A stretch of DNA of 64,000 bases, from assembly GCF_022647325.1 (NCBI RefSeq), contig NZ_CP071405.1, forward strand, positions 3,162,001 to 3,226,000, read 5' to 3'. The notes beneath the pieces are model-generated. The model was not told the origin of the DNA and did not search any database. It saw only the letters and a program-made list of their open reading frames with translations. Shown one piece after another: positions 1-64,000 of the stretch. Numbering within the stretch: the first letter of the stretch is position 1; the number at the start of each line of letters is the position of its first letter. Source of the DNA: Pantoea deleyi. Lineage in GTDB: Bacteria; Pseudomonadota; Gammaproteobacteria; Enterobacterales; Enterobacteriaceae. A program made the translations under genes and the position numbers.

Positions 1-567
1 AGGACCACCCGATCCCGTAAGGATAATCGACTCAATGCCATTATCCTGCAGGTCAGCGTAACCTAACTGATGCTGGATGGTAGCGGGTAAACTCTGAAAA
101 ATGGCGTTATGCTCGCTGTCGACCGGTAGTAACTGTGCGTGATGATGACGCACCGCCTCCATAAACAAACGGCCGCAGGTGACAAGCGATTCTTTGTTGG
201 CCAGCAGGACCGTTTTGCCCGCGCGAATGGCCGCCAGAGTCGGCAGCAGGCCCGACGCGCCCACAATCGCCGCCATCACCTGATCCACCTCGTCCAGCGC
301 GGCCAGTTCGCAGGCAGCCTGAACGCCGGAGAGCACTTCAGTTTCGACGCTGATTGCTCTCAGTCGCTCACGCAATGCCGCCGCAGAGGCGTCGTCTGCC
401 ATACAGGCGTAGCGGGGTCTGAAGGTCGCACACTGTTCGGCCATCAGCGAGACGTTGTGACCGGCGACCAGCGCCGTGATCTGATAAAGCGCCGGATTGG
501 CGCGAACCACCGCCAGCGTACTGGTGCCGATCGAGCCGGTAGATCCCAGCAGAGTTAATCGCTTCAT
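1..567 (-). CDS. dxr: 1-deoxy-D-xylulose 5-phosphate reductoisomerase, N-terminal part (cut by window start)
   Basis: Cytosolic second enzyme of the MEP isoprenoid pathway; it rearranges and reduces DXP to 2-C-methyl-D-erythritol 4-phosphate using NADPH. The reverse strand reads [18 protein letters not shown], a Rossmann NADPH-binding start (GSTGSIG), from an ATG at 565-567. Further in come ANKESLV and [11 protein letters not shown], which carry the metal and substrate residues of the family. 189 codons are open down to base 1, so roughly the last half of the protein (about 400 residues in relatives) lies outside the window. It follows frr on the same strand as in E. coli, with an inverted repeat in the gap. 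The identity is secure; the C-terminus is not seen. Confidence 0.96.
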
Positions 568-609
568 GAGGCTATCCGTGTGAAGTCAGCGTGCCCGCGG
601 GCACAATGT

Positions 610-661
610 AAAACGCCGCCAGATGTCGCATTCATACGAATACCTCTCTGTACGGCGTTTT
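610..661 (-). terminator. Possible long-loop terminator or inverted repeat after frr
   Basis: Nine-base arms (610-618 and 653-661) are perfectly complementary: AAAACGCCG against CGGCGTTTT. The loop is 34 nt and holds a smaller ATTC/GAAT dyad near 631-642. On the minus strand the second arm ends in a short T run, so it could end frr transcripts. The long loop makes this tentative. Confidence 0.35.
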
Positions 662-678
662 GTCGGGCAGTGATGGGA

Positions 679-1236
679 TCAGAAATCCATCAGCTCCGTC
701 TCTTTTTCTGACAGTGCGGCATCGACTTTCTTGATGTACGCATCGGTCATTTTTTGCACTTCATCCTGCGCACGACGTTCGTCGTCTTCGCTGATCTCTT
801 TATCTTTCAGCAGCGCTTTGATCTTATCGTTGGCATCGCGACGGACGTTACGTACCGACACACGGCCCTGCTCGGCTTCGCCGCGCACGATTTTGATCAG
901 ATCTTTACGACGCTCTTCTGTCAGCGCGGGCAGCGGAACACGAATGTCGGTGCCGGCTGAACTTGGGTTCAGGCCGAGATCGGACTTCATGATCGCTTTT
1001 TCGACTGCCGCACTCAGTGAACGATCGAACACGTTGATTTTCAGCGTGCGTGAATCTTCCACGGTAACGGAAGCCAGCTGACGCAGTGGCGTCGGCGTGC
1101 CGTAATATTCGACGACGATGCCGTCGAGCAGCGAAGGTGAAGCACGACCGGTGCGCACTTTGCCGATGGTGGTTTTGAATGCTTCCACGCATTTTTCCAT
1201 GCGCGTATCAGCATCTTTTTTGATGTCGTTAATCAC
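679..1236 (-). CDS. frr: Ribosome recycling factor
   Basis: RRF acts with EF-G to split post-termination ribosomes in the cytosol. The 185-residue product has the family length and is nearly collinear with E. coli RRF, including the central [13 protein letters not shown] and [10 protein letters not shown] segments and the C-terminal helix ending ELMDF. The frame is open further upstream to 1338, but the conserved N-terminus ([13 protein letters not shown]) begins at a GTG at 1234-1236. An AAGGG lies about 9 nt before it, so I take GTG as the start. It is downstream of pyrH and upstream of dxr on the same strand, the usual enterobacterial order. Confidence 0.97.
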
Positions 1237-1379
1237 GTTGAAACCCTTGGATTCGGTTTGACCTGGCCAGTTCCGGCGTAACCGGAAGCGGGATCGATAA
1301 TCATCGATAATCCTGACTGGTGCGCGATGCATTATCATCGCGCTGACAGAATATACCTTATTTTATCTCGCCTCGGGTA

Positions 1380-2105
1380 TTAATGCGTAATCAGGGTGCC
1401 TTCTTTTTCACCCATTACTACGCGACGCAGCGCGCCAGGCTTGTTCATGTTGAAAACACGGATAGGTAATTTGTGGTCACGCGCCAGGGTGAAGGCCGCG
1501 AGATCCATCACTTTCAGCTCCTGATCCAGCACTTCGGCATAGGTCAGCTGCTCATAGAGGGTTGCGTCCGGGTTTTTCACCGGGTCAGCAGAGTAGACGC
1601 CATCGACCTTGGTCGCCTTCAGCACCACGTCTGCCTCAATCTCGATGCCGCGCAGACACGCCGCAGAGTCCGTGGTGAAGAACGGGTTGCCGGTACCGGC
1701 GGAGAAGATTACCACGCGGTTATTGCGCAGCAGGCTGATCGCCTCTGCCCAGCTGTAGTTGTCACAGACGCCATTCAGTGGAATCGCTGACATCAGGCGT
1801 GCATTCACATAGGCGCGGTGCAGCGCATCACGCATCGCCAGACCGTTCATGACGGTTGCCAGCATACCCATGTGGTCGCCTACGACGCGATTCATTCCCG
1901 CCTGCGCCAGGCCTGCGCCACGGAACAGGTTACCACCGCCAATCACAACGCCAACCTGGATGCCCAGCTCAACCAGCTCTTTTACCTCTTGTGCCATACG
2001 GTCAAGCACACTCGCGTCGATACCAAAACCTTCAGCGCCTTGCAGGGCTTCACCGCTGAGTTTAAGCAGGATACGTTGATAAACAGGTTTTGCGTTGGTC
2101 GCCAT
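1380..2105 (-). CDS. pyrH: Uridylate (UMP) kinase
   Basis: Phosphorylates UMP to UDP with ATP in pyrimidine nucleotide synthesis; the family is hexameric, activated by GTP and inhibited by UTP. The 241-residue amino-acid-kinase fold protein shows KLSGEAL near the start, VIGGGN with FRG (nucleotide/phosphate loop), VVGDHMGML, and [13 protein letters not shown] in the second half. The length matches E. coli PyrH exactly. The ATG start at 2103-2105 is preceded by AGGAA at a normal distance. It sits between tsf and frr on the same strand; the tsf terminator at about 2230-2254 suggests it has its own promoter. Confidence 0.98.
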
Positions 2106-2224
2106 GGTCAGTTCTTCCTGGAAGATTGGGTGTAAAAGAGACGTAAATTCTGATCGATCATCCGCTTAACGCGATGAAATTGCTATTGGGATGAAACTGA
2201 AAACGTGCCTGTTGCGGTGCACAG

Positions 2225-2254
2225 ACAAAAAAGAACCGCCATCTGGCGGTTCTT
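2225..2254 (-). terminator. Intrinsic terminator of tsf
   Basis: A ten-base perfect stem (2231-2240 with 2245-2254, loop 2241-2244) stands 9 nt after the tsf stop. On the minus strand it is followed by a T run (2225-2230). It separates rpsB-tsf transcripts from pyrH. Confidence 0.9.
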
Positions 2255-2262
2255 TCAGAGCA

Positions 2263-3114
2263 TTAAGACTGTTTGGACATGGCTGCAACTTCTGCAGCGA
2301 AGTCAGACTCAACTTTCTCGATGCCTTCGCCCACTTCGAAGCGGATGAAGTTGATTACGTCAGCGCCCTGCTCTTTCAGAGCCTGGCCAACGGTTTTGCT
2401 TGGGTCGATAACGAAAGCCTGACCGGTCAGAGAGACTTCGCCGGTGAATTTCTTCATACGGCCTTCAACCATCTTCTCTGCGATCTCTTTTGGCTTGCCA
2501 GACTGCATCGCGATGTCCAGCTGAACCTGGTACTCTTTCTCAACCACGTCAGCAGAAACGTCTTCTGGCTTAACGAACTCAGGCTTGCTTGCAGCAACGT
2601 GCATCGCGATCTGTTTGATCAGATCTTCGTTCGCGCCGGTTGCGGAAACCAGAACGCCGATACGTGCGCCGTGCAGGTAGCTGCCCAGCTCTGCGCCTTC
2701 CAGGATAGCAACGCGACGGATGTTGATGTTCTCACCGATTTTAGCAACCAGTGCAACGCGCTCTTCTTCGAACTGCGCTTTCAGAACTTCAACGTCGGTT
2801 ACGCGATCGGCAGCAGCTGCTTCCAGAACTTTGTCTGCGAATGCCTGGAAACCGCCATCTTTAGCCACGAAGTCAGTCTGGCAGTTTACTTCCAGAATCA
2901 CGCCGTAGTCGCCAACGATCTTGGTTTTGATTACGCCATCAGCAGCAACGTTGCCTGCTTTTTTCGCTGCTTTGATTGCGCCAGACTTACGCATGTTCTC
3001 AATCGCCAGCTCAATGTCGCCGTTCGCTTCAGTCAGCGCTTTTTTGCAGTCCATCATGCCAGCGCCAGTACGCTCACGCAGTTCTTTTACCAATGCAGCG
3101 GTAATGTCAGCCAT
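2263..3114 (-). CDS. tsf: Elongation factor Ts
   Basis: Guanine-nucleotide exchange factor that releases GDP from EF-Tu. The 283-residue product begins [21 protein letters not shown], the N-terminal UBA-like domain, with MDCKKAL. It carries the conserved TDFVAKD core motif that contacts EF-Tu and the C-terminal [11 protein letters not shown] stretch, and has the E. coli length. The ATG at 3112-3114 follows an AGGATTC purine run. It is the second gene of the classical rpsB-tsf operon, with 180 bp between them that contain an attenuator hairpin, so tsf may be expressed at a different level from rpsB. Confidence 0.98.
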
Positions 3115-3214
3115 TCCAGAATCCTCGGTTCGTGCCTGTGTACGTGTGCACCAGCAGACACTTATTTGCGGAAAATTTTTCTGTCCCGCCGTCCGGTTGG
3201 GAGCGTGACAGACT

Positions 3215-3247
3215 TAGATAAAATAAAGGGGCCAGTATAGGCCCCTT
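3215..3247 (-). terminator. Intrinsic attenuator between rpsB and tsf
   Basis: An eight-base perfect stem (AAGGGGCC at 3226-3233 against 3240-3247) with a 6-nt loop is followed on the minus strand by the T-rich run of 3215-3225. It lies about 48 nt after the rpsB stop and before tsf, where E. coli also has a partial terminator. Confidence 0.85.
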
Positions 3248-3294
3248 ACAGATCACATCTGAATGCTAAGGGCTCTTATGCAGAGCAAACCTTA

Positions 3295-4120
<826 letters not shown>

Positions 4121-4188
4121 ATTACACATAATGAGAGTTATGCGTTTCCTGCTGACCGGAACGGCCATACAGAGAATCGTCGGCGCGC

Positions 4189-4218
4189 TTTATACCACAA
4201 CCAGCCAGGGGACGCCAA
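4189..4218 (-). promoter_or_regulatory. rpsB promoter with GC-rich discriminator
   Basis: On the minus strand TTGGCG (4213-4218) and TATAAA (4189-4194) are 18 bp apart, followed directly by GCGCGCC. A GC-rich discriminator of this kind is typical of growth-rate and ppGpp-controlled ribosomal promoters. This gives a leader of about 160 nt that includes the S2 element. Confidence 0.65.
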
Positions 4219-4336
4219 TAAATGATCGCGGCCCGGGGCCAGTGCGTTCTCTATTTGGCAGCCCATTTACGGACTGCTAACATGACAGCACAGAGTTCAT
4301 TATTGTCGAAAATATCGACAAATGCGGATTAATTTA

Positions 4337-5131
4337 ATGGCAATTTCAATCAAAACCCCTGAAGAAATCGAAAAAATGCGCATCGCGGGCCGCCTGGCCG
4401 CCGAAGTGCTGGAGATGATCGAACCCCACGTTCAGCCGGGTGTAACAACCGGTGAGCTGGATCGCATCTGCCACGAGCACATCACGCAAAAGCAGCAGGC
4501 GGTTTCTGCCTGTCTGGGCTATCACGGCTTTCCAAAGTCGGTCTGCATTTCGGTGAACGAAGTGGTCTGTCACGGTATTCCCAGCGACGATCGCCCGTTA
4601 AAAGATGGCGACATCGTCAATATCGATGTCACCGTTATTAAAGATGAGTATCACGGCGACACCTCTAAGATGTTTATCGTCGGCAAGCCGACGATTCAGG
4701 GCGAGCGCCTGTGCCGCATCACCCAGGAGAGCCTCTACCTTTCCCTGCGTCTGATTAAGCCCGGCATCCGCCTGCGCGAGCTGGGCCGCGCGATTCAGAA
4801 GTATGTTGAAGCGAACGACTTCTCCGTGGTGCGTGAATATTGCGGCCACGGCATTGGCAAGGGGTTCCACGAAGAGCCTCAGGTACTGCACTACGATGCC
4901 GACGACAGCGGCGTGGTGCTGCAGGCGGGCATGACCTTTACGGTCGAGCCGATGGTCAACGCCGGCGATTACCGCATCCGCACCATGAAAGATGGCTGGA
5001 CGGTAAAAACCAAAGATCGCAGCTTGTCCGCGCAGTATGAGCATACTATTGTGGTGACGGAAAACGGCTGTGAGATTTTAACCCTGCGTAACGATGACAC
5101 GCTGCCTGCTGTGCTCGTCGCCGAAGGGTAA
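4337..5131 (+). CDS. map: Methionine aminopeptidase, type I
   Basis: Removes the initiator methionine from nascent proteins. The 264-residue type I enzyme keeps all five metal ligands at the E. coli positions: D97 (NIDV), D108 (HGDTS), H171 (CGHGIG), E204 (VEPM) and E235 (YEHT). An ATG-like codon at 4322 would add five residues, but the family start MAISIKTPEEIEKM is at 4337. It diverges from rpsB across a 316-bp gap, and is followed by a strong terminator before glnD. Confidence 0.98.
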   Translation: MAISIKTPEEIEKMRIAGRLAAEVLEMIEPHVQPGVTTGELDRICHEHITQKQQAVSACLGYHGFPKSVCISVNEVVCHGIPSDDRPLKDGDIVNIDVTVIKDEYHGDTSKMFIVGKPTIQGERLCRITQESLYLSLRLIKPGIRLRELGRAIQKYVEANDFSVVREYCGHGIGKGFHEEPQVLHYDADDSGVVLQAGMTFTVEPMVNAGDYRIRTMKDGWTVKTKDRSLSAQYEHTIVVTENGCEILTLRNDDTLPAVLVAEG

Positions 5132-5148
5132 TTCCCCGAATACAGATC

Positions 5149-5175
5149 AAGCCGGCGCTGAGCCGGCTTTTTTTT
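5149..5175 (+). terminator. Intrinsic terminator after map
   Basis: Stem AAGCCGGC (5149-5156) pairs with GCCGGCTT (5162-5169) around a 5-nt loop and runs into seven or more T residues. It lies 17 nt after the map stop and ends just upstream of glnD. Confidence 0.9.
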
Positions 5176-5197
5176 GGCTAAAAAAGAGAAGAGCTGC

Positions 5198-7852
5198 ATG
5201 AGCGTGAGTCTGTCGGAAGATGTGAAGAGCGGTCTGGCCGATTCCCCGGCCGGATGGAGTGACGACCAGCTGACCCGCGACAGCCTGAAGCTGCGGCTGG
5301 AACAGTTTCAGCAGCATCTGGCTGCCGCGTTTGATGCGGGTGAAGCGGTAGAGCCGCTGATTGATGCGCGCACGCTGTTTATCGATCGGCTGCTGTGCCG
5401 CCTGTGGCGCTTTTTTGGCTTTGCGGAGATGCCGGCGATCGCGCTGGTCGCCGTGGGCGGCTATGGCCGGGCCGAGCTGCATCCGCTCTCAGATATTGAT
5501 GTCCTGATCCTCAGCCGTCAGCCGCTGGACGAACAGGCCGCACAGCGCACCAGCGAGCTGCTGACGCTGATGTGGGATCTCCGGCTGGAGGTGGGCCATA
5601 GCGTCCGCACGCTGGAGGAGTGCCTGCTGGAGGGGCTCTCTGATCTCACCGTGGCCACCAACCTGATTGAGTCCCGGATGCTTACCGGCGATGTAGCGCT
5701 GTTTCTGGAGTTACAGAAGAACATCTTCAGCGACGGCTTCTGGCCCTCCTCCACCTTTTTTGCGGCCAAAATTGAGGAGCAGCAGGAGCGCCACAAGCGT
5801 TATCACGGCACCAGCTACAACCTGGAGCCGGATATCAAGAGCAGCCCCGGCGGCCTGCGGGATATCCATACGCTGCAGTGGGTCGCCCGACGCCATTTCG
5901 GGGCCACCACGCTGGACGAGATGGTCGGCTTTGGTTTCCTTACCGACGCGGAACGCAGCGAACTCAACGAATGTCAGGCGTTTCTCTGGCGTATCCGCTT
6001 TGCCCTGCATCTCTCCCTGCCCCGCTACGACAACCGTCTGCTGTTCGATCGCCAGCTCAGCGTGGCCCAGCGCCTGAACTATCAGGGCGAAGGCAATGAG
6101 CCGGTTGAGCGGATGATGAAGGATTTTTATCGGGTCACGCGGCGCATCGGCGAACTGAATCAGATGCTGCTGCAGCTGTTTGATGAGGCGATTCTGGCGC
6201 TCTCCACCAGCGAGAAGCCGCGCCCCATCGATGACGATTTTCAGCTGCGCGGCGACCTGATCGACCTGCGTGACGAAACGCTGTTCAGACGCGAACCGCA
6301 GGCTATTCTGCGCATGTTCTACGTCATGGTGCGCAACGACAGCATCAAAGGCATCTACTCCACGACCCTGCGCCATCTGCGCCATGCACGCCGCCATCTC
6401 AGTCAGCCACTGTGTCAGATCCCGGAGGCGCGACGCACCTTTATGGCGATCCTGCGCCATCCCGGCGCGGTCAGCCGGGCGCTGGTGCCGATGCACCGCC
6501 ACAGCGTGTTGTGGGCGTATACGCCGCTGTGGGGGCATATCGTCGGACAGATGCAGTTCGATCTGTTTCACGCCTACACCGTCGATGAGCACACCATTCG
6601 CGTTCTGCAGAAGCTGGAGAGCTTTGCCAGCGAAGCGACCCGGCCGCAGCATCCGCTGTGCGTGGAGTTATGGCCGCGTCTGCCGCAGCAGGAGCTGCTG
6701 CTGATGGCCGCCCTGCTGCACGACATTGCCAAGGGGCGCAACGGCGATCACTCGATTCTCGGCGCGCAGGATGCGCTCGACTTCGCAGAGATGCACGGCC
6801 TGAACTCGCGGGAGACGCAGCTGGTGGCCTGGCTGGTGCGGCACCATCTGCTGATGTCGGTCACGGCGCAGCGGCGCGACATTCAGGACCCGACGGTGAT
6901 CCAGCAGTTCGCCGAGGTGATGCAGAATGAGAACCGGCTGCGCTATCTGGTCTGCCTGACCGTGGCCGACATCTGCGCCACCAACGAAAGCCTCTGGAAC
7001 AGCTGGAAGCAGAGCCTGCTGCGCGAGCTCTTTTTCGCCACCGAGAAGCAGCTGCGACGCGGCATGGAGAACAGCCCGGATCTGCGCGAGCGGGTGCGTC
7101 ATCATCGCCTGCAGGCGCTGGCACTGCTGCGGATGGATAACATCGATGAGGAGCGGCTGCATCAGATCTGGAACCGCTGTCGCGCCGACTATTTCCTGCG
7201 CCATACGCCGAATCAGATTGCCTGGCACGCCCGCCACCTGCTGGTTCACGATCTGAAAAAACCGCTGGTGCTGGTCAGCCCGCACGCCACGCGCGGCGGC
7301 ACCGAAATTTTCATCTGGAGTCCCGATCGGCCACATCTGTTTGCCGCCGTCGCCGGAGAGCTGGACCGCCGCAATCTCAGCGTGCACGACGCACAAATCT
7401 TCACCAGCCGCGACGGCATGGCGATGGATACCTTTATCGTGCTGGAGCCGGATGGCAGCCCGCTCTCGCCGGATCGTCATCCGATGATCATTCAGGCGCT
7501 GGAGCAGGCGATCACCCAGTCCGAGTGGGTGCCGCCGCGCACCCGCCGTCCGTCGGCCCGGCTCAAACATTTCAGCGTGGATACCGAGGTCAACTTCCTG
7601 CCGACGCACACCGACCGCCGCAGCTATCTGGAGCTGGTGGCGCTGGATCAGCCCGGTCTGCTGGCGCGGGTCGGGGAAGTCTTCGCCGATCTGGGGGTTT
7701 CACTGCACGGCGCCCGCATCAGCACCATTGGCGAGCGGGTTGAGGATTTGTTTATTCTGGCCAACAGCGAACGGCAGGCGCTGAATGAAGAAATGCGTAA
7801 AGCGTTGCAACAACGGTTGACAGAGGCCCTTAATCCAAACGATAAAGTGTGA
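5198..7852 (+). CDS. glnD: Bifunctional PII uridylyltransferase / uridylyl-removing enzyme
   Basis: The glutamine sensor of nitrogen control: it uridylylates PII proteins when glutamine is low and removes UMP when glutamine is high. The 884-residue protein has the GlnD layout: a nucleotidyltransferase domain ([17 protein letters not shown], near residues 85-105), a linker with [21 protein letters not shown], an HD domain ([14 protein letters not shown], about 510-530), and two C-terminal ACT domains (around 700 and 810) that bind glutamine. A TTG at 5174 could add eight residues, but AGAAGAG precedes the ATG at 5198 and the upstream DNA belongs to the map terminator. The first 35 residues differ from E. 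coli, as is usual in this family. Confidence 0.97.
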
Positions 7853-7935
7853 CCCGACCCGACTGGTAACCCTTTATCTTTTTACTTGTGCCGGGGTATT
7901 GCCCGGCATCGTACATGACAGATCAGGAAAAAAAT

Positions 7936-8760
7936 ATGCAACAGTTACAGAGCGTTATTGAATCCGCCTTCGAACGTCGCGCTGACATCACCCCGACCAG
8001 CGTGGACAGCGAAACCCGTGATGCCATCAACCAGGTAATCTCTCTGCTGGACAGCGGTGCACTGCGCGTTTCTGAGAAGATCGACGGCGAGTGGGTAACG
8101 CATCAGTGGCTGAAGAAAGCAGTGCTGCTCTCTTTCCGCATCAATGACAACCAGGTGATGGAAGGCGCTGAGACCCGTTTTTACGACAAGGTGCCGATGA
8201 AATTTGCGGGCTGGGACGAGGCGCGCTTCAAAGAAGCCGGTTTCCGCGTGGTGCCGCCTGCGGCAGTGCGTCAGGGTGCGTTCATCGCCCGCAACACGGT
8301 GCTGATGCCTTCTTACGTCAACATCGGCGCTTTCGTCGATGAAGGCACCATGGTGGACACCTGGGCGACCGTGGGCTCCTGTGCGCAGATCGGTAAGAAC
8401 GTTCACCTCTCTGGCGGCGTCGGTATCGGCGGCGTGCTGGAGCCGCTGCAGGCTAACCCGACCATCATTGAAGACAACTGCTTCATCGGCGCACGCTCTG
8501 AAATCGTGGAAGGCGTGATCGTTGAAGAAGGCTCAGTGATCTCCATGGGCGTCTACATCGGTCAGAGCACCAAAATCTATGACCGCGAAACCGGCGAAGT
8601 TCACTATGGCCGCGTTCCTGCCGGTTCCGTAGTGGTTTCCGGTAACCTGCCGTCCAAAGATGGCAGCTACAGCCTCTACTGTGCCGTGATCGTGAAGAAG
8701 GTGGATGCGAAAACCCTCAGCAAAACCGGCATCAACGAACTGCTGCGCACCATCGACTGA
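7936..8760 (+). CDS. dapD: 2,3,4,5-tetrahydropyridine-2,6-dicarboxylate N-succinyltransferase
   Basis: Succinyl-CoA-dependent step of the lysine/diaminopimelate pathway. The 274-residue trimeric enzyme has an alpha-helical N-terminal domain and a left-handed beta-helix made of hexapeptide repeats, seen as [19 protein letters not shown] and the following [10 protein letters not shown] and [10 protein letters not shown] segments. The frame is open to 7888, but [15 protein letters not shown] at 7936 is the conserved start, after AGGAAAAAAAT. It follows glnD by 83 bp and ends at a strong terminator. Confidence 0.98.
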
Positions 8761-8767
8761 TTGCAGT

Positions 8768-8802
8768 GACGGGCTGGAAACCAGCCCGTCATCTTTTCTT
8801 TA
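8768..8802 (+). terminator. Intrinsic terminator after dapD
   Basis: A ten-base perfect stem (GACGGGCTGG at 8768-8777 with 8781-8790) and a 3-nt AAA loop are followed by ATCTTTTCTTT. It starts 8 nt after the dapD stop. Confidence 0.88.
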
Positions 8803-8984
8803 CATCCATTCTCAATCCACCTGCTTCGCGTTGCGAATGATCGGGTGCGTTTAGTTTTCATCCAGGTCATAATCCGCGCCAGTTAAATCCTGTCGCGCAA
8901 TGTTCATCCCGCTGCTTTATGTCTACAGTTGTCTGACGTCATGAACAAAACTGCGCGCTTCTCACTTTTGATGGAAACAACGCT

Positions 8985-9377
8985 ATGTATGACAATCTGA
9001 AAAGCTTAGGAATCAGCAATCCGGACGACATTGACCGCTACAGCCTGCGTCAGGAAGCCAACAACGACATTCTGAAAATCTACTTCCGCAAAGATAAAGG
9101 CGAGTTTTTCGCGAAGAGCGTGAAATTCAAATATCCGCGCCAGCGCAAAACAGTTGTGGCCGATCACGCGACCCAGGGCTACAAAGAAGTGCAGGAAATC
9201 AGCCCGAATCTGCGTTATGTCATCGATGAGCTGGACCAGATTTGCCAGCGTGACCAGGTTGAAGTGGATCTGAAACGTAAGATCCTGGATGACCTGCGTC
9301 ATCTGGAGAGTGTGGTCTCGCACAAGATCACTGAAATCGAGTCGGATCTGGAAAAACTGACCCGTAACGGTCGTTAA
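8985..9377 (+). CDS. yaeH: DUF3461 family protein YaeH
   Basis: A 130-residue soluble protein of unknown function, conserved in gamma-proteobacteria next to dap[35 protein letters not shown] and the [15 protein letters not shown] core match E. coli YaeH almost residue for residue, over nearly the same length (128 in E. coli). The C-terminal half (about residues 85-128) is strongly helical and charged and may form a coiled coil. No catalytic motif, signal peptide or membrane segment is visible. It has its own terminator. Confidence 0.93.
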
Positions 9378-9395
9378 TTTTTTCGCCGACAGCGG

Positions 9396-9420
9396 AGGCC
9401 AGCGTTGCTGGCCTTTTTTA
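9396..9420 (+). terminator. Intrinsic terminator after yaeH
   Basis: Stem GGCCAGC (9397-9403) with GCTGGCC (9407-9413), a GTT loop and six T residues. It lies between the convergent yaeH and cdaR genes and mainly serves yaeH. Confidence 0.88.
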
Positions 9421-9432
9421 TGTCCGCTCTCC

Positions 9433-10590
9433 TCACCCCTGTTCATCCAGCTGTAACGCCACATAGAGCAGCAGCCGGTCGTCGAACTGCCCCAGATTAA
9501 GCCCGGTCAGCTCTGAAATCCGGTTCAGCCGGTATTCAAGCGTGTTGCGATGAATAAACAGCGCGCGCGCCGTGGCGCCCGGCTGAACGTTGTGGGTGAA
9601 CCAGGCGATCAGCGTCCGGCGCAGCAGGCCGTTGTTATCCATACTCCTGAGTTTTGCCAGAGGCCGGGCGAGTTCATTGGCCTGCCAGCCACCGCGCAGG
9701 CTGTCGAGCAGCACCGGCAGCACCAGATCCTGATAAAAATAGCTGCGCACCTCAGGCATCCGCTGCTTACCGACCATCATTGTCGTCCGCGCCGTCCGGT
9801 AGGAGCGCGCGATGCTGCCCGGCCCGCTGAAAAAGTTGCCCAGCGCGATGCGCATCCGCAGGTGACCGCTCTCTTTCATGCGCTGCAGCAGCTGCTCGAC
9901 GCGACGACGGTGATCCTCCTGGTCATAACGTCCATGCGCATTCAGGGCGGGCTTCAGCACCACCATCTCCGTCAGCGACACGATGGCAATCAGATTATCG
10001 CGCTCCGGGGTCGTCAGCAGGGTCTGCAGCTGCTGCAACTCCGACATCGCGCTGTCGACGCCGAGCTGACCGCTGTCGATCTCCAGTACCGCCACCACCC
10101 GCGGCTGATTGAGGTCGATACCCAGGCGCTGCGCCCATTCGGTCAGCTGCGGCGACAGGGTATCGCTGCGGATCAGGTTCAGCACCAGCTCCTCACGCAG
10201 ACGGCTATCCTGCGCCAGCATATGCAGCAGCCGCGCCTGTTCCAGCATCATCTCCGCCGTCATACAGACCAGCTCGCCATAGTGACGCAGAGCTACCGGC
10301 TCGCCCGTCAGGCCAATCACGCCGACGATGTCGCCATCGATCCGCAGCGGCAGGTTAATGCCGGGCCGTACGCCATGAAGATGTTTAGCCACCGCCTCGT
10401 CGATATCGACCACCCGCCCCTGCGAGAGCACCAGCAGAGCGCCTTCGTGCAACTCCCCAATGCGCTCCCGGTCACCGCTGCCGATGATCCGGCCGCGCGC
10501 ATCCATCACGTTGACGTTGCTGTCAATAATCTTCATGGTGCGTGCCACGATATCCTGTGCCAGCCGGGCATCAAGGTGATAGGTCGCCAT
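9433..10590 (-). CDS. cdaR: Sugar diacid utilisation regulator CdaR
   Basis: Transcription activator that in E. coli responds to glycerate/galactarate/glucarate metabolism and switches on the garD, garPLRK and gudPXD genes. The 385-residue protein shows the N-terminal sugar-diacid-recognition domain (NVMDARGRIIGSGDRERIGELHEGA, about residues 26-50) and a PucR-type C-terminal helix-turn-helix (RALFIHRNTLEYRLNRISELTG, about 350-372). The open frame extends to 10704, but MATYHLDARLAQDIVART at 10590 is the homologous start. None of its usual target operons is in this window, although an unrelated sugar-acid cluster lies at 46-55 kb. Confidence 0.95.
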   Translation of the reverse strand: MATYHLDARLAQDIVARTMKIIDSNVNVMDARGRIIGSGDRERIGELHEGALLVLSQGRVVDIDEAVAKHLHGVRPGINLPLRIDGDIVGVIGLTGEPVALRHYGELVCMTAEMMLEQARLLHMLAQDSRLREELVLNLIRSDTLSPQLTEWAQRLGIDLNQPRVVAVLEIDSGQLGVDSAMSELQQLQTLLTTPERDNLIAIVSLTEMVVLKPALNAHGRYDQEDHRRRVEQLLQRMKESGHLRMRIALGNFFSGPGSIARSYRTARTTMMVGKQRMPEVRSYFYQDLVLPVLLDSLRGGWQANELARPLAKLRSMDNNGLLRRTLIAWFTHNVQPGATARALFIHRNTLEYRLNRISELTGLNLGQFDDRLLLYVALQLDEQG

Positions 10591-10729
10591 CCATAACTCC
10601 TGATAAAGAGGGGGGAGAAACAGAATACGCATGCGCCCGGCGCAGAGCATTGTGCAATTGCACAGAGCCGGGGAGGCATTTACTGAATCTGCGGTCAGCA
10701 TCACACTCTGGCGGGGTAGAGCGCGGGCA

Positions 10730-10755
10730 CAAAAAAGGCGGACCGCAGTCCGCCT
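10730..10755 (-). terminator. Intrinsic terminator after degP
   Basis: Stem AGGCGGAC (10736-10743) pairs with GTCCGCCT (10748-10755) around a 4-nt loop; on the minus strand it runs into six T residues. It stands about 20 nt after the degP stop. Confidence 0.9.
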
Positions 10756-10774
10756 GTGTATGAGGGATAACCCG

Positions 10775-12208
10775 TTACTGCATCAGCAGATAGATGCTGC
10801 TGTCACCGCGTTTCACATTCAGCGCCAGCACGGAAGGTTTGGTATCCAGCACTTTGCGCAGTTCACCCAGGTTGGTCACCACCTGCTGGTTAACGCCCTG
10901 GATCACATCGCCCTTTTTCAGGCCGATGCGCGCTGCGGCGCTGCCCGGTTTCACATTGTCCACGCGGACGCCCTTGTCACCGGTTTCGACATTGCTGAGA
11001 TCCGCCCCTTCAATGCCGTTATAGATGGTGGCGGACTGCACTTTCGCCTGGCTGCTCTGCTGCAGCTGAACGGAGACATCGACCGGTTTGCCGTCACGCA
11101 GCAGGCCCAGCTTCAGCGTGGTGCCCACCGGCAGTGAACCCACTTCGGCGCGCAGGGATGCGAAGCTGCTCAGCGGTTTGCCGTTCATTGAAACGATGAC
11201 GTCACCCGCTTTGATGCCCGCTTTGGCCGCCGCCGAATCCGGCAGCACCTGGCTGACAAAGGCGCCGCGCTGTGCATCGACCTTCATCGCTTTTGCCAGC
11301 TCGGAGTTCAGCTCCGTACCCTGCACGCCCAGTTCGCCGCGTTTCACCTGACCAAACTCAACCATCTGAGCCGTCAGGTTTTTCACCATGTTACTCGGGA
11401 TCGCAAAGCCGATACCGATGTTGCCGCCGTCCGGCGCCAGGATGGCGGTGTTAATCCCGATCAGCTCACCGTTGAGGTTAACCAGCGCACCACCGGAGTT
11501 ACCCCGGTTGATCGCCGCATCCGTCTGGATGAAGTTTTCGTAGTTTTCCACGTTCAGGCCGCTGCGGCCCAGCGCCGAGACGATACCGGACGTCACGGTT
11601 TCGCCCAGGCCATAAGGGTTACCGATCGCCACGGTGTAGTCGCCCACGCGCAGGTTGTCGGAGTCGGCAATTTTCACCGCGGTCAGGTTTTTAGCATCTT
11701 TCAGCTGAACCAGCGCGATGTCTGAGCTGGGGTCTTTCCCGATTACTTTGGCGTCGTAACGACGGCCGTCGCTGAGCTGTACCTGAATTTTGGTCGCATT
11801 GTTGACCACGTGGTTGTTGGTAACCACATAGCCTTTTTCGGCATTAATGATGACGCCCGAACCCAGCGCCCGGAATTTTTCCTGCTGCGTATCTGGCGCA
11901 GGCGCGCCGCCGCCCTCACCGCTCTGGCACATCGGTGAGCCCTGGAACGGTGAACCGTCCTGGCAGAAAGGCGAGTTATCGCCAAAGAATTGCTGGAACT
12001 GTTGCGGCATACGCGGGGTTTTCACCGTGGTGGTCCCCTCGACGCTGATACTGACCACAGAGGGCATGACCTTCTCCAGCATGGGAGCCAGACTTGGCTG
12101 TTGCTGACTGTCGGATGAGGCCGTTTGTGCAGCAGAAACAGTAACAGGGGCGAGGGCCATGCTCAGGCTCAGAGCCAGCGCACTTAACATTAAGGTCTTT
12201 GTTTTCAT
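10775..12208 (-). CDS. degP: Periplasmic serine protease/chaperone DegP (HtrA, Do)
   Basis: Degrades or holds misfolded envelope proteins in the periplasm. The 477-residue precursor has a cleavable signal peptide (about residues 1-26, ending VSA). The trypsin-like domain carries catalytic triad H133 (NNHVV), D163 (SSDIAL) and S238 (GNSGGA), and two PDZ domains follow (about 285-375 and 390-475). The LA loop holds the cysteine pair C82/C94 seen in E. coli DegP. I chose the ATG at 12208 over one five codons upstream because it begins the signal peptide. A sigma-E type promoter lies about 80 bp upstream. Confidence 0.97.
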   Translation of the reverse strand: MKTKTLMLSALALSLSMALAPVTVSAAQTASSDSQQQPSLAPMLEKVMPSVVSISVEGTTTVKTPRMPQQFQQFFGDNSPFCQDGSPFQGSPMCQSGEGGGAPAPDTQQEKFRALGSGVIINAEKGYVVTNNHVVNNATKIQVQLSDGRRYDAKVIGKDPSSDIALVQLKDAKNLTAVKIADSDNLRVGDYTVAIGNPYGLGETVTSGIVSALGRSGLNVENYENFIQTDAAINRGNSGGALVNLNGELIGINTAILAPDGGNIGIGFAIPSNMVKNLTAQMVEFGQVKRGELGVQGTELNSELAKAMKVDAQRGAFVSQVLPDSAAAKAGIKAGDVIVSMNGKPLSSFASLRAEVGSLPVGTTLKLGLLRDGKPVDVSVQLQQSSQAKVQSATIYNGIEGADLSNVETGDKGVRVDNVKPGSAAARIGLKKGDVIQGVNQQVVTNLGELRKVLDTKPSVLALNVKRGDSSIYLLMQ

Positions 12209-12260
12209 TTTTTCGTTTCTCAATAAGATTACTGTTCAGACCATTGCTGTGGTCGAAAGG

Positions 12261-12288
12261 TGAGATAAATGTTTTAGCGCGAAGTTCC
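12261..12288 (-). promoter_or_regulatory. Sigma-E type promoter of degP
   Basis: On the minus strand GGAACTT (-35, 12282-12288) is followed after 16 bp by TCTCA (-10, 12261-12265). The -35 is a perfect match to the RpoE consensus and the E. coli degP promoter has the same GGAACTTC start. The -10 is a weaker match. This fits envelope-stress control of degP. Confidence 0.75.
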
Positions 12289-12343
12289 TTTAAAAGTTTA
12301 AGCTAAAGGTAAAAATTTATTCGCGCTCTTTACAATCGGTGGC

Positions 12344-13834
12344 TTATTCTACGGCCATCAGTCGGCGGTACTCATCCCAGGCGTAGAGGTCGGTCATTCC
12401 GCTGATATAATCCTGAATAAGCCGGAAGCGATAATAACGCTCCCACAACAGCCGTTGATATTTATGTTCCACCACCAGATTACGCATCTTATGCAGATAC
12501 GCTTTGCGATGTTTGCCGGAGAGCTTATGGAAAAGCCGGGTTTCGATCGGGTGCTGGCGCAGGAAATCTTCATTTATCAGCGTGGTAAAGGCTTCGTAAT
12601 TCAGGCGCATCAGCGGCGCGTAGATCTCCAGTAAGCCTCTGATCACCCGATAGCCCTGCAGCTCCAGCTGCTCGACTTCCGAGTGGTTAAACACCTGCTG
12701 GCGCGCGACGGTCTTGAACAGCTGCAGCAGACGCCCCTCCTCTCCCTCATCTTCCAGCAGCGCATGATTGAAACTTCCCGCGAATATGGCCGGCAGATTA
12801 TCGACAAAACGTTTCACGGCGTAGCTGACCAGTACGCTCTGAACATTTACGCGTAATGACATAAAAAATTGATCGCTGCGGCTGCGGCGTTTTTTACTGC
12901 AGGCTTCACGCCAGGCTTCGCCAATCGTCCGGCTGAAAGCGTCATTATTTTTAACCGGTCCCCAGGCTTTATTCAGAAACTCATACAAACTTTCAACATT
13001 AAAGATATCTTTTTCTACAGCATCATCCAAATCTGCAATACAGTAGGAGATATCATCGGCGGCTTCCATTATATAGGTGAGCGGAAAGCGATGATGTTCT
13101 TCCATATTGGTGGCGGCGCGCAGGTCAGCAATATAATCCTGCTCGGAGAGATAAAAGCCCGGCTTTTTCATTAATACGCTAAATTCGGCGGGCTTTTCAC
13201 CCTGCCACCAGGCGGGTGCGGTATATTTCAGGATGCAGGCGACCTGCGAATAGCTGAGATTGAGTTGCAGCAGCGTGTGCACCATGCGGATAGCCTGCGC
13301 GTTGCCCTCGAAATGGCAGAGATCCTGGCGAATCATCGCATTGAGTTGATCGAATGCCCTGCGCTGCTCCTCGCCTTCCACGCCCGCCACCAGCGGGTCC
13401 ACCAGCTCGGCGGCGAGGTGCTCTTCGAACCAGTCGTTAATGGCCGCCTCGCCAAAATGACCAAACGGCGGGTTGCCGACGTCGTGAAGCAGGCAGGCCA
13501 TCTCTATCAGGCTTTCAAACGCCCCTTCCAGCTCATCCAGGCCATACTGCGCCAGCCCGCCCTGCATCTTCAGGGTTTGCAGGATCTCTTTAGTGATGTA
13601 ACGGCCGGTCTGCTGCACCTCCAGCGAGTGCGTCAGGCGGGAGCGGACGGCGGCGTTGCGCTCCAGCGGAAAGACCTGCGTTTTCTGCTGCAGGCGGCGG
13701 ATGGCGGCGGAATTGATAATCCGTCCGCGGTCGCTCTCAAAATGACGCGTAATGTAATATTCGCCTTCCGGATCTTTACGACTGGTATAAGGGCGCGAGA
13801 AGCTGATCTTCTTCCTGAAATTGATCGCCGACAT
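12344..13834 (-). CDS. dgt: Deoxyguanosine triphosphate triphosphohydrolase
   Basis: Hydrolyses dGTP to deoxyguanosine and tripolyphosphate and so limits the dGTP pool. The 496-residue HD-domain protein shows the metal-binding residues in [10 protein letters not shown] (about residues 66-75) and [16 protein letters not shown] (about 117-132). Other conserved stretches are [13 protein letters not shown] and [13 protein letters not shown]. It ends [15 protein letters not shown], as in E. coli. It is slightly shorter than E. coli Dgt (505), with the length difference around residues 135-165. It diverges from mtnN across 92 bp. Confidence 0.96.
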
Positions 13835-13926
13835 GAATTACCCCTGACTTTTTCGTGAATTAATCCCCGGACTGCCATGTTAGACTATGCCCTAAATTTT
13901 GAATCTTTACATTAGCGGAACTCATT

Positions 13927-14625
13927 ATGAAAGCAGGCATCATCGGCGCGATGGAGCAGGAAGTTACCCTGCTGCGCGACAAAATTGAAAACCGTCAGAC
14001 GCTGTCGCTGGCCGGTTGCGAAATTTACACCGGCACCCTGCAGGGTGTTGAGGTGGCACTGCTGAAATCGGGCATTGGTAAAACCTCGGCCGCGCTGGGC
14101 ACCACGCTGCTGCTGCAGCTCTGCAAGCCCGACGTGGTGATCAACACCGGTTCGGCGGGCGGCTTAGCCGCCACTCTCAGCGTTGGCGATATCGTGGTGT
14201 CCGAAGAGGTGCGCTATCACGATGCGGACGTTACCGCGTTTGGGTATGAGCCAGGCCAGATGGCAGGTTGTCCGGCCGCCTTTGTTGCCGACAGCACGCT
14301 TGTCGCAGCGGCGGAAGCCTGCATCAAACAGCTGAACCTGAATGCCGTGCGCGGACTGGTGGTGAGTGGTGATGCCTTTATCAACGGTGCAGCGCCGCTG
14401 GCGCGTATCCGTCATCAGTTCCCGCAGGCGATTGCCGTTGAGATGGAAGCGACCGCGATCGGCCACGTCTGCCACCAGTTCCAGGTGCCGTTCGTGGTGG
14501 TGCGCGCCATCTCCGACGTCGCCGATCAGGAATCTCACCTCAGCTTCGATGAGTTCTTGAGCGTTGCGGCGAAGCAATCTTCGCTGATGGTGGAGAACCT
14601 GCTGGCGCATCTGGCGCGTGGCTAA
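13927..14625 (+). CDS. mtnN: 5'-methylthioadenosine/S-adenosylhomocysteine nucleosidase
   Basis: Cleaves methylthioadenosine and S-adenosylhomocysteine to adenine plus thioribose products, clearing by-products of methylation, polyamine and AI-2 metabolism. The 232-residue protein has the PNP/UDP fold signature: [16 protein letters not shown] (catalytic Glu near 12), [20 protein letters not shown] and the active-site ISDVADQ near residue 197. Length is that of E. coli MtnN. Its stop overlaps the GTG start of btuF by 8 bp, indicating translational coupling. It supports the polyamine genes speED found at 44.5-46.2 kb. Confidence 0.97.
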
Positions 14626-15412
14626 AACGCTGCTCTTCTGCTGGCTGCTGCTGTTCAGCGGCAGCCTGCTCGCCTCCCCGCCCCGTGTGATCACCCTCGC
14701 CCCCCACCTGACCGAACTCGCCTTTGCCGCCGGGATCACCCCGATTGCGGTCAGCGCCTGGTCCGACTATCCGCCGCAGGCGAAACAGATTGAACAGGTC
14801 GCGAACTGGCAGGGCATCCGGGCCGAACGTATTCTGCAGCTGAAGCCGGATCTGGTGCTGGCCTGGCGCGGGGGCAATCCGCAGCGTCAGATTGCGCAGC
14901 TGCAGCAGCTCGGGGTGACCGTGAAATGGATCGATCCGCAGACGCTGGATGAGATGTTCACGGCGCTGGCCGATCTGGGCCGCTGGAGCCCGGAGCCGGG
15001 CCAGGCCAGGCAGGCTGCACAGCAGCTGCGCGGGCAGGCAGACGCGCTGCGTCAGCGCTACGGTCACCTCACCGCCGTTCCGCTTTTTCTGCAGTTTGGT
15101 CAGCAGCCGCTGTTTACGGCCTCCGGTGCCACGCTGCAGGATGCGGTGATCAGGTTATGCGGCGGCAGCAACATCTTTGCAGAGAGCCGCGTCAGCTGGC
15201 CGCAGGTCAGCCGCGAGCAGGTGCTGATGCGCCATCCGCAGGCGATTGTGATCGCGGGTAGCGCCCGCCAGGCGGAGAACATCCGCGCATTCTGGCAGCC
15301 TCAGCTCAGCGTGCCGGTGATCGCCATCAACGAAGACTGGCTCAGCCGGCCAGGCCCGCGTCTGCTGCTGGCGGCCCGGCAGCTCTGTGCGGCCCTGCAT
15401 CCTGAGCACTAA
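14618..15412 (+). CDS. btuF: Periplasmic vitamin B12 binding protein
   Basis: Captures cobalamin in the periplasm and delivers it to the BtuCD ABC transporter. The 264-residue precursor starts at a GTG inside the end of mtnN and has a signal peptide (about residues 1-19, [19 protein letters not shown]). The mature part is a class III solute-binding protein: [26 protein letters not shown] and the C-terminal [16 protein letters not shown] are family hallmarks. No btuC or btuD is nearby, as in E. coli, where btuF also follows mtnN. Confidence 0.95.
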
Positions 15413-15533
15413 ATCCACAAATTGATTAAAGTCCCTACAGTTTTTGCCGTTAAACACTAACAGAGACGGACGCGCCACGTATGCTCGCCGTCCTTTCAGC
15501 GCTTATGCGCCTTTACGACACCAGGAACTGAAT

Positions 15534-15785
15534 ATGACCAGAGCACTGCTGCTGGCCATAGGGCTATCGCTCGCCGGTACGGCGATTGCGGGATCGATTA
15601 ATGGCTCTATCGGTGCCAGACTTGTTATCTATTCACGCTGTGAAATCAGCACGGCTCCGCGCCAGCCCGCGCCGCAGATAGCCTGTGGCAGACAGCCGGA
15701 TGCGCAGCCGCGCGTGACAGAGAGTCAGATTCAGAGGCAGGGAAGCGTAACGCAGCGTAATCGGCTGATTACGATCGAATGGTAA
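15534..15785 (+). CDS. Small secreted protein of unknown function, pilin-like termini
   Basis: I do not recognise this 83-residue protein. It has a clear signal peptide (MTRALLLAIGLSLAGTAIA, cleavage about residue 19) and an AGGAA ribosome site 8 nt before the ATG. The mature part of about 64 residues has two cysteines (C36, C51) that could form a disulfide, a Pro/Gln/Arg-rich middle, and ends NRLITIEW. The start of the mature part (SINGSIGARLVIYSRCEIS) and the final strand resemble the first and last strands of spore-coat-U/Csu-type pilin subunits, but the central strands are missing. It may be a shrunken pilin-like protein. It lies between btuF and erpA, a slot where I recall yadS in E. coli. 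Confidence 0.6.
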   Translation: MTRALLLAIGLSLAGTAIAGSINGSIGARLVIYSRCEISTAPRQPAPQIACGRQPDAQPRVTESQIQRQGSVTQRNRLITIEW

Positions 15786-15788
15786 GCA

Positions 15789-15809
15789 AGGCCGTCTGGA
15801 TGACGGCCT
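15789..15809. terminator. Hairpin between the small secreted gene and erpA
   Basis: Eight-base perfect stem (AGGCCGTC, 15789-15796, with 15802-15809) and a 5-nt loop, between the convergent stops. There is no T run on either side, so intrinsic termination is uncertain. Confidence 0.4.
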
Positions 15810-15815
15810 GCACGA

Positions 15816-16163
15816 TCAGATACTGAAGGAGGAGCCACACCCGCAGGTGGTTTTGGCATTCGGGTTGGTCACGATAAAGCGCGAACCTTCCAGACCTTCC
15901 GTATAATCCACCGAACCGCCCACCAGATACTGCAGGCTCATCGGGTCAACGACCAGGGAGACGCCCTGCTTTTCAATCGTCATATCGCCATCGTTCAGCT
16001 GGTCATCAAAGGTGAAGCCATACTGGAAACCGCTGCAACCGCCACCGGTGATATAAACGCGCAGTTTCAGCGCCGGGTTCTCTTCGTCGGCAATCAGGTT
16101 CTTCACCTTGGTGGCTGCGGCGTCGGTAAACTGCAACGGCAGTGCTGCTACTTCATCACTCAT
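15816..16163 (-). CDS. erpA: Iron-sulfur cluster insertion protein ErpA
   Basis: A-type carrier that hands Fe-S clusters to targets, in E. coli including the isoprenoid enzymes IspG and IspH. The 115-residue protein carries the three family cysteines: C43 in [11 protein letters not shown] and C107/C109 in TTCGCGSSF. Length and sequence are nearly those of E. coli ErpA. The ATG at 16161-16163 is preceded by GGAGTAAAAC. It diverges from hemL. In E. coli I recall clcA between these two genes; here they are directly divergent with about 200 bp between the starts. Confidence 0.97.
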
Positions 16164-16366
16164 GTTTTACTCCGGTAAACGCCCAGGTCAGAAAACGACC
16201 TCAATTACGCTATTATCAGTCAGCACCTCAGCGCAATCAAGCTCTGCCCTTCGCACTCTGTGCCGCTTTCCGCGCGCTAAAGGGCGCTGCGGGTGAATCT
16301 GCCTTCCGTCTGCTGCCCCTCTTCCGTAGAATGGGGCGATATTTTTCTGAACCGCTGGAGCCGAAA

Positions 16367-17647
16367 ATGAGTAAGTCCGAACAACTGTTTGCCGAGGCAC
16401 AACGCCTGATCCCGGGTGGGGTAAACTCGCCAGTACGCGCATTTACCGGTGTGGGCGGCGTTCCGCTGTTTATTGAACATGCCGATGGCGCTTACCTCTA
16501 TGACGCCGATGGCAAAGCCTATATCGACTATGTCGGATCCTGGGGCCCGATGGTGCTGGGCCATAACAACCGCGCAATCCGCGATGCGGTGATCGAAGCC
16601 GCGCAGCGCGGGCTAAGCTTTGGCGCACCGACCGAAATGGAAGTGACGATGGCGCAGCTGGTGTGCGAGCTGGTGCCGAGCATGGAGATGGTGCGGATGG
16701 TGAACTCCGGCACCGAAGCAACCATGAGCGCCATCCGCCTGGCGCGTGGCTTTACCGGGCGCGATAAAATCATCAAGTTTGAGGGCTGCTACCACGGCCA
16801 CGCCGACCACCTGCTGGTGAAGGCCGGATCCGGTGCACTGACGCTGGGTCAGCCAAACTCGCCGGGCGTTCCGGCCGATTTCGCCAAACATACCCTGACC
16901 TGCACCTTTAACGATCTCGATTCGGTACGCAGCGCCTTTGCGCAATATCCTGAAGATATCGCGGCTATTATCGTGGAGCCGGTCGCCGGCAACATGAACT
17001 GCATTCCGCCACAGCCGGACTTCCTGCCGGGCCTGCGTGCGATCTGCGATGAGTTCGGCGCGCTGCTGATTATCGATGAAGTGATGACCGGTTTCCGCGT
17101 TGCGCTGGGCGGTGCCCAGGCGCATTACCACGTGCGTCCCGATCTGACCTGCCTCGGAAAAATCATCGGTGGCGGGATGCCGGTCGGCGCCTTCGGTGGC
17201 CGTCGCGACGTGATGGCCGCGCTGGCCCCGACCGGGCCGGTTTATCAGGCGGGCACGCTCTCCGGTAACCCGATCGCGATGGCTGCGGGCTACGCCTGCC
17301 TGTCGCAGATCGCGCAGCCGGGCACCCATGAGAAACTGGATGCCCTGACCCGCCAGCTGGCGGAAGGTCTGCGCGAGGCCGCCCGGCAGCAGAATATCCC
17401 GCTGGTGATTAACCACGTTGGCGGCATGTTCGGCCTGTTCTTCACCGAAGCTGACAGCGTGACCTCTTACGCCGATGTGACACGCTGCGACGTGGAGCGC
17501 TTTAAAACCTTCTTCCACCTGATGCTGGAAGAAGGCGTTTACTTTGCGCCCTCAGCCTATGAAGCGGGCTTTATGTCGCTGGCCCACAGCGAAGCGGATA
17601 TTCAGCACACCGTCGACGCCGCGCGTCGCTGTTTCGCGAAGCTGTAA
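16367..17647 (+). CDS. hemL: Glutamate-1-semialdehyde 2,1-aminomutase
   Basis: PLP-dependent enzyme that makes 5-aminolevulinate, the last step of the C5 route to haem. The 426-residue class III aminotransferase-fold protein has catalytic lysine K265 in [11 protein letters not shown], the gating loop around [14 protein letters not shown] and the cofactor aspartate in [12 protein letters not shown]. The frame is open upstream to 16142, but [22 protein letters not shown] at 16367 matches the family start and length. GGAG lies 9 nt before it. It converges on fhuB. Confidence 0.98.
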
Positions 17648-17666
17648 TTTCATCAGCGTAAAAGAC

Positions 17667-17696
17667 AAAGACCGGCAGCAGCCGGTCTTTTGCTTT
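17667..17696 (+). terminator. Intrinsic terminator after hemL
   Basis: Ten-base stem AAAGACCGGC (17667-17676) with GCCGGTCTTT (17681-17690), loop AGCA, followed by TGCTTT. It lies 20 nt after the hemL stop. Confidence 0.85.
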
Positions 17697-17910
17697 GATC
17701 AGGTTTGCCCCGCTCGGGTGTGTGAGGGTGGCAGCACAGGAGACAGGGTCCCGCCGGAAAGGCGCGCAAGCCGTCATCCCCGCTTCATCCGTCCCGCGCT
17801 GTGCCTGCGACGCTTTTCTACGCTGACCCGACGCATTGAGCGTCTCTGTTGTTGTCAGACCCCCCTGAGCTGGATCGGGCCGCCCTCTGAAACCGGCCTG
17901 CTTTGTCCTC

Positions 17911-19890
17911 TTAACCCGAACGCCTGAGCAGCCAGATAAAGTAGGGCGCACCTAAAAACGTCGCCATCAGCCCGGCCGGGATCTGATCCGGGAACGCCAG
18001 CATCCGGCCGCACCAGTCCGCCAGCACCATCAAACCACCACCCAGCAGCCCCGACAGCAGCAGCTGCGGCAGGGCTCGCCGGAAGCCCAGCATCCGCGCC
18101 ATGTGCGGCGCCATCAAACCGACAAAACTCAGCGGACCGATAGTCAGGGTCGCGCTGGCGGTCAGCGCCGCGGCCAGCAGCAGCAGGCTCAGCCGCGCAG
18201 GCGTTAACGCCATGCCTGCCGACCGTGCGGTCGCGCTGCCCAGCGGCAGCAGCGTCAGCCAGCGTGTGGCCAGTGGAGCCAGCCCCACCAGCAGCAGTGC
18301 GCAGAACGCGCTCTGGATCGCCTGCGTCCCGCTGATGTTATAGGTCGAACCGGAGATCCAGGTCAGCAGCCCGCCCATTCGCGGATCGCCGCTGGCCAGC
18401 AGCAGCATCAGCAGCGTGACAAAGGCGCTGTTGAGCGCCATACCCGCCAGCAGCAGCCGCTCCGGCGCGAAGCCGCCCCGGCTGGCGACCGCCATGATCA
18501 CCAGCAGCGTCAGCGCCGCACCCAGCGCCCCGGCGGGCAGCAGCCAGGCTACGGCATCACCGGGGACAAAAAACATCATGACGACGACGCCGCAGGCGGC
18601 GCCCGAACTGATACCCAGCACTTCCGGACTGGCCATAGGATTGCCGGTCAGCCGCTGGATCAGACTCCCGGCCACGCCCAGCATCAGACCAGTCACCAGC
18701 GCGGCCAGCACCCGTGGTGCACGCCACGGAAGCAGCGCGTGCAGCAGCTCACCGGCGGAGACACGCCAGCCCAGCGCATCACGCCCGAACGCCAGCCCGC
18801 CCCATACCAGCAGCCCCAGCACAATCAGGCCGATCAGCAGCCAGCGCAGCAGGTTCTGCCGCTCGGCGGGCACCCTGTCGCCCTGATGCAGCGCGGGTGG
18901 CACAGAGCCGGTGCGCAGGCGCGGCAGCAGCCACAGAAGAAGGGGGACGCCGAGCAGAGCCGTGGCCGTGCCGGTCGGGATGTCGCGCCAGTGCTGGCTG
19001 AGCCACAGCACACAACTGTCCGCCAGCCAGAGCAGCAGCGCCCCCGTCAGCGGCGCCAGTATCATCCGGCTGATGAGCCGCCGTCCGCCCAGCAGCTTCG
19101 CCAGCAGCGGCGCAAACAGCCCGATAAAGCCAATAATCCCGGCGACGTTCACCAGCTGGGCGCTGAGCAGGATCGCCAGCCCCAGCCCGCCAATCCGCGC
19201 GATCGACAGTGACAGCCCCAGATTTTTCGCCACCGTGTCATCCAGCCCCATCAGCGTCAGCGGACGCAGCAGCGCCAGCGCCACGACAAACGCCAGCAGC
19301 AGGCGCGGCCAGAGCTGCTGCACATTCTCCCAGCCCATCTGATTCAGCGCACCGGTGCTCCAGAGAAACATGTTCTGCAGCTGATCGTGATTGAAGATCG
19401 CAAAGATCTGATTAACCGCACCGCTGTAGAGGCTCAGCACCAGCCCGGCCAGGATCAGCGTGACGGGCGACAGCCGTCGGCCCCAGGCGACGCCAAAGAC
19501 CATAGCGCCCACCAGCAGCGCACCGCTCAGCGCCGCAAACTGCTGCGCCAGCACCCCGCCCGGCAGATGCCACAGCGTGGCGACAGTAATACCCAGCTGG
19601 GCGCCGGACGAGACGCCCAGCGTGGTCGGCTCCGCCAGCGGATTACGCAGGATCTGCTGAAACAGCAGACCGGCCAGGCCCAGACCGGCGCCCACCAGCA
19701 GCGCCAGCACCGTGCGCGGCAGCAGGCTGTAGTGAAACACCATCTGCGGCAGGTTATCGACGGCCGGTGACCAGAGCGCCTGCCACCAGTCAGCCTGCGG
19801 CAGCGCCTGATGCAGATTCGTCAGGGTGAGGCTCAGCGCCAGCAGAAACAGCAGGCTCAGGAGGCCAGCGGGAAGCAGAGCATGACGCAT
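17911..19890 (-). CDS. fhuB: Ferric hydroxamate ABC transporter permease FhuB (fused double permease)
   Basis: Inner-membrane channel for hydroxamate siderophores such as ferrichrome. The 659-residue protein is two FecCD-type permease domains in tandem (about residues 1-320 and 345-659), each with around ten hydrophobic segments. Each half carries the Gly-rich coupling motif that meets the ATPase FhuC (RNPLAEPTTLGVSSGA; TGNPMASPEVLGISSGA). The open frame runs on to 20016, but the ATG at 19890 shares a TGATG overlap with the fhuD stop and gives the length of E. coli FhuB (660). No terminator was seen after it. Confidence 0.97.
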   Translation of the reverse strand: MRHALLPAGLLSLLFLLALSLTLTNLHQALPQADWWQALWSPAVDNLPQMVFHYSLLPRTVLALLVGAGLGLAGLLFQQILRNPLAEPTTLGVSSGAQLGITVATLWHLPGGVLAQQFAALSGALLVGAMVFGVAWGRRLSPVTLILAGLVLSLYSGAVNQIFAIFNHDQLQNMFLWSTGALNQMGWENVQQLWPRLLLAFVVALALLRPLTLMGLDDTVAKNLGLSLSIARIGGLGLAILLSAQLVNVAGIIGFIGLFAPLLAKLLGGRRLISRMILAPLTGALLLWLADSCVLWLSQHWRDIPTGTATALLGVPLLLWLLPRLRTGSVPPALHQGDRVPAERQNLLRWLLIGLIVLGLLVWGGLAFGRDALGWRVSAGELLHALLPWRAPRVLAALVTGLMLGVAGSLIQRLTGNPMASPEVLGISSGAACGVVVMMFFVPGDAVAWLLPAGALGAALTLLVIMAVASRGGFAPERLLLAGMALNSAFVTLLMLLLASGDPRMGGLLTWISGSTYNISGTQAIQSAFCALLLVGLAPLATRWLTLLPLGSATARSAGMALTPARLSLLLLAAALTASATLTIGPLSFVGLMAPHMARMLGFRRALPQLLLSGLLGGGLMVLADWCGRMLAFPDQIPAGLMATFLGAPYFIWLLRRSG

Positions 19891-20771
19891 CAGTGTCTCT
19901 CCAGCGCGCGTTCCAGCACGCGAACAAAGTGCAGCGCCGAGAGCGTGGCACCGTAATACCAGACGGCCGGCACGCGCTGAAAGCGTCCGCTGCGCACAAA
20001 CGGCAGCGCCTGCCACAGCGGGCTGCGCATCAGTTGCTGCATCTCCATGTCGTTGTCATGGTCGAAACAGAGGGTCTCGACGTCGCCCACCTGCGCCAGC
20101 TGTTCGATGCCGATCACCGCACTCCCCCAGAAATTGGTTTCGCCGTGCCAGCCATTTTTCAGGCCCAGCAGGGTCATCACTTCGAGAAACAGGCTGTTTT
20201 TACCAAAGGTGATGGCGTGACGGCTGTCGAGCAGCGACATCAGCAGGATCGTGCGTCCGGCATAGGGTGCCAGCCGCTGACGCGCCGCCGCCAGTTCCGC
20301 ATCGACCTCACGCAGATGCTGCTCCGCGCGGTCGCTGATCCCCAGGCGCGCCGCCAGCTGACGCAGGGACGCCCGCGCGGCGGTCAAGGGCTTACCGTCG
20401 CCGCTGTGAAGGTCGAATCCCATCGCTGGCGCAATGCGTTGCAGTTTATCTTTCGCGGGGCCGTAGCCGTTGGAGCAGAGGATCAGCGACGGCTGCATCT
20501 GCGCCATCAGCTCAAGGTTCGGTTCGGTGCGCAGACCCACATCGATCACGCCAGCGGGCAGCGGCGGCTGGCCGACCCAGATGTTGTAGTTGTGCAGATC
20601 GGCCACGCCGTATGGCGTGATCCCCAGCGCCAGCAGAAGCTCGGTGGGTAACCACTCCAGCGCGATAATACGACCGGTCTGGGGCGCAGCGGCACGCAGG
20701 GGAAGAGCACAAAACAGCGGTGAGGCCGCCAGCGCCAGCATCAGCCTGCGGCGATAAAGATCGGGCATCAT
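19890..20771 (-). CDS. fhuD: Ferric hydroxamate periplasmic binding protein FhuD
   Basis: Binds iron-loaded hydroxamates in the periplasm for FhuBC. The 293-residue precursor starts MMPDLYRRRLMLALAASPLFCALPLRAAA, a signal peptide with a twin-arginine-like RRR and a hydrophobic core, cleaved near residue 28. The mature protein has the class III binding fold: RIIALEWLPTELLLALG, QPSLILCSNGYGP, and the conserved Trp/Arg-rich C-terminal region. Length is close to E. coli FhuD (296). The start may be the second ATG, one codon later. It is 6 bp from fhuC and overlaps fhuB. Confidence 0.95.
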   Translation of the reverse strand: MMPDLYRRRLMLALAASPLFCALPLRAAAPQTGRIIALEWLPTELLLALGITPYGVADLHNYNIWVGQPPLPAGVIDVGLRTEPNLELMAQMQPSLILCSNGYGPAKDKLQRIAPAMGFDLHSGDGKPLTAARASLRQLAARLGISDRAEQHLREVDAELAAARQRLAPYAGRTILLMSLLDSRHAITFGKNSLFLEVMTLLGLKNGWHGETNFWGSAVIGIEQLAQVGDVETLCFDHDNDMEMQQLMRSPLWQALPFVRSGRFQRVPAVWYYGATLSALHFVRVLERALERH

Positions 20772-20777
20772 ACTTCC

Positions 20778-21572
20778 TTAACAGACAAAACTGACCGGCG
20801 CGCCGCCCTGCGGATGCGGCAGGATGCCCATCGGGATGCCATAAATCGCCGCCAGCACGTCAGCCTGCATAATGGCGTCTGCGTCACCCTCGGCGATCAT
20901 CGCGCCCTGACGCAGCGCCACCAGATGATCGCAGTAGCGCGCCGCCATATTGATATCGTGCAGCACCGCAATCACCGTTAATCCTCGCTGCTGGCTCAGC
21001 GTTTTTATCAGCGCCAGCACCTCGACCTGATGGGCGATATCCAGCGCCGACGTCGGTTCGTCCAGCAGCAGACAGCGGCTGTTCTGCGCCACCATCATTG
21101 CCAGCCAGGCGCGCTGACGTTCGCCGCCCGACAGGCTGTCGACCAGCCGTCCGGCAAAGGGCTTCAGCCCGACCTGCGCAATCGCCTCATCGACTCTGTC
21201 GCGATCCTCCTGACCAAAACGCCCCAGCGCGCCATGCCAGGGGTAGCGGCCAATCGCCACCAGTTCGCGAACCGTCATCCCTTCGGCTGCCGGTAACTGC
21301 TGTGGCAGATAGGCGACCTCACGGGCAAAGGCTTTACTGCTCCAGAGCCCGACCGGCTGCTGATTCAGCCGCACCTCGCCGTGGCTGGCCGCATGGTGAC
21401 GGCCCAGCATCTTCAGCAGCGTCGACTTGCCGGAGCCGTTATGACCGATCAGGGCCGTCATTTTGCCCGGCGGAAAGGTCAGCGACAGCGGCTGAAGCAG
21501 CGTGCGGCCCGGCACCTCAAAACCGGCGTTGTCCAGTGTAAAGGTCGACTCTTCTGGGTGAGGATGCGGCAT
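20778..21572 (-). CDS. fhuC: Ferric hydroxamate ABC transporter ATPase FhuC
   Basis: Powers uptake of hydroxamate siderophores through FhuB. The 264-residue ATPase has Walker A GHNGSGKST (about residues 43-51), Q-loop YLPQQLP, signature LSGGERQR, Walker B CLLLDEPTSALD and the switch His in VLHDINMA. A GTG at 21587 is in frame, but the ATG at 21572 follows AGGGATAACC and matches the E. coli length (265). It is the second gene of fhuACDB, 42 bp after fhuA. Confidence 0.97.
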   Translation of the reverse strand: MPHPHPEESTFTLDNAGFEVPGRTLLQPLSLTFPPGKMTALIGHNGSGKSTLLKMLGRHHAASHGEVRLNQQPVGLWSSKAFAREVAYLPQQLPAAEGMTVRELVAIGRYPWHGALGRFGQEDRDRVDEAIAQVGLKPFAGRLVDSLSGGERQRAWLAMMVAQNSRCLLLDEPTSALDIAHQVEVLALIKTLSQQRGLTVIAVLHDINMAARYCDHLVALRQGAMIAEGDADAIMQADVLAAIYGIPMGILPHPQGGAPVSFVC

Positions 21573-21614
21573 GGTTATCCCTGTCACGAACGGGCGCTGG
21601 TGCGCCCGGTTAAA

Positions 21615-23813
21615 TCAGAATCTGAAGGTCGCGGTACCAACAATCTTACGCTCCGCGCCCCAGTAGCAGGCGTATTCACGATAGCAGCTGGCGACGTAGT
21701 CACGGTTGAACAGATTGTTGACGTTGACGCCGACGGTTGATCCCGGCAGGCCGAAACGGCCCAGGTCATATTTCAGCGCCGCATCCACCGTGGTGTAACC
21801 GGCTACCTTAAAGTTCTGGTTCTGCTGCGCGCCTGTGCTGTAAAGCCCCTGGCTCTCGCCGACATAACGCACACCCGCGCCCACCGTCACGCCCGACAAG
21901 GCGGTCTCATGGAAGGTATAATCACTCCAGAGCGAGGCCATGTGTTCGGGAACGCTCACCGGGGTCCGGCCCTGCAGCTGCGTGTCTTTGGTGTATTCAG
22001 CATCGGTGTAGGTGTAAGCGGCCGTCAGGTTAACGTTGGCATTCAGCGCCGCTTTCGCCTCCAGCTCCACGCCGCGCGACCGGATTTCACCGCTCTGCAC
22101 GCTGAAAAGCACATTGTTCGGATCGGCAGTCAGGTTTTTGGTTTTCGTCAGCTGATAAAGCGCGGCGGTAAGCACCACCGGACGATCTTTCGGCACATAT
22201 TTCACCCCCGCTTCATACTGCTTCGCGCGGGACGGATCAAAAGGCTGCCCGCCAGATGTTGTACCTGCCGTAGGAATGAAGGATTCGCTGTAGCTGAAAT
22301 AGGGCGCGATCCCATTGTCGAAAACGTAGTTAAGACCCCCGCGCCAGGTAAACGCCTGATCGTGGTTTTTAATTTCGGAATCACCATTACGGTTCAGCGC
22401 AGAGGTCATTGCATAATCGTAGCGGCCACCCAACGTCAGCACCCAGCGGTTCCACTCCATCTGATCCTGCGTATACAGGCCAGTCTGCTCCTGCTTATTC
22501 AGATACTGATAGGGGAAAGGTGCCCCGACATTTGCGTCATTGCCGTACTGCGGATTAATGGCATTCAGAGGGGCTGCACTCCCGAAGGCGGCATCAATAT
22601 CGTTACGCGTTCGCTGATAATCCACGCCCAGCAGCAGCGTATGATCCACCTGGCCGGTAGCAAATTTTGCCTGCGCCTGGTTATCCACCGCGAACTGGTT
22701 CAGCTTCTCGTGCGAGGTCGCGGAGCCACGGGTGATCTCCTGGGTAGCCGGGATAAAACCGTTGCCGTAGATGCTGCGATAGTCGGTACGCAGATCGGCA
22801 TAACGCAGATTCTGACGCACCGTCCAGGTGTCGTTGAGGCTGTGCTCAGCGTTATAACCCACCATTTTGGTGGTGCGCGAAATTTTGTTGCTCTGCTCGC
22901 CTTCATCGAAGTCAGTCGGCAGTTTGTACTCGCTGCCGTCGGCGCGGGTAATAGGCACGACGGTGCCCTGCCGCGGCAGCCAGCCGTAATAGCCGGTTTC
23001 CGGCTCGTTCTGGAAATAGGTCAGCAGATCGATGCGGGTGCGATCGTCGGGACGCCAGCTGAACGCGGGAGCGATGGTGTAGCGCTTCTCTTTGTTCATC
23101 GCCTGCTGCGCATCCTGACTGCGCGCCTGGCCGGTCAGTCGATAGCTGTAGACGCCGTCATCATCCAGCGCGCCACCGAAGTCGAAGCCGGTCGAGAAGA
23201 GATTGTCGTTGCCCATCTGGAACTGCACTTCACGCAGGGTTTCCGTCGTCGGCCGCTTGCTCACCAGCGCAACCACGCCGCCGGGATTGCTTTTGCCATA
23301 CAGCACCGAAACCGGACCGCGCAGCAGTTCGGCGCGCTCCAGGAAGTAGGGATCAATGGCAAACTCAGAGTAGTTATCCCCCTGCAGTTTCAGGCCATCG
23401 AGATACTGATTGGTATTGGTTTCGCTGAAGCCACGAATCGACAGGGCATCATAAACGTCTGAGCTGCCACGGTTTCCGGTCAGCACGCCAGGCGTGTAGT
23501 TAAACGCCCCTTTGACGCTGGTGACGTTGCGCATTGCCATCTCTTCGCGGGTCACCACGGAGACAGACTGCGGATTTTTTTCGATCGGCGTATCAGTTTT
23601 GGTGCCCGTGGCGCTGCGTTTGGCCGCTACCGTTGGCGCCGGGCCCCAGGGGTTTTCCGCTTCGACGCCGCTGCCGCCATCGGCCGAGACGACCAGGGTT
23701 TCCGGCTGCGCCGCGTGAAGGCTGGCGCTGAGACTGAGGGTGATCAGGATGCCCAGAAGAGGACGGGAAAAGGTTTTTTGGGTGTTGTCAGAAAAAGTCG
23801 TTCGCACGTTCAT
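21615..23813 (-). CDS. fhuA: TonB-dependent ferrichrome outer-membrane receptor FhuA
   Basis: A 22-strand outer-membrane barrel with an N-terminal plug; it takes up ferrichrome using TonB energy. The 732-residue precursor has a signal peptide (about 1-34), a TonB box just inside the mature end (ETLVVSA), the plug motifs NPQSVSVVTREEM and LRGPVSVLYGKSNPGG, and a C-terminal strand ending in Phe (GTATFRF). The last loop holds two cysteines (ASCYREYACYWGAERK) like E. coli FhuA. It is first gene of fhuACDB, with a Fur box 44-62 bp upstream. Relatives also serve as phage and colicin receptors. Confidence 0.95.
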   Translation of the reverse strand: MNVRTTFSDNTQKTFSRPLLGILITLSLSASLHAAQPETLVVSADGGSGVEAENPWGPAPTVAAKRSATGTKTDTPIEKNPQSVSVVTREEMAMRNVTSVKGAFNYTPGVLTGNRGSSDVYDALSIRGFSETNTNQYLDGLKLQGDNYSEFAIDPYFLERAELLRGPVSVLYGKSNPGGVVALVSKRPTTETLREVQFQMGNDNLFSTGFDFGGALDDDGVYSYRLTGQARSQDAQQAMNKEKRYTIAPAFSWRPDDRTRIDLLTYFQNEPETGYYGWLPRQGTVVPITRADGSEYKLPTDFDEGEQSNKISRTTKMVGYNAEHSLNDTWTVRQNLRYADLRTDYRSIYGNGFIPATQEITRGSATSHEKLNQFAVDNQAQAKFATGQVDHTLLLGVDYQRTRNDIDAAFGSAAPLNAINPQYGNDANVGAPFPYQYLNKQEQTGLYTQDQMEWNRWVLTLGGRYDYAMTSALNRNGDSEIKNHDQAFTWRGGLNYVFDNGIAPYFSYSESFIPTAGTTSGGQPFDPSRAKQYEAGVKYVPKDRPVVLTAALYQLTKTKNLTADPNNVLFSVQSGEIRSRGVELEAKAALNANVNLTAAYTYTDAEYTKDTQLQGRTPVSVPEHMASLWSDYTFHETALSGVTVGAGVRYVGESQGLYSTGAQQNQNFKVAGYTTVDAALKYDLGRFGLPGSTVGVNVNNLFNRDYVASCYREYACYWGAERKIVGTATFRF

Positions 23814-23848
23814 AAAAGTGTCTCTGGACAGTAGGCGCAGTCAAGCGA

Positions 23849-23882
23849 ATCGAAACGATAATGATTATTATAACGTTTCGAT
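23849..23882 (-). promoter_or_regulatory. Fur box inside a 9-bp inverted repeat upstream of fhuA
   Basis: GATAATGATTATTATAAC at 23857-23874 matches most of the 19-bp Fur consensus. It sits between perfect 9-bp arms, ATCGAAACG (23849-23857) and CGTTTCGAT (23874-23882). Located just ahead of fhuA, it should give iron-dependent repression of the whole fhuACDB operon. Confidence 0.85.
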
Positions 23883-23967
23883 AATATGCGAAAGGCCTCC
23901 GGCACTGCAAGCGGAAATCCCCGCTGTGACAGCCTGCGCAGGCCAGTACGCGCAGGATCGTCAGGCA

Positions 23968-23996
23968 TAAAAAAAGGGCGCCGAAGCGCCCTTTTT
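23968..23996 (-). terminator. Intrinsic terminator of mrcB
   Basis: Stem AAAAAGGGCGC (23971-23981) and its complement (23986-23996) around a CGAA loop (TTCG on the minus strand), a very stable tetraloop hairpin with T runs on both sides. It stands 16 nt after the mrcB stop and could act in both directions. Confidence 0.92.
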
Positions 23997-24012
23997 AACC
24001 GGTCAGACCGAT

Positions 24013-26541
24013 TTATTTGCCAAACATATCTTTTATCCAGCCCGCTACGCCGTCGCTATCCTTCTGCTCCTGCGGCTGCTGTTGCTGCTGTTGTTGCTGC
24101 TGCTGCTGCTGCTGATCGAACAGCTGTTGCTGCTGCTGAATCTGTTGCTGCTGCTGCTGACACAGCGCATTTGGATCCAGCGCCCACACCGGCAGCGAAC
24201 GCCAGGTGCTGCTGCCCGTGCCGCAGACGAAGTTACCGGCAGAGTCCACATTCATCATCGACACATCTTCCGGCGGCGTCAGCTGTAACGGCATTGGTGC
24301 CTGGATATCCAGGTAGCGACGATAGAGCTGCATCGCCCCGCTGGCGCCGTAAAGTTTGGTCGGCTGGTTGTTGTCGCGTCCCACCCAGGTGATCGCCACT
24401 TCTTTGCCATCAATACCGGCAAACCAGCTGTCGACCAGGTCGTTGGTGGTCCCGGTTTTACCGGCCAGATGCGCATTCGGGAAACGCGCGCCCAGCGCAC
24501 GGGCGGTACCGTGATCGGCAACCTGCTGCATGGTGTAGAGCGTCAGATAAGCGGCCTGCGCCGGTTCAACACGCTGCGCCTGCGGATAGCTCTGATAGAG
24601 CACGCTGCCATCTTCCGCAATCACCGAACGCACCGCGGAGAGCGACGCACGGTTGCCGCCGCTGGCGATCGACTGGAACGCCTGCGCCACTTCAACCGGC
24701 GTCAGGTTCAGGGCACCCAGCAGCATCGCCGGAACCGGATGCAGCTGATCTTTCGGCACGCCCAGTTTGTTCCATGTCTCCACCACCGCATCCAGCCCCA
24801 GCGTCATCCCGAGGTTGACCGTCGGAACGTTCATGGAGTTGGTCAGTGCATCCACCAGCATCACTTTACCGCTGAAGCGACGGTCGTCGTTCATGGGCTT
24901 CCAGATGCTGCCGTTAGGCTGCTTCAGCGCAATCGGCTCATCCGCAATCCAGCTGTTCAGCCGGTAGCTGTTGGGCTGGCTCAGCGCGGTGAGATAGGTC
25001 GCTGGTTTCGCCAGCGAACCGATAGAGCGGCGCGCCTGCAGCGCACGGTTATAACCGGCATACTGCGGATCTGCCCCGCCGACCATCGCACGCACTTCGC
25101 CGCTGAAGCGGTCGACCACCACCATCGCCGTTTCCAGATCTTTCAGGCCACGCTGTTTTTTCAGCGTCGGAATGCCATCAATCACCGCTTTTTCAGCCGC
25201 ATCCTGGGAGACCGGATCCAGCGTGGTGAAGATTTTCACGCCGGAGAGATCCTTGACCTTGTCGCCCAGCTTCGCCTGCAGTTCATTGCGCACCATCTGC
25301 ATAAAAGCAGGCTGTGGCGTGATGACGCCGCCCTTCGGCTGCACGCCCAGCGGACGCGCCGAGAGCATGTCATACAGCTCCTGATCGATCACTTTCTGCT
25401 GCTGCAGCAGACGCAGCACCAGGTTGCGACGCTCCAGCGCCAGTTTCGGGTTGCGCCACGGATTGTAGAGTGACGCCCCTTTCACCATGCCGACCAGCAT
25501 CGCCTGCTGATCCAGACTCAGTTCATCAACCGGACGGCCAAAGTAGTAGAGGCTCGCCAGCGGGAAACCGCGGATCTGATCGCTGCCCGCCTGACCGAGA
25601 TAGACCTCGTTCAGGTAAAGCTCCAGAATGCGATCTTTGCTGTAGCGCGCATCCATGATCACCGCCATATAGGCTTCACGCGCTTTACGCCACAGCGAAC
25701 GCTCGTTGGTGAGGAACAGGTTCTTCACCAGCTGCTGCGTCAGGGTACTGCCGCCCTGCACCGCTTTACCGGCCGTGATGTTCGCCAGGAAGGCGCGACC
25801 AATCGAGTAGGGGCTGATGCCATCATGCTCGTAGAAGTGACGGTCTTCGGTGGCGATCAGCGTATCGACCAGCAGATCCGGGAAGCCGCTGCGCGGAACG
25901 AAGAGTCGCTGTTCACCGTTCGGTGACTGCAGCATGGTGATCAGGCGCGGATCGAGGCGGAAAAAGCCAAAATCGCGGCCGGTTTCGAGGTTCTTAATCT
26001 CGCTCAGCTCATCCTTCGTGAAGCTCATGCGCGCGTGGATCTGCCCCTCTTTACTGTCGGGGAAATCAAACGGACGACGCAGCAGTTCAATCGTGTTGCC
26101 TTTAACCGAAAACTCGCCAGGGCGGGTGATCCGGGAGACTTCGCGATACTGGGTACCCTCCAGCAGCGCCACCATTTCACTTTTGTTGTAGGCCATGCCC
26201 GGTTCCAGGCTGACCATGCGGCCATAGACGGTGGCGGGCAGTTGCCACACTTTACCGTCGATCCGGCTGCGAATTTCCGAGTCGAGGTAGATGCCCCACG
26301 CGGCCATCACCACCACAAACACCAGGAACAGTTTAATTATCCATCCCAGCCAACGGCGTTTGCCGCGCGGCGGTTTTCCACCTTTACCTTTACGTGGCAC
26401 CGGCGCTTCCTCCTCGTCATCATTAAAATCGTCCTGACCGATATCCTGTTCGATATCCCTGCGTCGTCCCCGGCCCGTACTGCTGCGCGGCGGCAACGCT
26501 TTACCTTTGCGCCCAATTGGTTCGCGATCGTTCCCAGACAT
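24013..26541 (-). CDS. mrcB: Bifunctional penicillin-binding protein 1B
   Basis: Class A PBP that polymerises and cross-links peptidoglycan; in E. coli its partner is LpoB. The 842-residue protein has a charged cytoplasmic tail (1-62), one membrane helix (about 64-87), a UB2H domain (about 100-195), a GT51 glycosyltransferase domain ([25 protein letters not shown]) and a transpeptidase domain with SLAK (SIGSLAKP), SMN (TNSMNVP) and KTG (AGKTGTTND) motifs. The C-terminal tail is unusual: runs of 6, 5 and 13 glutamines before the conserved [14 protein letters not shown] end. E. coli has a shorter Q-rich tail. It lies between fhuA and hrpB, as in E. coli. Confidence 0.97.
24067..24162 (-). repeat. 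CAG/CAA trinucleotide repeat coding polyglutamine in mrcB
   Basis: The coding strand has glutamine runs of 6, 5 and 13 codons separated by Ile and by Leu-Phe-Asp. Six uninterrupted CAG codons lie at 24097-24114. Such a microsatellite can change length by slippage without shifting the frame. Confidence 0.9.
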
Positions 26542-26639
26542 TACTTTTCTTCTCCAGGCAGTGCTTACGGCAGCGCCGCTACTCTAACTGCTTTCTCGCG
26601 TGCCGCATGGCAGAACCCTCTGAATTCGATCCAGTGGAC

Positions 26640-29084
26640 TCAACCCTGCGGGGACATTTTTTTGGTCCGCCTTGTGGGCAAGGCGGTGGCCGGATCCTCT
26701 GGCCAGAGATGTTTAGGATAGCGCCCTTTCATCTCTTTCCTGACCTCCGGCCAGGCTCCCCGCCAGAACGCCGCCAGATCGCGGGTGATCTGCAGCGGGC
26801 GCTGGGCGGGCGATAACAGCTCCAGCACCAGCGGAACGCGTCCGTCGGCGACCGCCGGATTACGCGCTTCGCCAAACATCTCCTGAATCCGCACCGCCAG
26901 GGCGGGCGGCTTATCCGCATCGTAGCGAATGGGCAGCCGGCTTCCGGTCGGCACAGTGTAATGAGTTGGCAGCGCACTATCCAGCCGCTGGCGCTGTGAC
27001 CATGTGAGTAAATGTAAGAGTGCGGTGGTCAGGTTCACCGCCTGCAGGCTGCGAAGATCGCGTACGGCTGACATCTGCGGCAGCAGCCACTGCGACAGGC
27101 TCTCAAGCAGCGTGCTGTCATCGGTGGCGGGCCAGTGCTCTTCCGGCAGCCACTGCGCCGCGCACTGGATGCGCAGGCGCAGCTGCTCAGCCTCCGGCGT
27201 CCAGCCCAGCACCGACAGCCCCTTTTCGGCGATCCAGCGCAGCATGGCCGCATGCAGCACCGCCGGCTCCGGCCGCGCCATCGGCTGCGTTTTCAGCACC
27301 AGCGCGCCGATCTGCTCGCGCCTCAACGCGCGCAGCGTGCCTTTCTCTTCATCCCACTCCACTTCGGTCCGGCGCTCCACCAGGGCCGGTAGCTGCTGGC
27401 ACAGGGCGTCAATATCGACCGGCAGCGCCAGCAGCATCCGGGCATCCGGCGTAGCGCTGGTCTGCAGCAGCGCCGGGACAATCAGCCATTCACTGCGCGT
27501 CAGGCCATCCTGCTCATCAAGCCTGGCGCCCAGCCCGTTAGCCAGCTGATAGCGTCCGCTCTGATCGCGCCGCCGCGCCAGCCGATCGCCGAATCCTGCC
27601 GCCAGCAGGGCGGCAAAGCGATCGTCATCGACCCGACCGCCCCGGATACGGAGCCGCTGCTGCCACTGCTGCGCCCGCCACTGCCACTGCGGCTGAGGCC
27701 GGTGCAGCGCATCACGCAGATCGGCGCTGCCGCTGCGCGGCGGATCTTCCAGAATCGCCACCAGCAGCGCGGCGCTGGCGACCGCATCCGGATCGTCTCC
27801 TGCGGCACAGAGCAGCGCCGCCAGGCGGGGATCGCAGCCCAGCTGCGCCATGCGCCGTCCCAGCGGATTCAGCAGGCCGTGGCTGTCCAGCGCGCCCAGC
27901 CGGGTCAGCTGCTGTTGCGCCGCGTGCAGATGACGGACGGGCGGAGCATCCAGCCACTGCAGTTGTTCCGGCTGCGTGCAGCCCCACTGCAGGAGATCCA
28001 GCCACAGCGACGAGAGATCGCTGTTAACGATCTCCGGTTCACTCTGCGCCGCGGCACGCGCGGCCTGCTCCTGAGGCAGTAAATGCAGGCAGATCCCCGG
28101 CATCAGGCGCCCCGCACGGCCTGCACGCTGGATCATCGAGGCCTGACTGATCCGCTGGGTCTGCAGGCGCGTGACGCCGCTGCGGGCGTCAAACAGGGCG
28201 CTGCGCTCCAGGGCGCTGTCGACCACCAGACGGATCCCCTCAATGGTCAGGCTCGTCTCGGCGATATTGGTGGCGAGTACCACCTTACGGCGTCCGGCGG
28301 CAGCGGGCAGAATCGCCTGTCGCTGCGCCGCCAGCGGCAGCGCGCCATAGAGCGGAGTCAGATCCACATCGTCACCGATTCGGGATTCCAGCTCGCGCTT
28401 CACCCGCTCGATCTCCGCCACGCCGGGCAGAAACAGCAGCAGCGAGCCGCGCTCGTCCCGCAACAGCTGGGCGACCTCCCGCGCAACCGCCTCTTCGAAA
28501 CGCACCGTCTGATTCAGCGATGCGTAGCGCCGCTCGACCGGATAGCTGCGCCCTTCTGAGACGATCAGCGGCGCATCGGGCAGCCGTGCCGCCAGCCGGG
28601 CATTGTCCAGCGTGGCGGACATCAGCAGGATCTTCAGATCGTCGCGCAGCCCCTGCTGCACGTCGAGCAGCAGCGCCAGCGCCAGATCGGCCTGCAGGCT
28701 GCGTTCATGAAATTCGTCGAGGATCACCAGCGACACGCCCTCCAGCATCGGATCCTGCTGCAGCAGGCGCGTGAGCATCCCTTCGGTGACCACTTCCAGC
28801 CGGGTCTGGGGCCCGACGCAGCTTTCGCCACGCATCCGGAACCCGACCGTGCCCCCCGGCTGCTCGCCCAGCTGCTCTGCCAGCCGCTGCGCCACGTTAC
28901 GTGCCGCCAGCCGACGCGGCTCCAGCATAATGATCCGTCCCGGCAGCCCCGCCTGCTGTAACAGCTGCAGCGGCAGCCAGGTTGATTTGCCCGCCCCCGT
29001 GGGGGCGGCCAGCAGGATTTGAGAGGCGTCTTTCAGCGCCGCCAGGAGGTCAGGCAGCACCGCGCTGACCGGTAAATCGCTCAC
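26640..29084 (-). CDS. hrpB: ATP-dependent helicase HrpB
   Basis: DEAH-box RNA helicase-like protein of unknown physiological target. The 814-residue protein has Walker A APTGAGKST, motif II DEFH (VILDEFHER), SAT (LMSATLD), motif VI QRAGRAGR, then HA2/ratchet regions and the family-specific C-terminus (PLVLELLSPAQRPLQITRDL; GRYPKHLWPEDP; TRRTKK). The frame is open up to 29171. The GTG at 29084 is chosen because GGAG lies 6 nt before it and SDLPVSAVLPDLL aligns with the E. coli start. It diverges from thpR over 75 bp. Confidence 0.94.
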   Translation of the reverse strand: MSDLPVSAVLPDLLAALKDASQILLAAPTGAGKSTWLPLQLLQQAGLPGRIIMLEPRRLAARNVAQRLAEQLGEQPGGTVGFRMRGESCVGPQTRLEVVTEGMLTRLLQQDPMLEGVSLVILDEFHERSLQADLALALLLDVQQGLRDDLKILLMSATLDNARLAARLPDAPLIVSEGRSYPVERRYASLNQTVRFEEAVAREVAQLLRDERGSLLLFLPGVAEIERVKRELESRIGDDVDLTPLYGALPLAAQRQAILPAAAGRRKVVLATNIAETSLTIEGIRLVVDSALERSALFDARSGVTRLQTQRISQASMIQRAGRAGRLMPGICLHLLPQEQAARAAAQSEPEIVNSDLSSLWLDLLQWGCTQPEQLQWLDAPPVRHLHAAQQQLTRLGALDSHGLLNPLGRRMAQLGCDPRLAALLCAAGDDPDAVASAALLVAILEDPPRSGSADLRDALHRPQPQWQWRAQQWQQRLRIRGGRVDDDRFAALLAAGFGDRLARRRDQSGRYQLANGLGARLDEQDGLTRSEWLIVPALLQTSATPDARMLLALPVDIDALCQQLPALVERRTEVEWDEEKGTLRALRREQIGALVLKTQPMARPEPAVLHAAMLRWIAEKGLSVLGWTPEAEQLRLRIQCAAQWLPEEHWPATDDSTLLESLSQWLLPQMSAVRDLRSLQAVNLTTALLHLLTWSQRQRLDSALPTHYTVPTGSRLPIRYDADKPPALAVRIQEMFGEARNPAVADGRVPLVLELLSPAQRPLQITRDLAAFWRGAWPEVRKEMKGRYPKHLWPEDPATALPTRRTKKMSPQG

Positions 29085-29159
29085 AGCAAACTCCGCTTCT
29101 GCCTGTGCTAAGATGGCGCGCATTGTAGCATCCATCCGTGATATTTGCCGGAGAGCGCC

Positions 29160-29717
29160 ATGGCGACACAACGCTTATTTTTTGCCCTCAGCCTGCCTGA
29201 CGATATGCAGCAGGCGCTGGTGCGCTGGCGGGCCGACACCTTTCCGGCCGGGGCGGGCGTGCCGGTCGCTGCGGCGAATCTGCACCTGACGCTGGCATTT
29301 CTGGGTGAGGTGACGCCGGAGACCTCACAGCGCCTGCAGACCCTGGCGTCGCGCATCGTTCAGCCCGGCTTTGATCTCGATCTGGATGATGCCGGACACT
29401 GGCCGCGCCCCGGCGTGGTCTGGCTCGGCTGCCAGCGCGCGCCACGCGGTCTGTTGCAGCTCGCCAGCCTGCTGCGGGCGCAGGCCGCCCGGCATGGCTG
29501 TCATCAGAGCCCGCAGCCGTTTCATCCGCACATCACGCTGTTACGCCACGCCACGCAGCCGGTAGCGTTACCGCCGCGCGGCTTTCACTGGCGTTTCCGC
29601 GTTTCCCGTTTTTCACTGTTCGCCTCTGAGTACAGCCGGGGCCGGACCCGCTATCGCGCACTGGCCAGCTGGCCACTCTCTTCTCAGGATCCCCATGCAC
29701 TTCTCTCCGCCCCTTAA
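29160..29717 (+). CDS. thpR: RNA 2',3'-cyclic phosphodiesterase
   Basis: 2H-family enzyme that opens 2',3'-cyclic phosphates on RNA; E. coli ThpR (LigT) also has 2'-5' RNA ligase activity in vitro. The 185-residue protein shows both catalytic HxTx motifs: HLTLAFLG near residue 44 and HPHITLLRH near 125. [11 protein letters not shown] at the start is typical. I start at ATG 29160 rather than 16 nt upstream because it aligns with the family. The end overlaps sfsA by 23 bp, so the two are co-transcribed. Confidence 0.94.
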
Positions 29718-30399
29718 ACCTGCCCGCCTGATCGCCCGTTACAAGCGCTTTCTGGCCGATGTCATGACGCCCGACGGTGAGGTGCTGACGATCCACTGCG
29801 CCAACACCGGTGCCATGACCGGCTGCGCGACGCCGGGCGATCGGGTCTGGTACTCCACCTCCGACAGCCTGACGCGCAAATACCCCCACAGCTGGGAGCT
29901 GACCGAAACGCAGCAGGGCCACTGGATCTGCGTCAATACCCTGCGCGCCAACCTGCTGGTGGCGGAAGCGCTGGATCAGAACCGGCTGCCTGCACTGGCC
30001 GGCTACAGCCAGCGTCAGGCCGAAGTTAAATATGGTACTGAAAAAAGCAGAATTGATTTCCTGCTCAAGGCAGAGGGCCGGCGCAACTGCTATATTGAGG
30101 TCAAATCCGTCACTCTTTTACATGAAGGCAAAGGGTATTTTCCGGATGCGGTGACGATTCGAGGCCAAAAGCATCTGCGCGAACTGGCGACAGTGGCGGC
30201 AGAGGGCCATCGGGCCGTTTTGTTGTTTGCCGTTCTGCACTCGGGGATTGAGGACGTTTCCCCGGCACGTCACATCGATGCGGCGTATGCAGAACAACTG
30301 GCTCAGGCGCAGCAGGAGGGCGTAGAGGTTTTAGCGTTTCAGGCCGCGCTGTCGGCGCAGGGGATGTTTCTTAAATCGCCGATTAACGTAACCTTGTAA
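29695..30399 (+). CDS. sfsA: Sugar fermentation stimulation protein SfsA
   Basis: A 234-residue protein named for stimulating maltose metabolism in E. coli; its biochemical role is unclear. It has an N-terminal OB-like part ([14 protein letters not shown] [24 protein letters not shown]) and a C-terminal nuclease-like fold containing [16 protein letters not shown] and [16 protein letters not shown], in which D, E and K resemble a PD-(D/E)xK active site. Length equals E. coli SfsA. It starts inside the end of thpR and precedes dksA, the E. coli order. Confidence 0.95.
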
Positions 30400-30646
30400 T
30401 ATCTTTTGCAATTTTATGTGCTAAGAATGTTCTGAGCGAGACGCTGAATACGCTGTTCCTCACAGGCTTGTCAAGGTGTGTTCATGAAGAATTGCCAACC
30501 CTGACTGCTTCTGTTATTTATAGCGGCCTGTTTTTTTCCCCAATGGGGGATCGATGTACCCCGCAGAGGTCAGATGCAGGCTGGCAGTTACGCCCCTGCG
30601 AGACGTCAGTGAAAGGGTATAGTGCGTGTTATCCAGGAGAAGCAAC

Positions 30647-31102
30647 ATGCAAGAAGGTCAAAACCGTAAAACATCGTCCCTGAGTATTCTCGCTATCGCC
30701 GGAGTCGAACCTTATCAGGTGAAGGCTGGCGAAGAGTATATGAACGACGCGCAGCTGACCCATTTTCGTAAGATTCTGGAAGCCTGGCGTAATCAATTGC
30801 GGGACGAAGTCGATCGTACCGTATCGCACATGCAGGATGAAGCTGCCAACTTCCCGGACCCGGTTGACCGTGCCGCACAGGAAGAGGAGTTCAGCCTGGA
30901 ACTGCGTAACCGCGATCGCGAACGTAAACTGATCAAAAAGATCGAGAAGACGCTGAAGAAAGTTGAAGATGACGACTTCGGCTATTGCGATTCCTGTGGC
31001 GTTGAGATCGGTATCCGCCGTCTCGAAGCGCGTCCGACAGCCGATCTCTGCATCGACTGCAAGACGTTAGCAGAAATTCGTGAGAAACAAATGGCCGGCT
31101 GA
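30647..31102 (+). CDS. dksA: RNA polymerase-binding transcription factor DksA
   Basis: Enters the RNA polymerase secondary channel and, with ppGpp, represses rRNA/ribosomal promoters and activates amino acid genes. The 151-residue protein has the coiled-coil tip aspartates in [13 protein letters not shown] (E. coli D71/D74) and the C4 zinc finger CDSC...CIDC (about residues 114-138). The ATG at 30647 follows CAGGAGAAGC and gives the family length; the open frame starts 21 nt earlier. The rpsB promoter in this same window is a plausible target. Confidence 0.98.
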
Positions 31103-31175
31103 TGCCGCGTCCAGCCTGTTACCACGCAGCGGAGCATCTGCTGTTTCGCTCCCTGCGTGGTCACTTCTGACCCCT

Positions 31176-32102
31176 ATGTCATCCTCCTGTATCGGCCGTT
31201 TCGCCCCCTCCCCTTCTGGTGAACTTCACTTTGGCTCGCTGATTGCTGCGCTGGGCAGTTACCTGAGCGCGCGCGCGCAGAATGGCCTCTGGCGGGTGAG
31301 GATTGAAGATATCGATCCACCACGCGAAGTGCCGGGCGCCGCCAGCCGTATCCTGCACCAACTGGAGCAGTATGGCTTAACGTGGGATGGCGAGGTGCTC
31401 TGGCAGTCTCAGCGTCATGATGCCTATCGCGAGGCGCTGGCCTGGCTGCGGACGCATCGGCAGAGCTATTACTGCACCTGTACCCGACGCCGCATCCAGC
31501 AGATCGGTGGCTTCTATGATGGCTACTGCCGTGACCGGCAGCGCGGGCCGGAGAATGCCGCGCTGCGTTTACGCCAGCATGCGCCGGTTCTGGCGTTTGA
31601 GGATCGGCTGCGCGGCCGGACAGCGGCGGAGCGCGCGCTGGCGCAGGAAGATTTTATCATTCATCGCCGGGATGGCCTGTTTGCCTATAATCTGGCGGTC
31701 GTGGTCGACGATCACTTTCAGGGCATCACCGAAGTGGTGCGCGGCGCAGATTTAATCGAACCGACCGTGCGCCAGATTGCGCTCTATCAGCAGTTTGGCT
31801 GGCCGGTGCCCGACTGGATGCATCTGCCGCTGGCGCTGAATCACGATGGCAATAAGTTATCGAAGCAGAATCACGCCCCCGCCCTGCCGGATGGCGATGC
31901 CCGGCCGCTGCTGGTGGCGGCGTTACGCTTCCTCGGGCAGCCGGTTTCCTGCGGATGGCAGGACTTAACGCAGGAGAAACTGCTGTCTGATGCGGTGGCA
32001 CAGTGGAATATCGCTTTGATGCCGCAGGAGAACGCCCTGAAACCGGATGCACAGACAACAGCATTCTCAAACGGTTCTCAACAGGCTATGATTAGCCGCT
32101 GA
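31176..32102 (+). CDS. gluQ: Glutamyl-Q tRNA(Asp) synthetase
   Basis: Truncated glutamyl-tRNA synthetase paralogue that attaches glutamate to queuosine at the wobble base of tRNA-Asp. The 308-residue product has the class I signature [10 protein letters not shown] (HIGH-type) near the N-terminus, the zinc site CTCTRRR...YCRD (about 100-120) and KLSKQ in place of KMSKS, as is normal for this family. The anticodon-binding domain of GluRS is absent. The start at ATG 31176 gives the E. coli length. It follows dksA by 73 bp. Confidence 0.96.
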
Positions 32103-32130
32103 TTTTACCTACACCCTTATTGCCACTGTC

Positions 32131-32143
32131 GAGGTGTCCCATT
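32131..32143 (+). promoter_or_regulatory. Ribosome site and AUU start codon of pcnB
   Basis: GAGGTG (32131-32136) precedes ATT (32141-32143) by 4 nt, and this ATT is where homology to PcnB begins ([14 protein letters not shown]). No ATG, GTG or TTG fits: the TTG at 32120 would lie ahead of the ribosome site. E. coli pcnB is known to start at AUU, which limits its expression. Confidence 0.85.
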
Positions 32144-33559
32144 TTTACCCGAGTAGCTAATTTTTGCCGGAAAGTCCTGAAGCGAGATGAAGAGGAAGCC
32201 CCAGCAGAGGTTGAACCAGAGCGTCTTATGACCATCATCCCTCGTGAAAGCCATACCATCTCACGTAAAGACATCAGCGAAAATGCCCTCAAAGTGCTCT
32301 ATCGCCTGAATAAAGCCGGTTATGAAGCCTATCTGGTAGGCGGTGGCGTGCGCGATTTGCTACTGGGGCAAAAACCCAAAGATTTCGACGTCACGACCAA
32401 TGCCACGCCAGAGCAGATGCGCAAGCTGTTCCGCAACTGCCGCCTGGTCGGTCGCCGTTTCCGTCTGGCTCACGTGATGTTTGGCCCGGAGGTGATCGAA
32501 GTCGCCACCTTCCGTGGTCACCATCAGGCGGAAGAGCCCGATGAGGATCGCAACAGTTCGCAGCGTGCCCAGAGCGGGATGCTGCTGCGCGACAACATCT
32601 TCGGCTCTATCGAAGATGACGCCCAGCGCCGCGATCTGACGATCAACAGCCTCTACTACAGCGTGGCCGATTTCACCGTCCGTGACTATGTGGGCGGCAT
32701 CAGCGATCTGGAAGCGGGCATTATCCGTCTGATTGGCGATCCGGAAACCCGCTATCGCGAAGATCCGGTCCGCATGCTGCGCGTCGCGCGCTTCGCCGCT
32801 AAGCTCAACATGAGCATCGCGCCGGAAACCGCCGAGCCAATCCCGCGTCTCGCCTCGCTGCTGCGTGACATTCCGCCTGCTCGCCTGTTTGAAGAGTCGC
32901 TGAAGCTGCTGCAGGCGGGTTACGGCTACAGCACTTATCTCAAACTCTGTGAATATCAGCTGTTCCAGCCGCTGTTCCCGACCCTGGCGCGCAACTTCAC
33001 GGAGAACAGCGACAGCCACATGGAGCGGATGGTCGCGCAGGTGCTGAAGAACACCGATAACCGTATTCATAATGAGATGCGTGTTAACCCGGCGTTCCTG
33101 TTTGCCGCGATGTTCTGGTATCCGCAGCTTGAAGCGGCAGAGCGCATCGCGCAGGAGAGCGGCCTGACCTACTTCGAAGCCTTTGCAATGGCGATGAACG
33201 ACACGCTGGACGAAGCGTGCCGCGCGCTGGCGATTCCGAAGCGTATCACCTCGCTGATCCGCGATATCTGGCTGCTGCAGCTGCGCATGTCGCGTCGTCA
33301 CGGTAAACGCGCCTGGAAGCTGATGGAGCATCCGAAGTTCCGCGCCGCTTACGATCTGCTGGCGCTGCGCGCAGAGGTCGAGAATAACCCGGAACTGCTG
33401 CGCCTGAGCCAGTGGTGGGGCGAGTTCCAGGTGGCGGCTCCGCCCCAGCAGAAAAACATGCTGAATAACCTGGGCGACGATCCGGTGCCACGCAACCGCT
33501 CGCGCCGTCCGCGCCGCCGCTCTTCCGCCCCCCGTCGCGACAACCACAACGTCTCATGA
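32141..33559 (+). CDS. pcnB: Poly(A) polymerase I
   Basis: Adds 3' poly(A) tails that speed RNA decay and control plasmid copy number. The 472-residue protein has the class II nucleotidyltransferase head [10 protein letters not shown] with DFDVTT (catalytic aspartates), RRFRLAHV, the RREDP-like [19 protein letters not shown] neck, and a basic C-terminal tail ([15 protein letters not shown]) for RNA binding. I take the start at ATT 32141, as in E. coli, rather than a TTG at 32120. The stop overlaps the folK ATG by 4 bp. Confidence 0.95.
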
Positions 33560-34041
33560 CACGGGTCTACCTCGCGCTAGGCAGTAATCTGGCCGATCCG
33601 CTGCATCAGGTTGATGCAGCGCTGACCGCACTCGATGCGCTGCCGCAGACGCAGCGCATCGCAACCTCTCCGTTTTATCGCACCCCCCCCTATGGCCCGC
33701 CCGATCAGCCCGATTTTCTCAACGCCGCCGTGGCGCTGGAGACCGATCTCAGCGCAGAGGCGCTGCTGGATCATACCCAGCGCATCGAACATGAGCATGG
33801 CCGGGTACGCAAAGCGGAACGCTGGGGACCGCGCACGCTGGATATCGATGTAATGCTGTTTGGCGAGGCGCTTATCACTACGCCGCGGCTGACTGTGCCG
33901 CATTATGACCTGCTTAACCGCGCCTTTATGCTGGTGCCGCTGCTGGCGATCGCACCGGATGCCTGCCTGCCGGATGGCCGCCCGCTTCGCCCCTTTCTGA
34001 CGGCGCTCGACACCCGCAGCATCGTGCTGTGGCACGGCTGA
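33556..34041 (+). CDS. folK: 2-amino-4-hydroxy-6-hydroxymethyldihydropteridine pyrophosphokinase
   Basis: Transfers pyrophosphate from ATP to the pterin in folate synthesis. The 161-residue HPPK shows the start VYLALGSNL, the ATP/metal motif [15 protein letters not shown] (two Mg-binding aspartates, about residues 94-108) and [13 protein letters not shown]. Length fits E. coli FolK (159). It overlaps pcnB by ATGA and is followed by panB after 83 bp, so the pterin and pantothenate genes are neighbours as in E. coli. Confidence 0.97.
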
Positions 34042-34124
34042 CGCGACAAACGCACATCTGTGATTCCGCTCTTTCACGCTATCCAGTAAACTGCGCGCAT
34101 CCGAATTCCTGAGTTGAGAGCGCC

Positions 34125-34919
34125 ATGAAACCTACCACGATTTCACATCTGCGTCAGGCCAGGGCCAGCGGGAAAAAGTTCGCCACGCTGACCGCCTACG
34201 ATTTCAGTTTTGCCCGTCTGTTTGCCGAGGAAGGCATTCAGGTTCTGCTGGTCGGTGATTCGTTAGGGATGACGGTGCAGGGGCATGATTCCACCCTGCC
34301 GGTGACGGTCAGCGACATCGCTTATCACACCGCCGCGGTTCGCCGTGGCGCGCCGCAGGCCCTGCTGCTCGCCGATCTGCCGTTCATGAGTTACGCCACC
34401 CCAGCGCAGACCTTCGACAGCGCCGCGCAGCTGATGCGAGCCGGAGCCAACATGGTGAAGCTGGAAGGCGGCAGCTGGCTGGCGGAAAGCGTGCAGATGC
34501 TGACCGAGCGGGCGGTGCCGGTGTGCGGGCATCTCGGCCTGACGCCGCAGTCGGTGAATATCTTCGGCGGCTATAAAGTACAGGGCCGGGACGACGCAGG
34601 CGCCGAGCAGCTGCTGGCGGATGCACTGGCGCTGGAAGCCGCAGGCGCACAGCTGATGGTGCTGGAGTGCGTTCCGGTCTCCTTGGCGCAGCGCATTACC
34701 GACGCGCTCACCATTCCGGTGATCGGCATCGGGGCCGGTAACGTCACCGACGGGCAGATTCTGGTGATGCATGATGCGCTCGGCGTGACCGGCGGCCATA
34801 TCCCTAAGTTTGCCAAAAATTTCCTGGCGGAGACCGGCGACGTTCGCGCAGCCATTCGCCGCTATATCGCCGACGTCGAGGCCGGAATCTATCCGGCGGC
34901 CGAGCACAGTTTCCAGTAA
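34125..34919 (+). CDS. panB: 3-methyl-2-oxobutanoate hydroxymethyltransferase
   Basis: Adds a hydroxymethyl group from methylene-tetrahydrofolate to alpha-ketoisovalerate, the committed step to pantoate. The 264-residue TIM-barrel protein has the Mg-binding LVGDSLGM (Asp near 45), [24 protein letters not shown] with the catalytic Glu further on (MLECVP) and [15 protein letters not shown]. Length equals E. coli PanB. It is first of panB-panC-panD, 15 bp before panC. Confidence 0.98.
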
Positions 34920-34934
34920 TCCGGGAGAGTCATC

Positions 34935-35789
34935 GTGTTGATCATTGAAACGCTGCTGATGCTGCGCCAGGAAGTCCGTCGCTGGCGTCAGCAGGGTAAA
35001 CGCATTGCGCTGGTGCCGACCATGGGCAATCTGCATGAAGGGCATCTGACGCTGGTGGATGAAGCGCGGGCGCGCGGCGACATCGTCATCGTCTCGATCT
35101 TTGTGAATCCGATGCAGTTCGATCGTGCCGACGATCTGGCGCGCTACCCGCGCACGCTGCAGGAAGATTGCGAAAAGCTGAACCGTCATCAGGTTGACGT
35201 GGTCTTTGCCCCCTCGCCTGCCGAAGTCTATCCGCAGGGCGCGCAGAATCAGACCTTCGTTGAGGTGCCGGTGCTCTCTTCCCTGCTGGAAGGGGCCACC
35301 CGTCCCGGCCATTTCCGCGGCGTCGCCACCATCGTCAGTAAACTCTTTAATCTGGTCCAGCCCGATATTGCCTGTTTCGGCGAAAAGGATTTTCAGCAGC
35401 TGGCTATCATTCGTAAGATGGTGGCCGATATGGGCTTCGACATTGAGATTGTTGGCGTGCCAACCGTACGGGCGAAAGATGGCCTGGCGCTGAGTTCACG
35501 CAACGGCTACCTGACGGCTGAAGAGCGCAGGCTGGCTCCGGTGCTGAGCCAGGTGATGAATCAGATGGCGACGCGGCTGGAGAACGGCGAGCGTCACATC
35601 GAAGAGATCGTCGAGGCGGCCAGTGACGCGCTGCTGGCACAGGGCTTGCGTCCGGATGGCCTGGCGATCTGCGACGCGGAAACGCTGCAGCCGCTGACGG
35701 TGGACAGCCAGCGCGCGGTGGTGCTGATGGCCGCCTGGCTGGGTAATGCCCGCCTGATCGATAATCAAACCGTTGACCTGACGCAGTAA
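34935..35789 (+). CDS. panC: Pantothenate synthetase
   Basis: Condenses pantoate and beta-alanine with ATP to give pantothenate. The 284-residue enzyme carries [15 protein letters not shown] (HIGH-type ATP site, residues 28-42), [18 protein letters not shown] and the KMSKS-like LSSRNGYL. It starts with GTG at 34935, preceded by GGGAGAG; no better ATG exists. It lies between panB and panD; the three make the full pantoate-plus-beta-alanine route. Confidence 0.97.
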
Positions 35790-35836
35790 TTCCCCCTGCG
35801 GCAGGTTATTTTCTTTCTCTGACAAGGTTTCTGGCT

Positions 35837-36217
35837 ATGATTCGCACAGTTCTGCAAGGCAAATTGCACCGCGTCAAGGTGACACAGGCGGACCTCAATT
35901 ATGAAGGTTCCTGCGCTATCGATCAGGATTTCCTGGAGGCTTCCGGCATTCTGCAATATGAAGCGATCGATATTTATAACGTCACCAACGGTCAGCGTTT
36001 TTCTACCTACGCTATCGCGGCTGAACGCGGCTCTAAGATTATTTCGGTCAACGGTGCGGCCGCCCGCTGCGCCTGCGAAGGTGATATTTTAATTATCTGC
36101 TCTTACGTGCAGGTTGACGATGCCGAAGCGCGTCAGTGGCAGCCCAAAGTCGCCTATTTTGAAGGTGATAATCAGATGAAGCGTCTGGCAAAAGCAGTGC
36201 CGGTGCAGATTGCCTGA
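35837..36217 (+). CDS. panD: Aspartate 1-decarboxylase proenzyme
   Basis: Makes beta-alanine from aspartate for PanC. The 126-residue proenzyme self-cleaves between G24 and S25 (NYEG/SCAID) to create the pyruvoyl cofactor. Y58 (FSTYAI) and the NGAAAR loop belong to the active site. E. coli also needs PanZ for maturation; it is not in the window. Here panD follows panC directly by 47 bp on the same strand and closes the pan cluster at a strong terminator. Confidence 0.97.
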
Positions 36218-36220
36218 TAA

Positions 36221-36254
36221 AAAAAGGCCGGCCCGTTAAACGGCCGGCCTTTTT
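36221..36254. terminator. Symmetrical bidirectional terminator between panD and the acyltransferase gene
   Basis: A 13-base perfect stem (36221-36233 with 36242-36254), AAAAAGGCCGGCC against its complement, loop of 8 nt, with A/T runs on both flanks. It lies between convergent stops and should end both transcripts. Confidence 0.92.
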
Positions 36255-36266
36255 CATGGCGACGGA

Positions 36267-37280
36267 TTACGCCGCCTTGCTCGTCATCGGCTTCGATGAT
36301 TTCTTCATCGTGAAGAGGAAATTAAACCAGCCGCGTTTTCTCATCAGACACAATGTCCACGGCAACGCCAGTGCCACCAGAAACGCCGAAATAAACTTCA
36401 CGTCGTTCACCCAGGCTGACGGGCTTTCAAATTTCACAATCTTACTGAAGAACTGAATCGCCAGATAATGCGACAGGTAAAAGACAATCGAATTCACGCC
36501 AATGTAGTAGACCAGTTCCGACTTCAGCTTCAGCGCAATCCAGACGAACAGCGGCACCGACAGCAGCGCCAGCGGTGACAATAATGCCTGAGCGTGACGA
36601 TCCAGCACAAAGATATTCAGGCAGGAGAGCACGATAAAACTGACCAGCGAAATAAGCAGCGTCGGGCCGTGCTGAACTTTTTCCGCAATATCGACCTGCT
36701 TTCTCACCACGTAATCACCGAGATAGAAGAAAACAAACAGATAGAGCGATTTGTTGATATGGGTATTGTCGAAGCTGGCAAACACCCCCTCCGGGTCAAG
36801 CGCCGGCAGAGCCCAGCTCAGCGCCATGCAGAGGGCAAACACCAGCAGAAACGGCAGATGACGCGCGAAGATAATCACAATAAAGAAAATAAACAGCGAA
36901 TGCAGGAACCAGGTCATATCGCCGCCACCGGTCAGGTGAGAGAGAATAATATTCATCGGTGATTGCGGGGTATTCGCCATCGAGCTGAACAGGATTTTTA
37001 ACCCGCCATAAACCGCGACCCAGACCATGAACGGATAGAGAATACTGCGTACTTTGTTATTAAAAAAAGGACCCAGACCTTTTCTTAATCCGGCATCGAC
37101 AAATAACCCCGAAACAAAGAACATCAGTCCCAGCCTGACCGGTGCCAGCATCTCATTTAACAGGCTGCTGAAGGCGGTAAAATGTCCGGCGTTATTATGT
37201 ACGGCGATAGTACTGTGCAAAAAAATGATTGCGAGAATACTCAATCCCCGCAGATTGTCGATCCACGTTATACGATTCAT
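36267..37280 (-). CDS. Acyltransferase 3 family membrane protein
   Basis: A 337-residue integral membrane protein with about ten hydrophobic helices. It starts MNRITWIDNLRGLSILAIIFLHS, the hallmark of acyltransferase-3 (OafA/YiaH-like) proteins, in which the Arg and His of RG...FLH belong to the active site. Members O-acylate cell-surface sugars or other glycans; the substrate here is unknown. The frame is open to 37343, but AGGATAAG stands just before the ATG at 37280. It replaces genes that I recall between panD and yadH in E. coli (yadD/yadE/yadI). The surrounding DNA is visibly AT-richer than its neighbours, suggesting transfer. Confidence 0.85.
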   Translation of the reverse strand: MNRITWIDNLRGLSILAIIFLHSTIAVHNNAGHFTAFSSLLNEMLAPVRLGLMFFVSGLFVDAGLRKGLGPFFNNKVRSILYPFMVWVAVYGGLKILFSSMANTPQSPMNIILSHLTGGGDMTWFLHSLFIFFIVIIFARHLPFLLVFALCMALSWALPALDPEGVFASFDNTHINKSLYLFVFFYLGDYVVRKQVDIAEKVQHGPTLLISLVSFIVLSCLNIFVLDRHAQALLSPLALLSVPLFVWIALKLKSELVYYIGVNSIVFYLSHYLAIQFFSKIVKFESPSAWVNDVKFISAFLVALALPWTLCLMRKRGWFNFLFTMKKSSKPMTSKAA

Positions 37281-37650
37281 CTTATCCTGCCTTTGATTAA
37301 AAACTGGCCCTGATTCGGAAGCCATTTTTATTATTGAAAACACCCCGGACCCACTCTTTTTTCCCTGAGCGGAGGAATAAGCTTATTCGCATCGTATTCT
37401 GATCACTCGAAATAAAATAAACAACCGCCTGGCGTTAGGGCTAATCTTAAAAAATATTTATCATTTGAGAATCATTAAGATAGCGACACCCCCCTGTGTA
37501 ATATCAGATAAAACTTAGGGTTATTTCACTGACAGCGGGGAGCAAAGCGAGGCAGCGCGTGGCTGCAGAGGAAAAAATAAACAGATGGCCCTGGCGCGGA
37601 GGTGTTTTTTAAGGCCAGTGACAACCGCAACGATTGCTGTTTAAACAGAC
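37281..37650. other. AT-rich gene-free region upstream of the acyltransferase gene
   Basis: No coding frame was recognised. The segment 37380-37500 is markedly AT-rich (runs such as AAAAAATATTTAT) and presumably holds the acyltransferase promoter. I could not settle on one -35/-10 pair. AT-rich tracts of this kind attract H-NS. Confidence 0.5.
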
Positions 37651-37684
37651 AAAAAAAAGGCCACGCGCTTATTGCTGCGTGGCC
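37651..37684 (-). terminator. Intrinsic terminator after yadH
   Basis: Stem GGCCACGC (37659-37666) with GCGTGGCC (37677-37684), 10-nt loop, followed on the minus strand by an eight-T run (37651-37658). It lies 18 nt after the yadH stop. Confidence 0.9.
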
Positions 37685-37702
37685 CCGCTATTTTCGCTGT
37701 CG

Positions 37703-38473
37703 TCAGGTGCGTAATCCGCGACCGCGCTGAATCAGCGCATAGACCAGCCCGTAAAAGACCACAATAAAGGCCACCAGTACTGAGAGAGTAAAGACCAGCG
37801 GCACGTCATTAATGCCGAGAAAACCGTAACGGAATCCGCTAATCATATAAACGATCGGGTTAAGTTTGGAGATCGCCTGCCAGATCGGTGGCAGCAGGCT
37901 CAGCGAGTAGAATACGCCGCCCAGATAGGTCAGCGGGGTCAGCACAAAGGTCGGGATCAGGCTGATATCGTCGAAGGTGCGCGCAAAGACGGCGTTCAGC
38001 AGACCCGCCAGAGAGAACAGAATCGCGGTCAGCAGCAGGGTTACCGCCACCATCGCCCACGAGTGGACATGGAACGGCACAAAGAACAGCGAGATCGCCG
38101 TGACCAGAACGCCCACGCAGACGCCCCGCGCCACGCCGCCGCCGACATAGCCCGCGATGATAATGTGAGTGGGAACCGGTGCGACCAGCAGCTCTTCGAT
38201 ATTGCGCTGGAACTTAGCGCTGAAGAACGAGGATGCCACGTTGGCATAGGCGTTGGTGATGACCGCCATCATGATCAGTCCCGGCACGATGAACTGCATA
38301 TAGCTGAAGCCGTGCATTTCACCGATGCGCGACCCGATCAGGTTGCCAAAGATGATGAAATAGAGCGTCATGGTAATTACCGGCGGCACCAGCGTCTGGA
38401 TCCAGATGCGGGCAAAACGGTTAACCTCTTTGGCCCAGATGCTTTTCAGCGCCACCCAGTAGAGATGTGTCAT
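37703..38473 (-). CDS. yadH: ABC transporter permease YadH
   Basis: A 256-residue ABC-2 type permease with six predicted membrane helices. The central signature FQRNIEELLVAPVPTHIIIAGYVGGG and NPIVYMISGFRYGFLG match E. coli YadH. Its ATG overlaps the yadG stop by 4 bp, so the two form one exporter unit. The substrate is not established; the family includes drug and polysaccharide exporters. Confidence 0.93.
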   Translation of the reverse strand: MTHLYWVALKSIWAKEVNRFARIWIQTLVPPVITMTLYFIIFGNLIGSRIGEMHGFSYMQFIVPGLIMMAVITNAYANVASSFFSAKFQRNIEELLVAPVPTHIIIAGYVGGGVARGVCVGVLVTAISLFFVPFHVHSWAMVAVTLLLTAILFSLAGLLNAVFARTFDDISLIPTFVLTPLTYLGGVFYSLSLLPPIWQAISKLNPIVYMISGFRYGFLGINDVPLVFTLSVLVAFIVVFYGLVYALIQRGRGLRT

Positions 38474-39399
38474 GCTTTAACTCCTGTTTTTCCCTGCGTC
38501 GTCAGACCCACAAACAGCTCTTCCAGACGGTTAGCTTTGTTGCGCATACTCAATACCTGTACGCCCTGCGCACTGAGCTGGCTGAAGACGCTGTTCAGCC
38601 CCTGCTCACGCAGCACTTCCACTTCCAGCGTAGAGGTATCGGTCAGACGATACTGGAACCCCTCCAGCGTCGGCAGCGGACTGCGCGGGGCCAGATCGAG
38701 GATAAAGGTTTCTGATTTGAGCTTGGAGAGCAGCGCTTTCATGGAGGTGTTCTCCACCAGCTCACCGCTCTGGATAATGCCGATGTTGCGGCAGAGCATC
38801 TCCGCCTCTTCCAGATAGTGGGTGGTGAGGATAATCGTCGTGCCTTTGGCGTTGAGATCTTTCAGGAAGACCCACATGGAACGCCGCAGTTCGATATCGA
38901 CCCCGGCAGTCGGCTCATCCAGAATCAGCACCTTCGGCTCATGCATCAGCGCACGGGCGATCATCAGGCGGCGTTTCATCCCGCCGGAGAGCATCCGCGC
39001 ACGTTCACCGCGTTTGCCCCACAGATCGAGCTGCTTCAGGTATTTTTCCGCCCGCTGGTTGGCCTCACGACGCTCGACGCCGTAGTAGCCCGCCTGATTG
39101 ACGACGATCTGCATCACCGTCTCAAACGGGTTGAAGTTAAACTCCTGCGGCACCAGGCCCAGCTGGCGTTTGGCGTTGACCACATCTTTTTCCAGATCGT
39201 AGCCAAACACCCGCACGCTGCCGCCGGTTTTGTTCACCAGCGAACTGATAATGCCGATGGTGGTCGATTTACCGGCGCCGTTTGGCCCCAGCAGCGCATA
39301 AAAGTCACCGGCTTCGACGTTAAGATCGATGCCCTTCAGCGCCTGAACGCCGCCGGCATAGGTCTTGGTCAGCCCGGAAAGTTCCAGTGCATATGTCAT
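38470..39399 (-). CDS. yadG: ABC transporter ATP-binding protein YadG
   Basis: ATPase partner of YadH. The 309-residue protein has Walker [11 protein letters not shown] (about 38-47), Q-loop LVPQEFN, signature LSGGMKRR, Walker [13 protein letters not shown] and switch His in LTTHYLEE. The C-terminal 80 residues form the extra domain common to this DrrA/CcmA-like group. Length is that of E. coli YadG (308). It diverges from can, with 108 bp between the starts. Confidence 0.94.
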
Positions 39400-39507
39400 T
39401 CTGCATCCATACCCTGTTTTGATGGCATTACAATGCCGTTTAAATTTATCAGGCCCTGGCCTATAGTACGCGCGCGCACTCTGCGCAGTAACCGGTCGCT
39501 CAACGCC

Positions 39508-40164
39508 ATGACAGATATCAACACCCTGATCAGTAACAACCGTGAATGGTCAAAATTACTGATTGAAGAAGATCCCGGCTTTTTTGAGCGGCTCGCCCAG
39601 GCACAAAAACCGCGCTTCCTGTGGATTGGCTGCTCGGACAGCCGCGTCCCCGCCGAACGTCTGACCGGACTGGAGCCGGGCGAACTCTTTGTTCACCGCA
39701 ACGTGGCCAATCTGGTGATCCACACCGATCTGAACTGTCTTTCGGTGGTGCAATACGCCATCGAAGTACTGGAAGTGGAACACGTTATTGTGTGCGGCCA
39801 CTACGGCTGCGGCGGCGTGCAGGCGGCGATGGATAACCCGGAGCTGGGCTTAATCGACAACTGGCTGCTGCACATCCGCGACCTCTGGTACAAGCATAGC
39901 GTGTTGCTGGGGGAACTCCCGCCGGATAAGCGCCTGGACAAACTGTGCGAAATCAACGTTATTGAACAAGTCTACAACCTGGGGCACTCAACCGTGCTGC
40001 AGTCGGCCTGGAAACGCGGACAGACTGTCTCCCTGCACGGCTGGGTATACGGTATTCAGGATGGCTGTCTGCGTAACCTTGATGTCACGGCCAACAGCCG
40101 GGAGATCCTCGAACAGCGCTACCGTCACGGCATGGCTAACCTGCAGATGAACAGCGACGCCTGA
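39508..40164 (+). CDS. can: Beta-class carbonic anhydrase Can
   Basis: Interconverts CO2 and bicarbonate, supplying bicarbonate for carboxylases at ambient CO2. The 218-residue protein has zinc ligands C42 and D44 (GCSDSR) and H98 and C101 (GHYGCGG), at the same positions as E. coli Can. The reading frame is open far upstream across yadG, but [16 protein letters not shown] at 39508 is the homologous start. It converges on hpt without an obvious terminator. Confidence 0.97.
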
Positions 40165-40245
40165 GTCGAACGCGGCGTAAAGCGCGACATAGCCTACACC
40201 AGGCAATGGCTGCAGGCCTTGGAAGAATGTGCGGTTAAGGCAGTA

Positions 40246-40782
40246 TCAGGATTCCAGCGGGACCACTTTGCCGATGTAAGGCAGGTGGCGATAGTGCTGC
40301 GCATAGTCGATACCGAAGCCGACCACGAACTCGTCAGGAATGGCAAAGCCGACGTACTCGACGCTGACCTCAACTTCACGGCGCTCTGGCTTATCCAGCA
40401 GGGTGCAGATCGCCAGTGATTTTGGCTGACGCAGCTGCAGGATCTCACGCACTTTGCTCAGCGTATTGCCGGAGTCGATGATGTCTTCGACGATCAGCAC
40501 ATCTTTGCCCCGGATATCTTCATCCAGATCTTTCAGGATTTTCACATCGCGCGAGCTGGACATGCCGCTGCCGTAACTGGAAGCGGTCATAAAGTCGACC
40601 TCATGCGGCACGTCGATGGCGCGGCAGAGATCCGCCATGAACATAAAGGAGCCGCGCAGCAGCCCCACCAGTACCATGTCGCTGCCGCTGTCGCGGTAGT
40701 GGTCGTTAATCTCTTTGCCCAGTTCAGCGATGCGCGTGGCGATTGCCTGTTCAGGGATCATCACTTCAACAGTGTGTTTCAT
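40246..40782 (-). CDS. hpt: Hypoxanthine phosphoribosyltransferase
   Basis: Purine salvage enzyme joining hypoxanthine (and guanine) to PRPP. The 178-residue protein has the PRPP loop [14 protein letters not shown] (about residues 94-107) and the flexible-loop [10 protein letters not shown] (about 67-76). The family C-terminus [21 protein letters not shown] is intact. Length is that of E. coli Hpt. It stands opposite can as in E. coli. Confidence 0.97.
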
Positions 40783-41016
40783 TGCGTTCAGCCCGGTTAC
40801 GTCAGAAAGCCCCGAAGTCTACCACAGACGCCGCCGCGTCGGCGCGGTGACGCCCGAAGCAAACGATTACGTCAAAAAAATTCTCGCCCGTTTTACGCCG
40901 CTGGCCGGATTGCGCATTACCTTAGAACATTCCGGCATTTACCGGCATGATTCGCTGCGTGGTAGCCTTTATCCAACAGATCGTTACCCTACTCGTCCCG
41001 CTGGCCGGAGATTACA

Positions 41017-42300
41017 ATGACTTCATCATCAGGCAAAAAAACGCATATCGGCGACAGACCGCTGCACCCCGAAACTCAGATGCTGAACTATGGCTATGAT
41101 CCGCGTCTCTCTGAGGGCGCGGTGAAGCCGCCGGTCTTTCTGACCTCGACCTTTGTTTTCGACAGCGCCGAAGAGGGACGGGACTTTTTTGATTACGTCT
41201 CCGGTCGCCGTGAACCCCCGGCAGGCAAATCGGGCGGTCTGGTCTACTCCCGCTTTAACCATCCTAACAGCGAGATTGTCGAAGATCGTCTGGCGATCTA
41301 TGAGCAGGCTGAGAGCTGTTCGCTCTTCTCATCCGGTATGGCCGCGATCTCCACCACCCTGCTGGCGTTTGCCCGTCCGGGTGAGGTGATCCTGCACTCT
41401 CAGCCGCTCTATGGCGGCACCGAGACGCTGATCAGCAAAACGCTGCACAATCTGGACATCAACGCCGTGGGCTTCAGCGACGGCAACGATGAGGCGAAAG
41501 TCCGTGAGGCGGCGCAGCAGGCCATGAGCCGGGGCCGGGTGGCGGTGATCCTGATTGAAACCCCGGCGAACCCGACTAACAGCCTGGTGAATATCCGCCT
41601 GATCGCGCGGGTGGCCGATGAGATTGAACAGCAGCAGGGTTCGCGTCCCGTTATCGCCTGCGACAACACCCTGCTCGGCCCGCTGTTCCAGCAGCCACTG
41701 ACGCTGGGCGCGGATCTGTCGCTCTACTCGCTGACGAAATATGTGGGTGGCCACTCTGACCTGATTGCCGGTGCGGCGATGGGCAGCAAGGCGCTGATGG
41801 CAAAAGTGCGCGCGTTGCGCAGCGCCATCGGCACCCAGCTCGATCCCCACTCCAGCTGGATGCTCAGCCGCTCGCTGGAAACGCTGTCGCTGCGGATGGA
41901 GAAAGCCTTTCACAATGCGGAGGCGGTCGCCGCGTTTCTGCGCGATCACCCGAAGGTGGCGAAGCTGCACTGGCTGCCCTATCTGGAGGCGGAAAGCGCC
42001 GAAGGAAAAACCTACCACGAGCAGTGCAGCGGCGCCGGGTCAACCTTCTCGTTTGATATTACCGGCGGTCAGCCCGCTGCGTTCCGTTTTCTCAATGCCC
42101 TGACGCTGTTTAAGCAGGCGGTCAGCCTGGGCGGTACGGAGTCCCTGGCCAGCCACCCTGGCAGCACCACCCACTCCGGCGTGCCGCAGGCGGTGCGTCA
42201 GCGCATTGGCATCACGGATGCCACGGTGCGGCTGTCGATTGGCATCGAGAACGCCGGTGACCTGATCGAGGATGTGAAGCTGGCGCTGGAACAGGCGTAA
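41017..42300 (+). CDS. Cystathionine gamma-synthase family PLP-dependent enzyme
   Basis: A 427-residue Cys/Met-metabolism PLP enzyme (MetB/MdeA/MetC superfamily). The lysine that binds PLP is in [14 protein letters not shown] (about residue 240). [33 protein letters not shown] and [12 protein letters not shown] are family motifs. It has an insertion around residues 60-75 ([13 protein letters not shown]) seen in one subgroup annotated only as 'family protein', so I do not call it metB, metC or methionine gamma-lyase. It sits between hpt and cueO, where I recall gcd in E. coli. Its stop codon directly abuts that of cueO. Confidence 0.85.
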
Positions 42301-43911
42301 TCAGCTCACGGTAAAGCCCAGCATCATGCCGGTGTCTTCATGCTCCAGCAGATGACAGTGGGCCATGTAAGCGTGTTCGGCGGCGGCGACATAGTTGAAG
42401 CGAACCAGCACTTCGCTGCGCCCGCCGTCGACGTTAACCATATCTTTCCAGCCCTGCCGGTGTGCGGCGGGCGGTTTGCCGTTCTCGGAGAGGATGCGGA
42501 ACTGCGTACCGTGAATGTGGAACGGATGCAGCATCGCGTCGCCTTCGCCTGAAATCGTCCACGTCTCACTCTCACCCAGTTTCACGGCGAACGCGGGTGT
42601 CGTCATATCGAAGGCCTTGCCGTTGATCTTATTGCCGTTACGGAAATCGTACCCGGCGGGCTGCGCCATGCCGGGCATGTCATGCATGCTGTGATCCCCG
42701 TGATCCATTGCCGGCATCGGCTGCTCTGCGGCCTTCGCCTGCTTCGGCGGCATCGCGTGATGCCCGTGCCCGCCCTTGCCCATTGCCTTTTCACCGTAGC
42801 GCTGCATCAGCGCCTGCATGCCCTGCTGGTCCAGCTGCGGGTCCATCATCAGCTGCAGCCAGCGCGTGGTCAGGCCGTCGGTGGCCGGCAGCGCGGGCAG
42901 CGTCGCCAGCCGATCCGGCAGCGTGGCGCTCGCCATCACCCGCAGCGGCAGGATCTGCACCAGCGGCAGCGGCTGATCAAAGGGCGGCAGCGTCATGCCC
43001 ATCTGCTCTGTGGGCAGCGTCACCAGATCGAAGGCCTGACCGTCCGAGGTATCGATCATCACCTCGAAGCGTTCACCCGGCAGGATCGGCAGCGCGTCGA
43101 GCTTTACCGGCTCGGCCAGCAGGCCACCGTCGCTGGCGATCACATAGAGAGGACGGCGATCGCTGGCGGCGATCTGCAGGGAACGGGCATTACAGCCGTT
43201 GAGCAGGCGCAGCCTCAGCCAGCCGCGCGGCACCGCATGCTGCGGGTACTGCACGCCGTTGGTCAGCATCATGTCGCCAAACCAGCCTACCGCGGCGCGC
43301 ATGACGTCGAGCTGATAGTCGATTCGGCTGCCATCCCGGGTGAGCTGCTTATCCTGAAAGATCAGCGGCACATCATCCACGCCCCACTGCGAGGGCAGCC
43401 GCAGTGTGCCGCTCTCTTTATCCTCCAGCAGGATCAGCCCCGCCAGCCCCTGGGCCACCTGATGCCCGGTTTTGCCATGCAGATGCGGATGATACCAGCA
43501 GGTCGCCGCAGGCTGATCGGGGGTAAAGGAAACCTGCCGCGAGCCGCCCGGCGCAATCATCGCCTGCGGGCCGCCATCCACCGCTCCCGGAATCTCCAGC
43601 CCGTGCCAGTGCAGCGTGGTCGCTTCACGCAGGCGGTTATGGATGTTAACCGTTACCGGTTTGCCACTCTGCAGCTTCAGCACCGGCCCCAGCAGGCTGC
43701 CGTTGTAGCCCCAGGTCGGCACCGCTTTGCCATTCCATTGGGTCGTGCCCTGCATCGCCGTCAGGCTGTAGCTGCCGCGGGCATCGGGTTCCAGCAGCGA
43801 GGGAATCGGTAACAGCGGGCGGCTGGCCGCCATCAGCGAACGGCTCCAGAGCGGTAAGGCTCCGGCTGCACTCAGTGCGGCGGTGAGTTTCAGGAAGTGG
43901 CGACGTTGCAT
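42301..43911 (-). CDS. cueO: Multicopper oxidase CueO
   Basis: Periplasmic cuprous oxidase that protects against copper. The 536-residue precursor has a twin-arginine signal ([20 protein letters not shown]) and three cupredoxin domains with copper motifs [25 protein letters not shown] and [14 protein letters not shown] Met/His-rich insert (about 370-405, with HGHHAMPPK and [14 protein letters not shown]) is the cuprous-ion site typical of CueO. The start at 43911 follows AAGGA at 8 nt; an ATG three codons upstream overlaps that site. A CueR-type promoter precedes it. Confidence 0.95.
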
Positions 43912-43941
43912 GGGAGTCATCCTTGTGGCATCGGAACAGAC

Positions 43942-43972
43942 AGCCTAAACCCTGACCTTATGGGAAGGTCAA
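43942..43972 (-). promoter_or_regulatory. CueR-type promoter of cueO
   Basis: On the minus strand TTGACC (-35, 43967-43972) and TAGGCT (-10, 43942-43947) are separated by 19 bp, the long spacer used by MerR-family activators. The spacer contains the perfect dyad GACCTT-n5-AAGGTC (43954-43970), like known CueR sites at copA and cueO. Confidence 0.85.
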
Positions 43973-44091
43973 GTCTCCCCGTGAGAATCTGACGAAAAAA
44001 GGCGGCCCCGCCGCCCGGCGCGGCAAATTAATCGAAAACCTCACAGCAACTGTGCTAACGTCATGAGCAATATCCCTTGAAGAGAATGACT

Positions 44092-44439
44092 ATGAAGCAA
44101 AGCATCAAGGTCCTGCTGTTGACGGGACTTCTTGGCTTCTCCTCCACCAGCTTTGCCCTGAGCGAATCCGAAGCGGAAGATCTGGCCGATCTGACGGCGG
44201 TCTTCGTTTATCTGAAGAATGACTGCGGCTATCAGGATCTCCCGGACGCGCAGATCCGCAAAGCGCTGGTCTTTTTTGCTCAGCAGAACCGCTGGGATTT
44301 AAGCAACTACAGCAATTACAACATGAAGGCGCTGGGCGAAGAGAGCTATCGCGATCTCAGCGGCATCGCCATTACCAACGACAAAAAGTGCAAGTCTCTG
44401 GCCCGGGATTCACTGAGCCTGCTGGCCTACGTCAGGTAA
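44092..44439 (+). CDS. yacC: YacC family pilotin-like periplasmic protein
   Basis: A 115-residue protein matching E. coli YacC in length and sequence; the family resembles PulS/OutS pilotins, but a secretin partner is not nearby and function is unproven. It has a signal peptide (about residues 1-22, ending SFA) with no lipobox cysteine. LSESEAEDLADLTAVFVYLKNDCGY and YRDLSGIAI...LARDSLSLLAYVR follow, with two cysteines likely paired. I use the ATG at 44092, which has AAGAGA 6 nt upstream and gives the E. coli length. It precedes speE, as in E. coli. Confidence 0.9.
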   Translation: MKQSIKVLLLTGLLGFSSTSFALSESEAEDLADLTAVFVYLKNDCGYQDLPDAQIRKALVFFAQQNRWDLSNYSNYNMKALGEESYRDLSGIAITNDKKCKSLARDSLSLLAYVR

Positions 44440-44541
44440 CCCGCCCGCCCTCTGCAGCCGGACATTGACCGTGCAACCACGGTCACTGTTAGCTATCATG
44501 TGCCGCCCATCTTCATGGCGATGTCATCAGAGGAGAGCACT

Positions 44542-45405
44542 ATGGCCCACAATGAGACGTGGTATGAAACCCTTCATACCGGTTTTGGCCAGTATTTCAC
44601 GGTGGATAAAGAGCTGTACCGTGAGAAGACTGCGCATCAGGATTTAATCATTTTCGAAAATGCGGCGATGGGCCGGGTCATGGCGCTGGATGGCGTCGTG
44701 CAGACCACCGAACGCGACGAATTTATCTATCATGAAATGATGACGCACGTTCCGCTGCTGGCTCACGGCGCGGCGAAGCATGTGCTGATCATCGGCGGCG
44801 GCGACGGCGCCATGCTGCGCGAAGTCTCGTGTCATCCGGAGGTCGAAAAGATCACCATGGTGGAGATCGACGCGGGCGTCGTGACGTTCTGCCGCCAGTA
44901 TCTGCCGAACCACAGCGCCGGTGCCTATGACGATCCGCGCTTTACGCTGGTGATTGATGACGGGGTTAACTTCGTTAATCAGACGCAGGAGAAGTTCGAT
45001 GTGATCATCTCTGACTGCACCGACCCGATTGGGCCGGGCGAGAGCCTGTTTACGTCGGAATTTTATGCGGGGTGCAAAGCGGCCCTTAATGAAAATGGCA
45101 TCTTTGTGGCGCAGAATGGCGTCTGCTTCCTGCAGCAGGATGAGGCCGTGAACAGTCATCGTAAGCTGGGGCACTATTTTGCGGATGTCAGCTTCTATCA
45201 GGCGGCGATCCCGACCTATTACGGTGGCATCATGACCTTTGCCTGGGCGAGTGATAATCCGGCGCTGCGTCAGCATGATGTCGCCACGCTGCAGTCGCGC
45301 TTTGCGCACGCGGGCCTGCGCTGCCGTTACTACACGCCAGCGATCCATACCGGCAGCTTTGCCCTGCCGCAATATCTGTTGAATGCGTTATCTGCCGCAG
45401 GCTGA
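44542..45405 (+). CDS. speE: Polyamine aminopropyltransferase (spermidine synthase)
   Basis: Transfers the aminopropyl group from decarboxylated SAM to putrescine. The 287-residue enzyme shows [25 protein letters not shown], the SAM-binding [21 protein letters not shown] and the catalytic [11 protein letters not shown] (Asp near 158). The ATG at 44542 follows GAGGAGAGC and gives E. coli length. With speD 28 bp downstream it forms the speED operon; its by-product methylthioadenosine is cleared by MtnN at 13.9 kb. Confidence 0.97.
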
Positions 45406-45433
45406 TAACGCATCTCTGAGGGGGTGAACGAAA

Positions 45434-46243
45434 TTGCAAAAGCTAAAACTACATGGCTTCAACAACCTGACGAAAAGCCTGAGTTTTTGTATTTACGATA
45501 TCTGCTATGCGAATACTGAAGCGGAACGCGATGGCTACATCGCCTATATCGATGAACAATATAACGCTAACCGTCTGACGGAAATCCTGACGGAGACCTG
45601 CTCTATTATCGGCGCTAACGTCCTGAACATCGCACGCCAGGATTATGAGCCGCAGGGTGCCAGCGTCACGATTCTGGTCAGCGAAGAGCCTATCGATCCC
45701 CGGGATATCGATAACTCCGAGCACCCTGGCCCGCTGCCCAATTCGGTCGTGGCCCATCTCGATAAAAGTCACATCTGCGTGCACACCTACCCGGAAAGTC
45801 ATCCGGAAGGCGGACTGTGCACCTTCCGTGCGGACATTGAAGTCTCGACCTGTGGCGTGATCTCACCGCTTAAGGCGCTGAACTACCTGATCCATCAGCT
45901 GGAGTCCGATATCGTCACCGTCGATTACCGGGTGCGCGGTTTCACCCGCGATGTGAAGGGGATGAAGCACTTTATCGATCACGAGATCAACTCGATTCAG
46001 AACTTCATGTCAGAGGATATGAAGGGGATGTATGACATGGTGGATGTGAATGTTTATCAGGAAAACATCTTCCATACCAAGATGTTGCTGAAAGAGTTCG
46101 ATCTGAAGCACTACCTGTTCAACACCCGTCCGGACGATCTTACGCCGCAGGAGCACAAGCGCATTACCGACCTGCTGTGGAAAGAGATGCGTGAGATCTA
46201 TTACGGCAGAAACATCCCCTCCGTGGGACTGAAGACGCTGTAA
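45434..46243 (+). CDS. speD: S-adenosylmethionine decarboxylase proenzyme
   Basis: Supplies decarboxylated SAM to SpeE. The 269-residue proenzyme self-cleaves before S112 ([14 protein letters not shown]) to form a pyruvoyl group, at the same position as in E. coli. It starts with TTG at 45434 behind GAGGGGG, as E. coli speD does. The C-terminus is a few residues longer ([10 protein letters not shown]). It is followed by a strong hairpin and then the convergent DeoR gene of the accessory cluster. Confidence 0.96.
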
Positions 46244-46249
46244 AATCAG

Positions 46250-46281
46250 ACGCGCAGCGTTACCCTGGGTAACCTGCGCGT
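46250..46281. terminator. Long perfect hairpin between speD and the accessory cluster
   Basis: Arms ACGCGCAG and CTGCGCGT (46250-46257, 46274-46281) enclose a second perfect arm pair GTTACCC/GGGTAAC (46259-46265, 46267-46273), giving a 15-bp stem with one bulged base. It lies 6 nt after speD and 5 nt before the deoR-type stop. There is no T run, so it may be a terminator, an mRNA-end protector or an insertion-junction mark. Confidence 0.6.
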
Positions 46282-46286
46282 ACAGG

Positions 46287-47051
46287 TTATCCGGCGCTCA
46301 GCGTCAGCGTAATCCCGCGTTCGCGCAGCGTGCGGCAGACAGCCTCATCCAGCCGGCTGTCGGTCACGACATCGGTCAGATCGTCGACCGGTGACGCGCA
46401 GAACAGCGACCAGGAGCCATATTTGCTGCTGTCCGCCAGCAGCACCCGCCGGGCCGCATTGGCCAGCAGATCGTGTTTCAGCCCCGCTTTCTCCTCGGTG
46501 GGCGTGGTAATCCCGCGCTCCAGGCTCCAGGAGTTACAGCTGACAAAGGCGATATCGGGGTTGATCGTGCGCAGCAGCCGGCGGCCATGCTCACCGACGC
46601 ACGACTGGCTGGAGTCGTCGATCCGCCCGCCGATAATCGTGACTTCAATCTGCTTAAACTCAGACAGAAACAGCGCAATGTGCAGATCTGCGGTGATCAC
46701 CCGCAGCGGCAGATGGGTAAGCTGGCGCGCCAGCTCCAGCATGGTGGTGCCGGCATCCAGCACAACCGCATCCCCGGCACGCACGAAGCTGGCGGCGCAG
46801 GCCGCGATCGCCTGCTTTTCGGCCAGATTACGCTGCATCTTCTCCAGCGTGGTGGGCTGCGCAGGAATAAAACGATTCAGCGTGACGCCGCCATGGCTGC
46901 GGCTGATCACGCCCTCTTTATCCAGCTTAATCAGATCGCGCCGAATCGTGGCGGGTGAGGCGGAGATGGCGCTGACCAGTTGCTCAACAGTCACCAGATT
47001 ATGGCTTTTGAGGTAATCCATAATCTGGTCAAGACGGCTCTGTCCGTTCAT
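46287..47051 (-). CDS. DeoR/GlpR family transcriptional repressor of the sugar-acid cluster
   Basis: A 254-residue regulator with an N-terminal winged helix ([35 protein letters not shown], about residues 21-55) and the DeoR effector domain of the ribose-5-phosphate-isomerase-like fold ([30 protein letters not shown]). Such proteins usually sense a phosphorylated sugar intermediate. It is the last gene of the minus-strand operon, 6 bp after pdxA2, so it is probably autoregulated. It resembles YgbI-type repressors that sit beside DUF1537 kinases. The likely operator region is 49320-49364. Confidence 0.85.
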
Positions 47052-47057
47052 AGTTCC

Positions 47058-48038
47058 CTAAGCGAGCTGCATCGCGAGTTTAATCGAGATCGCCATGCTG
47101 TCAGACTTCGCTTTACCTGTCCAGGCGATATCAAACGCCGTGCCGTGGTCCGCCGAGGTGCGGATAAACGGCAGGCCTGCGGTGATATTGACGCCATCAT
47201 AGAAGCCCAGCAGCTTCAGCGGAATGTGCCCCTGATCGTGGTACATCGCCACCACCATGTCATACAACCCCTCCTGGCACTGCAGGAATACTGTGTCCGG
47301 CGGGCAGGGCCCGTAAACGTCCACGCCCTGCGCCTTCATCGCCTGAATCGCGGGCGCAACCGTGGTGATCTCCTCATCCCCGAACAGCCCGTTCTCCCCG
47401 GCGTGAGGATTCACCCCCGCGACCGCGATGCGCGGGGCGCTATAACCGACACGGCGCAGGAAGGTATCCGCCATGCCAATCACCGTTTTGATGCGCGTCT
47501 GGTTCAGCGTGTCGAGGAATTTGCGCAGCGCGATGTGGGTCGTGACATGGATGACTTTCAGCTTATCGGTGTAGAGCACCATCGCGTAATCTTTGGTGTC
47601 GGTCAGGTGCGCCAGCAGTTCGGTGTGACCCGGATAGAGATGTCCGGCGGCATGCATCGCCTCTTTGTTCAGCGGTGCGGTGGCAATGGCGTGAACCTCA
47701 CCCGCCAGCGCCAGTTCGGTGGCCCGTTTCACGCAGCGCCACGCCAGATCTCCCGCCGCTTTCTGCACCACGCCAGGTTTCAGGGCTGCGGGATCCGCCA
47801 GCGGCTCATCGATGACGTTGATAATGCCCGGCGCGAAGCGCGCATCCTGCACCCGATCCAGCACCCGCAATTCGGCCTGAGGCGTGATGTTCATCGCCAT
47901 AATGCGGCGCAGCGTGCTGGCACAGCCAATCACTACGGCAGGAATGCCATTCAGCTCACCTTCAGAGAGCGACTTGATAATGATTTCCGGACTGATGCCC
48001 GCCGGATCGCCCATGGTGATCGCAATAATTTTACTCAC
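47058..48038 (-). CDS. pdxA2: PdxA2-type 4-phospho-(threonate/erythronate) 3-dehydrogenase
   Basis: PdxA family NAD-dependent dehydrogenase, 326 residues. MGDPAGISPEIIIKSL at the start, TAPLNKEAMHAAGHLYPGHTELLAHL and AMYHDQGHIPLKLLGF carry the metal-binding histidines. VNITAGLPFIRTSADHGTAFDIAWTGKA is the family C-terminal signature. PdxA proper makes vitamin B6; members placed next to a DUF1537 kinase are PdxA2, which oxidises 4-phospho-threonate, with decarboxylation to dihydroxyacetone phosphate. The GTG at 48038 follows GAGGAGAAG and overlaps the kinase gene by 8 bp, indicating coupled translation. Confidence 0.87.
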   Translation of the reverse strand: MSKIIAITMGDPAGISPEIIIKSLSEGELNGIPAVVIGCASTLRRIMAMNITPQAELRVLDRVQDARFAPGIINVIDEPLADPAALKPGVVQKAAGDLAWRCVKRATELALAGEVHAIATAPLNKEAMHAAGHLYPGHTELLAHLTDTKDYAMVLYTDKLKVIHVTTHIALRKFLDTLNQTRIKTVIGMADTFLRRVGYSAPRIAVAGVNPHAGENGLFGDEEITTVAPAIQAMKAQGVDVYGPCPPDTVFLQCQEGLYDMVVAMYHDQGHIPLKLLGFYDGVNITAGLPFIRTSADHGTAFDIAWTGKAKSDSMAISIKLAMQLA

Positions 48039-49287
48039 TCGACTTCTCCTCAATAAAACCAATGGCTGCTACCAGAGTATTTGCATCACCAAAGCCACCC
48101 GCTTTGGTCATCACCGGCAGAGTAAATTCACTGTTAAGCAGAACCCCGTGCGGCACACAGCCCGCCACCAGACCCTGAATATGGAAGCCGCTGGCGCCTA
48201 GCGCCTGAGCGACGGCGATTGCCACGTCGCCTCCTGACAGATAGAGCGCATGCGGCAGCGCGGCGCGGCAGAGGCTTAAGGTCATCTCACCGAGCAAGCC
48301 GCAGATCGCCTCACCCAGTTGCTGGCGCGTCAGGCTGTGCTGCTGGCAGAGCGCCTCGATCGCGTGGCGCTGCGCGCGATGCTGGCAGGTCCGGATCACC
48401 GTATGACGACCGGCCCGCAGTGCGTCGGCCGCCTGCGCGATCCAGCGCGCCCGTTCCGGCCAGGCGGGCTGCTGAAACAGCTGAGTGATGTCCACCTCCA
48501 CGATCTCAACGGCCCGCTGCTGCTGCAGGGCGGCGATCTGCTGCTGGGCGCTGTCGCTCATCGATCCCACCACCGCCAGCACCGGCCGGGCCGGGCGAAC
48601 CGAGAGCGCCGCGCCCAGCGCATCGCTTAATCCGGCAGCCCCGACCAGCAGCGGCTTCTCGCGCAGTTGCGCCGCCGCCGCAATCAGCCGCGCCAGATCG
48701 GCCTCGTTTTCGGCATCCACCACTACCACGCCCTGCGCCGCGGCCAGCACGGCATCGAGCCGATCGCTGCGCAGCGTGGCGAGATCGATCTCCATGCCCT
48801 CGATCTGCATCTGATCGAGGACGCGGGCGCTGCGGATCGGGGTTTTGGGATCGCTGGCAAATTCGGTCTCCGTCAGCAAACGCTGATCGACCCACACGCA
48901 ACCCTGCCGCGTGGTGCGGCCCAGTCGCGGCACCGCCGGTACCACCAGCGCCAGGGTTTTGCCGCTGGCGCGCAGCGCCGCCGCCGTTTCCGCACCCACG
49001 TTGCCGCGCAGCGTAGAGTCGATCTTTTTAAACAGCCAGCCTGTCTGAAACTGTGCCGCATGGTGCTGCACCACCTGCGTGACGCGCTCAGCCGCCTGCC
49101 CGGCACTGACGGCCCGGCTGTCGGTGCTGATCACCAACACATCCGCTGCGTCCGGCACCGACGTCCCCAGGCCAAAGAGCACCTGCACGCGGGCACAGGC
49201 CTGAGCCAGCCCGCTGCCCGCATCGTTGGCACCGGTAAAGTCATCGGCGATGACCAGTACCGCGGTTTTCCATCTTGATGAGCCCAT
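48031..49287 (-). CDS. dtnK: Four-carbon acid sugar kinase (DUF1537; D-threonate kinase type)
   Basis: A 418-residue kinase of the DUF1537 family, which phosphorylates C4 sugar acids at O4. The N-terminal domain starts VLVIADDFTGANDAGSGLAQ and contains LVISTDSRA and KKIDSTLRGNVG, the substrate-binding features. The C-terminal nucleotide domain has LAVVGSMSDSAQQQI, YLSGGDVA and the final KAGGFGDANTLV. Pairing with PdxA2 is the arrangement known for D-threonate use, so dtnK is my best name; erythronate is possible. ATG 49287 is preferred over GTG 49293 because AGGAG lies 6 nt before it. First gene of the minus-strand operon. Confidence 0.82.
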   Translation of the reverse strand: MGSSRWKTAVLVIADDFTGANDAGSGLAQACARVQVLFGLGTSVPDAADVLVISTDSRAVSAGQAAERVTQVVQHHAAQFQTGWLFKKIDSTLRGNVGAETAAALRASGKTLALVVPAVPRLGRTTRQGCVWVDQRLLTETEFASDPKTPIRSARVLDQMQIEGMEIDLATLRSDRLDAVLAAAQGVVVVDAENEADLARLIAAAAQLREKPLLVGAAGLSDALGAALSVRPARPVLAVVGSMSDSAQQQIAALQQQRAVEIVEVDITQLFQQPAWPERARWIAQAADALRAGRHTVIRTCQHRAQRHAIEALCQQHSLTRQQLGEAICGLLGEMTLSLCRAALPHALYLSGGDVAIAVAQALGASGFHIQGLVAGCVPHGVLLNSEFTLPVMTKAGGFGDANTLVAAIGFIEEKSSE

Positions 49288-49319
49288 CCTCACTCCTGTC
49301 AGGCGACTGCCATTTGCAT

Positions 49320-49364
49320 TTGATTATATTCAATCATGATTGATTATATGTGAGCAAGTTCAAA
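49320..49364. promoter_or_regulatory. Divergent control region: 10-bp direct repeats, palindrome and CRP-like site
   Basis: TTGATTATAT occurs at 49320-49329 and 49340-49349, exactly 20 bp apart. A perfect 14-bp palindrome TCAATCATGATTGA (49330-49343) lies between and partly over the second copy. Next to it TGTGA-n6-TCAAA (49349-49364) matches the CRP consensus at 9 of 10 core bases. It is placed between the two operons and is the natural binding site for the DeoR-type repressor and CRP. Confidence 0.6.
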
Positions 49365-49475
49365 TTAATCGAAATCGATATGCCTTATAAATTTAGCCAC
49401 ACAGAGTGACTGAATTCGCATTGTGCTGAGCAAAATTAATCATGTGCTCCGCCGCGACAGTAAAGAGGGGATGAA

Positions 49476-50627
49476 ATGAACATTAACAGCACGGTGATCA
49501 GCGGCTATCAGGCGCTGAACGACATGGGCTATCTGCTGCAGGGCGTCTCGGCAGCGGTCGTGGTCACGGACCGAAACATTGAGGCGATTCCGGCGGTGCA
49601 GGCGCTGATGGGGCAACTGCGGGATCGGATTCCGCAGCTCAGCCTGGTCAACAGCGTCCCGCCAGAGCCGAGCCAGCACGATGTTGCTGCGATCCTGGCG
49701 GCGCTTCCCCACCGGCAGGCCGATATGGTGATCGGCATCGGCGGTGGCAGCGTTCTGGATGTGGCGAAGCTGCTCTCGGTACTCTGCCTGGACGCGGCGC
49801 CGTCGCTCGACGCCCTGCTGGCGGGTGAAAAACCGCAGCGCCGCACCCGCTCGCTGCTGATCCCGACCACCGCCGGAACCGGTTCTGAAGCCACCCCCAA
49901 TGCGATTCTGGCTATCCCAGAGAAGGAGACCAAAGTCGGTATTATTTCCCCGGTGATGCTGCCGGATGTGGTGGCGCTGGTGCCGGAACTCACCACCAGC
50001 ATGCCCGCCCACATCGCCTCTTCGACCGGCATTGATGCGCTCTGCCATCTGATTGAGTGCTTCACGGCCAACGTCGCCAATCCGGTTAGCGACAACTATG
50101 CACTCACCGGCATGAAGAAGCTGTTCGCCAGTCTCGAAACCACGCTGCGCGAGCCAGACAATTTACAGGCGCGGCTGGAGATGCTCTGGGCCTCTTACTA
50201 CGGCGGCGCGGCCATCGCCCATGCCGGTACCCATCTGGTGCACGCCCTCTCCTATCCGCTCGGCGGCAAATATCATCTGCCTCACGGCGTCGCCAACGCC
50301 ATTCTGCTGGCGCCCTGCATGCGATTCGTCCGCCCGGCCGCGGTGAGCAAGTTCGCGCAGGCCTATGATCTGCTGCCCGATGCCGACAGCCGTTTAAGCG
50401 ACGACGAGAAATCCCATGCGCTGGTGGAGTACTTCACCGCACTGGTTGAGCGGCTGCAGCTGCCTGCCAGTCTCGAAGCGCTGGGCATCAGCCCGGATCA
50501 CCTGCCCTATCTGGTGGAAGCAGCACTCGACGTTCAGCGCCTGATGAAAAATGTGCCGATGAGTGTCAGCGCCGACGATGTGCGCGCTATCTATCTCACC
50601 CTGTTTCCTTCCCGCCAGGCGAATTGA
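49476..50627 (+). CDS. Iron-containing alcohol dehydrogenase
   Basis: A 383-residue group III (Fe-ADH) protein. The NAD-binding motif IGIGGGSVLDVAK is near residue 86, TTAGTGSEATPNAI follows, and the metal ligands are in STGIDALCHLIECF and YPLGGKYHLPHGVANAI (Asp and three His). Members interconvert alcohols and aldehydes or lactaldehydes. The substrate here should come from the pathway of the cluster, perhaps a C3/C4 aldehyde or hydroxy acid. First gene of the plus-strand operon, with GAGGGGATGAA before the ATG; 8 bp to the next gene. Confidence 0.88.
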   Translation: MNINSTVISGYQALNDMGYLLQGVSAAVVVTDRNIEAIPAVQALMGQLRDRIPQLSLVNSVPPEPSQHDVAAILAALPHRQADMVIGIGGGSVLDVAKLLSVLCLDAAPSLDALLAGEKPQRRTRSLLIPTTAGTGSEATPNAILAIPEKETKVGIISPVMLPDVVALVPELTTSMPAHIASSTGIDALCHLIECFTANVANPVSDNYALTGMKKLFASLETTLREPDNLQARLEMLWASYYGGAAIAHAGTHLVHALSYPLGGKYHLPHGVANAILLAPCMRFVRPAAVSKFAQAYDLLPDADSRLSDDEKSHALVEYFTALVERLQLPASLEALGISPDHLPYLVEAALDVQRLMKNVPMSVSADDVRAIYLTLFPSRQAN

Positions 50628-50635
50628 GGATTGTT

Positions 50636-51520
50636 ATGAATAAGAAAATAGAGGGCATTCTGACGGCCATCGTCACCCCTTTCGACCGGGAGGGGGCCTT
50701 TGACCCGGTGAAGCAGCGCGAGCAGGTCAGACGGCAGATCGACGCCGGTAACGGGATCTTCTGCGGCGGCACCAACGGCGAATTCTTTGTGCTGAACGAG
50801 CAGGAGAAGATTGCCGTCACCACGACCTGCGTCGATGAAGTCAACGGCCGGGTGCCGGTAGTGGCGCATATCGGAGAGATTTCGACCCGCGAAACCATCC
50901 GGCTCGGCCAGCAGATTGGCCGCCTGGGCGTGGATGCGGTGTCCGCGATCACGCCGTGGTTTGTTCCGCTGAAACAGCAGGAGCTGATTGACCACTATCA
51001 GCGCGTGGCGGATGCACTCACGGTGCCGCTGTTCCTCTACAACATCCCGGCACGCACCGGCAACACCCTGCAGCCCGACACGGTGCGCACGCTGGCGGCG
51101 CACCCGAACATCATCGGCATCAAAGACTCTGCCGGCAGCTATGAGAGCCTGAGCGGATTTCTGCAGGCCACTGCCGACTGCGAAGGTTTCGATGTCCTGA
51201 ACGGTCCGGATTCGCTGATCCATCAGGGATTCGTTGACGGCTGTTCTGCGTCGATTTCCGGGCTGGCTAATGTGGCACCCGACGCGATCAACGCGATCTG
51301 GGCGCGCTTCAGCGCCGGCGACATCGCCGGTTCGCATCAGGCGCAGGAGAGCGTGACCGGCCTGCGCACCGCGCTCTACAGCATCGGTTTTTCACCGGCC
51401 GCCGTGAAAAAAGCGGTCAGCCTGCAGGGCTTTGAGGTCGGTGAAAGTCGCTATGCGGTGCAGTTCAGCGCCGAAGAGCAGCAGCAGATTCGTCAAATCG
51501 TGAACCACTACCTGCAATAA
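50636..51520 (+). CDS. DapA/NanA superfamily aldolase or dehydratase
   Basis: A 294-residue class I TIM-barrel lyase. GGTNGEFFVL (GTTGE-type carboxylate loop, about 44-53), the catalytic Tyr in FLYNIPARTGN (about 135-140) and the Schiff-base Lys in IIGIKDSAG (about 162-168) are present. The superfamily includes dihydrodipicolinate synthase, N-acetylneuraminate lyase, 2-keto-3-deoxygluconate aldolase and ketodeoxyglucarate dehydratase. A biosynthetic DapA role is unlikely in a catabolic operon. ATG 50636 has GAGGATTGTT upstream. Its exact substrate cannot be read from the sequence. Confidence 0.85.
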   Translation: MNKKIEGILTAIVTPFDREGAFDPVKQREQVRRQIDAGNGIFCGGTNGEFFVLNEQEKIAVTTTCVDEVNGRVPVVAHIGEISTRETIRLGQQIGRLGVDAVSAITPWFVPLKQQELIDHYQRVADALTVPLFLYNIPARTGNTLQPDTVRTLAAHPNIIGIKDSAGSYESLSGFLQATADCEGFDVLNGPDSLIHQGFVDGCSASISGLANVAPDAINAIWARFSAGDIAGSHQAQESVTGLRTALYSIGFSPAAVKKAVSLQGFEVGESRYAVQFSAEEQQQIRQIVNHYLQ

Positions 51521-51564
51521 CGTCCATCGCCTTTGCACACTATCGGTCAGATGAGAACGAACCT

Positions 51565-51577
51565 GATGGTCGCCATC
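51565..51577 (+). other. Small hairpin between the aldolase and symporter genes
   Basis: Five-base stem GATGG (51565-51569) with CCATC (51573-51577), TCG loop, inside the only sizeable gap (79 bp) of the plus-strand operon. It could tune expression of the symporter relative to the enzymes, but it is short. Confidence 0.3.
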
Positions 51578-51599
51578 TGCCAGAACAATCGAGGTCATG

Positions 51600-53015
51600 A
51601 TGAAATCATTTTCAACTGAGAGCACCTTACTGATCGTCGGCATGGTGGTCGCCTATATTCTGTTCACTACCTGGCTGACCTGGCGGCTGCGCAGTAAAAC
51701 CAGCGGCGACTTTATGGAAGGCTCGCGCGCCATGCCCGCCTTTATTGTCGGCATCATGCTGATGTCCGAGTATATCGGGGCCAAATCCACCATCGGCACC
51801 GCACAGGCGGCCTTTGAGGATGGCTTCGCCGCCTCCTGGTCGGTCATTGGCGCAGCGATTGGTTTTCCGCTGTTTGGCCTGATTCTGGTCAAACGCATTT
51901 ATAACACCGGGAAGATCACGATCTCCGGCGCGATCGCCGAGAAATATGGCAGCTCGACCAAAAATATCATCTCGCTGATTATGATCTATGCGCTGCTGCT
52001 GGTGAACGTCGGTAACTACATCAGCGGCGCGGCGGCGATCTCCACCGTGTTAAAAGTCGATCTGACCCAGGCGGCCTTTATCACGGCGGTGGTCAGTACC
52101 TTCTACTTCGCGTTTGGCGGCATGAAAGGCGTCGCCTGGGTGACGCTGCTGCACAGCGCCATCAAGTACGCCGGGATCCTGATTATTCTCTATGTGGCGC
52201 TGAAGATGACCGGTGGCGTCGCGCCGATGATGGAGAAAATGCCGGCGTTCTACTGGACCTGGGATGGGCATGTCGGGGCCAGCACCATTGTCGCCTGGCT
52301 GATCGGTACCGTGGGATCGATCTTCTGTACCCAGTTTGTGATCCAGGCGATCTCCTCCACCAAAGATGTGAAGTCCGCGAAACGCGCAACCTGGATCGCC
52401 TTTATCTTCTGTCTGCCTATCGGCCTGGCGATGGCGCTGATTGGCGTGGCGGCGAAGTTTGCTCATCCCGATATCAAAAGCCTCTATGCGCTGCCGGTGT
52501 TTCTGCAGGATATGTCGCCGTGGCTGGCCGGGATCGTTACCACTTCGCTGGTGGCCTCGATCTTCGTCAGCGTCGGCACCGTCGCCCTGGCTATCGCCTC
52601 GCTGGTCGTGAAAGATTTCTATGTGCCCTACCGCAAACCCACTCCGGAGCGCGAATTTAAGGTCACGCGCTGGATCTCGATCGGTATCGGCTTCTTTCCG
52701 CTGCTGTTTGTCCTGTTCTTCCCGGAAGTATTGAAGCTCTCCTTCTTTACCCGCGCGATTCGCCTGTCGATCACCGTGGTGGCCATCATGGCGTTCTATC
52801 TGCCATGGTTTAAGAGCACGCGTGGCGCAAATGCCGGTCTGATTGGCGCCTGTCTGGTCACCTCCGTCTGGTTCCTGATGGGTAACCCTTTCGGTATCGA
52901 CAATATGTATGTGGCGCTGATTACCCCGGCCATCATTATGGTGATTGACCGCTGCATTCCGTCACGTCAGTCTCAGCCTCAACCGCAACACAATGCACAA
53001 AAAAGTGGAGCCTAA
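51600..53015 (+). CDS. Sodium:solute symporter (SSS family)
   Basis: A 471-residue inner-membrane protein with about 12-13 hydrophobic helices. LTWRLRSKTSGDFMEGSRAMPAFIVG near the N-terminus, EYIGAKSTIGTAQAAFEDG and the GxxGSIFCTQFVIQAISSTKDVKSAKRATW region are typical of SSS transporters (LeuT fold). It probably imports the organic-acid or sugar-acid substrate of the cluster with sodium. Of two adjacent ATGs, 51600 has the better spacing (5 nt) to GAGG. One base separates its stop from the next ATG, so it is translationally linked to the BNR gene. Confidence 0.88.
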   Translation: MKSFSTESTLLIVGMVVAYILFTTWLTWRLRSKTSGDFMEGSRAMPAFIVGIMLMSEYIGAKSTIGTAQAAFEDGFAASWSVIGAAIGFPLFGLILVKRIYNTGKITISGAIAEKYGSSTKNIISLIMIYALLLVNVGNYISGAAAISTVLKVDLTQAAFITAVVSTFYFAFGGMKGVAWVTLLHSAIKYAGILIILYVALKMTGGVAPMMEKMPAFYWTWDGHVGASTIVAWLIGTVGSIFCTQFVIQAISSTKDVKSAKRATWIAFIFCLPIGLAMALIGVAAKFAHPDIKSLYALPVFLQDMSPWLAGIVTTSLVASIFVSVGTVALAIASLVVKDFYVPYRKPTPEREFKVTRWISIGIGFFPLLFVLFFPEVLKLSFFTRAIRLSITVVAIMAFYLPWFKSTRGANAGLIGACLVTSVWFLMGNPFGIDNMYVALITPAIIMVIDRCIPSRQSQPQPQHNAQKSGA

Positions 53016-53016
53016 T

Positions 53017-54219
53017 ATGACTCAGGAAACCGTCACCGCAGAACGCAACGGCCAGCTTGCGCCGCACCCGCAGGATAGCGCGCAGCAGGTTGCGATGCTG
53101 CCTTCCCCCTGCCCGCAGAACCACGCAGCTAACCTGCTGCCGCTGCCCGATGGCGATCTGCTCTGCGTCTGGTTTGGCGGCACACAGGAGGGGATCGCCG
53201 ATATCTCTGTCTGGTGCTCACGACTGAAAAAGGGCAGCGATCGCTGGAGTGACGCAGAGAAACTCTCTGACGATCCGGGCCGATCCGAACAGAACCCGGT
53301 GCTGTTCCTCGATCCTGATCAGGTGCTGTGGCTGCTCTGGACAGCGCAGAAGTCGGGCAATCAGGACACCGCGATCGTCCGCTATCGCCAGTCTCACGAT
53401 CTGGGCCAGAGCTGGGGCGAAATCCGCACCCTGCTGGATAAACCCGGCACCTTTATTCGCCAGCCGATCGTGGTGCTGCCCAACGGCAACTGGCTGCTGC
53501 CGGTCTTTTACTGCCTGACGCGGCCCGGAGAGAAATGGGTCGGCAGCTATGACGTCAGCGCGGTCAAAATCTCGGAAGATAAAGGCCGCAGCTGGCGCGA
53601 CGTCAGCGTGCCTGACAGCACCGGCTGCGTGCACATGAACGTCACGCTGCTGGAGGATGGCTCCCTGCTGGCGCTCTACCGCAGCCGCTGGGCCGACCAT
53701 ATCTATCAGAGCCGCTCATTCGATCAGGGTGAGAGCTGGAGCGCGCCGGAACCGCTGTCGCTGCCCAACAATAACTCCTCGATTCAGGTCACCACGCTGC
53801 GCAACGGTCATCTGGCGCTGGTGTTCAACGCCATGAGCGCAGAGGGCGCTAAAGAGCGGCGGCTGTCGCTCTATGACGAGATCGAAGATGATGAAGAGGC
53901 GGCTGAAGGTGACGTGGCGGTCGCTGCCGAACCGGTGGTGCAGAGCGGTCGCACCGCCTTCTGGGGCGCACCACGCGCACCAATGACGCTGGCGATCTCT
54001 ACGGATGGCGGTAAAAGCTGGCCACTGCAGCGCAATCTGGACGAGGGCGATGGCTACTGCATGACCAATAACTCCCAGCAGAAGCTGAACCGTGAATTCT
54101 CCTACCCCAGCATCAAGCAGGGGGTGAACGGCGAACTGCATATCGCCTACACCTGGTATCGTCAGGCGATTAAGTATGTGCGGGTCGGGGAGTCCTGGGT
54201 ACAGGGAGGTGACGCGTGA
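53017..54219 (+). CDS. BNR/Asp-box (sialidase-fold) protein, probably cytoplasmic
   Basis: A 400-residue protein with four Asp-box repeats of the S-x-D-x-G-x-x-W type: SHDLGQSW, SEDKGRSW, SFDQGESW and STDGGKSW (near residues 130, 189, 231 and 328), the mark of a six-bladed sialidase-like propeller. There is no signal peptide or membrane helix, unlike secreted sialidases. An acidic insertion (DEIEDDEEAAEGD, about 287-299) is odd. The start at 53017 follows GGAG at 7 nt. It lies 1 bp after the symporter and overlaps the SDR by 4 bp, so it likely acts on the imported compound, as a hydrolase, isomerase or lyase. True sialidase activity is doubtful. Confidence 0.8.
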   Translation: MTQETVTAERNGQLAPHPQDSAQQVAMLPSPCPQNHAANLLPLPDGDLLCVWFGGTQEGIADISVWCSRLKKGSDRWSDAEKLSDDPGRSEQNPVLFLDPDQVLWLLWTAQKSGNQDTAIVRYRQSHDLGQSWGEIRTLLDKPGTFIRQPIVVLPNGNWLLPVFYCLTRPGEKWVGSYDVSAVKISEDKGRSWRDVSVPDSTGCVHMNVTLLEDGSLLALYRSRWADHIYQSRSFDQGESWSAPEPLSLPNNNSSIQVTTLRNGHLALVFNAMSAEGAKERRLSLYDEIEDDEEAAEGDVAVAAEPVVQSGRTAFWGAPRAPMTLAISTDGGKSWPLQRNLDEGDGYCMTNNSQQKLNREFSYPSIKQGVNGELHIAYTWYRQAIKYVRVGESWVQGGDA

Positions 54220-54899
54220 TCGCACGGATGGCGCTGGTGACCGGAGCCAGCTCCGGCATCGGCCAGGCGATTGCGGAGCGCCTGCTCACGGCGGGCTGGC
54301 AGGTAACCGGCCTGAGCCGTTCGGCCATCAACCGGACCGAAAGCGGCTGGCAGAGTCACCAGGTCGATATCAGCGACAGCGCAGCATTGCAGGCATTACT
54401 GGAGCGTCTGCCCGTGCCGCAGGCGGTGGTTCACGCAGCAGGCATGATGCAGGCCGCGCCGCTGGGAGAGCTGGACGGCGAGGCCAGCGCACGCCTGTGG
54501 CGGCTGCATGTTGCCGCCGCTGAACAGCTGGCGAATCACTTTGCGCCGCAGATGCACGCGGGCGGCAGGATCGTACTGCTGGGCAGTCGCACGTCAGGCG
54601 GCGCGGCGGGCCGCAGTCAGTATGTGGCGACCAAGTCGGCGATGATCGGCATGGTCCGCAGCTGGGCGGCAGAGCTGGCGCCGCGCGGCATCACGGCGAA
54701 CATCGTGGCGCCCGGTGCCACCGAAACGCCGATGCTGCAGCAGCCAGGCCGGGCCAGTTCACCGCCCCGCCTGCCGCCGATCGGCCGCTACATTCAGCCG
54801 GAGGAGGTCGCCGGACTGGTCGATTTCCTGCTCTCTCCGGCGGCGGCGGCGATCACCGGCCAGCAGCTGGTGATGTGCGGCGGCGCGTCGCTGAGTTAA
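54216..54899 (+). CDS. Short-chain dehydrogenase/reductase
   Basis: A 227-residue Rossmann-fold oxidoreductase with the cofactor motif TGASSGIGQAI (residues 9-19), HAAG (near 72-75), active-site Ser (LLGSRTSGG), YxxxK as YVATKSA and a family C-terminus GQQLVMCGGASLS. It starts with GTG in a GTGA overlap with the BNR gene. Last gene of the plus-strand catabolic operon; it probably oxidises a hydroxyl of the sugar-acid substrate. Arg after the beta-2 strand (LSRSA) hints at NADP but is not conclusive. Confidence 0.87.
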   Translation: MIARMALVTGASSGIGQAIAERLLTAGWQVTGLSRSAINRTESGWQSHQVDISDSAALQALLERLPVPQAVVHAAGMMQAAPLGELDGEASARLWRLHVAAAEQLANHFAPQMHAGGRIVLLGSRTSGGAAGRSQYVATKSAMIGMVRSWAAELAPRGITANIVAPGATETPMLQQPGRASSPPRLPPIGRYIQPEEVAGLVDFLLSPAAAAITGQQLVMCGGASLS

Positions 54900-54901
54900 C
54901 G

Positions 54902-54934
54902 CACAGGCCGGGTGACGCAGGTCGCCCGGCTGTG
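54902..54934. terminator. Hairpin closing the catabolic operon (convergent with yacL)
   Basis: CACAG(G)CCGGGTGAC pairs with GTCGCCCGGCTGTG over 14 bp with one bulge and one G-T pair, loop GCAG. It fills the 36-bp gap between the SDR and yacL stops. No T run. Confidence 0.5.
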
Positions 54935-54935
54935 A

Positions 54936-55313
54936 TCACCGGACAGGCTTACCGTACTGATTAACGAACTGGCGATAGGCGGCGATCACCAGCAGAAAGT
55001 CTTCAATGCCGCAGAACGAGAGGCTCTCTTCGTCGTAGTAGTTCATCCCCTCCTCCATGCCATCATCTTCCAGGGCCAGCAGATTGGCGCGAATCATCAC
55101 CTCTTCCTCATCCAGCAGGATGGTGTACTCGCTGCCGATGCGCTGCCACTGGCGTACGCTGCCTCTGACATCTTCGATGGCGGCTTCGACTTCATCCAGC
55201 AGGCCCGGATCGTTTTTAACCTCTTCGTTGAACCAGTGGCCGACCGCTTCATGATCCATCGACATGCGGACCTTAATCTGTCCGGTCACATCGCGTAAAA
55301 ATTCATATTCCAT
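54936..55313 (-). CDS. yacL: UPF0231 family protein YacL
   Basis: A 125-residue acidic soluble protein of unknown function, conserved next to acnB in Enterobacterales. [32 protein letters not shown] and [25 protein letters not shown] match E. coli YacL (120 residues). No catalytic motif, signal or membrane segment. It resumes the conserved gene order after the accessory cluster. Confidence 0.93.
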
Positions 55314-55458
55314 CGCCCGTTCCTCTCAACGTCGTCGCGTCACCTGATAAGTGTCCGTGCTGCCTGTGCAGCAAAGTGTGACACGTCGCGCATTATTACA
55401 GGCTGTCTGGCGAAATCCAGCTTTTGATCGTGCCGCAGCCCGATCGTCAGACGTAAAA

Positions 55459-55480
55459 AAGGGGCGAATCATCGCCCCTT
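55459..55480 (-). terminator. Intrinsic terminator after acnB
   Basis: Stem AAGGGGCGA (55459-55467) with TCGCCCCTT (55472-55480) and a 4-nt loop; on the minus strand it continues into a T run (55455-55460). It lies 23 nt after the acnB stop. Confidence 0.88.
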
Positions 55481-55503
55481 CTCTCACGCTGTCGGGTGAA
55501 GAA

Positions 55504-58101
55504 TCAGACCGCAGTCTGGAAAATCACGCCGTCCGCTTTATCGGTGTACTGCGCCAGCTGGTCAAAGTTGAGATAGCGATATGTGTCGCTGGCCGTTTTA
55601 TCGACCTGCGCCATAAATTGCTGATACTCGTCCGGCGTAGGCAGTTTGCCCAGCAGAGACGCAACCGCGGCCAGCTCGGCTGACGCCAGATAGACGTTCG
55701 CGCCGGTTCCCAGACGGTTCGGGAAGTTACGGGTCGAGGTCGAGACGACCGTCGAACCATCTGCCACACGCGCCTGGTTACCCATGCAGAGTGAGCAGCC
55801 CGGGATCTCGATACGCGCACCGCTTTTGCCGAAGACGCTGTAGTAGCCCTCTTCGGTCAGCTGGGCCGCATCCATCTTGGTTGGCGGTGCCACCCACAGA
55901 CGGGTTGGCAGCTGGCCTTTGTGGCTGTCCAGCAGTTTACCGGCGGCACGGAAGTGACCAATGTTGGTCATGCAGGAGCCGATGAACACTTCGTCGATCT
56001 TCTCACCCTGAACGTCAGAGAGCAGACGGGCATCGTCCGGATCGTTGGGTGCACAGAGGATCGGCTCTTTGATATCGGCCAGATCGATTTCGATCACGGC
56101 GGCATATTCCGCATCCGCATCGGCTTCCAGCAGCTGAGGATCGGCCAGCCATTTCTCCATGCTCTCAACACGACGCTCCAGCGTACGGCGATCGCCGTAA
56201 CCTTCTGCGATCATCCACTTCAGCAGCACGATGTTGGAGTTGAGGTATTCGATAATCGGCGCTTTATCCAGCTTGATGGTACAGCCCGCAGCGGAGCGTT
56301 CCGCTGACGCATCGGACAGCTCAAACGCCTGCTCCACCTTGAGATCCGGCAGACCTTCGATTTCCAGGATGCGGCCAGAGAAGATGTTTTTCTTGCCCTT
56401 CTTCTCAACGGTCAGCAGACCCTGTCTGATGGCATACAGCGGAATGGCGTGAACCAGATCGCGCAGGGTGATGCCTGGCTCCATCTTACCTTTGAAGCGC
56501 ACCAGCACCGATTCCGGCATGTCGAGCGGCATGACGCCGGTCGCGGCAGCAAACGCCACCAGGCCTGAACCCGCCGGGAAAGAGATACCGATAGGGAAAC
56601 GGGTATGGGAGTCACCGCCGGTGCCTACGGTATCCGGCAGCAGCATACGGTTCAGCCAGCTGTGGATGATGCCGTCGCCCGGACGCAGTGAGACGCCGCC
56701 ACGGTTCATGATGAAGTCTGGCAGAGTGTGGTGCGTGTTCACATCGACCGGCTTAGGATAGGCAGCGGTGTGACAGAAGGACTGCATAACCAGGTCGGTC
56801 GAGAAGCCCAGGCAAGCCAGATCTTTCAGCTCGTCACGGGTCATCGGGCCGGTGGTATCCTGCGAGCCGACCGAGGTCATCTTCGGTTCGCAATAGGCAC
56901 CCGGACGCACGCCGGTCACGCCACAGGCGCGGCCAACCATTTTCTGCGCCAGCGAGAAGCCGCGGCTGCTCTCCGCCACATCCTTCGCCTGACGGAATAC
57001 GGTGCTATGCGGCAGACCCAGCGACTCGCGCGCTTTGGTGGTCAGGCCACGGCCGATGATCAATGGAATACGGCCACCGGCACGTACTTCGTCGATCAGC
57101 ACTTCGGTTTTGAGTTCGAAGTTTGCCAGCAGCTCATTGGTTTCGTGATTGCGGACTTCGCCTTTGAACGGATAGATGTCGATGACATCGCCCATGTTCA
57201 GGTTGTTCACGTCCACTTCAATCGGCAGGGCACCCGCATCTTCCATGGTGTTGAAGAAGATCGGTGCGATTTTGCTGCCCAGCACCACGCCGCCGCCTTT
57301 TTTATTCGGCACGTTCGGGATGTCGTCGCCCATAAACCACAGCACCGAGTTGGTGGCAGATTTACGAGAAGAGCCGGTTCCGACCACGTCACCGACGTAG
57401 GCCAGCGGGAAACCTTTGGTCTTCAGCGCCTCGATCTGTTTGATCGGGCCGATATTACCGGCTTCATCCGGTTCGATGCCATCGCGGGCATTCTTCAGCA
57501 TCGCCAGGGCGTGCAGAGGGATATCGGGACGTGACCAGGCATCCGGTGCCGGAGAGAGGTCATCGGTGTTGGTTTCGCCGGTGACTTTGAACACCGTAAC
57601 GGTGATCTTTTCAGCCAGCTCAGGGCGTGACAGATACCATTCAGCCTCTGCCCATGACTTCATCACCTGCTTCGCGTATTCGTTACCCGCTTTCGCTTTC
57701 TCTTCGACATCATAGAAGTTGTCGAACATCAGCAGCGTGTGGGAAAGGGCTTTCGCCGCGCCAGGGGCCAGTCGGCTATCGTCCAGCGCCTCGATCAGCG
57801 GATGAATATTGTAACCGCCCTGCATGGTGCCGAGCAGTTCAACCGCTTTTTCAGGAGTAATCAGAGGAGAGGTTGCTTCGCCTTTGGCGACAGCCGCCAG
57901 GAAACCGGCTTTGACATACGCCGCTTCATCGACGCCAGGTGGGACGCGGTTGACCAACAGATCGGTCAAAAATTCTTCTTCACCCGCAGGTGGATTTTTC
58001 AGCAGTTCAACCAGCGCGGCCATCTGGGAAGCCTCTAAAGGCTTAGGGACAATTCCCTGGGCAGCACGCTCGGCAACGTGCTTACGGTATTCTTCTAGCA
58101 C
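55504..58101 (-). CDS. acnB: Aconitate hydratase B
   Basis: Main exponential-phase aconitase of the TCA cycle; in E. coli it also does 2-methylisocitrate dehydration and, as apo-protein, binds mRNA. The 865-residue protein has the N-terminal HEAT-like domain ([15 protein letters not shown]), the swivel domain near [16 protein letters not shown], and 4Fe-4S ligands in [10 protein letters not shown] and [12 protein letters not shown] (C710, C769 and C772 in E. coli). The open frame runs to 58314 but homology starts at GTG 58101. A promoter is visible about 100 bp upstream. Confidence 0.97.
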
Positions 58102-58210
58102 GACGTTATCCTCGCTCTCATTATGTAGGGCTTTCCGACCACCTTGCTCACTTATGGAGAACACACTTCCCTTTCTCGTCCAGGTTGAGGTGCCCGGTTT
58201 CGCGGAGGGC

Positions 58211-58239
58211 AGAATAGCAGGATTCCGGCTGTTTGTTAA
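58211..58239 (-). promoter_or_regulatory. Probable acnB promoter
   Basis: On the minus strand TTAACA (58234-58239) and TATTCT (58211-58216) are 17 bp apart, each one or two bases from the sigma-70 consensus. The expected start near 58204 gives a leader of about 100 nt. Confidence 0.55.
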
Positions 58240-58627
58240 TCTGTTTACAAAAATACAACATAATCTCCTGCGTCCCTTCTGCCCTTCTCGCCCGCTGCAT
58301 CCGCCCGATCGCACAGCCGGAACGATCCCGGCGTGCGACGCAGCACAGGCCAGCGAACACCCGCAAAGCCTGTGCGCGATGCCGCCATTTTAGTGAAGGG
58401 ATTCAGGGGAATAGATAACCTGCCGGAATGGAAACCCGGCCGCACGGCGGTTATCGCAGCGGTGTATGGAGAACGCGCTGAGCAGCGGATATCTCAGGCG
58501 GCGGAGGGCGTCAGCCTGGCTGGCCGTTGTGATTCCGGGCCGGCGGCCGCGCGCTTTCAGAATCCGGGCAGTGCACCGGAACGGGTTTTTGCAGGCAGCG
58601 CGGCGCGTTGGTCTGACGCCGATAACA
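58240..58627. other. Gene-free GC-rich region between acnB and padC
   Basis: Several short open frames cross this stretch on both strands, but none has a ribosome site, recognisable domain or plausible composition. I see only the acnB promoter at its left edge and the padC terminator at its right. It may be scar DNA from insertion of the padC module. Confidence 0.5.
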
Positions 58628-58650
58628 GAAGAGGCCGCCCGGGCCTCTTC
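58628..58650 (-). terminator. Terminator hairpin after padC
   Basis: Nine-base perfect stem GAAGAGGCC (58628-58636) with GGCCTCTTC (58642-58650), 5-nt loop, 11 nt after the padC stop. On the minus strand it is followed by TGTTATC, a weak T tract. Confidence 0.6.
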
Positions 58651-58660
58651 AGAATGATGA

Positions 58661-59170
58661 TTAGTTTTTCAGGCTGGCTGGCCAGTCGGCTGGCAGCTGG
58701 TCAGGCGGGCAGTCCACCACGCTTTCGTTGTTTTCACCCACATCGCGGATCAGGGTCAGCGTTGCAAACTCATCGATGATTTCGGTCGGATACGCCGGGC
58801 CCGCTTCGCAGAATTTTGCCATCTCTTCCAGATGATCGTTCTGGAAGCAGACTGTTTTTTCAGGATTATTCATTACCCAGCGCGGGAAGAAGATGGTGCC
58901 GTGGAAAATTTTGTCGGTCAGGTTAACGGCCAGGCTGACATCCGTACCGGTTGGCTCAGTCCAGGAGACTTTGTAGACATCCTGCGCCAGACGAACGACA
59001 TAAACATGCTGATTTTTAACCCAGCGATTACCGACCATGCCGCTGTGAATGCGGTAGTCGATGGTGCTGGCGTTTTTGATGTAAAGCTCGTAGTTCCAGC
59101 CGTTGTCATAGGTATAAACCAGATGTTTGCCGACGATGCCTGACAGGTCATGTTTATCAAATGTGCTCAT
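58661..59170 (-). CDS. padC: Phenolic acid decarboxylase
   Basis: Cofactor-free enzyme that decarboxylates p-coumaric, ferulic and caffeic acids to vinyl phenols, detoxifying plant hydroxycinnamates. The 169-residue lipocalin-like barrel shows VYTYDNGWNYELYIKN, TIDYRIHSGMVGNRWV, YKVSWTEPTGTDVSL (catalytic Glu) and HGTIFFPRWV, very like Bacillus PadC. It is divergently paired with a LysR gene, as is usual for padC-type genes. Not in E. coli at this place; an accessory gene fitting a plant-associated life. Confidence 0.94.
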   Translation of the reverse strand: MSTFDKHDLSGIVGKHLVYTYDNGWNYELYIKNASTIDYRIHSGMVGNRWVKNQHVYVVRLAQDVYKVSWTEPTGTDVSLAVNLTDKIFHGTIFFPRWVMNNPEKTVCFQNDHLEEMAKFCEAGPAYPTEIIDEFATLTLIRDVGENNESVVDCPPDQLPADWPASLKN

Positions 59171-59219
59171 GATTTATTCCTCATTTGTTTTCGTTGAAGG
59201 GATTATTGCGCGTTACAAA

Positions 59220-59235
59220 AGCGATTAATAACGCT
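59220..59235. promoter_or_regulatory. Candidate LysR operator between padC and its regulator
   Basis: AGCG-ATTAATAA-CGCT (59220-59235) is an interrupted palindrome with an AT-rich centre in the 106-bp divergent gap. It includes a T-N11-A arrangement expected for LysR-type regulators. Confidence 0.45.
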
Positions 59236-59276
59236 ATTTTTAGCACTAAATCATTCAAATTTCAGATGAGTCCGGC

Positions 59277-60182
59277 ATGTTTAAAACGACGCTTGAACAG
59301 TGGTATCTGCTCGATGAGGTGGTGAATGCGGGCAGCTTCGCGCTGGCCGCGGAGAAGAATCATCGCAGCCAGTCCTCGCTGAGCTATCAGCTGAGCCTGC
59401 TTCAGCAGCGACTGGGGATGACGCTGCTGGAGCAGGAAGGCCGTCGCGCGGTGCTGAGCGCGGAAGGACATCAGCTGCTTGCTCAGGTTCGTCCGCTGCT
59501 GGAGGGATTCGGTGCGCTGGAGGCCAGGGCGCATGCGCTGCAACGCGGCGAACGTTCGCGCATCGATCTGATGGTCGACGCCACTCTGCCCAAGCCCCTG
59601 CTGTTTGATGTGCTGCGAACCTTTCAGCAGCGCTATCCGCACGTCCGCATTTGGTTCAGTGAAATCGTCCGCAGTGAGACGCCGGACAGGCTGGCGGAGT
59701 ATCAGGCCGATCTCTGGCTGGTCGCGCAGTATGGTGCAGAGCCGTTAGCGGGCGAAAGCCTGATGAGCGTCGATTTTGTCGCCGTCGCCCATCGCGACCA
59801 TCCGCTGCACCGCGAACCGGCCCCGCTGGACGCGACCACGCTGGCCCGCTGGCCCTGCGTAACCATTCTGGATCGCCAGCAACAGCAGCAGTCAGAGGTC
59901 AATGGCGAGCAGGCGGAGAACTGGTCATTCACCACGCTGTCGGCTGCGATTGAAGCGGTCCAGCATCAGTTAGGCTACGGCTGGCTGCCGGAACAGAATA
60001 TCGCCGCCCTGCTGGAGAGCGGTGAACTCCGTCCCCTGCCGCTGCGTCAGGGCCGCAGGCGCAGCAGTACGCTGGTGATGCATATGAATGAAGAGAGGCT
60101 GCCCGGCAACAGCGCCATTGCTGCGCTGGCGCAGATGTTTATTGAGCGGGTGGCGCGGGAGAAGCAGAACGTTAAGTCCTGA
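59277..60182 (+). CDS. LysR family regulator, probably of padC
   Basis: A 301-residue LysR-type protein with the N-terminal winged helix (GSFALAAEKNHRSQSSLSYQLSLLQQRLGM, about residues 18-47) and a periplasmic-binding-like effector domain (from about 90: RIDLMVDATLPKPLL). Divergent placement with padC across 106 bp implies that it senses phenolic acids and activates padC. A glutamine run (DRQQQQQSEV, near 200) is a small oddity. After it there are almost 600 bp without a gene. Confidence 0.87.
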   Translation: MFKTTLEQWYLLDEVVNAGSFALAAEKNHRSQSSLSYQLSLLQQRLGMTLLEQEGRRAVLSAEGHQLLAQVRPLLEGFGALEARAHALQRGERSRIDLMVDATLPKPLLFDVLRTFQQRYPHVRIWFSEIVRSETPDRLAEYQADLWLVAQYGAEPLAGESLMSVDFVAVAHRDHPLHREPAPLDATTLARWPCVTILDRQQQQQSEVNGEQAENWSFTTLSAAIEAVQHQLGYGWLPEQNIAALLESGELRPLPLRQGRRRSSTLVMHMNEERLPGNSAIAALAQMFIERVAREKQNVKS

Positions 60183-60727
60183 ATGGCCGTCGTCTCTTTT
60201 CAGCGACGCCGGCGCAGGCTGAAGGAGTGACTTCGCGATGACCGCGCATTCTGTTTTCGCAGCGTATGCGGGGAGGATGATTGCCCTGCCCCGCGCGCTG
60301 GCTGCCGGACAGAACAGCCGGACAGGCCCCGCAACGTTGCCCATCCGCCTTTCCTCTCTTTTCAGCCGCAGCGCAGCCTATTTTTCAGGCGTGCTGCTCT
60401 TCGCCCCAATCCATTTACGCGCACCCTGCGCTAAAAAGCCCGCACCTCTTTTGTCTTCGGGTTGCGAGGCCACGCCGCGATCGCTCTGGGCAGGGATTCA
60501 GGCAGGGTAACGTTAGTTTTTCAGCGCCGCCTGGCCGTCGAATCACATCGATATCCACCAGCCTCCGGCCATCGCCCTGATTTCCGCCATGACTCTGCGG
60601 CTATCCATCGCGACGTCCTGTGCCGTGCCCGTCAGAATAATACAGCCTCAGCAACTCTGCCGGGCCACCCCTGAGCAGGCCTGCCCGCCGTGTGGCCTGA
60701 AAAATGTCAGACATTTCGCGCAAAAAA
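60183..60727. other. Gene-free region between the LysR gene and lpd
   Basis: No recognisable gene on either strand: short frames of 65-100 codons exist, but they lack ribosome sites and resemble no family. No tRNA-like fold or repeat array was noticed. It could be decayed coding DNA at the edge of the padC module. Confidence 0.5.
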
Positions 60728-60750
60728 AAAGCCCCCGTAACGGGAGCTTT
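60722..60750 (-). terminator. Intrinsic terminator after lpd
   Basis: Stem AAAGCCCCCG (60728-60737) pairs with CGGGAGCTTT (60741-60750) with one G-T pair and a TAA loop; on the minus strand it continues into a long T run (60722-60730). It lies 21 nt after the lpd stop. Confidence 0.9.
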
Positions 60751-60771
60751 CTCTTTCACTGCGGCAGAAAC

Positions 60772-62196
60772 TTACTTCTTCTTCGCTTTCGCGTTAGGCA
60801 GATCGGTGATGCTGCCTTCGAAGATCTCTGCAGCCAGACCGACTGACTCATGCAGGGTCGGGTGAGCGTGGATGGTCAGCGCGATATCTTCCGCATCACA
60901 ACCCATCTCAATCGCCAGACCGATTTCACCTAACAGCTCGCCGCCGTTGGTGCCGACAATCGCACCACCGATAACACGGTGAGTCTCTTTGTCGAAGATC
61001 AGTTTGGTCATGCCTTCTGCACAGTCGGAGGCGATTGCACGGCCAGAGGCCGCCCATGGGAAGGTCGCTGTCTCATAGCTGATGCCCTTCTCTTTCGCTT
61101 CTTTCTCGGTCAGACCGACCCAGGCAACTTCTGGCTCAGTATAGGCAATTGACGGGATCACTTTCGGATCGAAGTAGTGCTTCAGACCGGAGATCACTTC
61201 CGCTGCCACGTGGCCTTCATGCACGCCTTTGTGCGCCAGCATTGGCTGACCGACGATGTCACCGATAGCGTAGATGTGTGGCACGTTGGTACGCATCTGC
61301 TTGTCGACGCGGATGAAACCACGGTCGTCCACTTCCACGCCCGCTTTACCGGCATCCAGACCTTTACCGTTCGGTACGCGACCGATCGCCACCAGCACGG
61401 CGTCATAACGCTGCGCTTCGCCTGGTGCTTTTTTCCCTTCCATCGAAACGTAAATGCCATCGTCTTTTGCTTCAACGGCGGTCACTTTGGTTTCCAGCAT
61501 CAGGTTAAATTTCTTGCTGATTTTCTTGGTAAAGACTTTAACGACGTCTTTATCCGCAGCCGGGATAACCTGGTCAAACATCTCGACCACGTCGATCTCT
61601 GAACCCAGCGCGTGATACACGGTCGCCATTTCCAGACCGATGATGCCGCCACCCATAACCAGCAGGCGCTTCGGCACTTCTTTCAGCTCCAGTGCATCGG
61701 TAGAGTCCCAGACGCGTGGATCTTCATGCGGGATGAACGGCAGTTCGATAGGGCGTGAACCCGCAGCGATAATGGCATTGTCGAAGTTGATGGTGGTCGC
61801 GCCGCCTTCTCCTTCCACCACCAGGGTGTTAGCACCGGTGAATTTGCCCAGGCCGTTAACCACGGTGACTTTACGCCCTTTTGCCATACCTGACAGGCCG
61901 CCAGTCAACTGGTTGATGACCTTCTCTTTCCAGCTGCGAATCTTGTTAATATCAGTAGAGGGCTGACCAAACACAATGCCGTGCTCTTCAAGGGCTTTCG
62001 CCTCTTCAATCACTTTGGCAACGTGCAGCAGCGCCTTAGAGGGGATACAACCGACGTTCAGGCAAACACCGCCCAGGGTGCTGTAACGCTCAACCAGTAC
62101 GGTTTCCAGACCTAAATCCGCACAACGGAAGGCTGCAGAGTAACCTGCAGGACCTGCCCCAAGTACCACGACCTGGGTTTTAATCTCTGTACTCAT
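60772..62196 (-). CDS. lpd: Dihydrolipoyl dehydrogenase (E3)
   Basis: FAD-dependent E3 subunit shared by pyruvate and 2-oxoglutarate dehydrogenases and the glycine cleavage system. The 474-residue protein has the FAD-binding VVVLGAGPAGYSAAFR, the redox disulfide GGVCLNVGCIPSK (about 40-52), NAD-binding VMGGGIIGLEMA, the second FAD motif YAIGDIVGQPML and the catalytic base in HAHPTLHESVG (His near 445). ATG 62196 is preferred to 62199 because of its 5-nt spacing to GAGG. It follows aceF at 160 bp. Confidence 0.97.
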   Translation of the reverse strand: MSTEIKTQVVVLGAGPAGYSAAFRCADLGLETVLVERYSTLGGVCLNVGCIPSKALLHVAKVIEEAKALEEHGIVFGQPSTDINKIRSWKEKVINQLTGGLSGMAKGRKVTVVNGLGKFTGANTLVVEGEGGATTINFDNAIIAAGSRPIELPFIPHEDPRVWDSTDALELKEVPKRLLVMGGGIIGLEMATVYHALGSEIDVVEMFDQVIPAADKDVVKVFTKKISKKFNLMLETKVTAVEAKDDGIYVSMEGKKAPGEAQRYDAVLVAIGRVPNGKGLDAGKAGVEVDDRGFIRVDKQMRTNVPHIYAIGDIVGQPMLAHKGVHEGHVAAEVISGLKHYFDPKVIPSIAYTEPEVAWVGLTEKEAKEKGISYETATFPWAASGRAIASDCAEGMTKLIFDKETHRVIGGAIVGTNGGELLGEIGLAIEMGCDAEDIALTIHAHPTLHESVGLAAEIFEGSITDLPNAKAKKK

Positions 62197-62318
62197 CATG
62201 ACCTCTTAATTGATATCCGGCGGGTCAGACGTTCTTATAATGCCCTTGTTCCACCGGGACTTTCACCGCAAGAGTTTACAGAATTGTTAACAAACTGCCA
62301 ACCGCGGCGCGACGAATC

Positions 62319-62349
62319 GTTAAAGGAAGGCCGGCATCCGCCGGCCTTC
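62319..62349 (-). terminator. Hairpin terminator between aceF and lpd
   Basis: Ten-base perfect stem GAAGGCCGGC (62326-62335) with 62340-62349 and a 4-nt loop, 7 nt after the aceF stop. On the minus strand it is followed by CTTTAAC, a weak T tract, so read-through into lpd is likely. Confidence 0.65.
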
Positions 62350-62356
62350 TTTACAT

Positions 62357-64000
62357 TTACATAACTAAACGACGAATGTCGGACAGCATATTGCCAATAA
62401 TGGTGATGAATCTTGCACCATCGGCCCCGTCGATCACGCGGTGGTCGAAGGAGAGAGAAATCGGCATCATCAGACGCGGCATAAACTCTTTGCCGTTCCA
62501 TACCGGTTCCATCGCCGACTTAGAGACACCCAGAATAGCCACTTCCGGCGCGTTCACGATCGGCGCGAAGTGTGTGGTGCCCAGGCCGCCCAGGCTGGAG
62601 ATGGTGAAACATCCGCCCTGCATGTCGCCCGCCGTCAGTTTACCGTCACGCGCTTTCTTCGAAATCGCCATCAGTTCACGGGACAGCTCGGTGATGCCCT
62701 TCTTGTTCACGTCTTTAAAGACCGGAACCACCAGGCCGTTTGGCGTATCAACCGCCACACCGATGTTGATATATTTCTTCAGCGTCAGTTTCTGCGCATC
62801 TTCAGAGAGCGAGCTGTTGAAGCGTGGCATCTGCTCCAGCGCGGCCGCCACGGCTTTCATGATGAACACGACAGGCGTGTACTTCACGTCCAGCTTACGC
62901 TTCTCAGCTTCCGCATTCTGCTGCTTACGGAAGGCTTCCAGCTCGGTGATATCGGTTTTGTCGAAATGCGTAACGTGCGGGATCATCACCCAGTTACGGC
63001 TCAGGTTCGCACCAGAGATTTTCTGGATACGGCCCAGTTCGACTTCTTCGACTTCGCCAAACTTGCTGAAGTCCACTTTTGGCCACGGCAGCATGCCTGG
63101 CAGACCGCCGCCGCTGGCAGCAGCCGGTGCCGCTTCAGCGCGTTTCACCGCCTCTTTCACGTAAGTCTGCACGTCTTCTTTCAAAATGCGACCTTTACGA
63201 CCGGTGCCTTTGACTTTCGTCAGGTTCACACCGAACTCACGCGCCAGGCGACGGATCACCGGGGTCGCGTGAACGTAAGCGTCGTTCTCGGCGAACTCAC
63301 CTTTGCTGTCCGCTTTCGCGGCAGCCGGTGCAGGTGCTGCGGCTTTCGCGTCAGATTTGGCAGCCGGTGCTGGTGCCGCGTCCTGTTTCGCCGCCGCAGG
63401 TGCCGCTGGCCCCGCGCCTTCGACTTCGAACACCATGATCAGGGAGCCGGTGCTGACTTTATCGCCGGTCGCGACTTTCAGCTCTTTGACCGTACCCGCA
63501 AACGGCGCAGGCACTTCCATTGAGGCTTTATCGCCTTCCACCACGATCAGTGACTGCTCGGCTTCGACTTTGTCGCCGACCTTCACCAGCACCTCGGTGA
63601 CTTCCACTTCATCACCGCCGATGTCCGGGACGTTCACGTCTTTCGCGCCTGCGGCGGCGGCAGGTGCCGATGCCGCTTCTTCTTTCATCGCGGGCTTCGC
63701 GTCAGAGGCCGGGGCTGCGCCTTCGGCTTCAAAGACCATGATGGCGGAACCGGTGCTGACTTTGTCGCCGGTCGCGATGGTGATCTCTTTGACCACACCC
63801 GCAAACGGTGCCGGGACTTCCATCGACGCTTTGTCGCCTTCGACCACGATCAGTGACTGCTCGGCTTCGACTTTGTCGCCGACCTTCACCAGAATCTCAG
63901 TGACTTCCACTTCGTCACCGCCAATGTCCGGTACCGCCACTTCTTTGCTGGCCGTGGCCGCCGCCGCGGCTGGCGCAGGCGCCGCATCCGCTTTCTTCTC
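62357..64000 (-). CDS. aceF: Dihydrolipoyl acetyltransferase E2 of pyruvate dehydrogenase, C-terminal part (cut by window end)
   Basis: Core of the pyruvate dehydrogenase complex. 548 codons are open to base 64000 with no start, so the N-terminus lies outside. Visible in order: an Ala/Pro linker ([19 protein letters not shown]), two lipoyl domains with [14 protein letters not shown] (lipoyl lysine in DKA), each followed by an Ala/Pro linker, the E3/E1-binding domain ([17 protein letters not shown]...[11 protein letters not shown]) and the catalytic domain with [13 protein letters not shown]. The leading linker implies at least one more lipoyl domain upstream, as in E. coli (three in total). 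The two lipoyl units are near-identical at DNA level. Confidence 0.97.
63427..63633 (-). repeat. Lipoyl-domain direct repeat, copy proximal to the catalytic domain
   Basis: This block recurs at 63730-63936, an offset of exactly 303 bp (101 codons). Bases 63541-63589 are identical to 63844-63892 over 49 nt. Confidence 0.9.
63730..63936 (-). repeat. Lipoyl-domain direct repeat, distal copy
   Basis: Partner of the block at 63427-63633 (offset 303 bp). Both encode the same lipoyl-bearing segment, with [16 protein letters not shown] shared without change. Confidence 0.9.

What the first reader, a model, noticed from the sequence alone, without database searches (positions are those of the whole stretch)
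46287..54899. Eight-gene accessory catabolic cluster of unassigned substrate between speD and yacL
Seen: two divergent, tightly packed operons. Minus: DUF1537 kinase, PdxA2, DeoR. Plus: Fe-ADH, DapA-family lyase, sodium symporter, leaderless BNR protein, SDR, with overlaps or gaps of 1-8 bp at most junctions. Known: DUF1537 kinase plus PdxA2 converts D-threonate-type acids to dihydroxyacetone phosphate. Inference: the plus arm imports a larger sugar acid or glycoside. The SDR and BNR protein prepare it, the DapA-type enzyme splits off pyruvate or removes water, and the Fe-ADH or SDR turns the C4 aldehyde into the C4 acid for the minus arm. I know of no described pathway combining these families, and the BNR protein inside such an operon is especially unexplained. 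Its position between genes I recall as close neighbours in E. coli suggests insertion.
Basis: partly seen in the sequence, partly recalled or inferred. Interest (0 to 1): 0.78.

Follow-up and report, generated by a model that had tools for sequence, protein, structure and literature searches.

The report
Likely pathway for a rare pectin sugar
This is a real, widely shared set of bacterial genes that most likely lets plant-associated and gut bacteria eat an unusual seven-carbon acid sugar, probably the one called Dha found in the plant pectin RG-II, by splitting it into two pieces the cell already knows how to burn; the food itself is inferred and still has to be tested.

Summary
In detail: eight intact genes, DeoR-PdxA2-D-threonate kinase facing Fe-ADH-DapA-symporter-sialidase-like BNR-SDR. 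It looks like one pathway. Kinase, PdxA2, Fe-ADH, DapA and BNR occur together in 59 of 80 named loci and, as divergent subfamilies, in Methylobacterium and unnamed distant genomes. In E. coli the counts nearly coincide: kinase 1044, lyase 1043, BNR 1043 of 5426 genomes. Recent insertion is not supported: several families have the cluster near yacL-acnB. The E. coli copy is in print, without a substrate (PMC12928451). [quoted passage not shown] retro-aldol cleavage to pyruvate plus a C4 semialdehyde acid; reduction to D-threonate; kinase and PdxA2 to DHAP. Support: D-lyxo gives D-threonate, the lyase keeps a DapA-like arginine, most clusters carry a NanQ-like gene, some have dicarboxylate-type transporters. 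Against: distant lyases lack that arginine; PdxA2 occurs without BNR in 4 of 9 order-level genomes; no RG-II enzyme was among the neighbours scanned. Substrate and BNR step are inferred.

The parts
46287..47051 (-). DeoR-family regulator, predicted repressor of both arms
   Evidence: PF00455/PF08220; a relative is present in 58 of 80 named loci
47058..48038 (-). PdxA2, D-threonate 4-phosphate dehydrogenase (gives DHAP + CO2 + NADH)
   Evidence: NF002891 equivalog 666 bits, cut-off 583; GTG start read at 48038
48031..49293 (-). DUF1537-type D-threonate kinase (DtnK)
   Evidence: NF047819 equivalog 518 bits, cut-off 450; PF07005/PF17042
49294..49475 (.). shared divergent promoter; TGATTATATTCAATCA element at 49321-49336 and TGATTATATGTGAGCAA at 49341-49357, candidate DeoR operator and possibly CRP-like site
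   Evidence: repeats; 9-mer TGATTATAT in 60 of 63 and TGTGAGCAA in 57 of 63 divergent intergenic stretches (62 loci plus window; no shuffled control); binding not shown
49476..50627 (+). iron-containing alcohol dehydrogenase; proposed reductase of the C4 semialdehyde acid to D-threonate
   Evidence: PF00465/PF25137; highest NCBIfam scores are ErcA, 4-hydroxybutyrate dehydrogenase and lactaldehyde reductase, all below cut-off
50636..51520 (+). DapA/NanA-superfamily lyase; proposed retro-aldolase releasing pyruvate
   Evidence: PF00701; Lys, Tyr and GTNGE kept, plus Arg of YNIPARTG aligned to the Arg of E. coli DapA YNVPSRTG; a separate gene, 79% identical to E. coli DapA, lies elsewhere in the genome
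51597..53015 (+). sodium:solute symporter (SSS), proposed importer
   Evidence: PF00474; other clusters have SLC13/CitMHS, TRAP or ABC genes instead, and some an MFS gene
53017..54219 (+). leaderless sialidase-fold BNR protein; proposed ketosidase (or ring-form converting enzyme) for the ulosaric acid
54216..54899 (+). short-chain dehydrogenase/reductase, role unassigned and apparently dispensable
   Evidence: PF13561/PF00106; no relative found in 8 of 59 complete core clusters

Best explanation
[quoted passage not shown] Steps: (1) the SSS symporter imports free Dha or a small Dha glycoside (inferred). (2) The cytoplasmic sialidase-fold BNR protein frees or converts the ketoside (inferred, weakest step); in most complete clusters a NanQ-like protein then speeds ring opening (inferred from homology; that gene is missing in the window and its nearest relatives). 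(3) The DapA-type lyase cleaves it by retro-aldol into pyruvate and 2,3-dihydroxy-4-oxobutanoate, held through its carboxylate by a DapA-like arginine (inferred from residues). (4) The Fe-ADH reduces the aldehyde with NADH to D-threonate (inferred). (5) The D-threonate kinase makes D-threonate 4-phosphate and (6) PdxA2 oxidises and decarboxylates it to DHAP, regenerating the NADH (by curated family models). Net: Dha + ATP gives pyruvate + DHAP + CO2, redox neutral. The DeoR protein represses both arms through the shared divergent promoter (inferred).
For: One unit: core with BNR in 59 of 80 loci; E. coli BNR in 1043, DapA in 1043, dtnK in 1044 of 5426 genomes, and 1043 covering at least 80% of the whole 9.4-kb query (counts, the genome lists were not intersected); in 60 Pantoea-genus genomes BNR and DapA together in 42, BNR alone in 1 (decayed), DapA alone in 6, neither in 11, though 23 of the 42 pairs lie over 10 kb apart or on different contigs; the set made of divergent subfamilies in Methylobacterium and in unnamed distant genomes. 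C4 end product: D-threonate kinase and PdxA2 over curated cut-offs. Carbon count: pyruvate plus a C4 acid means a C7 2-keto-3-deoxy acid. Stereochemistry: of 8 stereoisomers only D-lyxo and D-xylo give D-threonate, and the natural RG-II sugar is D-lyxo (PMC8218411 and PMC12282258 passages). Lyase: YNIPARTG in 62 of 67 ORFs that matched it best, with the Arg aligned to that of E. coli DapA, whose acceptor is also a C4 semialdehyde acid (recalled), while NanA has YNIPALSG and YagE YNFPALTG. A nan-like set: sialidase fold, NanQ/YhcH homologue in 52 of 59 core clusters. SLC13 and TRAP transporters in some clusters. Plant sialyltransferase-like GT29 enzymes are proposed to handle Kdo or Dha (PMC11288761 passage), so sialic-like machinery for these sugars is plausible.
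Against: No substrate was tested. No RG-II hydrolase was among the 30 neighbouring proteins of relatives that I scanned with Pfam; most flanking genes were not scanned. The BNR has no leader, yet Dha is bound in a polymer outside the cell, so either a small glycoside is imported or its role is something else. In the BNR the residue aligned with the catalytic Glu of sialidases is His206, so it is not an ordinary sialidase. Three of 67 ORFs matching the lyase lacked the motif, one a different paralogue. Kinases of distant clusters (L004, L121, L127, L128) score under the D-threonate cut-off. The minus arm occurs without the BNR: 4 of 9 order-level genomes with a close PdxA2; the lyase occurs without the BNR in 6 of 60 Pantoea-genus genomes and on a P. 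vagans plasmid; PdxA2 without the lyase in 2 of 50. SDR has no assigned step. Relatedness of the genomes inflates the co-occurrence statistic.
Confidence: 0.5

Rival explanations
1. The substrate is a C7 3-deoxy-2-ulosonic acid (or its glycoside), not a diacid: the lyase gives pyruvate and D-threose, and Fe-ADH or SDR plus the BNR beta-propeller as a lactonase oxidise the aldose to D-threonate.
Against: No aldehyde dehydrogenase among the eight genes; SDR not found in 8 of 59; the conserved lyase Arg would have no carboxylate to hold; I recall no common natural 3-deoxy-heptulosonic acid of that configuration.
Confidence: 0.12
2. The plus arm handles a glycoside or another conjugate in which D-threonate is already present or made by a different route; the DapA-type enzyme acts as a dehydratase or another aldolase and the BNR as the hydrolase.
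For: The DapA superfamily includes dehydratases, and 5-dehydro-4-deoxyglucarate dehydratase models score on this protein, below cut-off.
Against: Catalytic Lys, Tyr and GTNGE typical of the pyruvate-binding site are kept; the lyase and PdxA2 are hard to separate: of 48 Pantoea-genus genomes with the lyase all have PdxA2, 47 within 5 kb (broken copies counted).
Confidence: 0.15
3. A sialic-acid or Kdo-like nonulosonate or octulosonate pathway.
For: Sialidase fold, NanA-like lyase and NanQ-like protein together.
Against: Cleavage of Kdo or Neu5Ac would give C5 or C6 sugars, not a C4 acid; no NanE or NanK is annotated in the E. coli cluster; the lyase has Arg where NanA has Leu.
Confidence: 0.07
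4. Vitamin B6 related: kinase and PdxA2 feed 4-phosphohydroxythreonine to pyridoxal phosphate, as suggested for the E. coli region.
For: PMC12928451 gives this reading (passage); STM0162 can phosphorylate 4-hydroxythreonine (PMC10971088 passage).
Against: It explains none of lyase, Fe-ADH, symporter, BNR and anomerase-like protein; PdxA2 is over the D-threonate cut-off; uptake systems vary while the enzymes stay.
Confidence: 0.04

Closest known systems
Salmonella D-threonate module (DUF1537 kinase DtnK + PdxA2)
   Same: Kinase and PdxA2 of the same NCBIfam equivalogs; the chemistry from D-threonate to DHAP is the known part.
   Different: The known module starts from free D-threonate (recalled; PMC10971088 passage names DtnK); here five more genes plausibly make D-threonate from a larger sugar acid.
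nan (sialic acid) operon of E. coli: NanT, NanQ, NanA
   Same: Transporter, NanQ-type protein (in relatives) and DapA/NanA-superfamily lyase; a sialidase-fold protein beside them.
   Different: No NanE or NanK annotated in the E. coli cluster; lyase has the DapA-like Arg; the aldehyde product goes towards a C4 acid kinase.
E. coli nagE-glnS genomic region GR 6 and the S. meliloti sialidase-dapA-adh cluster (PMC12928451)
   Same: Same gene set in the table passage (its ORF list has no TerC entry in the part I saw); in E. coli it lies between glnS and nagE.
   Different: In print it is listed under sugar metabolism and tied to B6; the passages I read propose no larger substrate.
GH33 sialidases and RG-II Dha-hydrolase of Bacteroides (BT1020 region)
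   Different: No leader; His206 in place of the catalytic Glu. Relation to the Bacteroides Dha-hydrolase domain not tested; its activity is recalled (source paper not held).

Membership tests
D-threonate catabolic module | DUF1537 kinase of the D-threonate equivalog | tested here: met
   NF047819 518 bits against 450
D-threonate catabolic module | D-threonate 4-phosphate dehydrogenase (PdxA2) | tested here: met
   NF002891 666 bits against 583
D-threonate catabolic module | growth on D-threonate through these genes | not testable with these tools
   needs culture
DapA/NanA (class I aldolase) superfamily | Schiff-base Lys, Tyr and G[TS]xGE loop | tested here: met
   invariant K162, Y134, G47-E48 in alignment A3 of 12 sequences (numbering from the Asn at 50639)
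4-hydroxy-tetrahydrodipicolinate synthase (lysine DapA) | equivalog score and being the genome's lysine gene | tested here: not met
   TIGR00674 183 against 206 bits; separate gene with 79% identity to E. coli DapA elsewhere
N-acetylneuraminate lyase | NanA equivalog cut-off | tested here: not met
   TIGR00683 126 against 382 bits; NF003164 157 against 281
GH33 sialidase | sialidase-type beta-propeller fold | tested here: met
GH33 sialidase | catalytic Glu partner of the nucleophilic Tyr | tested here: not met
   His206 aligns with the Glu of the AEAQ stretch of NanC, Arg222 with an Arg (my reading of the profile alignment, a 20-bit stretch); that this Glu is catalytic is recalled
GH33 sialidase | arginine triad and nucleophilic Tyr | tested here: inconclusive
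   Arg222; Arg320, Tyr363 and His36 in place of the first Arg are my own mapping from recalled motifs; all invariant in 18 sequences
GH33 sialidase | hydrolysis of sialosides | not testable with these tools
   needs assay
nan-type sialic acid operon | NanE and NanK for ManNAc | tested here: not met
   not among the annotated genes of the E. coli cluster or the eight of the window
RG-II Dha hydrolase family (GH143) | sequence or structure match to the characterised domain | not tested
   no reference sequence or paper at hand

The most novel reading that the evidence does not exclude
The first bacterial pathway for Dha, a sugar of plant RG-II: a new Dha lyase (DapA-like, with a pocket for a C4 semialdehyde acid) and a new cytoplasmic sialidase-fold enzyme make D-threonate, which gives the D-threonate pathway a natural source. 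It is spread over Enterobacterales, Orbaceae, Actinobacillus and Methylobacterium, and is carried by about a fifth of the complete E. coli genomes searched.
Probability: 0.42. Interest if true: 0.78.

Novelty: new variant of a known kind. Interest (0 to 1): 0.62.

Why it matters
D-threonate has a known breakdown route but, to my knowledge, no known natural source, and no breakdown route for Dha came up in my searches of the held library (listings and passages). If right, both gaps close at once with one cheap assay. It would also give a function to a region in 1043 of 5426 complete E. coli genomes that in print is only called sugar metabolism or D-threonate metabolism (PMC12928451, PMC9125672; passages; that the latter's region 14 is this cluster is my inference), and link gut and plant bacteria to the leftovers of pectin digestion.

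Tried and rejected
Recent insertion between speD and yacL: rejected, because relatives in several families have the cluster near yacL-acnB. DapA as the lysine enzyme: rejected. Nonulosonate, Kdo and vitamin B6 readings: kept as weak rivals. Looking for RG-II or pectin genes beside the cluster: 30 neighbouring proteins from a handful of relatives were scanned and no RG-II hydrolase was among them; a KduI gene is in the window's genome but far off on the same contig, which says little. Papers: no held paper combined DUF1537, dihydrodipicolinate synthase and threonate, nor RG-II, Dha and GH143; the PNAS 2016 DUF1537 paper and the Nature 2017 RG-II paper are not held, so what I say of them is recalled. 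No GH143 entry was among the fold matches shown, which shows nothing. A model of the lyase was not made; model coordinates cannot be read here, so no pocket was inspected. Only 7 of the 16 order-level genomes with a BNR match and all 7 phylum-level genomes outside the window's family with E up to 1e-30 had their surroundings fetched. The 80 named loci are the best 80 of 293 candidates, so they lean to close relatives. Relationship thresholds were 30% identity for the kinase and 38% for the rest, so a divergent gene counts as missing.
Full report
OBSERVATION. The eight genes are there, intact and packed as described. Corrections: PdxA2 starts at a GTG at 48038 and overlaps the kinase by 8 bp; DapA starts at 50636; the DapA-symporter gap is 76 bp; the arms diverge from a 182-bp intergenic stretch. 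The window's genome is held without a name; the nearest named BNR relatives are Pantoea (95% identity).

ONE PATHWAY RATHER THAN TWO NEIGHBOURS. Among the best 80 of 293 candidate loci encoding the BNR protein in named genomes, 59 hold kinase, PdxA2, Fe-ADH and DapA in the fetched stretch as well; 5 miss one of the four; 16 hold two or fewer, 13 of them Pantoea in which a symporter-BNR-SDR module stands apart, 2 short Rahnella stretches and 1 Burkholderiaceae contig. A NanQ/YhcH-like gene follows the BNR in 52 of the 59; the 7 without it are the Pantoea relatives nearest the window (L034-L040); L041, L052 and the stand-alone modules of L042-L048, L050, L051 and L053 lack it too. In 60 genomes of the genus, DapA occurs in 48 and always with PdxA2 (47 within 5 kb; in the last, G254, the two are on different contigs); PdxA2 occurs in 50, so twice without DapA; BNR occurs in 43 (two decayed), 42 of them with DapA, although in 23 of the 42 the BNR is more than 10 kb away or on another contig (broken copies counted). 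Fisher's exact p is 3.8e-7, inflated by relatedness. Against a strict bond: at order level 9 of 247 genomes have a close PdxA2 (E up to 1e-100), and 4 of these 9 (G238, G218, G229, G241) have no BNR match, so the minus arm also stands alone. In E. coli the whole cluster, with a TerC-family and an SLC13 permease gene and no SSS or SDR, lies between glnS and nagE in the annotated example; 1043 of 5426 genomes cover at least 80% of a 9.4-kb query, and single-gene searches give BNR 1043, lyase 1043, kinase 1044 (counts compared, lists not intersected).

MADE OF OTHER PARTS ELSEWHERE. All seven genomes outside the window's family found at phylum level with E up to 1e-30 (11 of 398 genomes in all) were fetched: six of seven have PdxA, Fe-ADH and DapA relatives near the BNR, five also show a kinase (26-40% identity), and one (L126) has only symporter-BNR-SDR. 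Four of them (family f69, unnamed; I take them for rhizobia-like from size and from the printed S. meliloti cluster) use another lyase subfamily and, in three, a GntR-like regulator (tblastn to the Methylobacterium protein, which I call GntR by reading it); two were shown to have ABC transporter genes (L128, L131). L132 has a TRAP system. Methylobacterium aquaticum has GntR-like gene-kinase-PdxA-Fe-ADH-DapA-SSS-BNR-SDR on a plasmid. Within the order, contexts were fetched for 7 of the 16 genomes with any match: G206, G211 and G242 show the set; G119 has a TRAP gene and BNR on a short contig, with a YhcH-like ORF by my reading only; G222 BNR and an Fe-ADH piece; G059 and G112 carry distant BNR proteins without the core, G112 beside a DapA-like gene. 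The uptake system changes (SSS, SLC13/CitMHS, TRAP, ABC, MFS) while the enzymes stay, as expected for one catabolic route.

SITE AND REGULATION. 15 of 80 loci have speD on one side and yacL or acnB on the other; 12 more have one flank in view, 10 of them complete or near-complete clusters a few genes from yacL-acnB. The genera include Pantoea, Erwinia, Winslowiella, Mixta, Rahnella, Serratia, Symbiopectobacterium, Pectobacterium and Dickeya. So this is an old place, not a fresh insertion. The divergent promoter carries TGATTATATTCAATCA and TGATTATATGTGAGCAA; the 9-mers TGATTATAT and TGTGAGCAA recur in 60 and 57 of 63 stretches (no shuffled control, related sequences). This suggests a DeoR operator and perhaps a CRP-like site serving both arms.

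WHAT IT DOES. Kinase and PdxA2 are over curated cut-offs for the D-threonate steps. The lyase keeps the pyruvate-binding features of its superfamily, and the genome has a separate DapA. If pyruvate leaves and a C4 acid remains, the substrate is a C7 2-keto-3-deoxy acid, and if the C4 piece is already an acid, one with a second carboxylate. The lyase's YNIPARTG (62 of 67 best-matching ORFs; YNIPVRTG and YNIPARSG in one each, three without) puts an Arg where E. coli DapA has YNVPSRTG and NanA has YNIPALSG; in DapA this Arg is known to hold the carboxylate of aspartate semialdehyde, a C4 semialdehyde acid (recalled). The Actinobacillus lyase and that of L121 keep the Arg at lower identity; L127 has Lys; the f69, L132 and Methylobacterium type has neither, which counts against a universal rule. 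Enumerating stereoisomers, D-lyxo and D-xylo 3-deoxy-2-heptulosaric acids give D-threonate; [quoted passage not shown] Reduction by the Fe-ADH and oxidation by PdxA2 would balance NADH, which would explain an apparently wasteful reduction.

WHAT IS IN PRINT. PMC12928451 (passages) lists the E. coli nagE-glnS region with these genes, cites a similar S. meliloti cluster from Thiaville 2016 (not read), and connects kinase and PdxA2 to vitamin B6. PMC9125672 (passages) calls a colibactin-associated region D-threonate metabolism. PMC8809351 (passage) lists a four-carbon acid sugar kinase gene in a Dickeya table. None of the passages read says what larger sugar the cluster acts on. My searches of the held library (listings, with passages of some) found no described Dha catabolic pathway; papers not held cannot be excluded.

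VERDICT. A real, conserved, still unassigned pathway: confident that it is one route from a larger acid sugar to pyruvate and DHAP through D-threonate (about 0.85), about even that the sugar is Dha.

Noticed in passing
L133 (G112:C6) 6747-11381: A different arrangement: a distant BNR protein beside another DapA-like gene, a large isomerase-like ORF and a TctC-like solute-binding protein (the last two by my reading of the translation, not scanned), so sialidase-fold protein plus lyase may be a wider theme.
   Followed up: no
L001 (Pantoea vagans plasmid, NZ_CP014127.2) 7933-15666: The DeoR-PdxA2-kinase and Fe-ADH-DapA core is followed by a 2-hydroxyacid dehydrogenase and an MFS transporter near the D-galactonate family (both below NCBIfam cut-offs) instead of symporter-BNR-SDR; Erwinia loci such as L049 and the more distant L127 have both modules.
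   Followed up: partly
L134 9219-9977, L072 9207-9968: A TerC-family membrane protein gene sits between lyase and BNR, where the symporter is elsewhere, in E. coli and Klebsiella oxytoca; its role is unexplained.
   Followed up: no
L041 7434-8477: A putative cyclase (PF04199) and an extra MFS gene sit inside the cluster of Pantoea sp. A4.
   Followed up: no
G285 and G299 (unnamed Pantoea-genus genomes): BNR genes in pieces with stops, and in G299 the lyase gene in two pieces too: pathway decay.
   Followed up: no
window, between BNR (ends 54219) and SDR (starts 54216): The NanQ/YhcH-like gene of 52 of 59 complete clusters is missing here and in the window's nearest Pantoea relatives (L034-L040).
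   Followed up: partly
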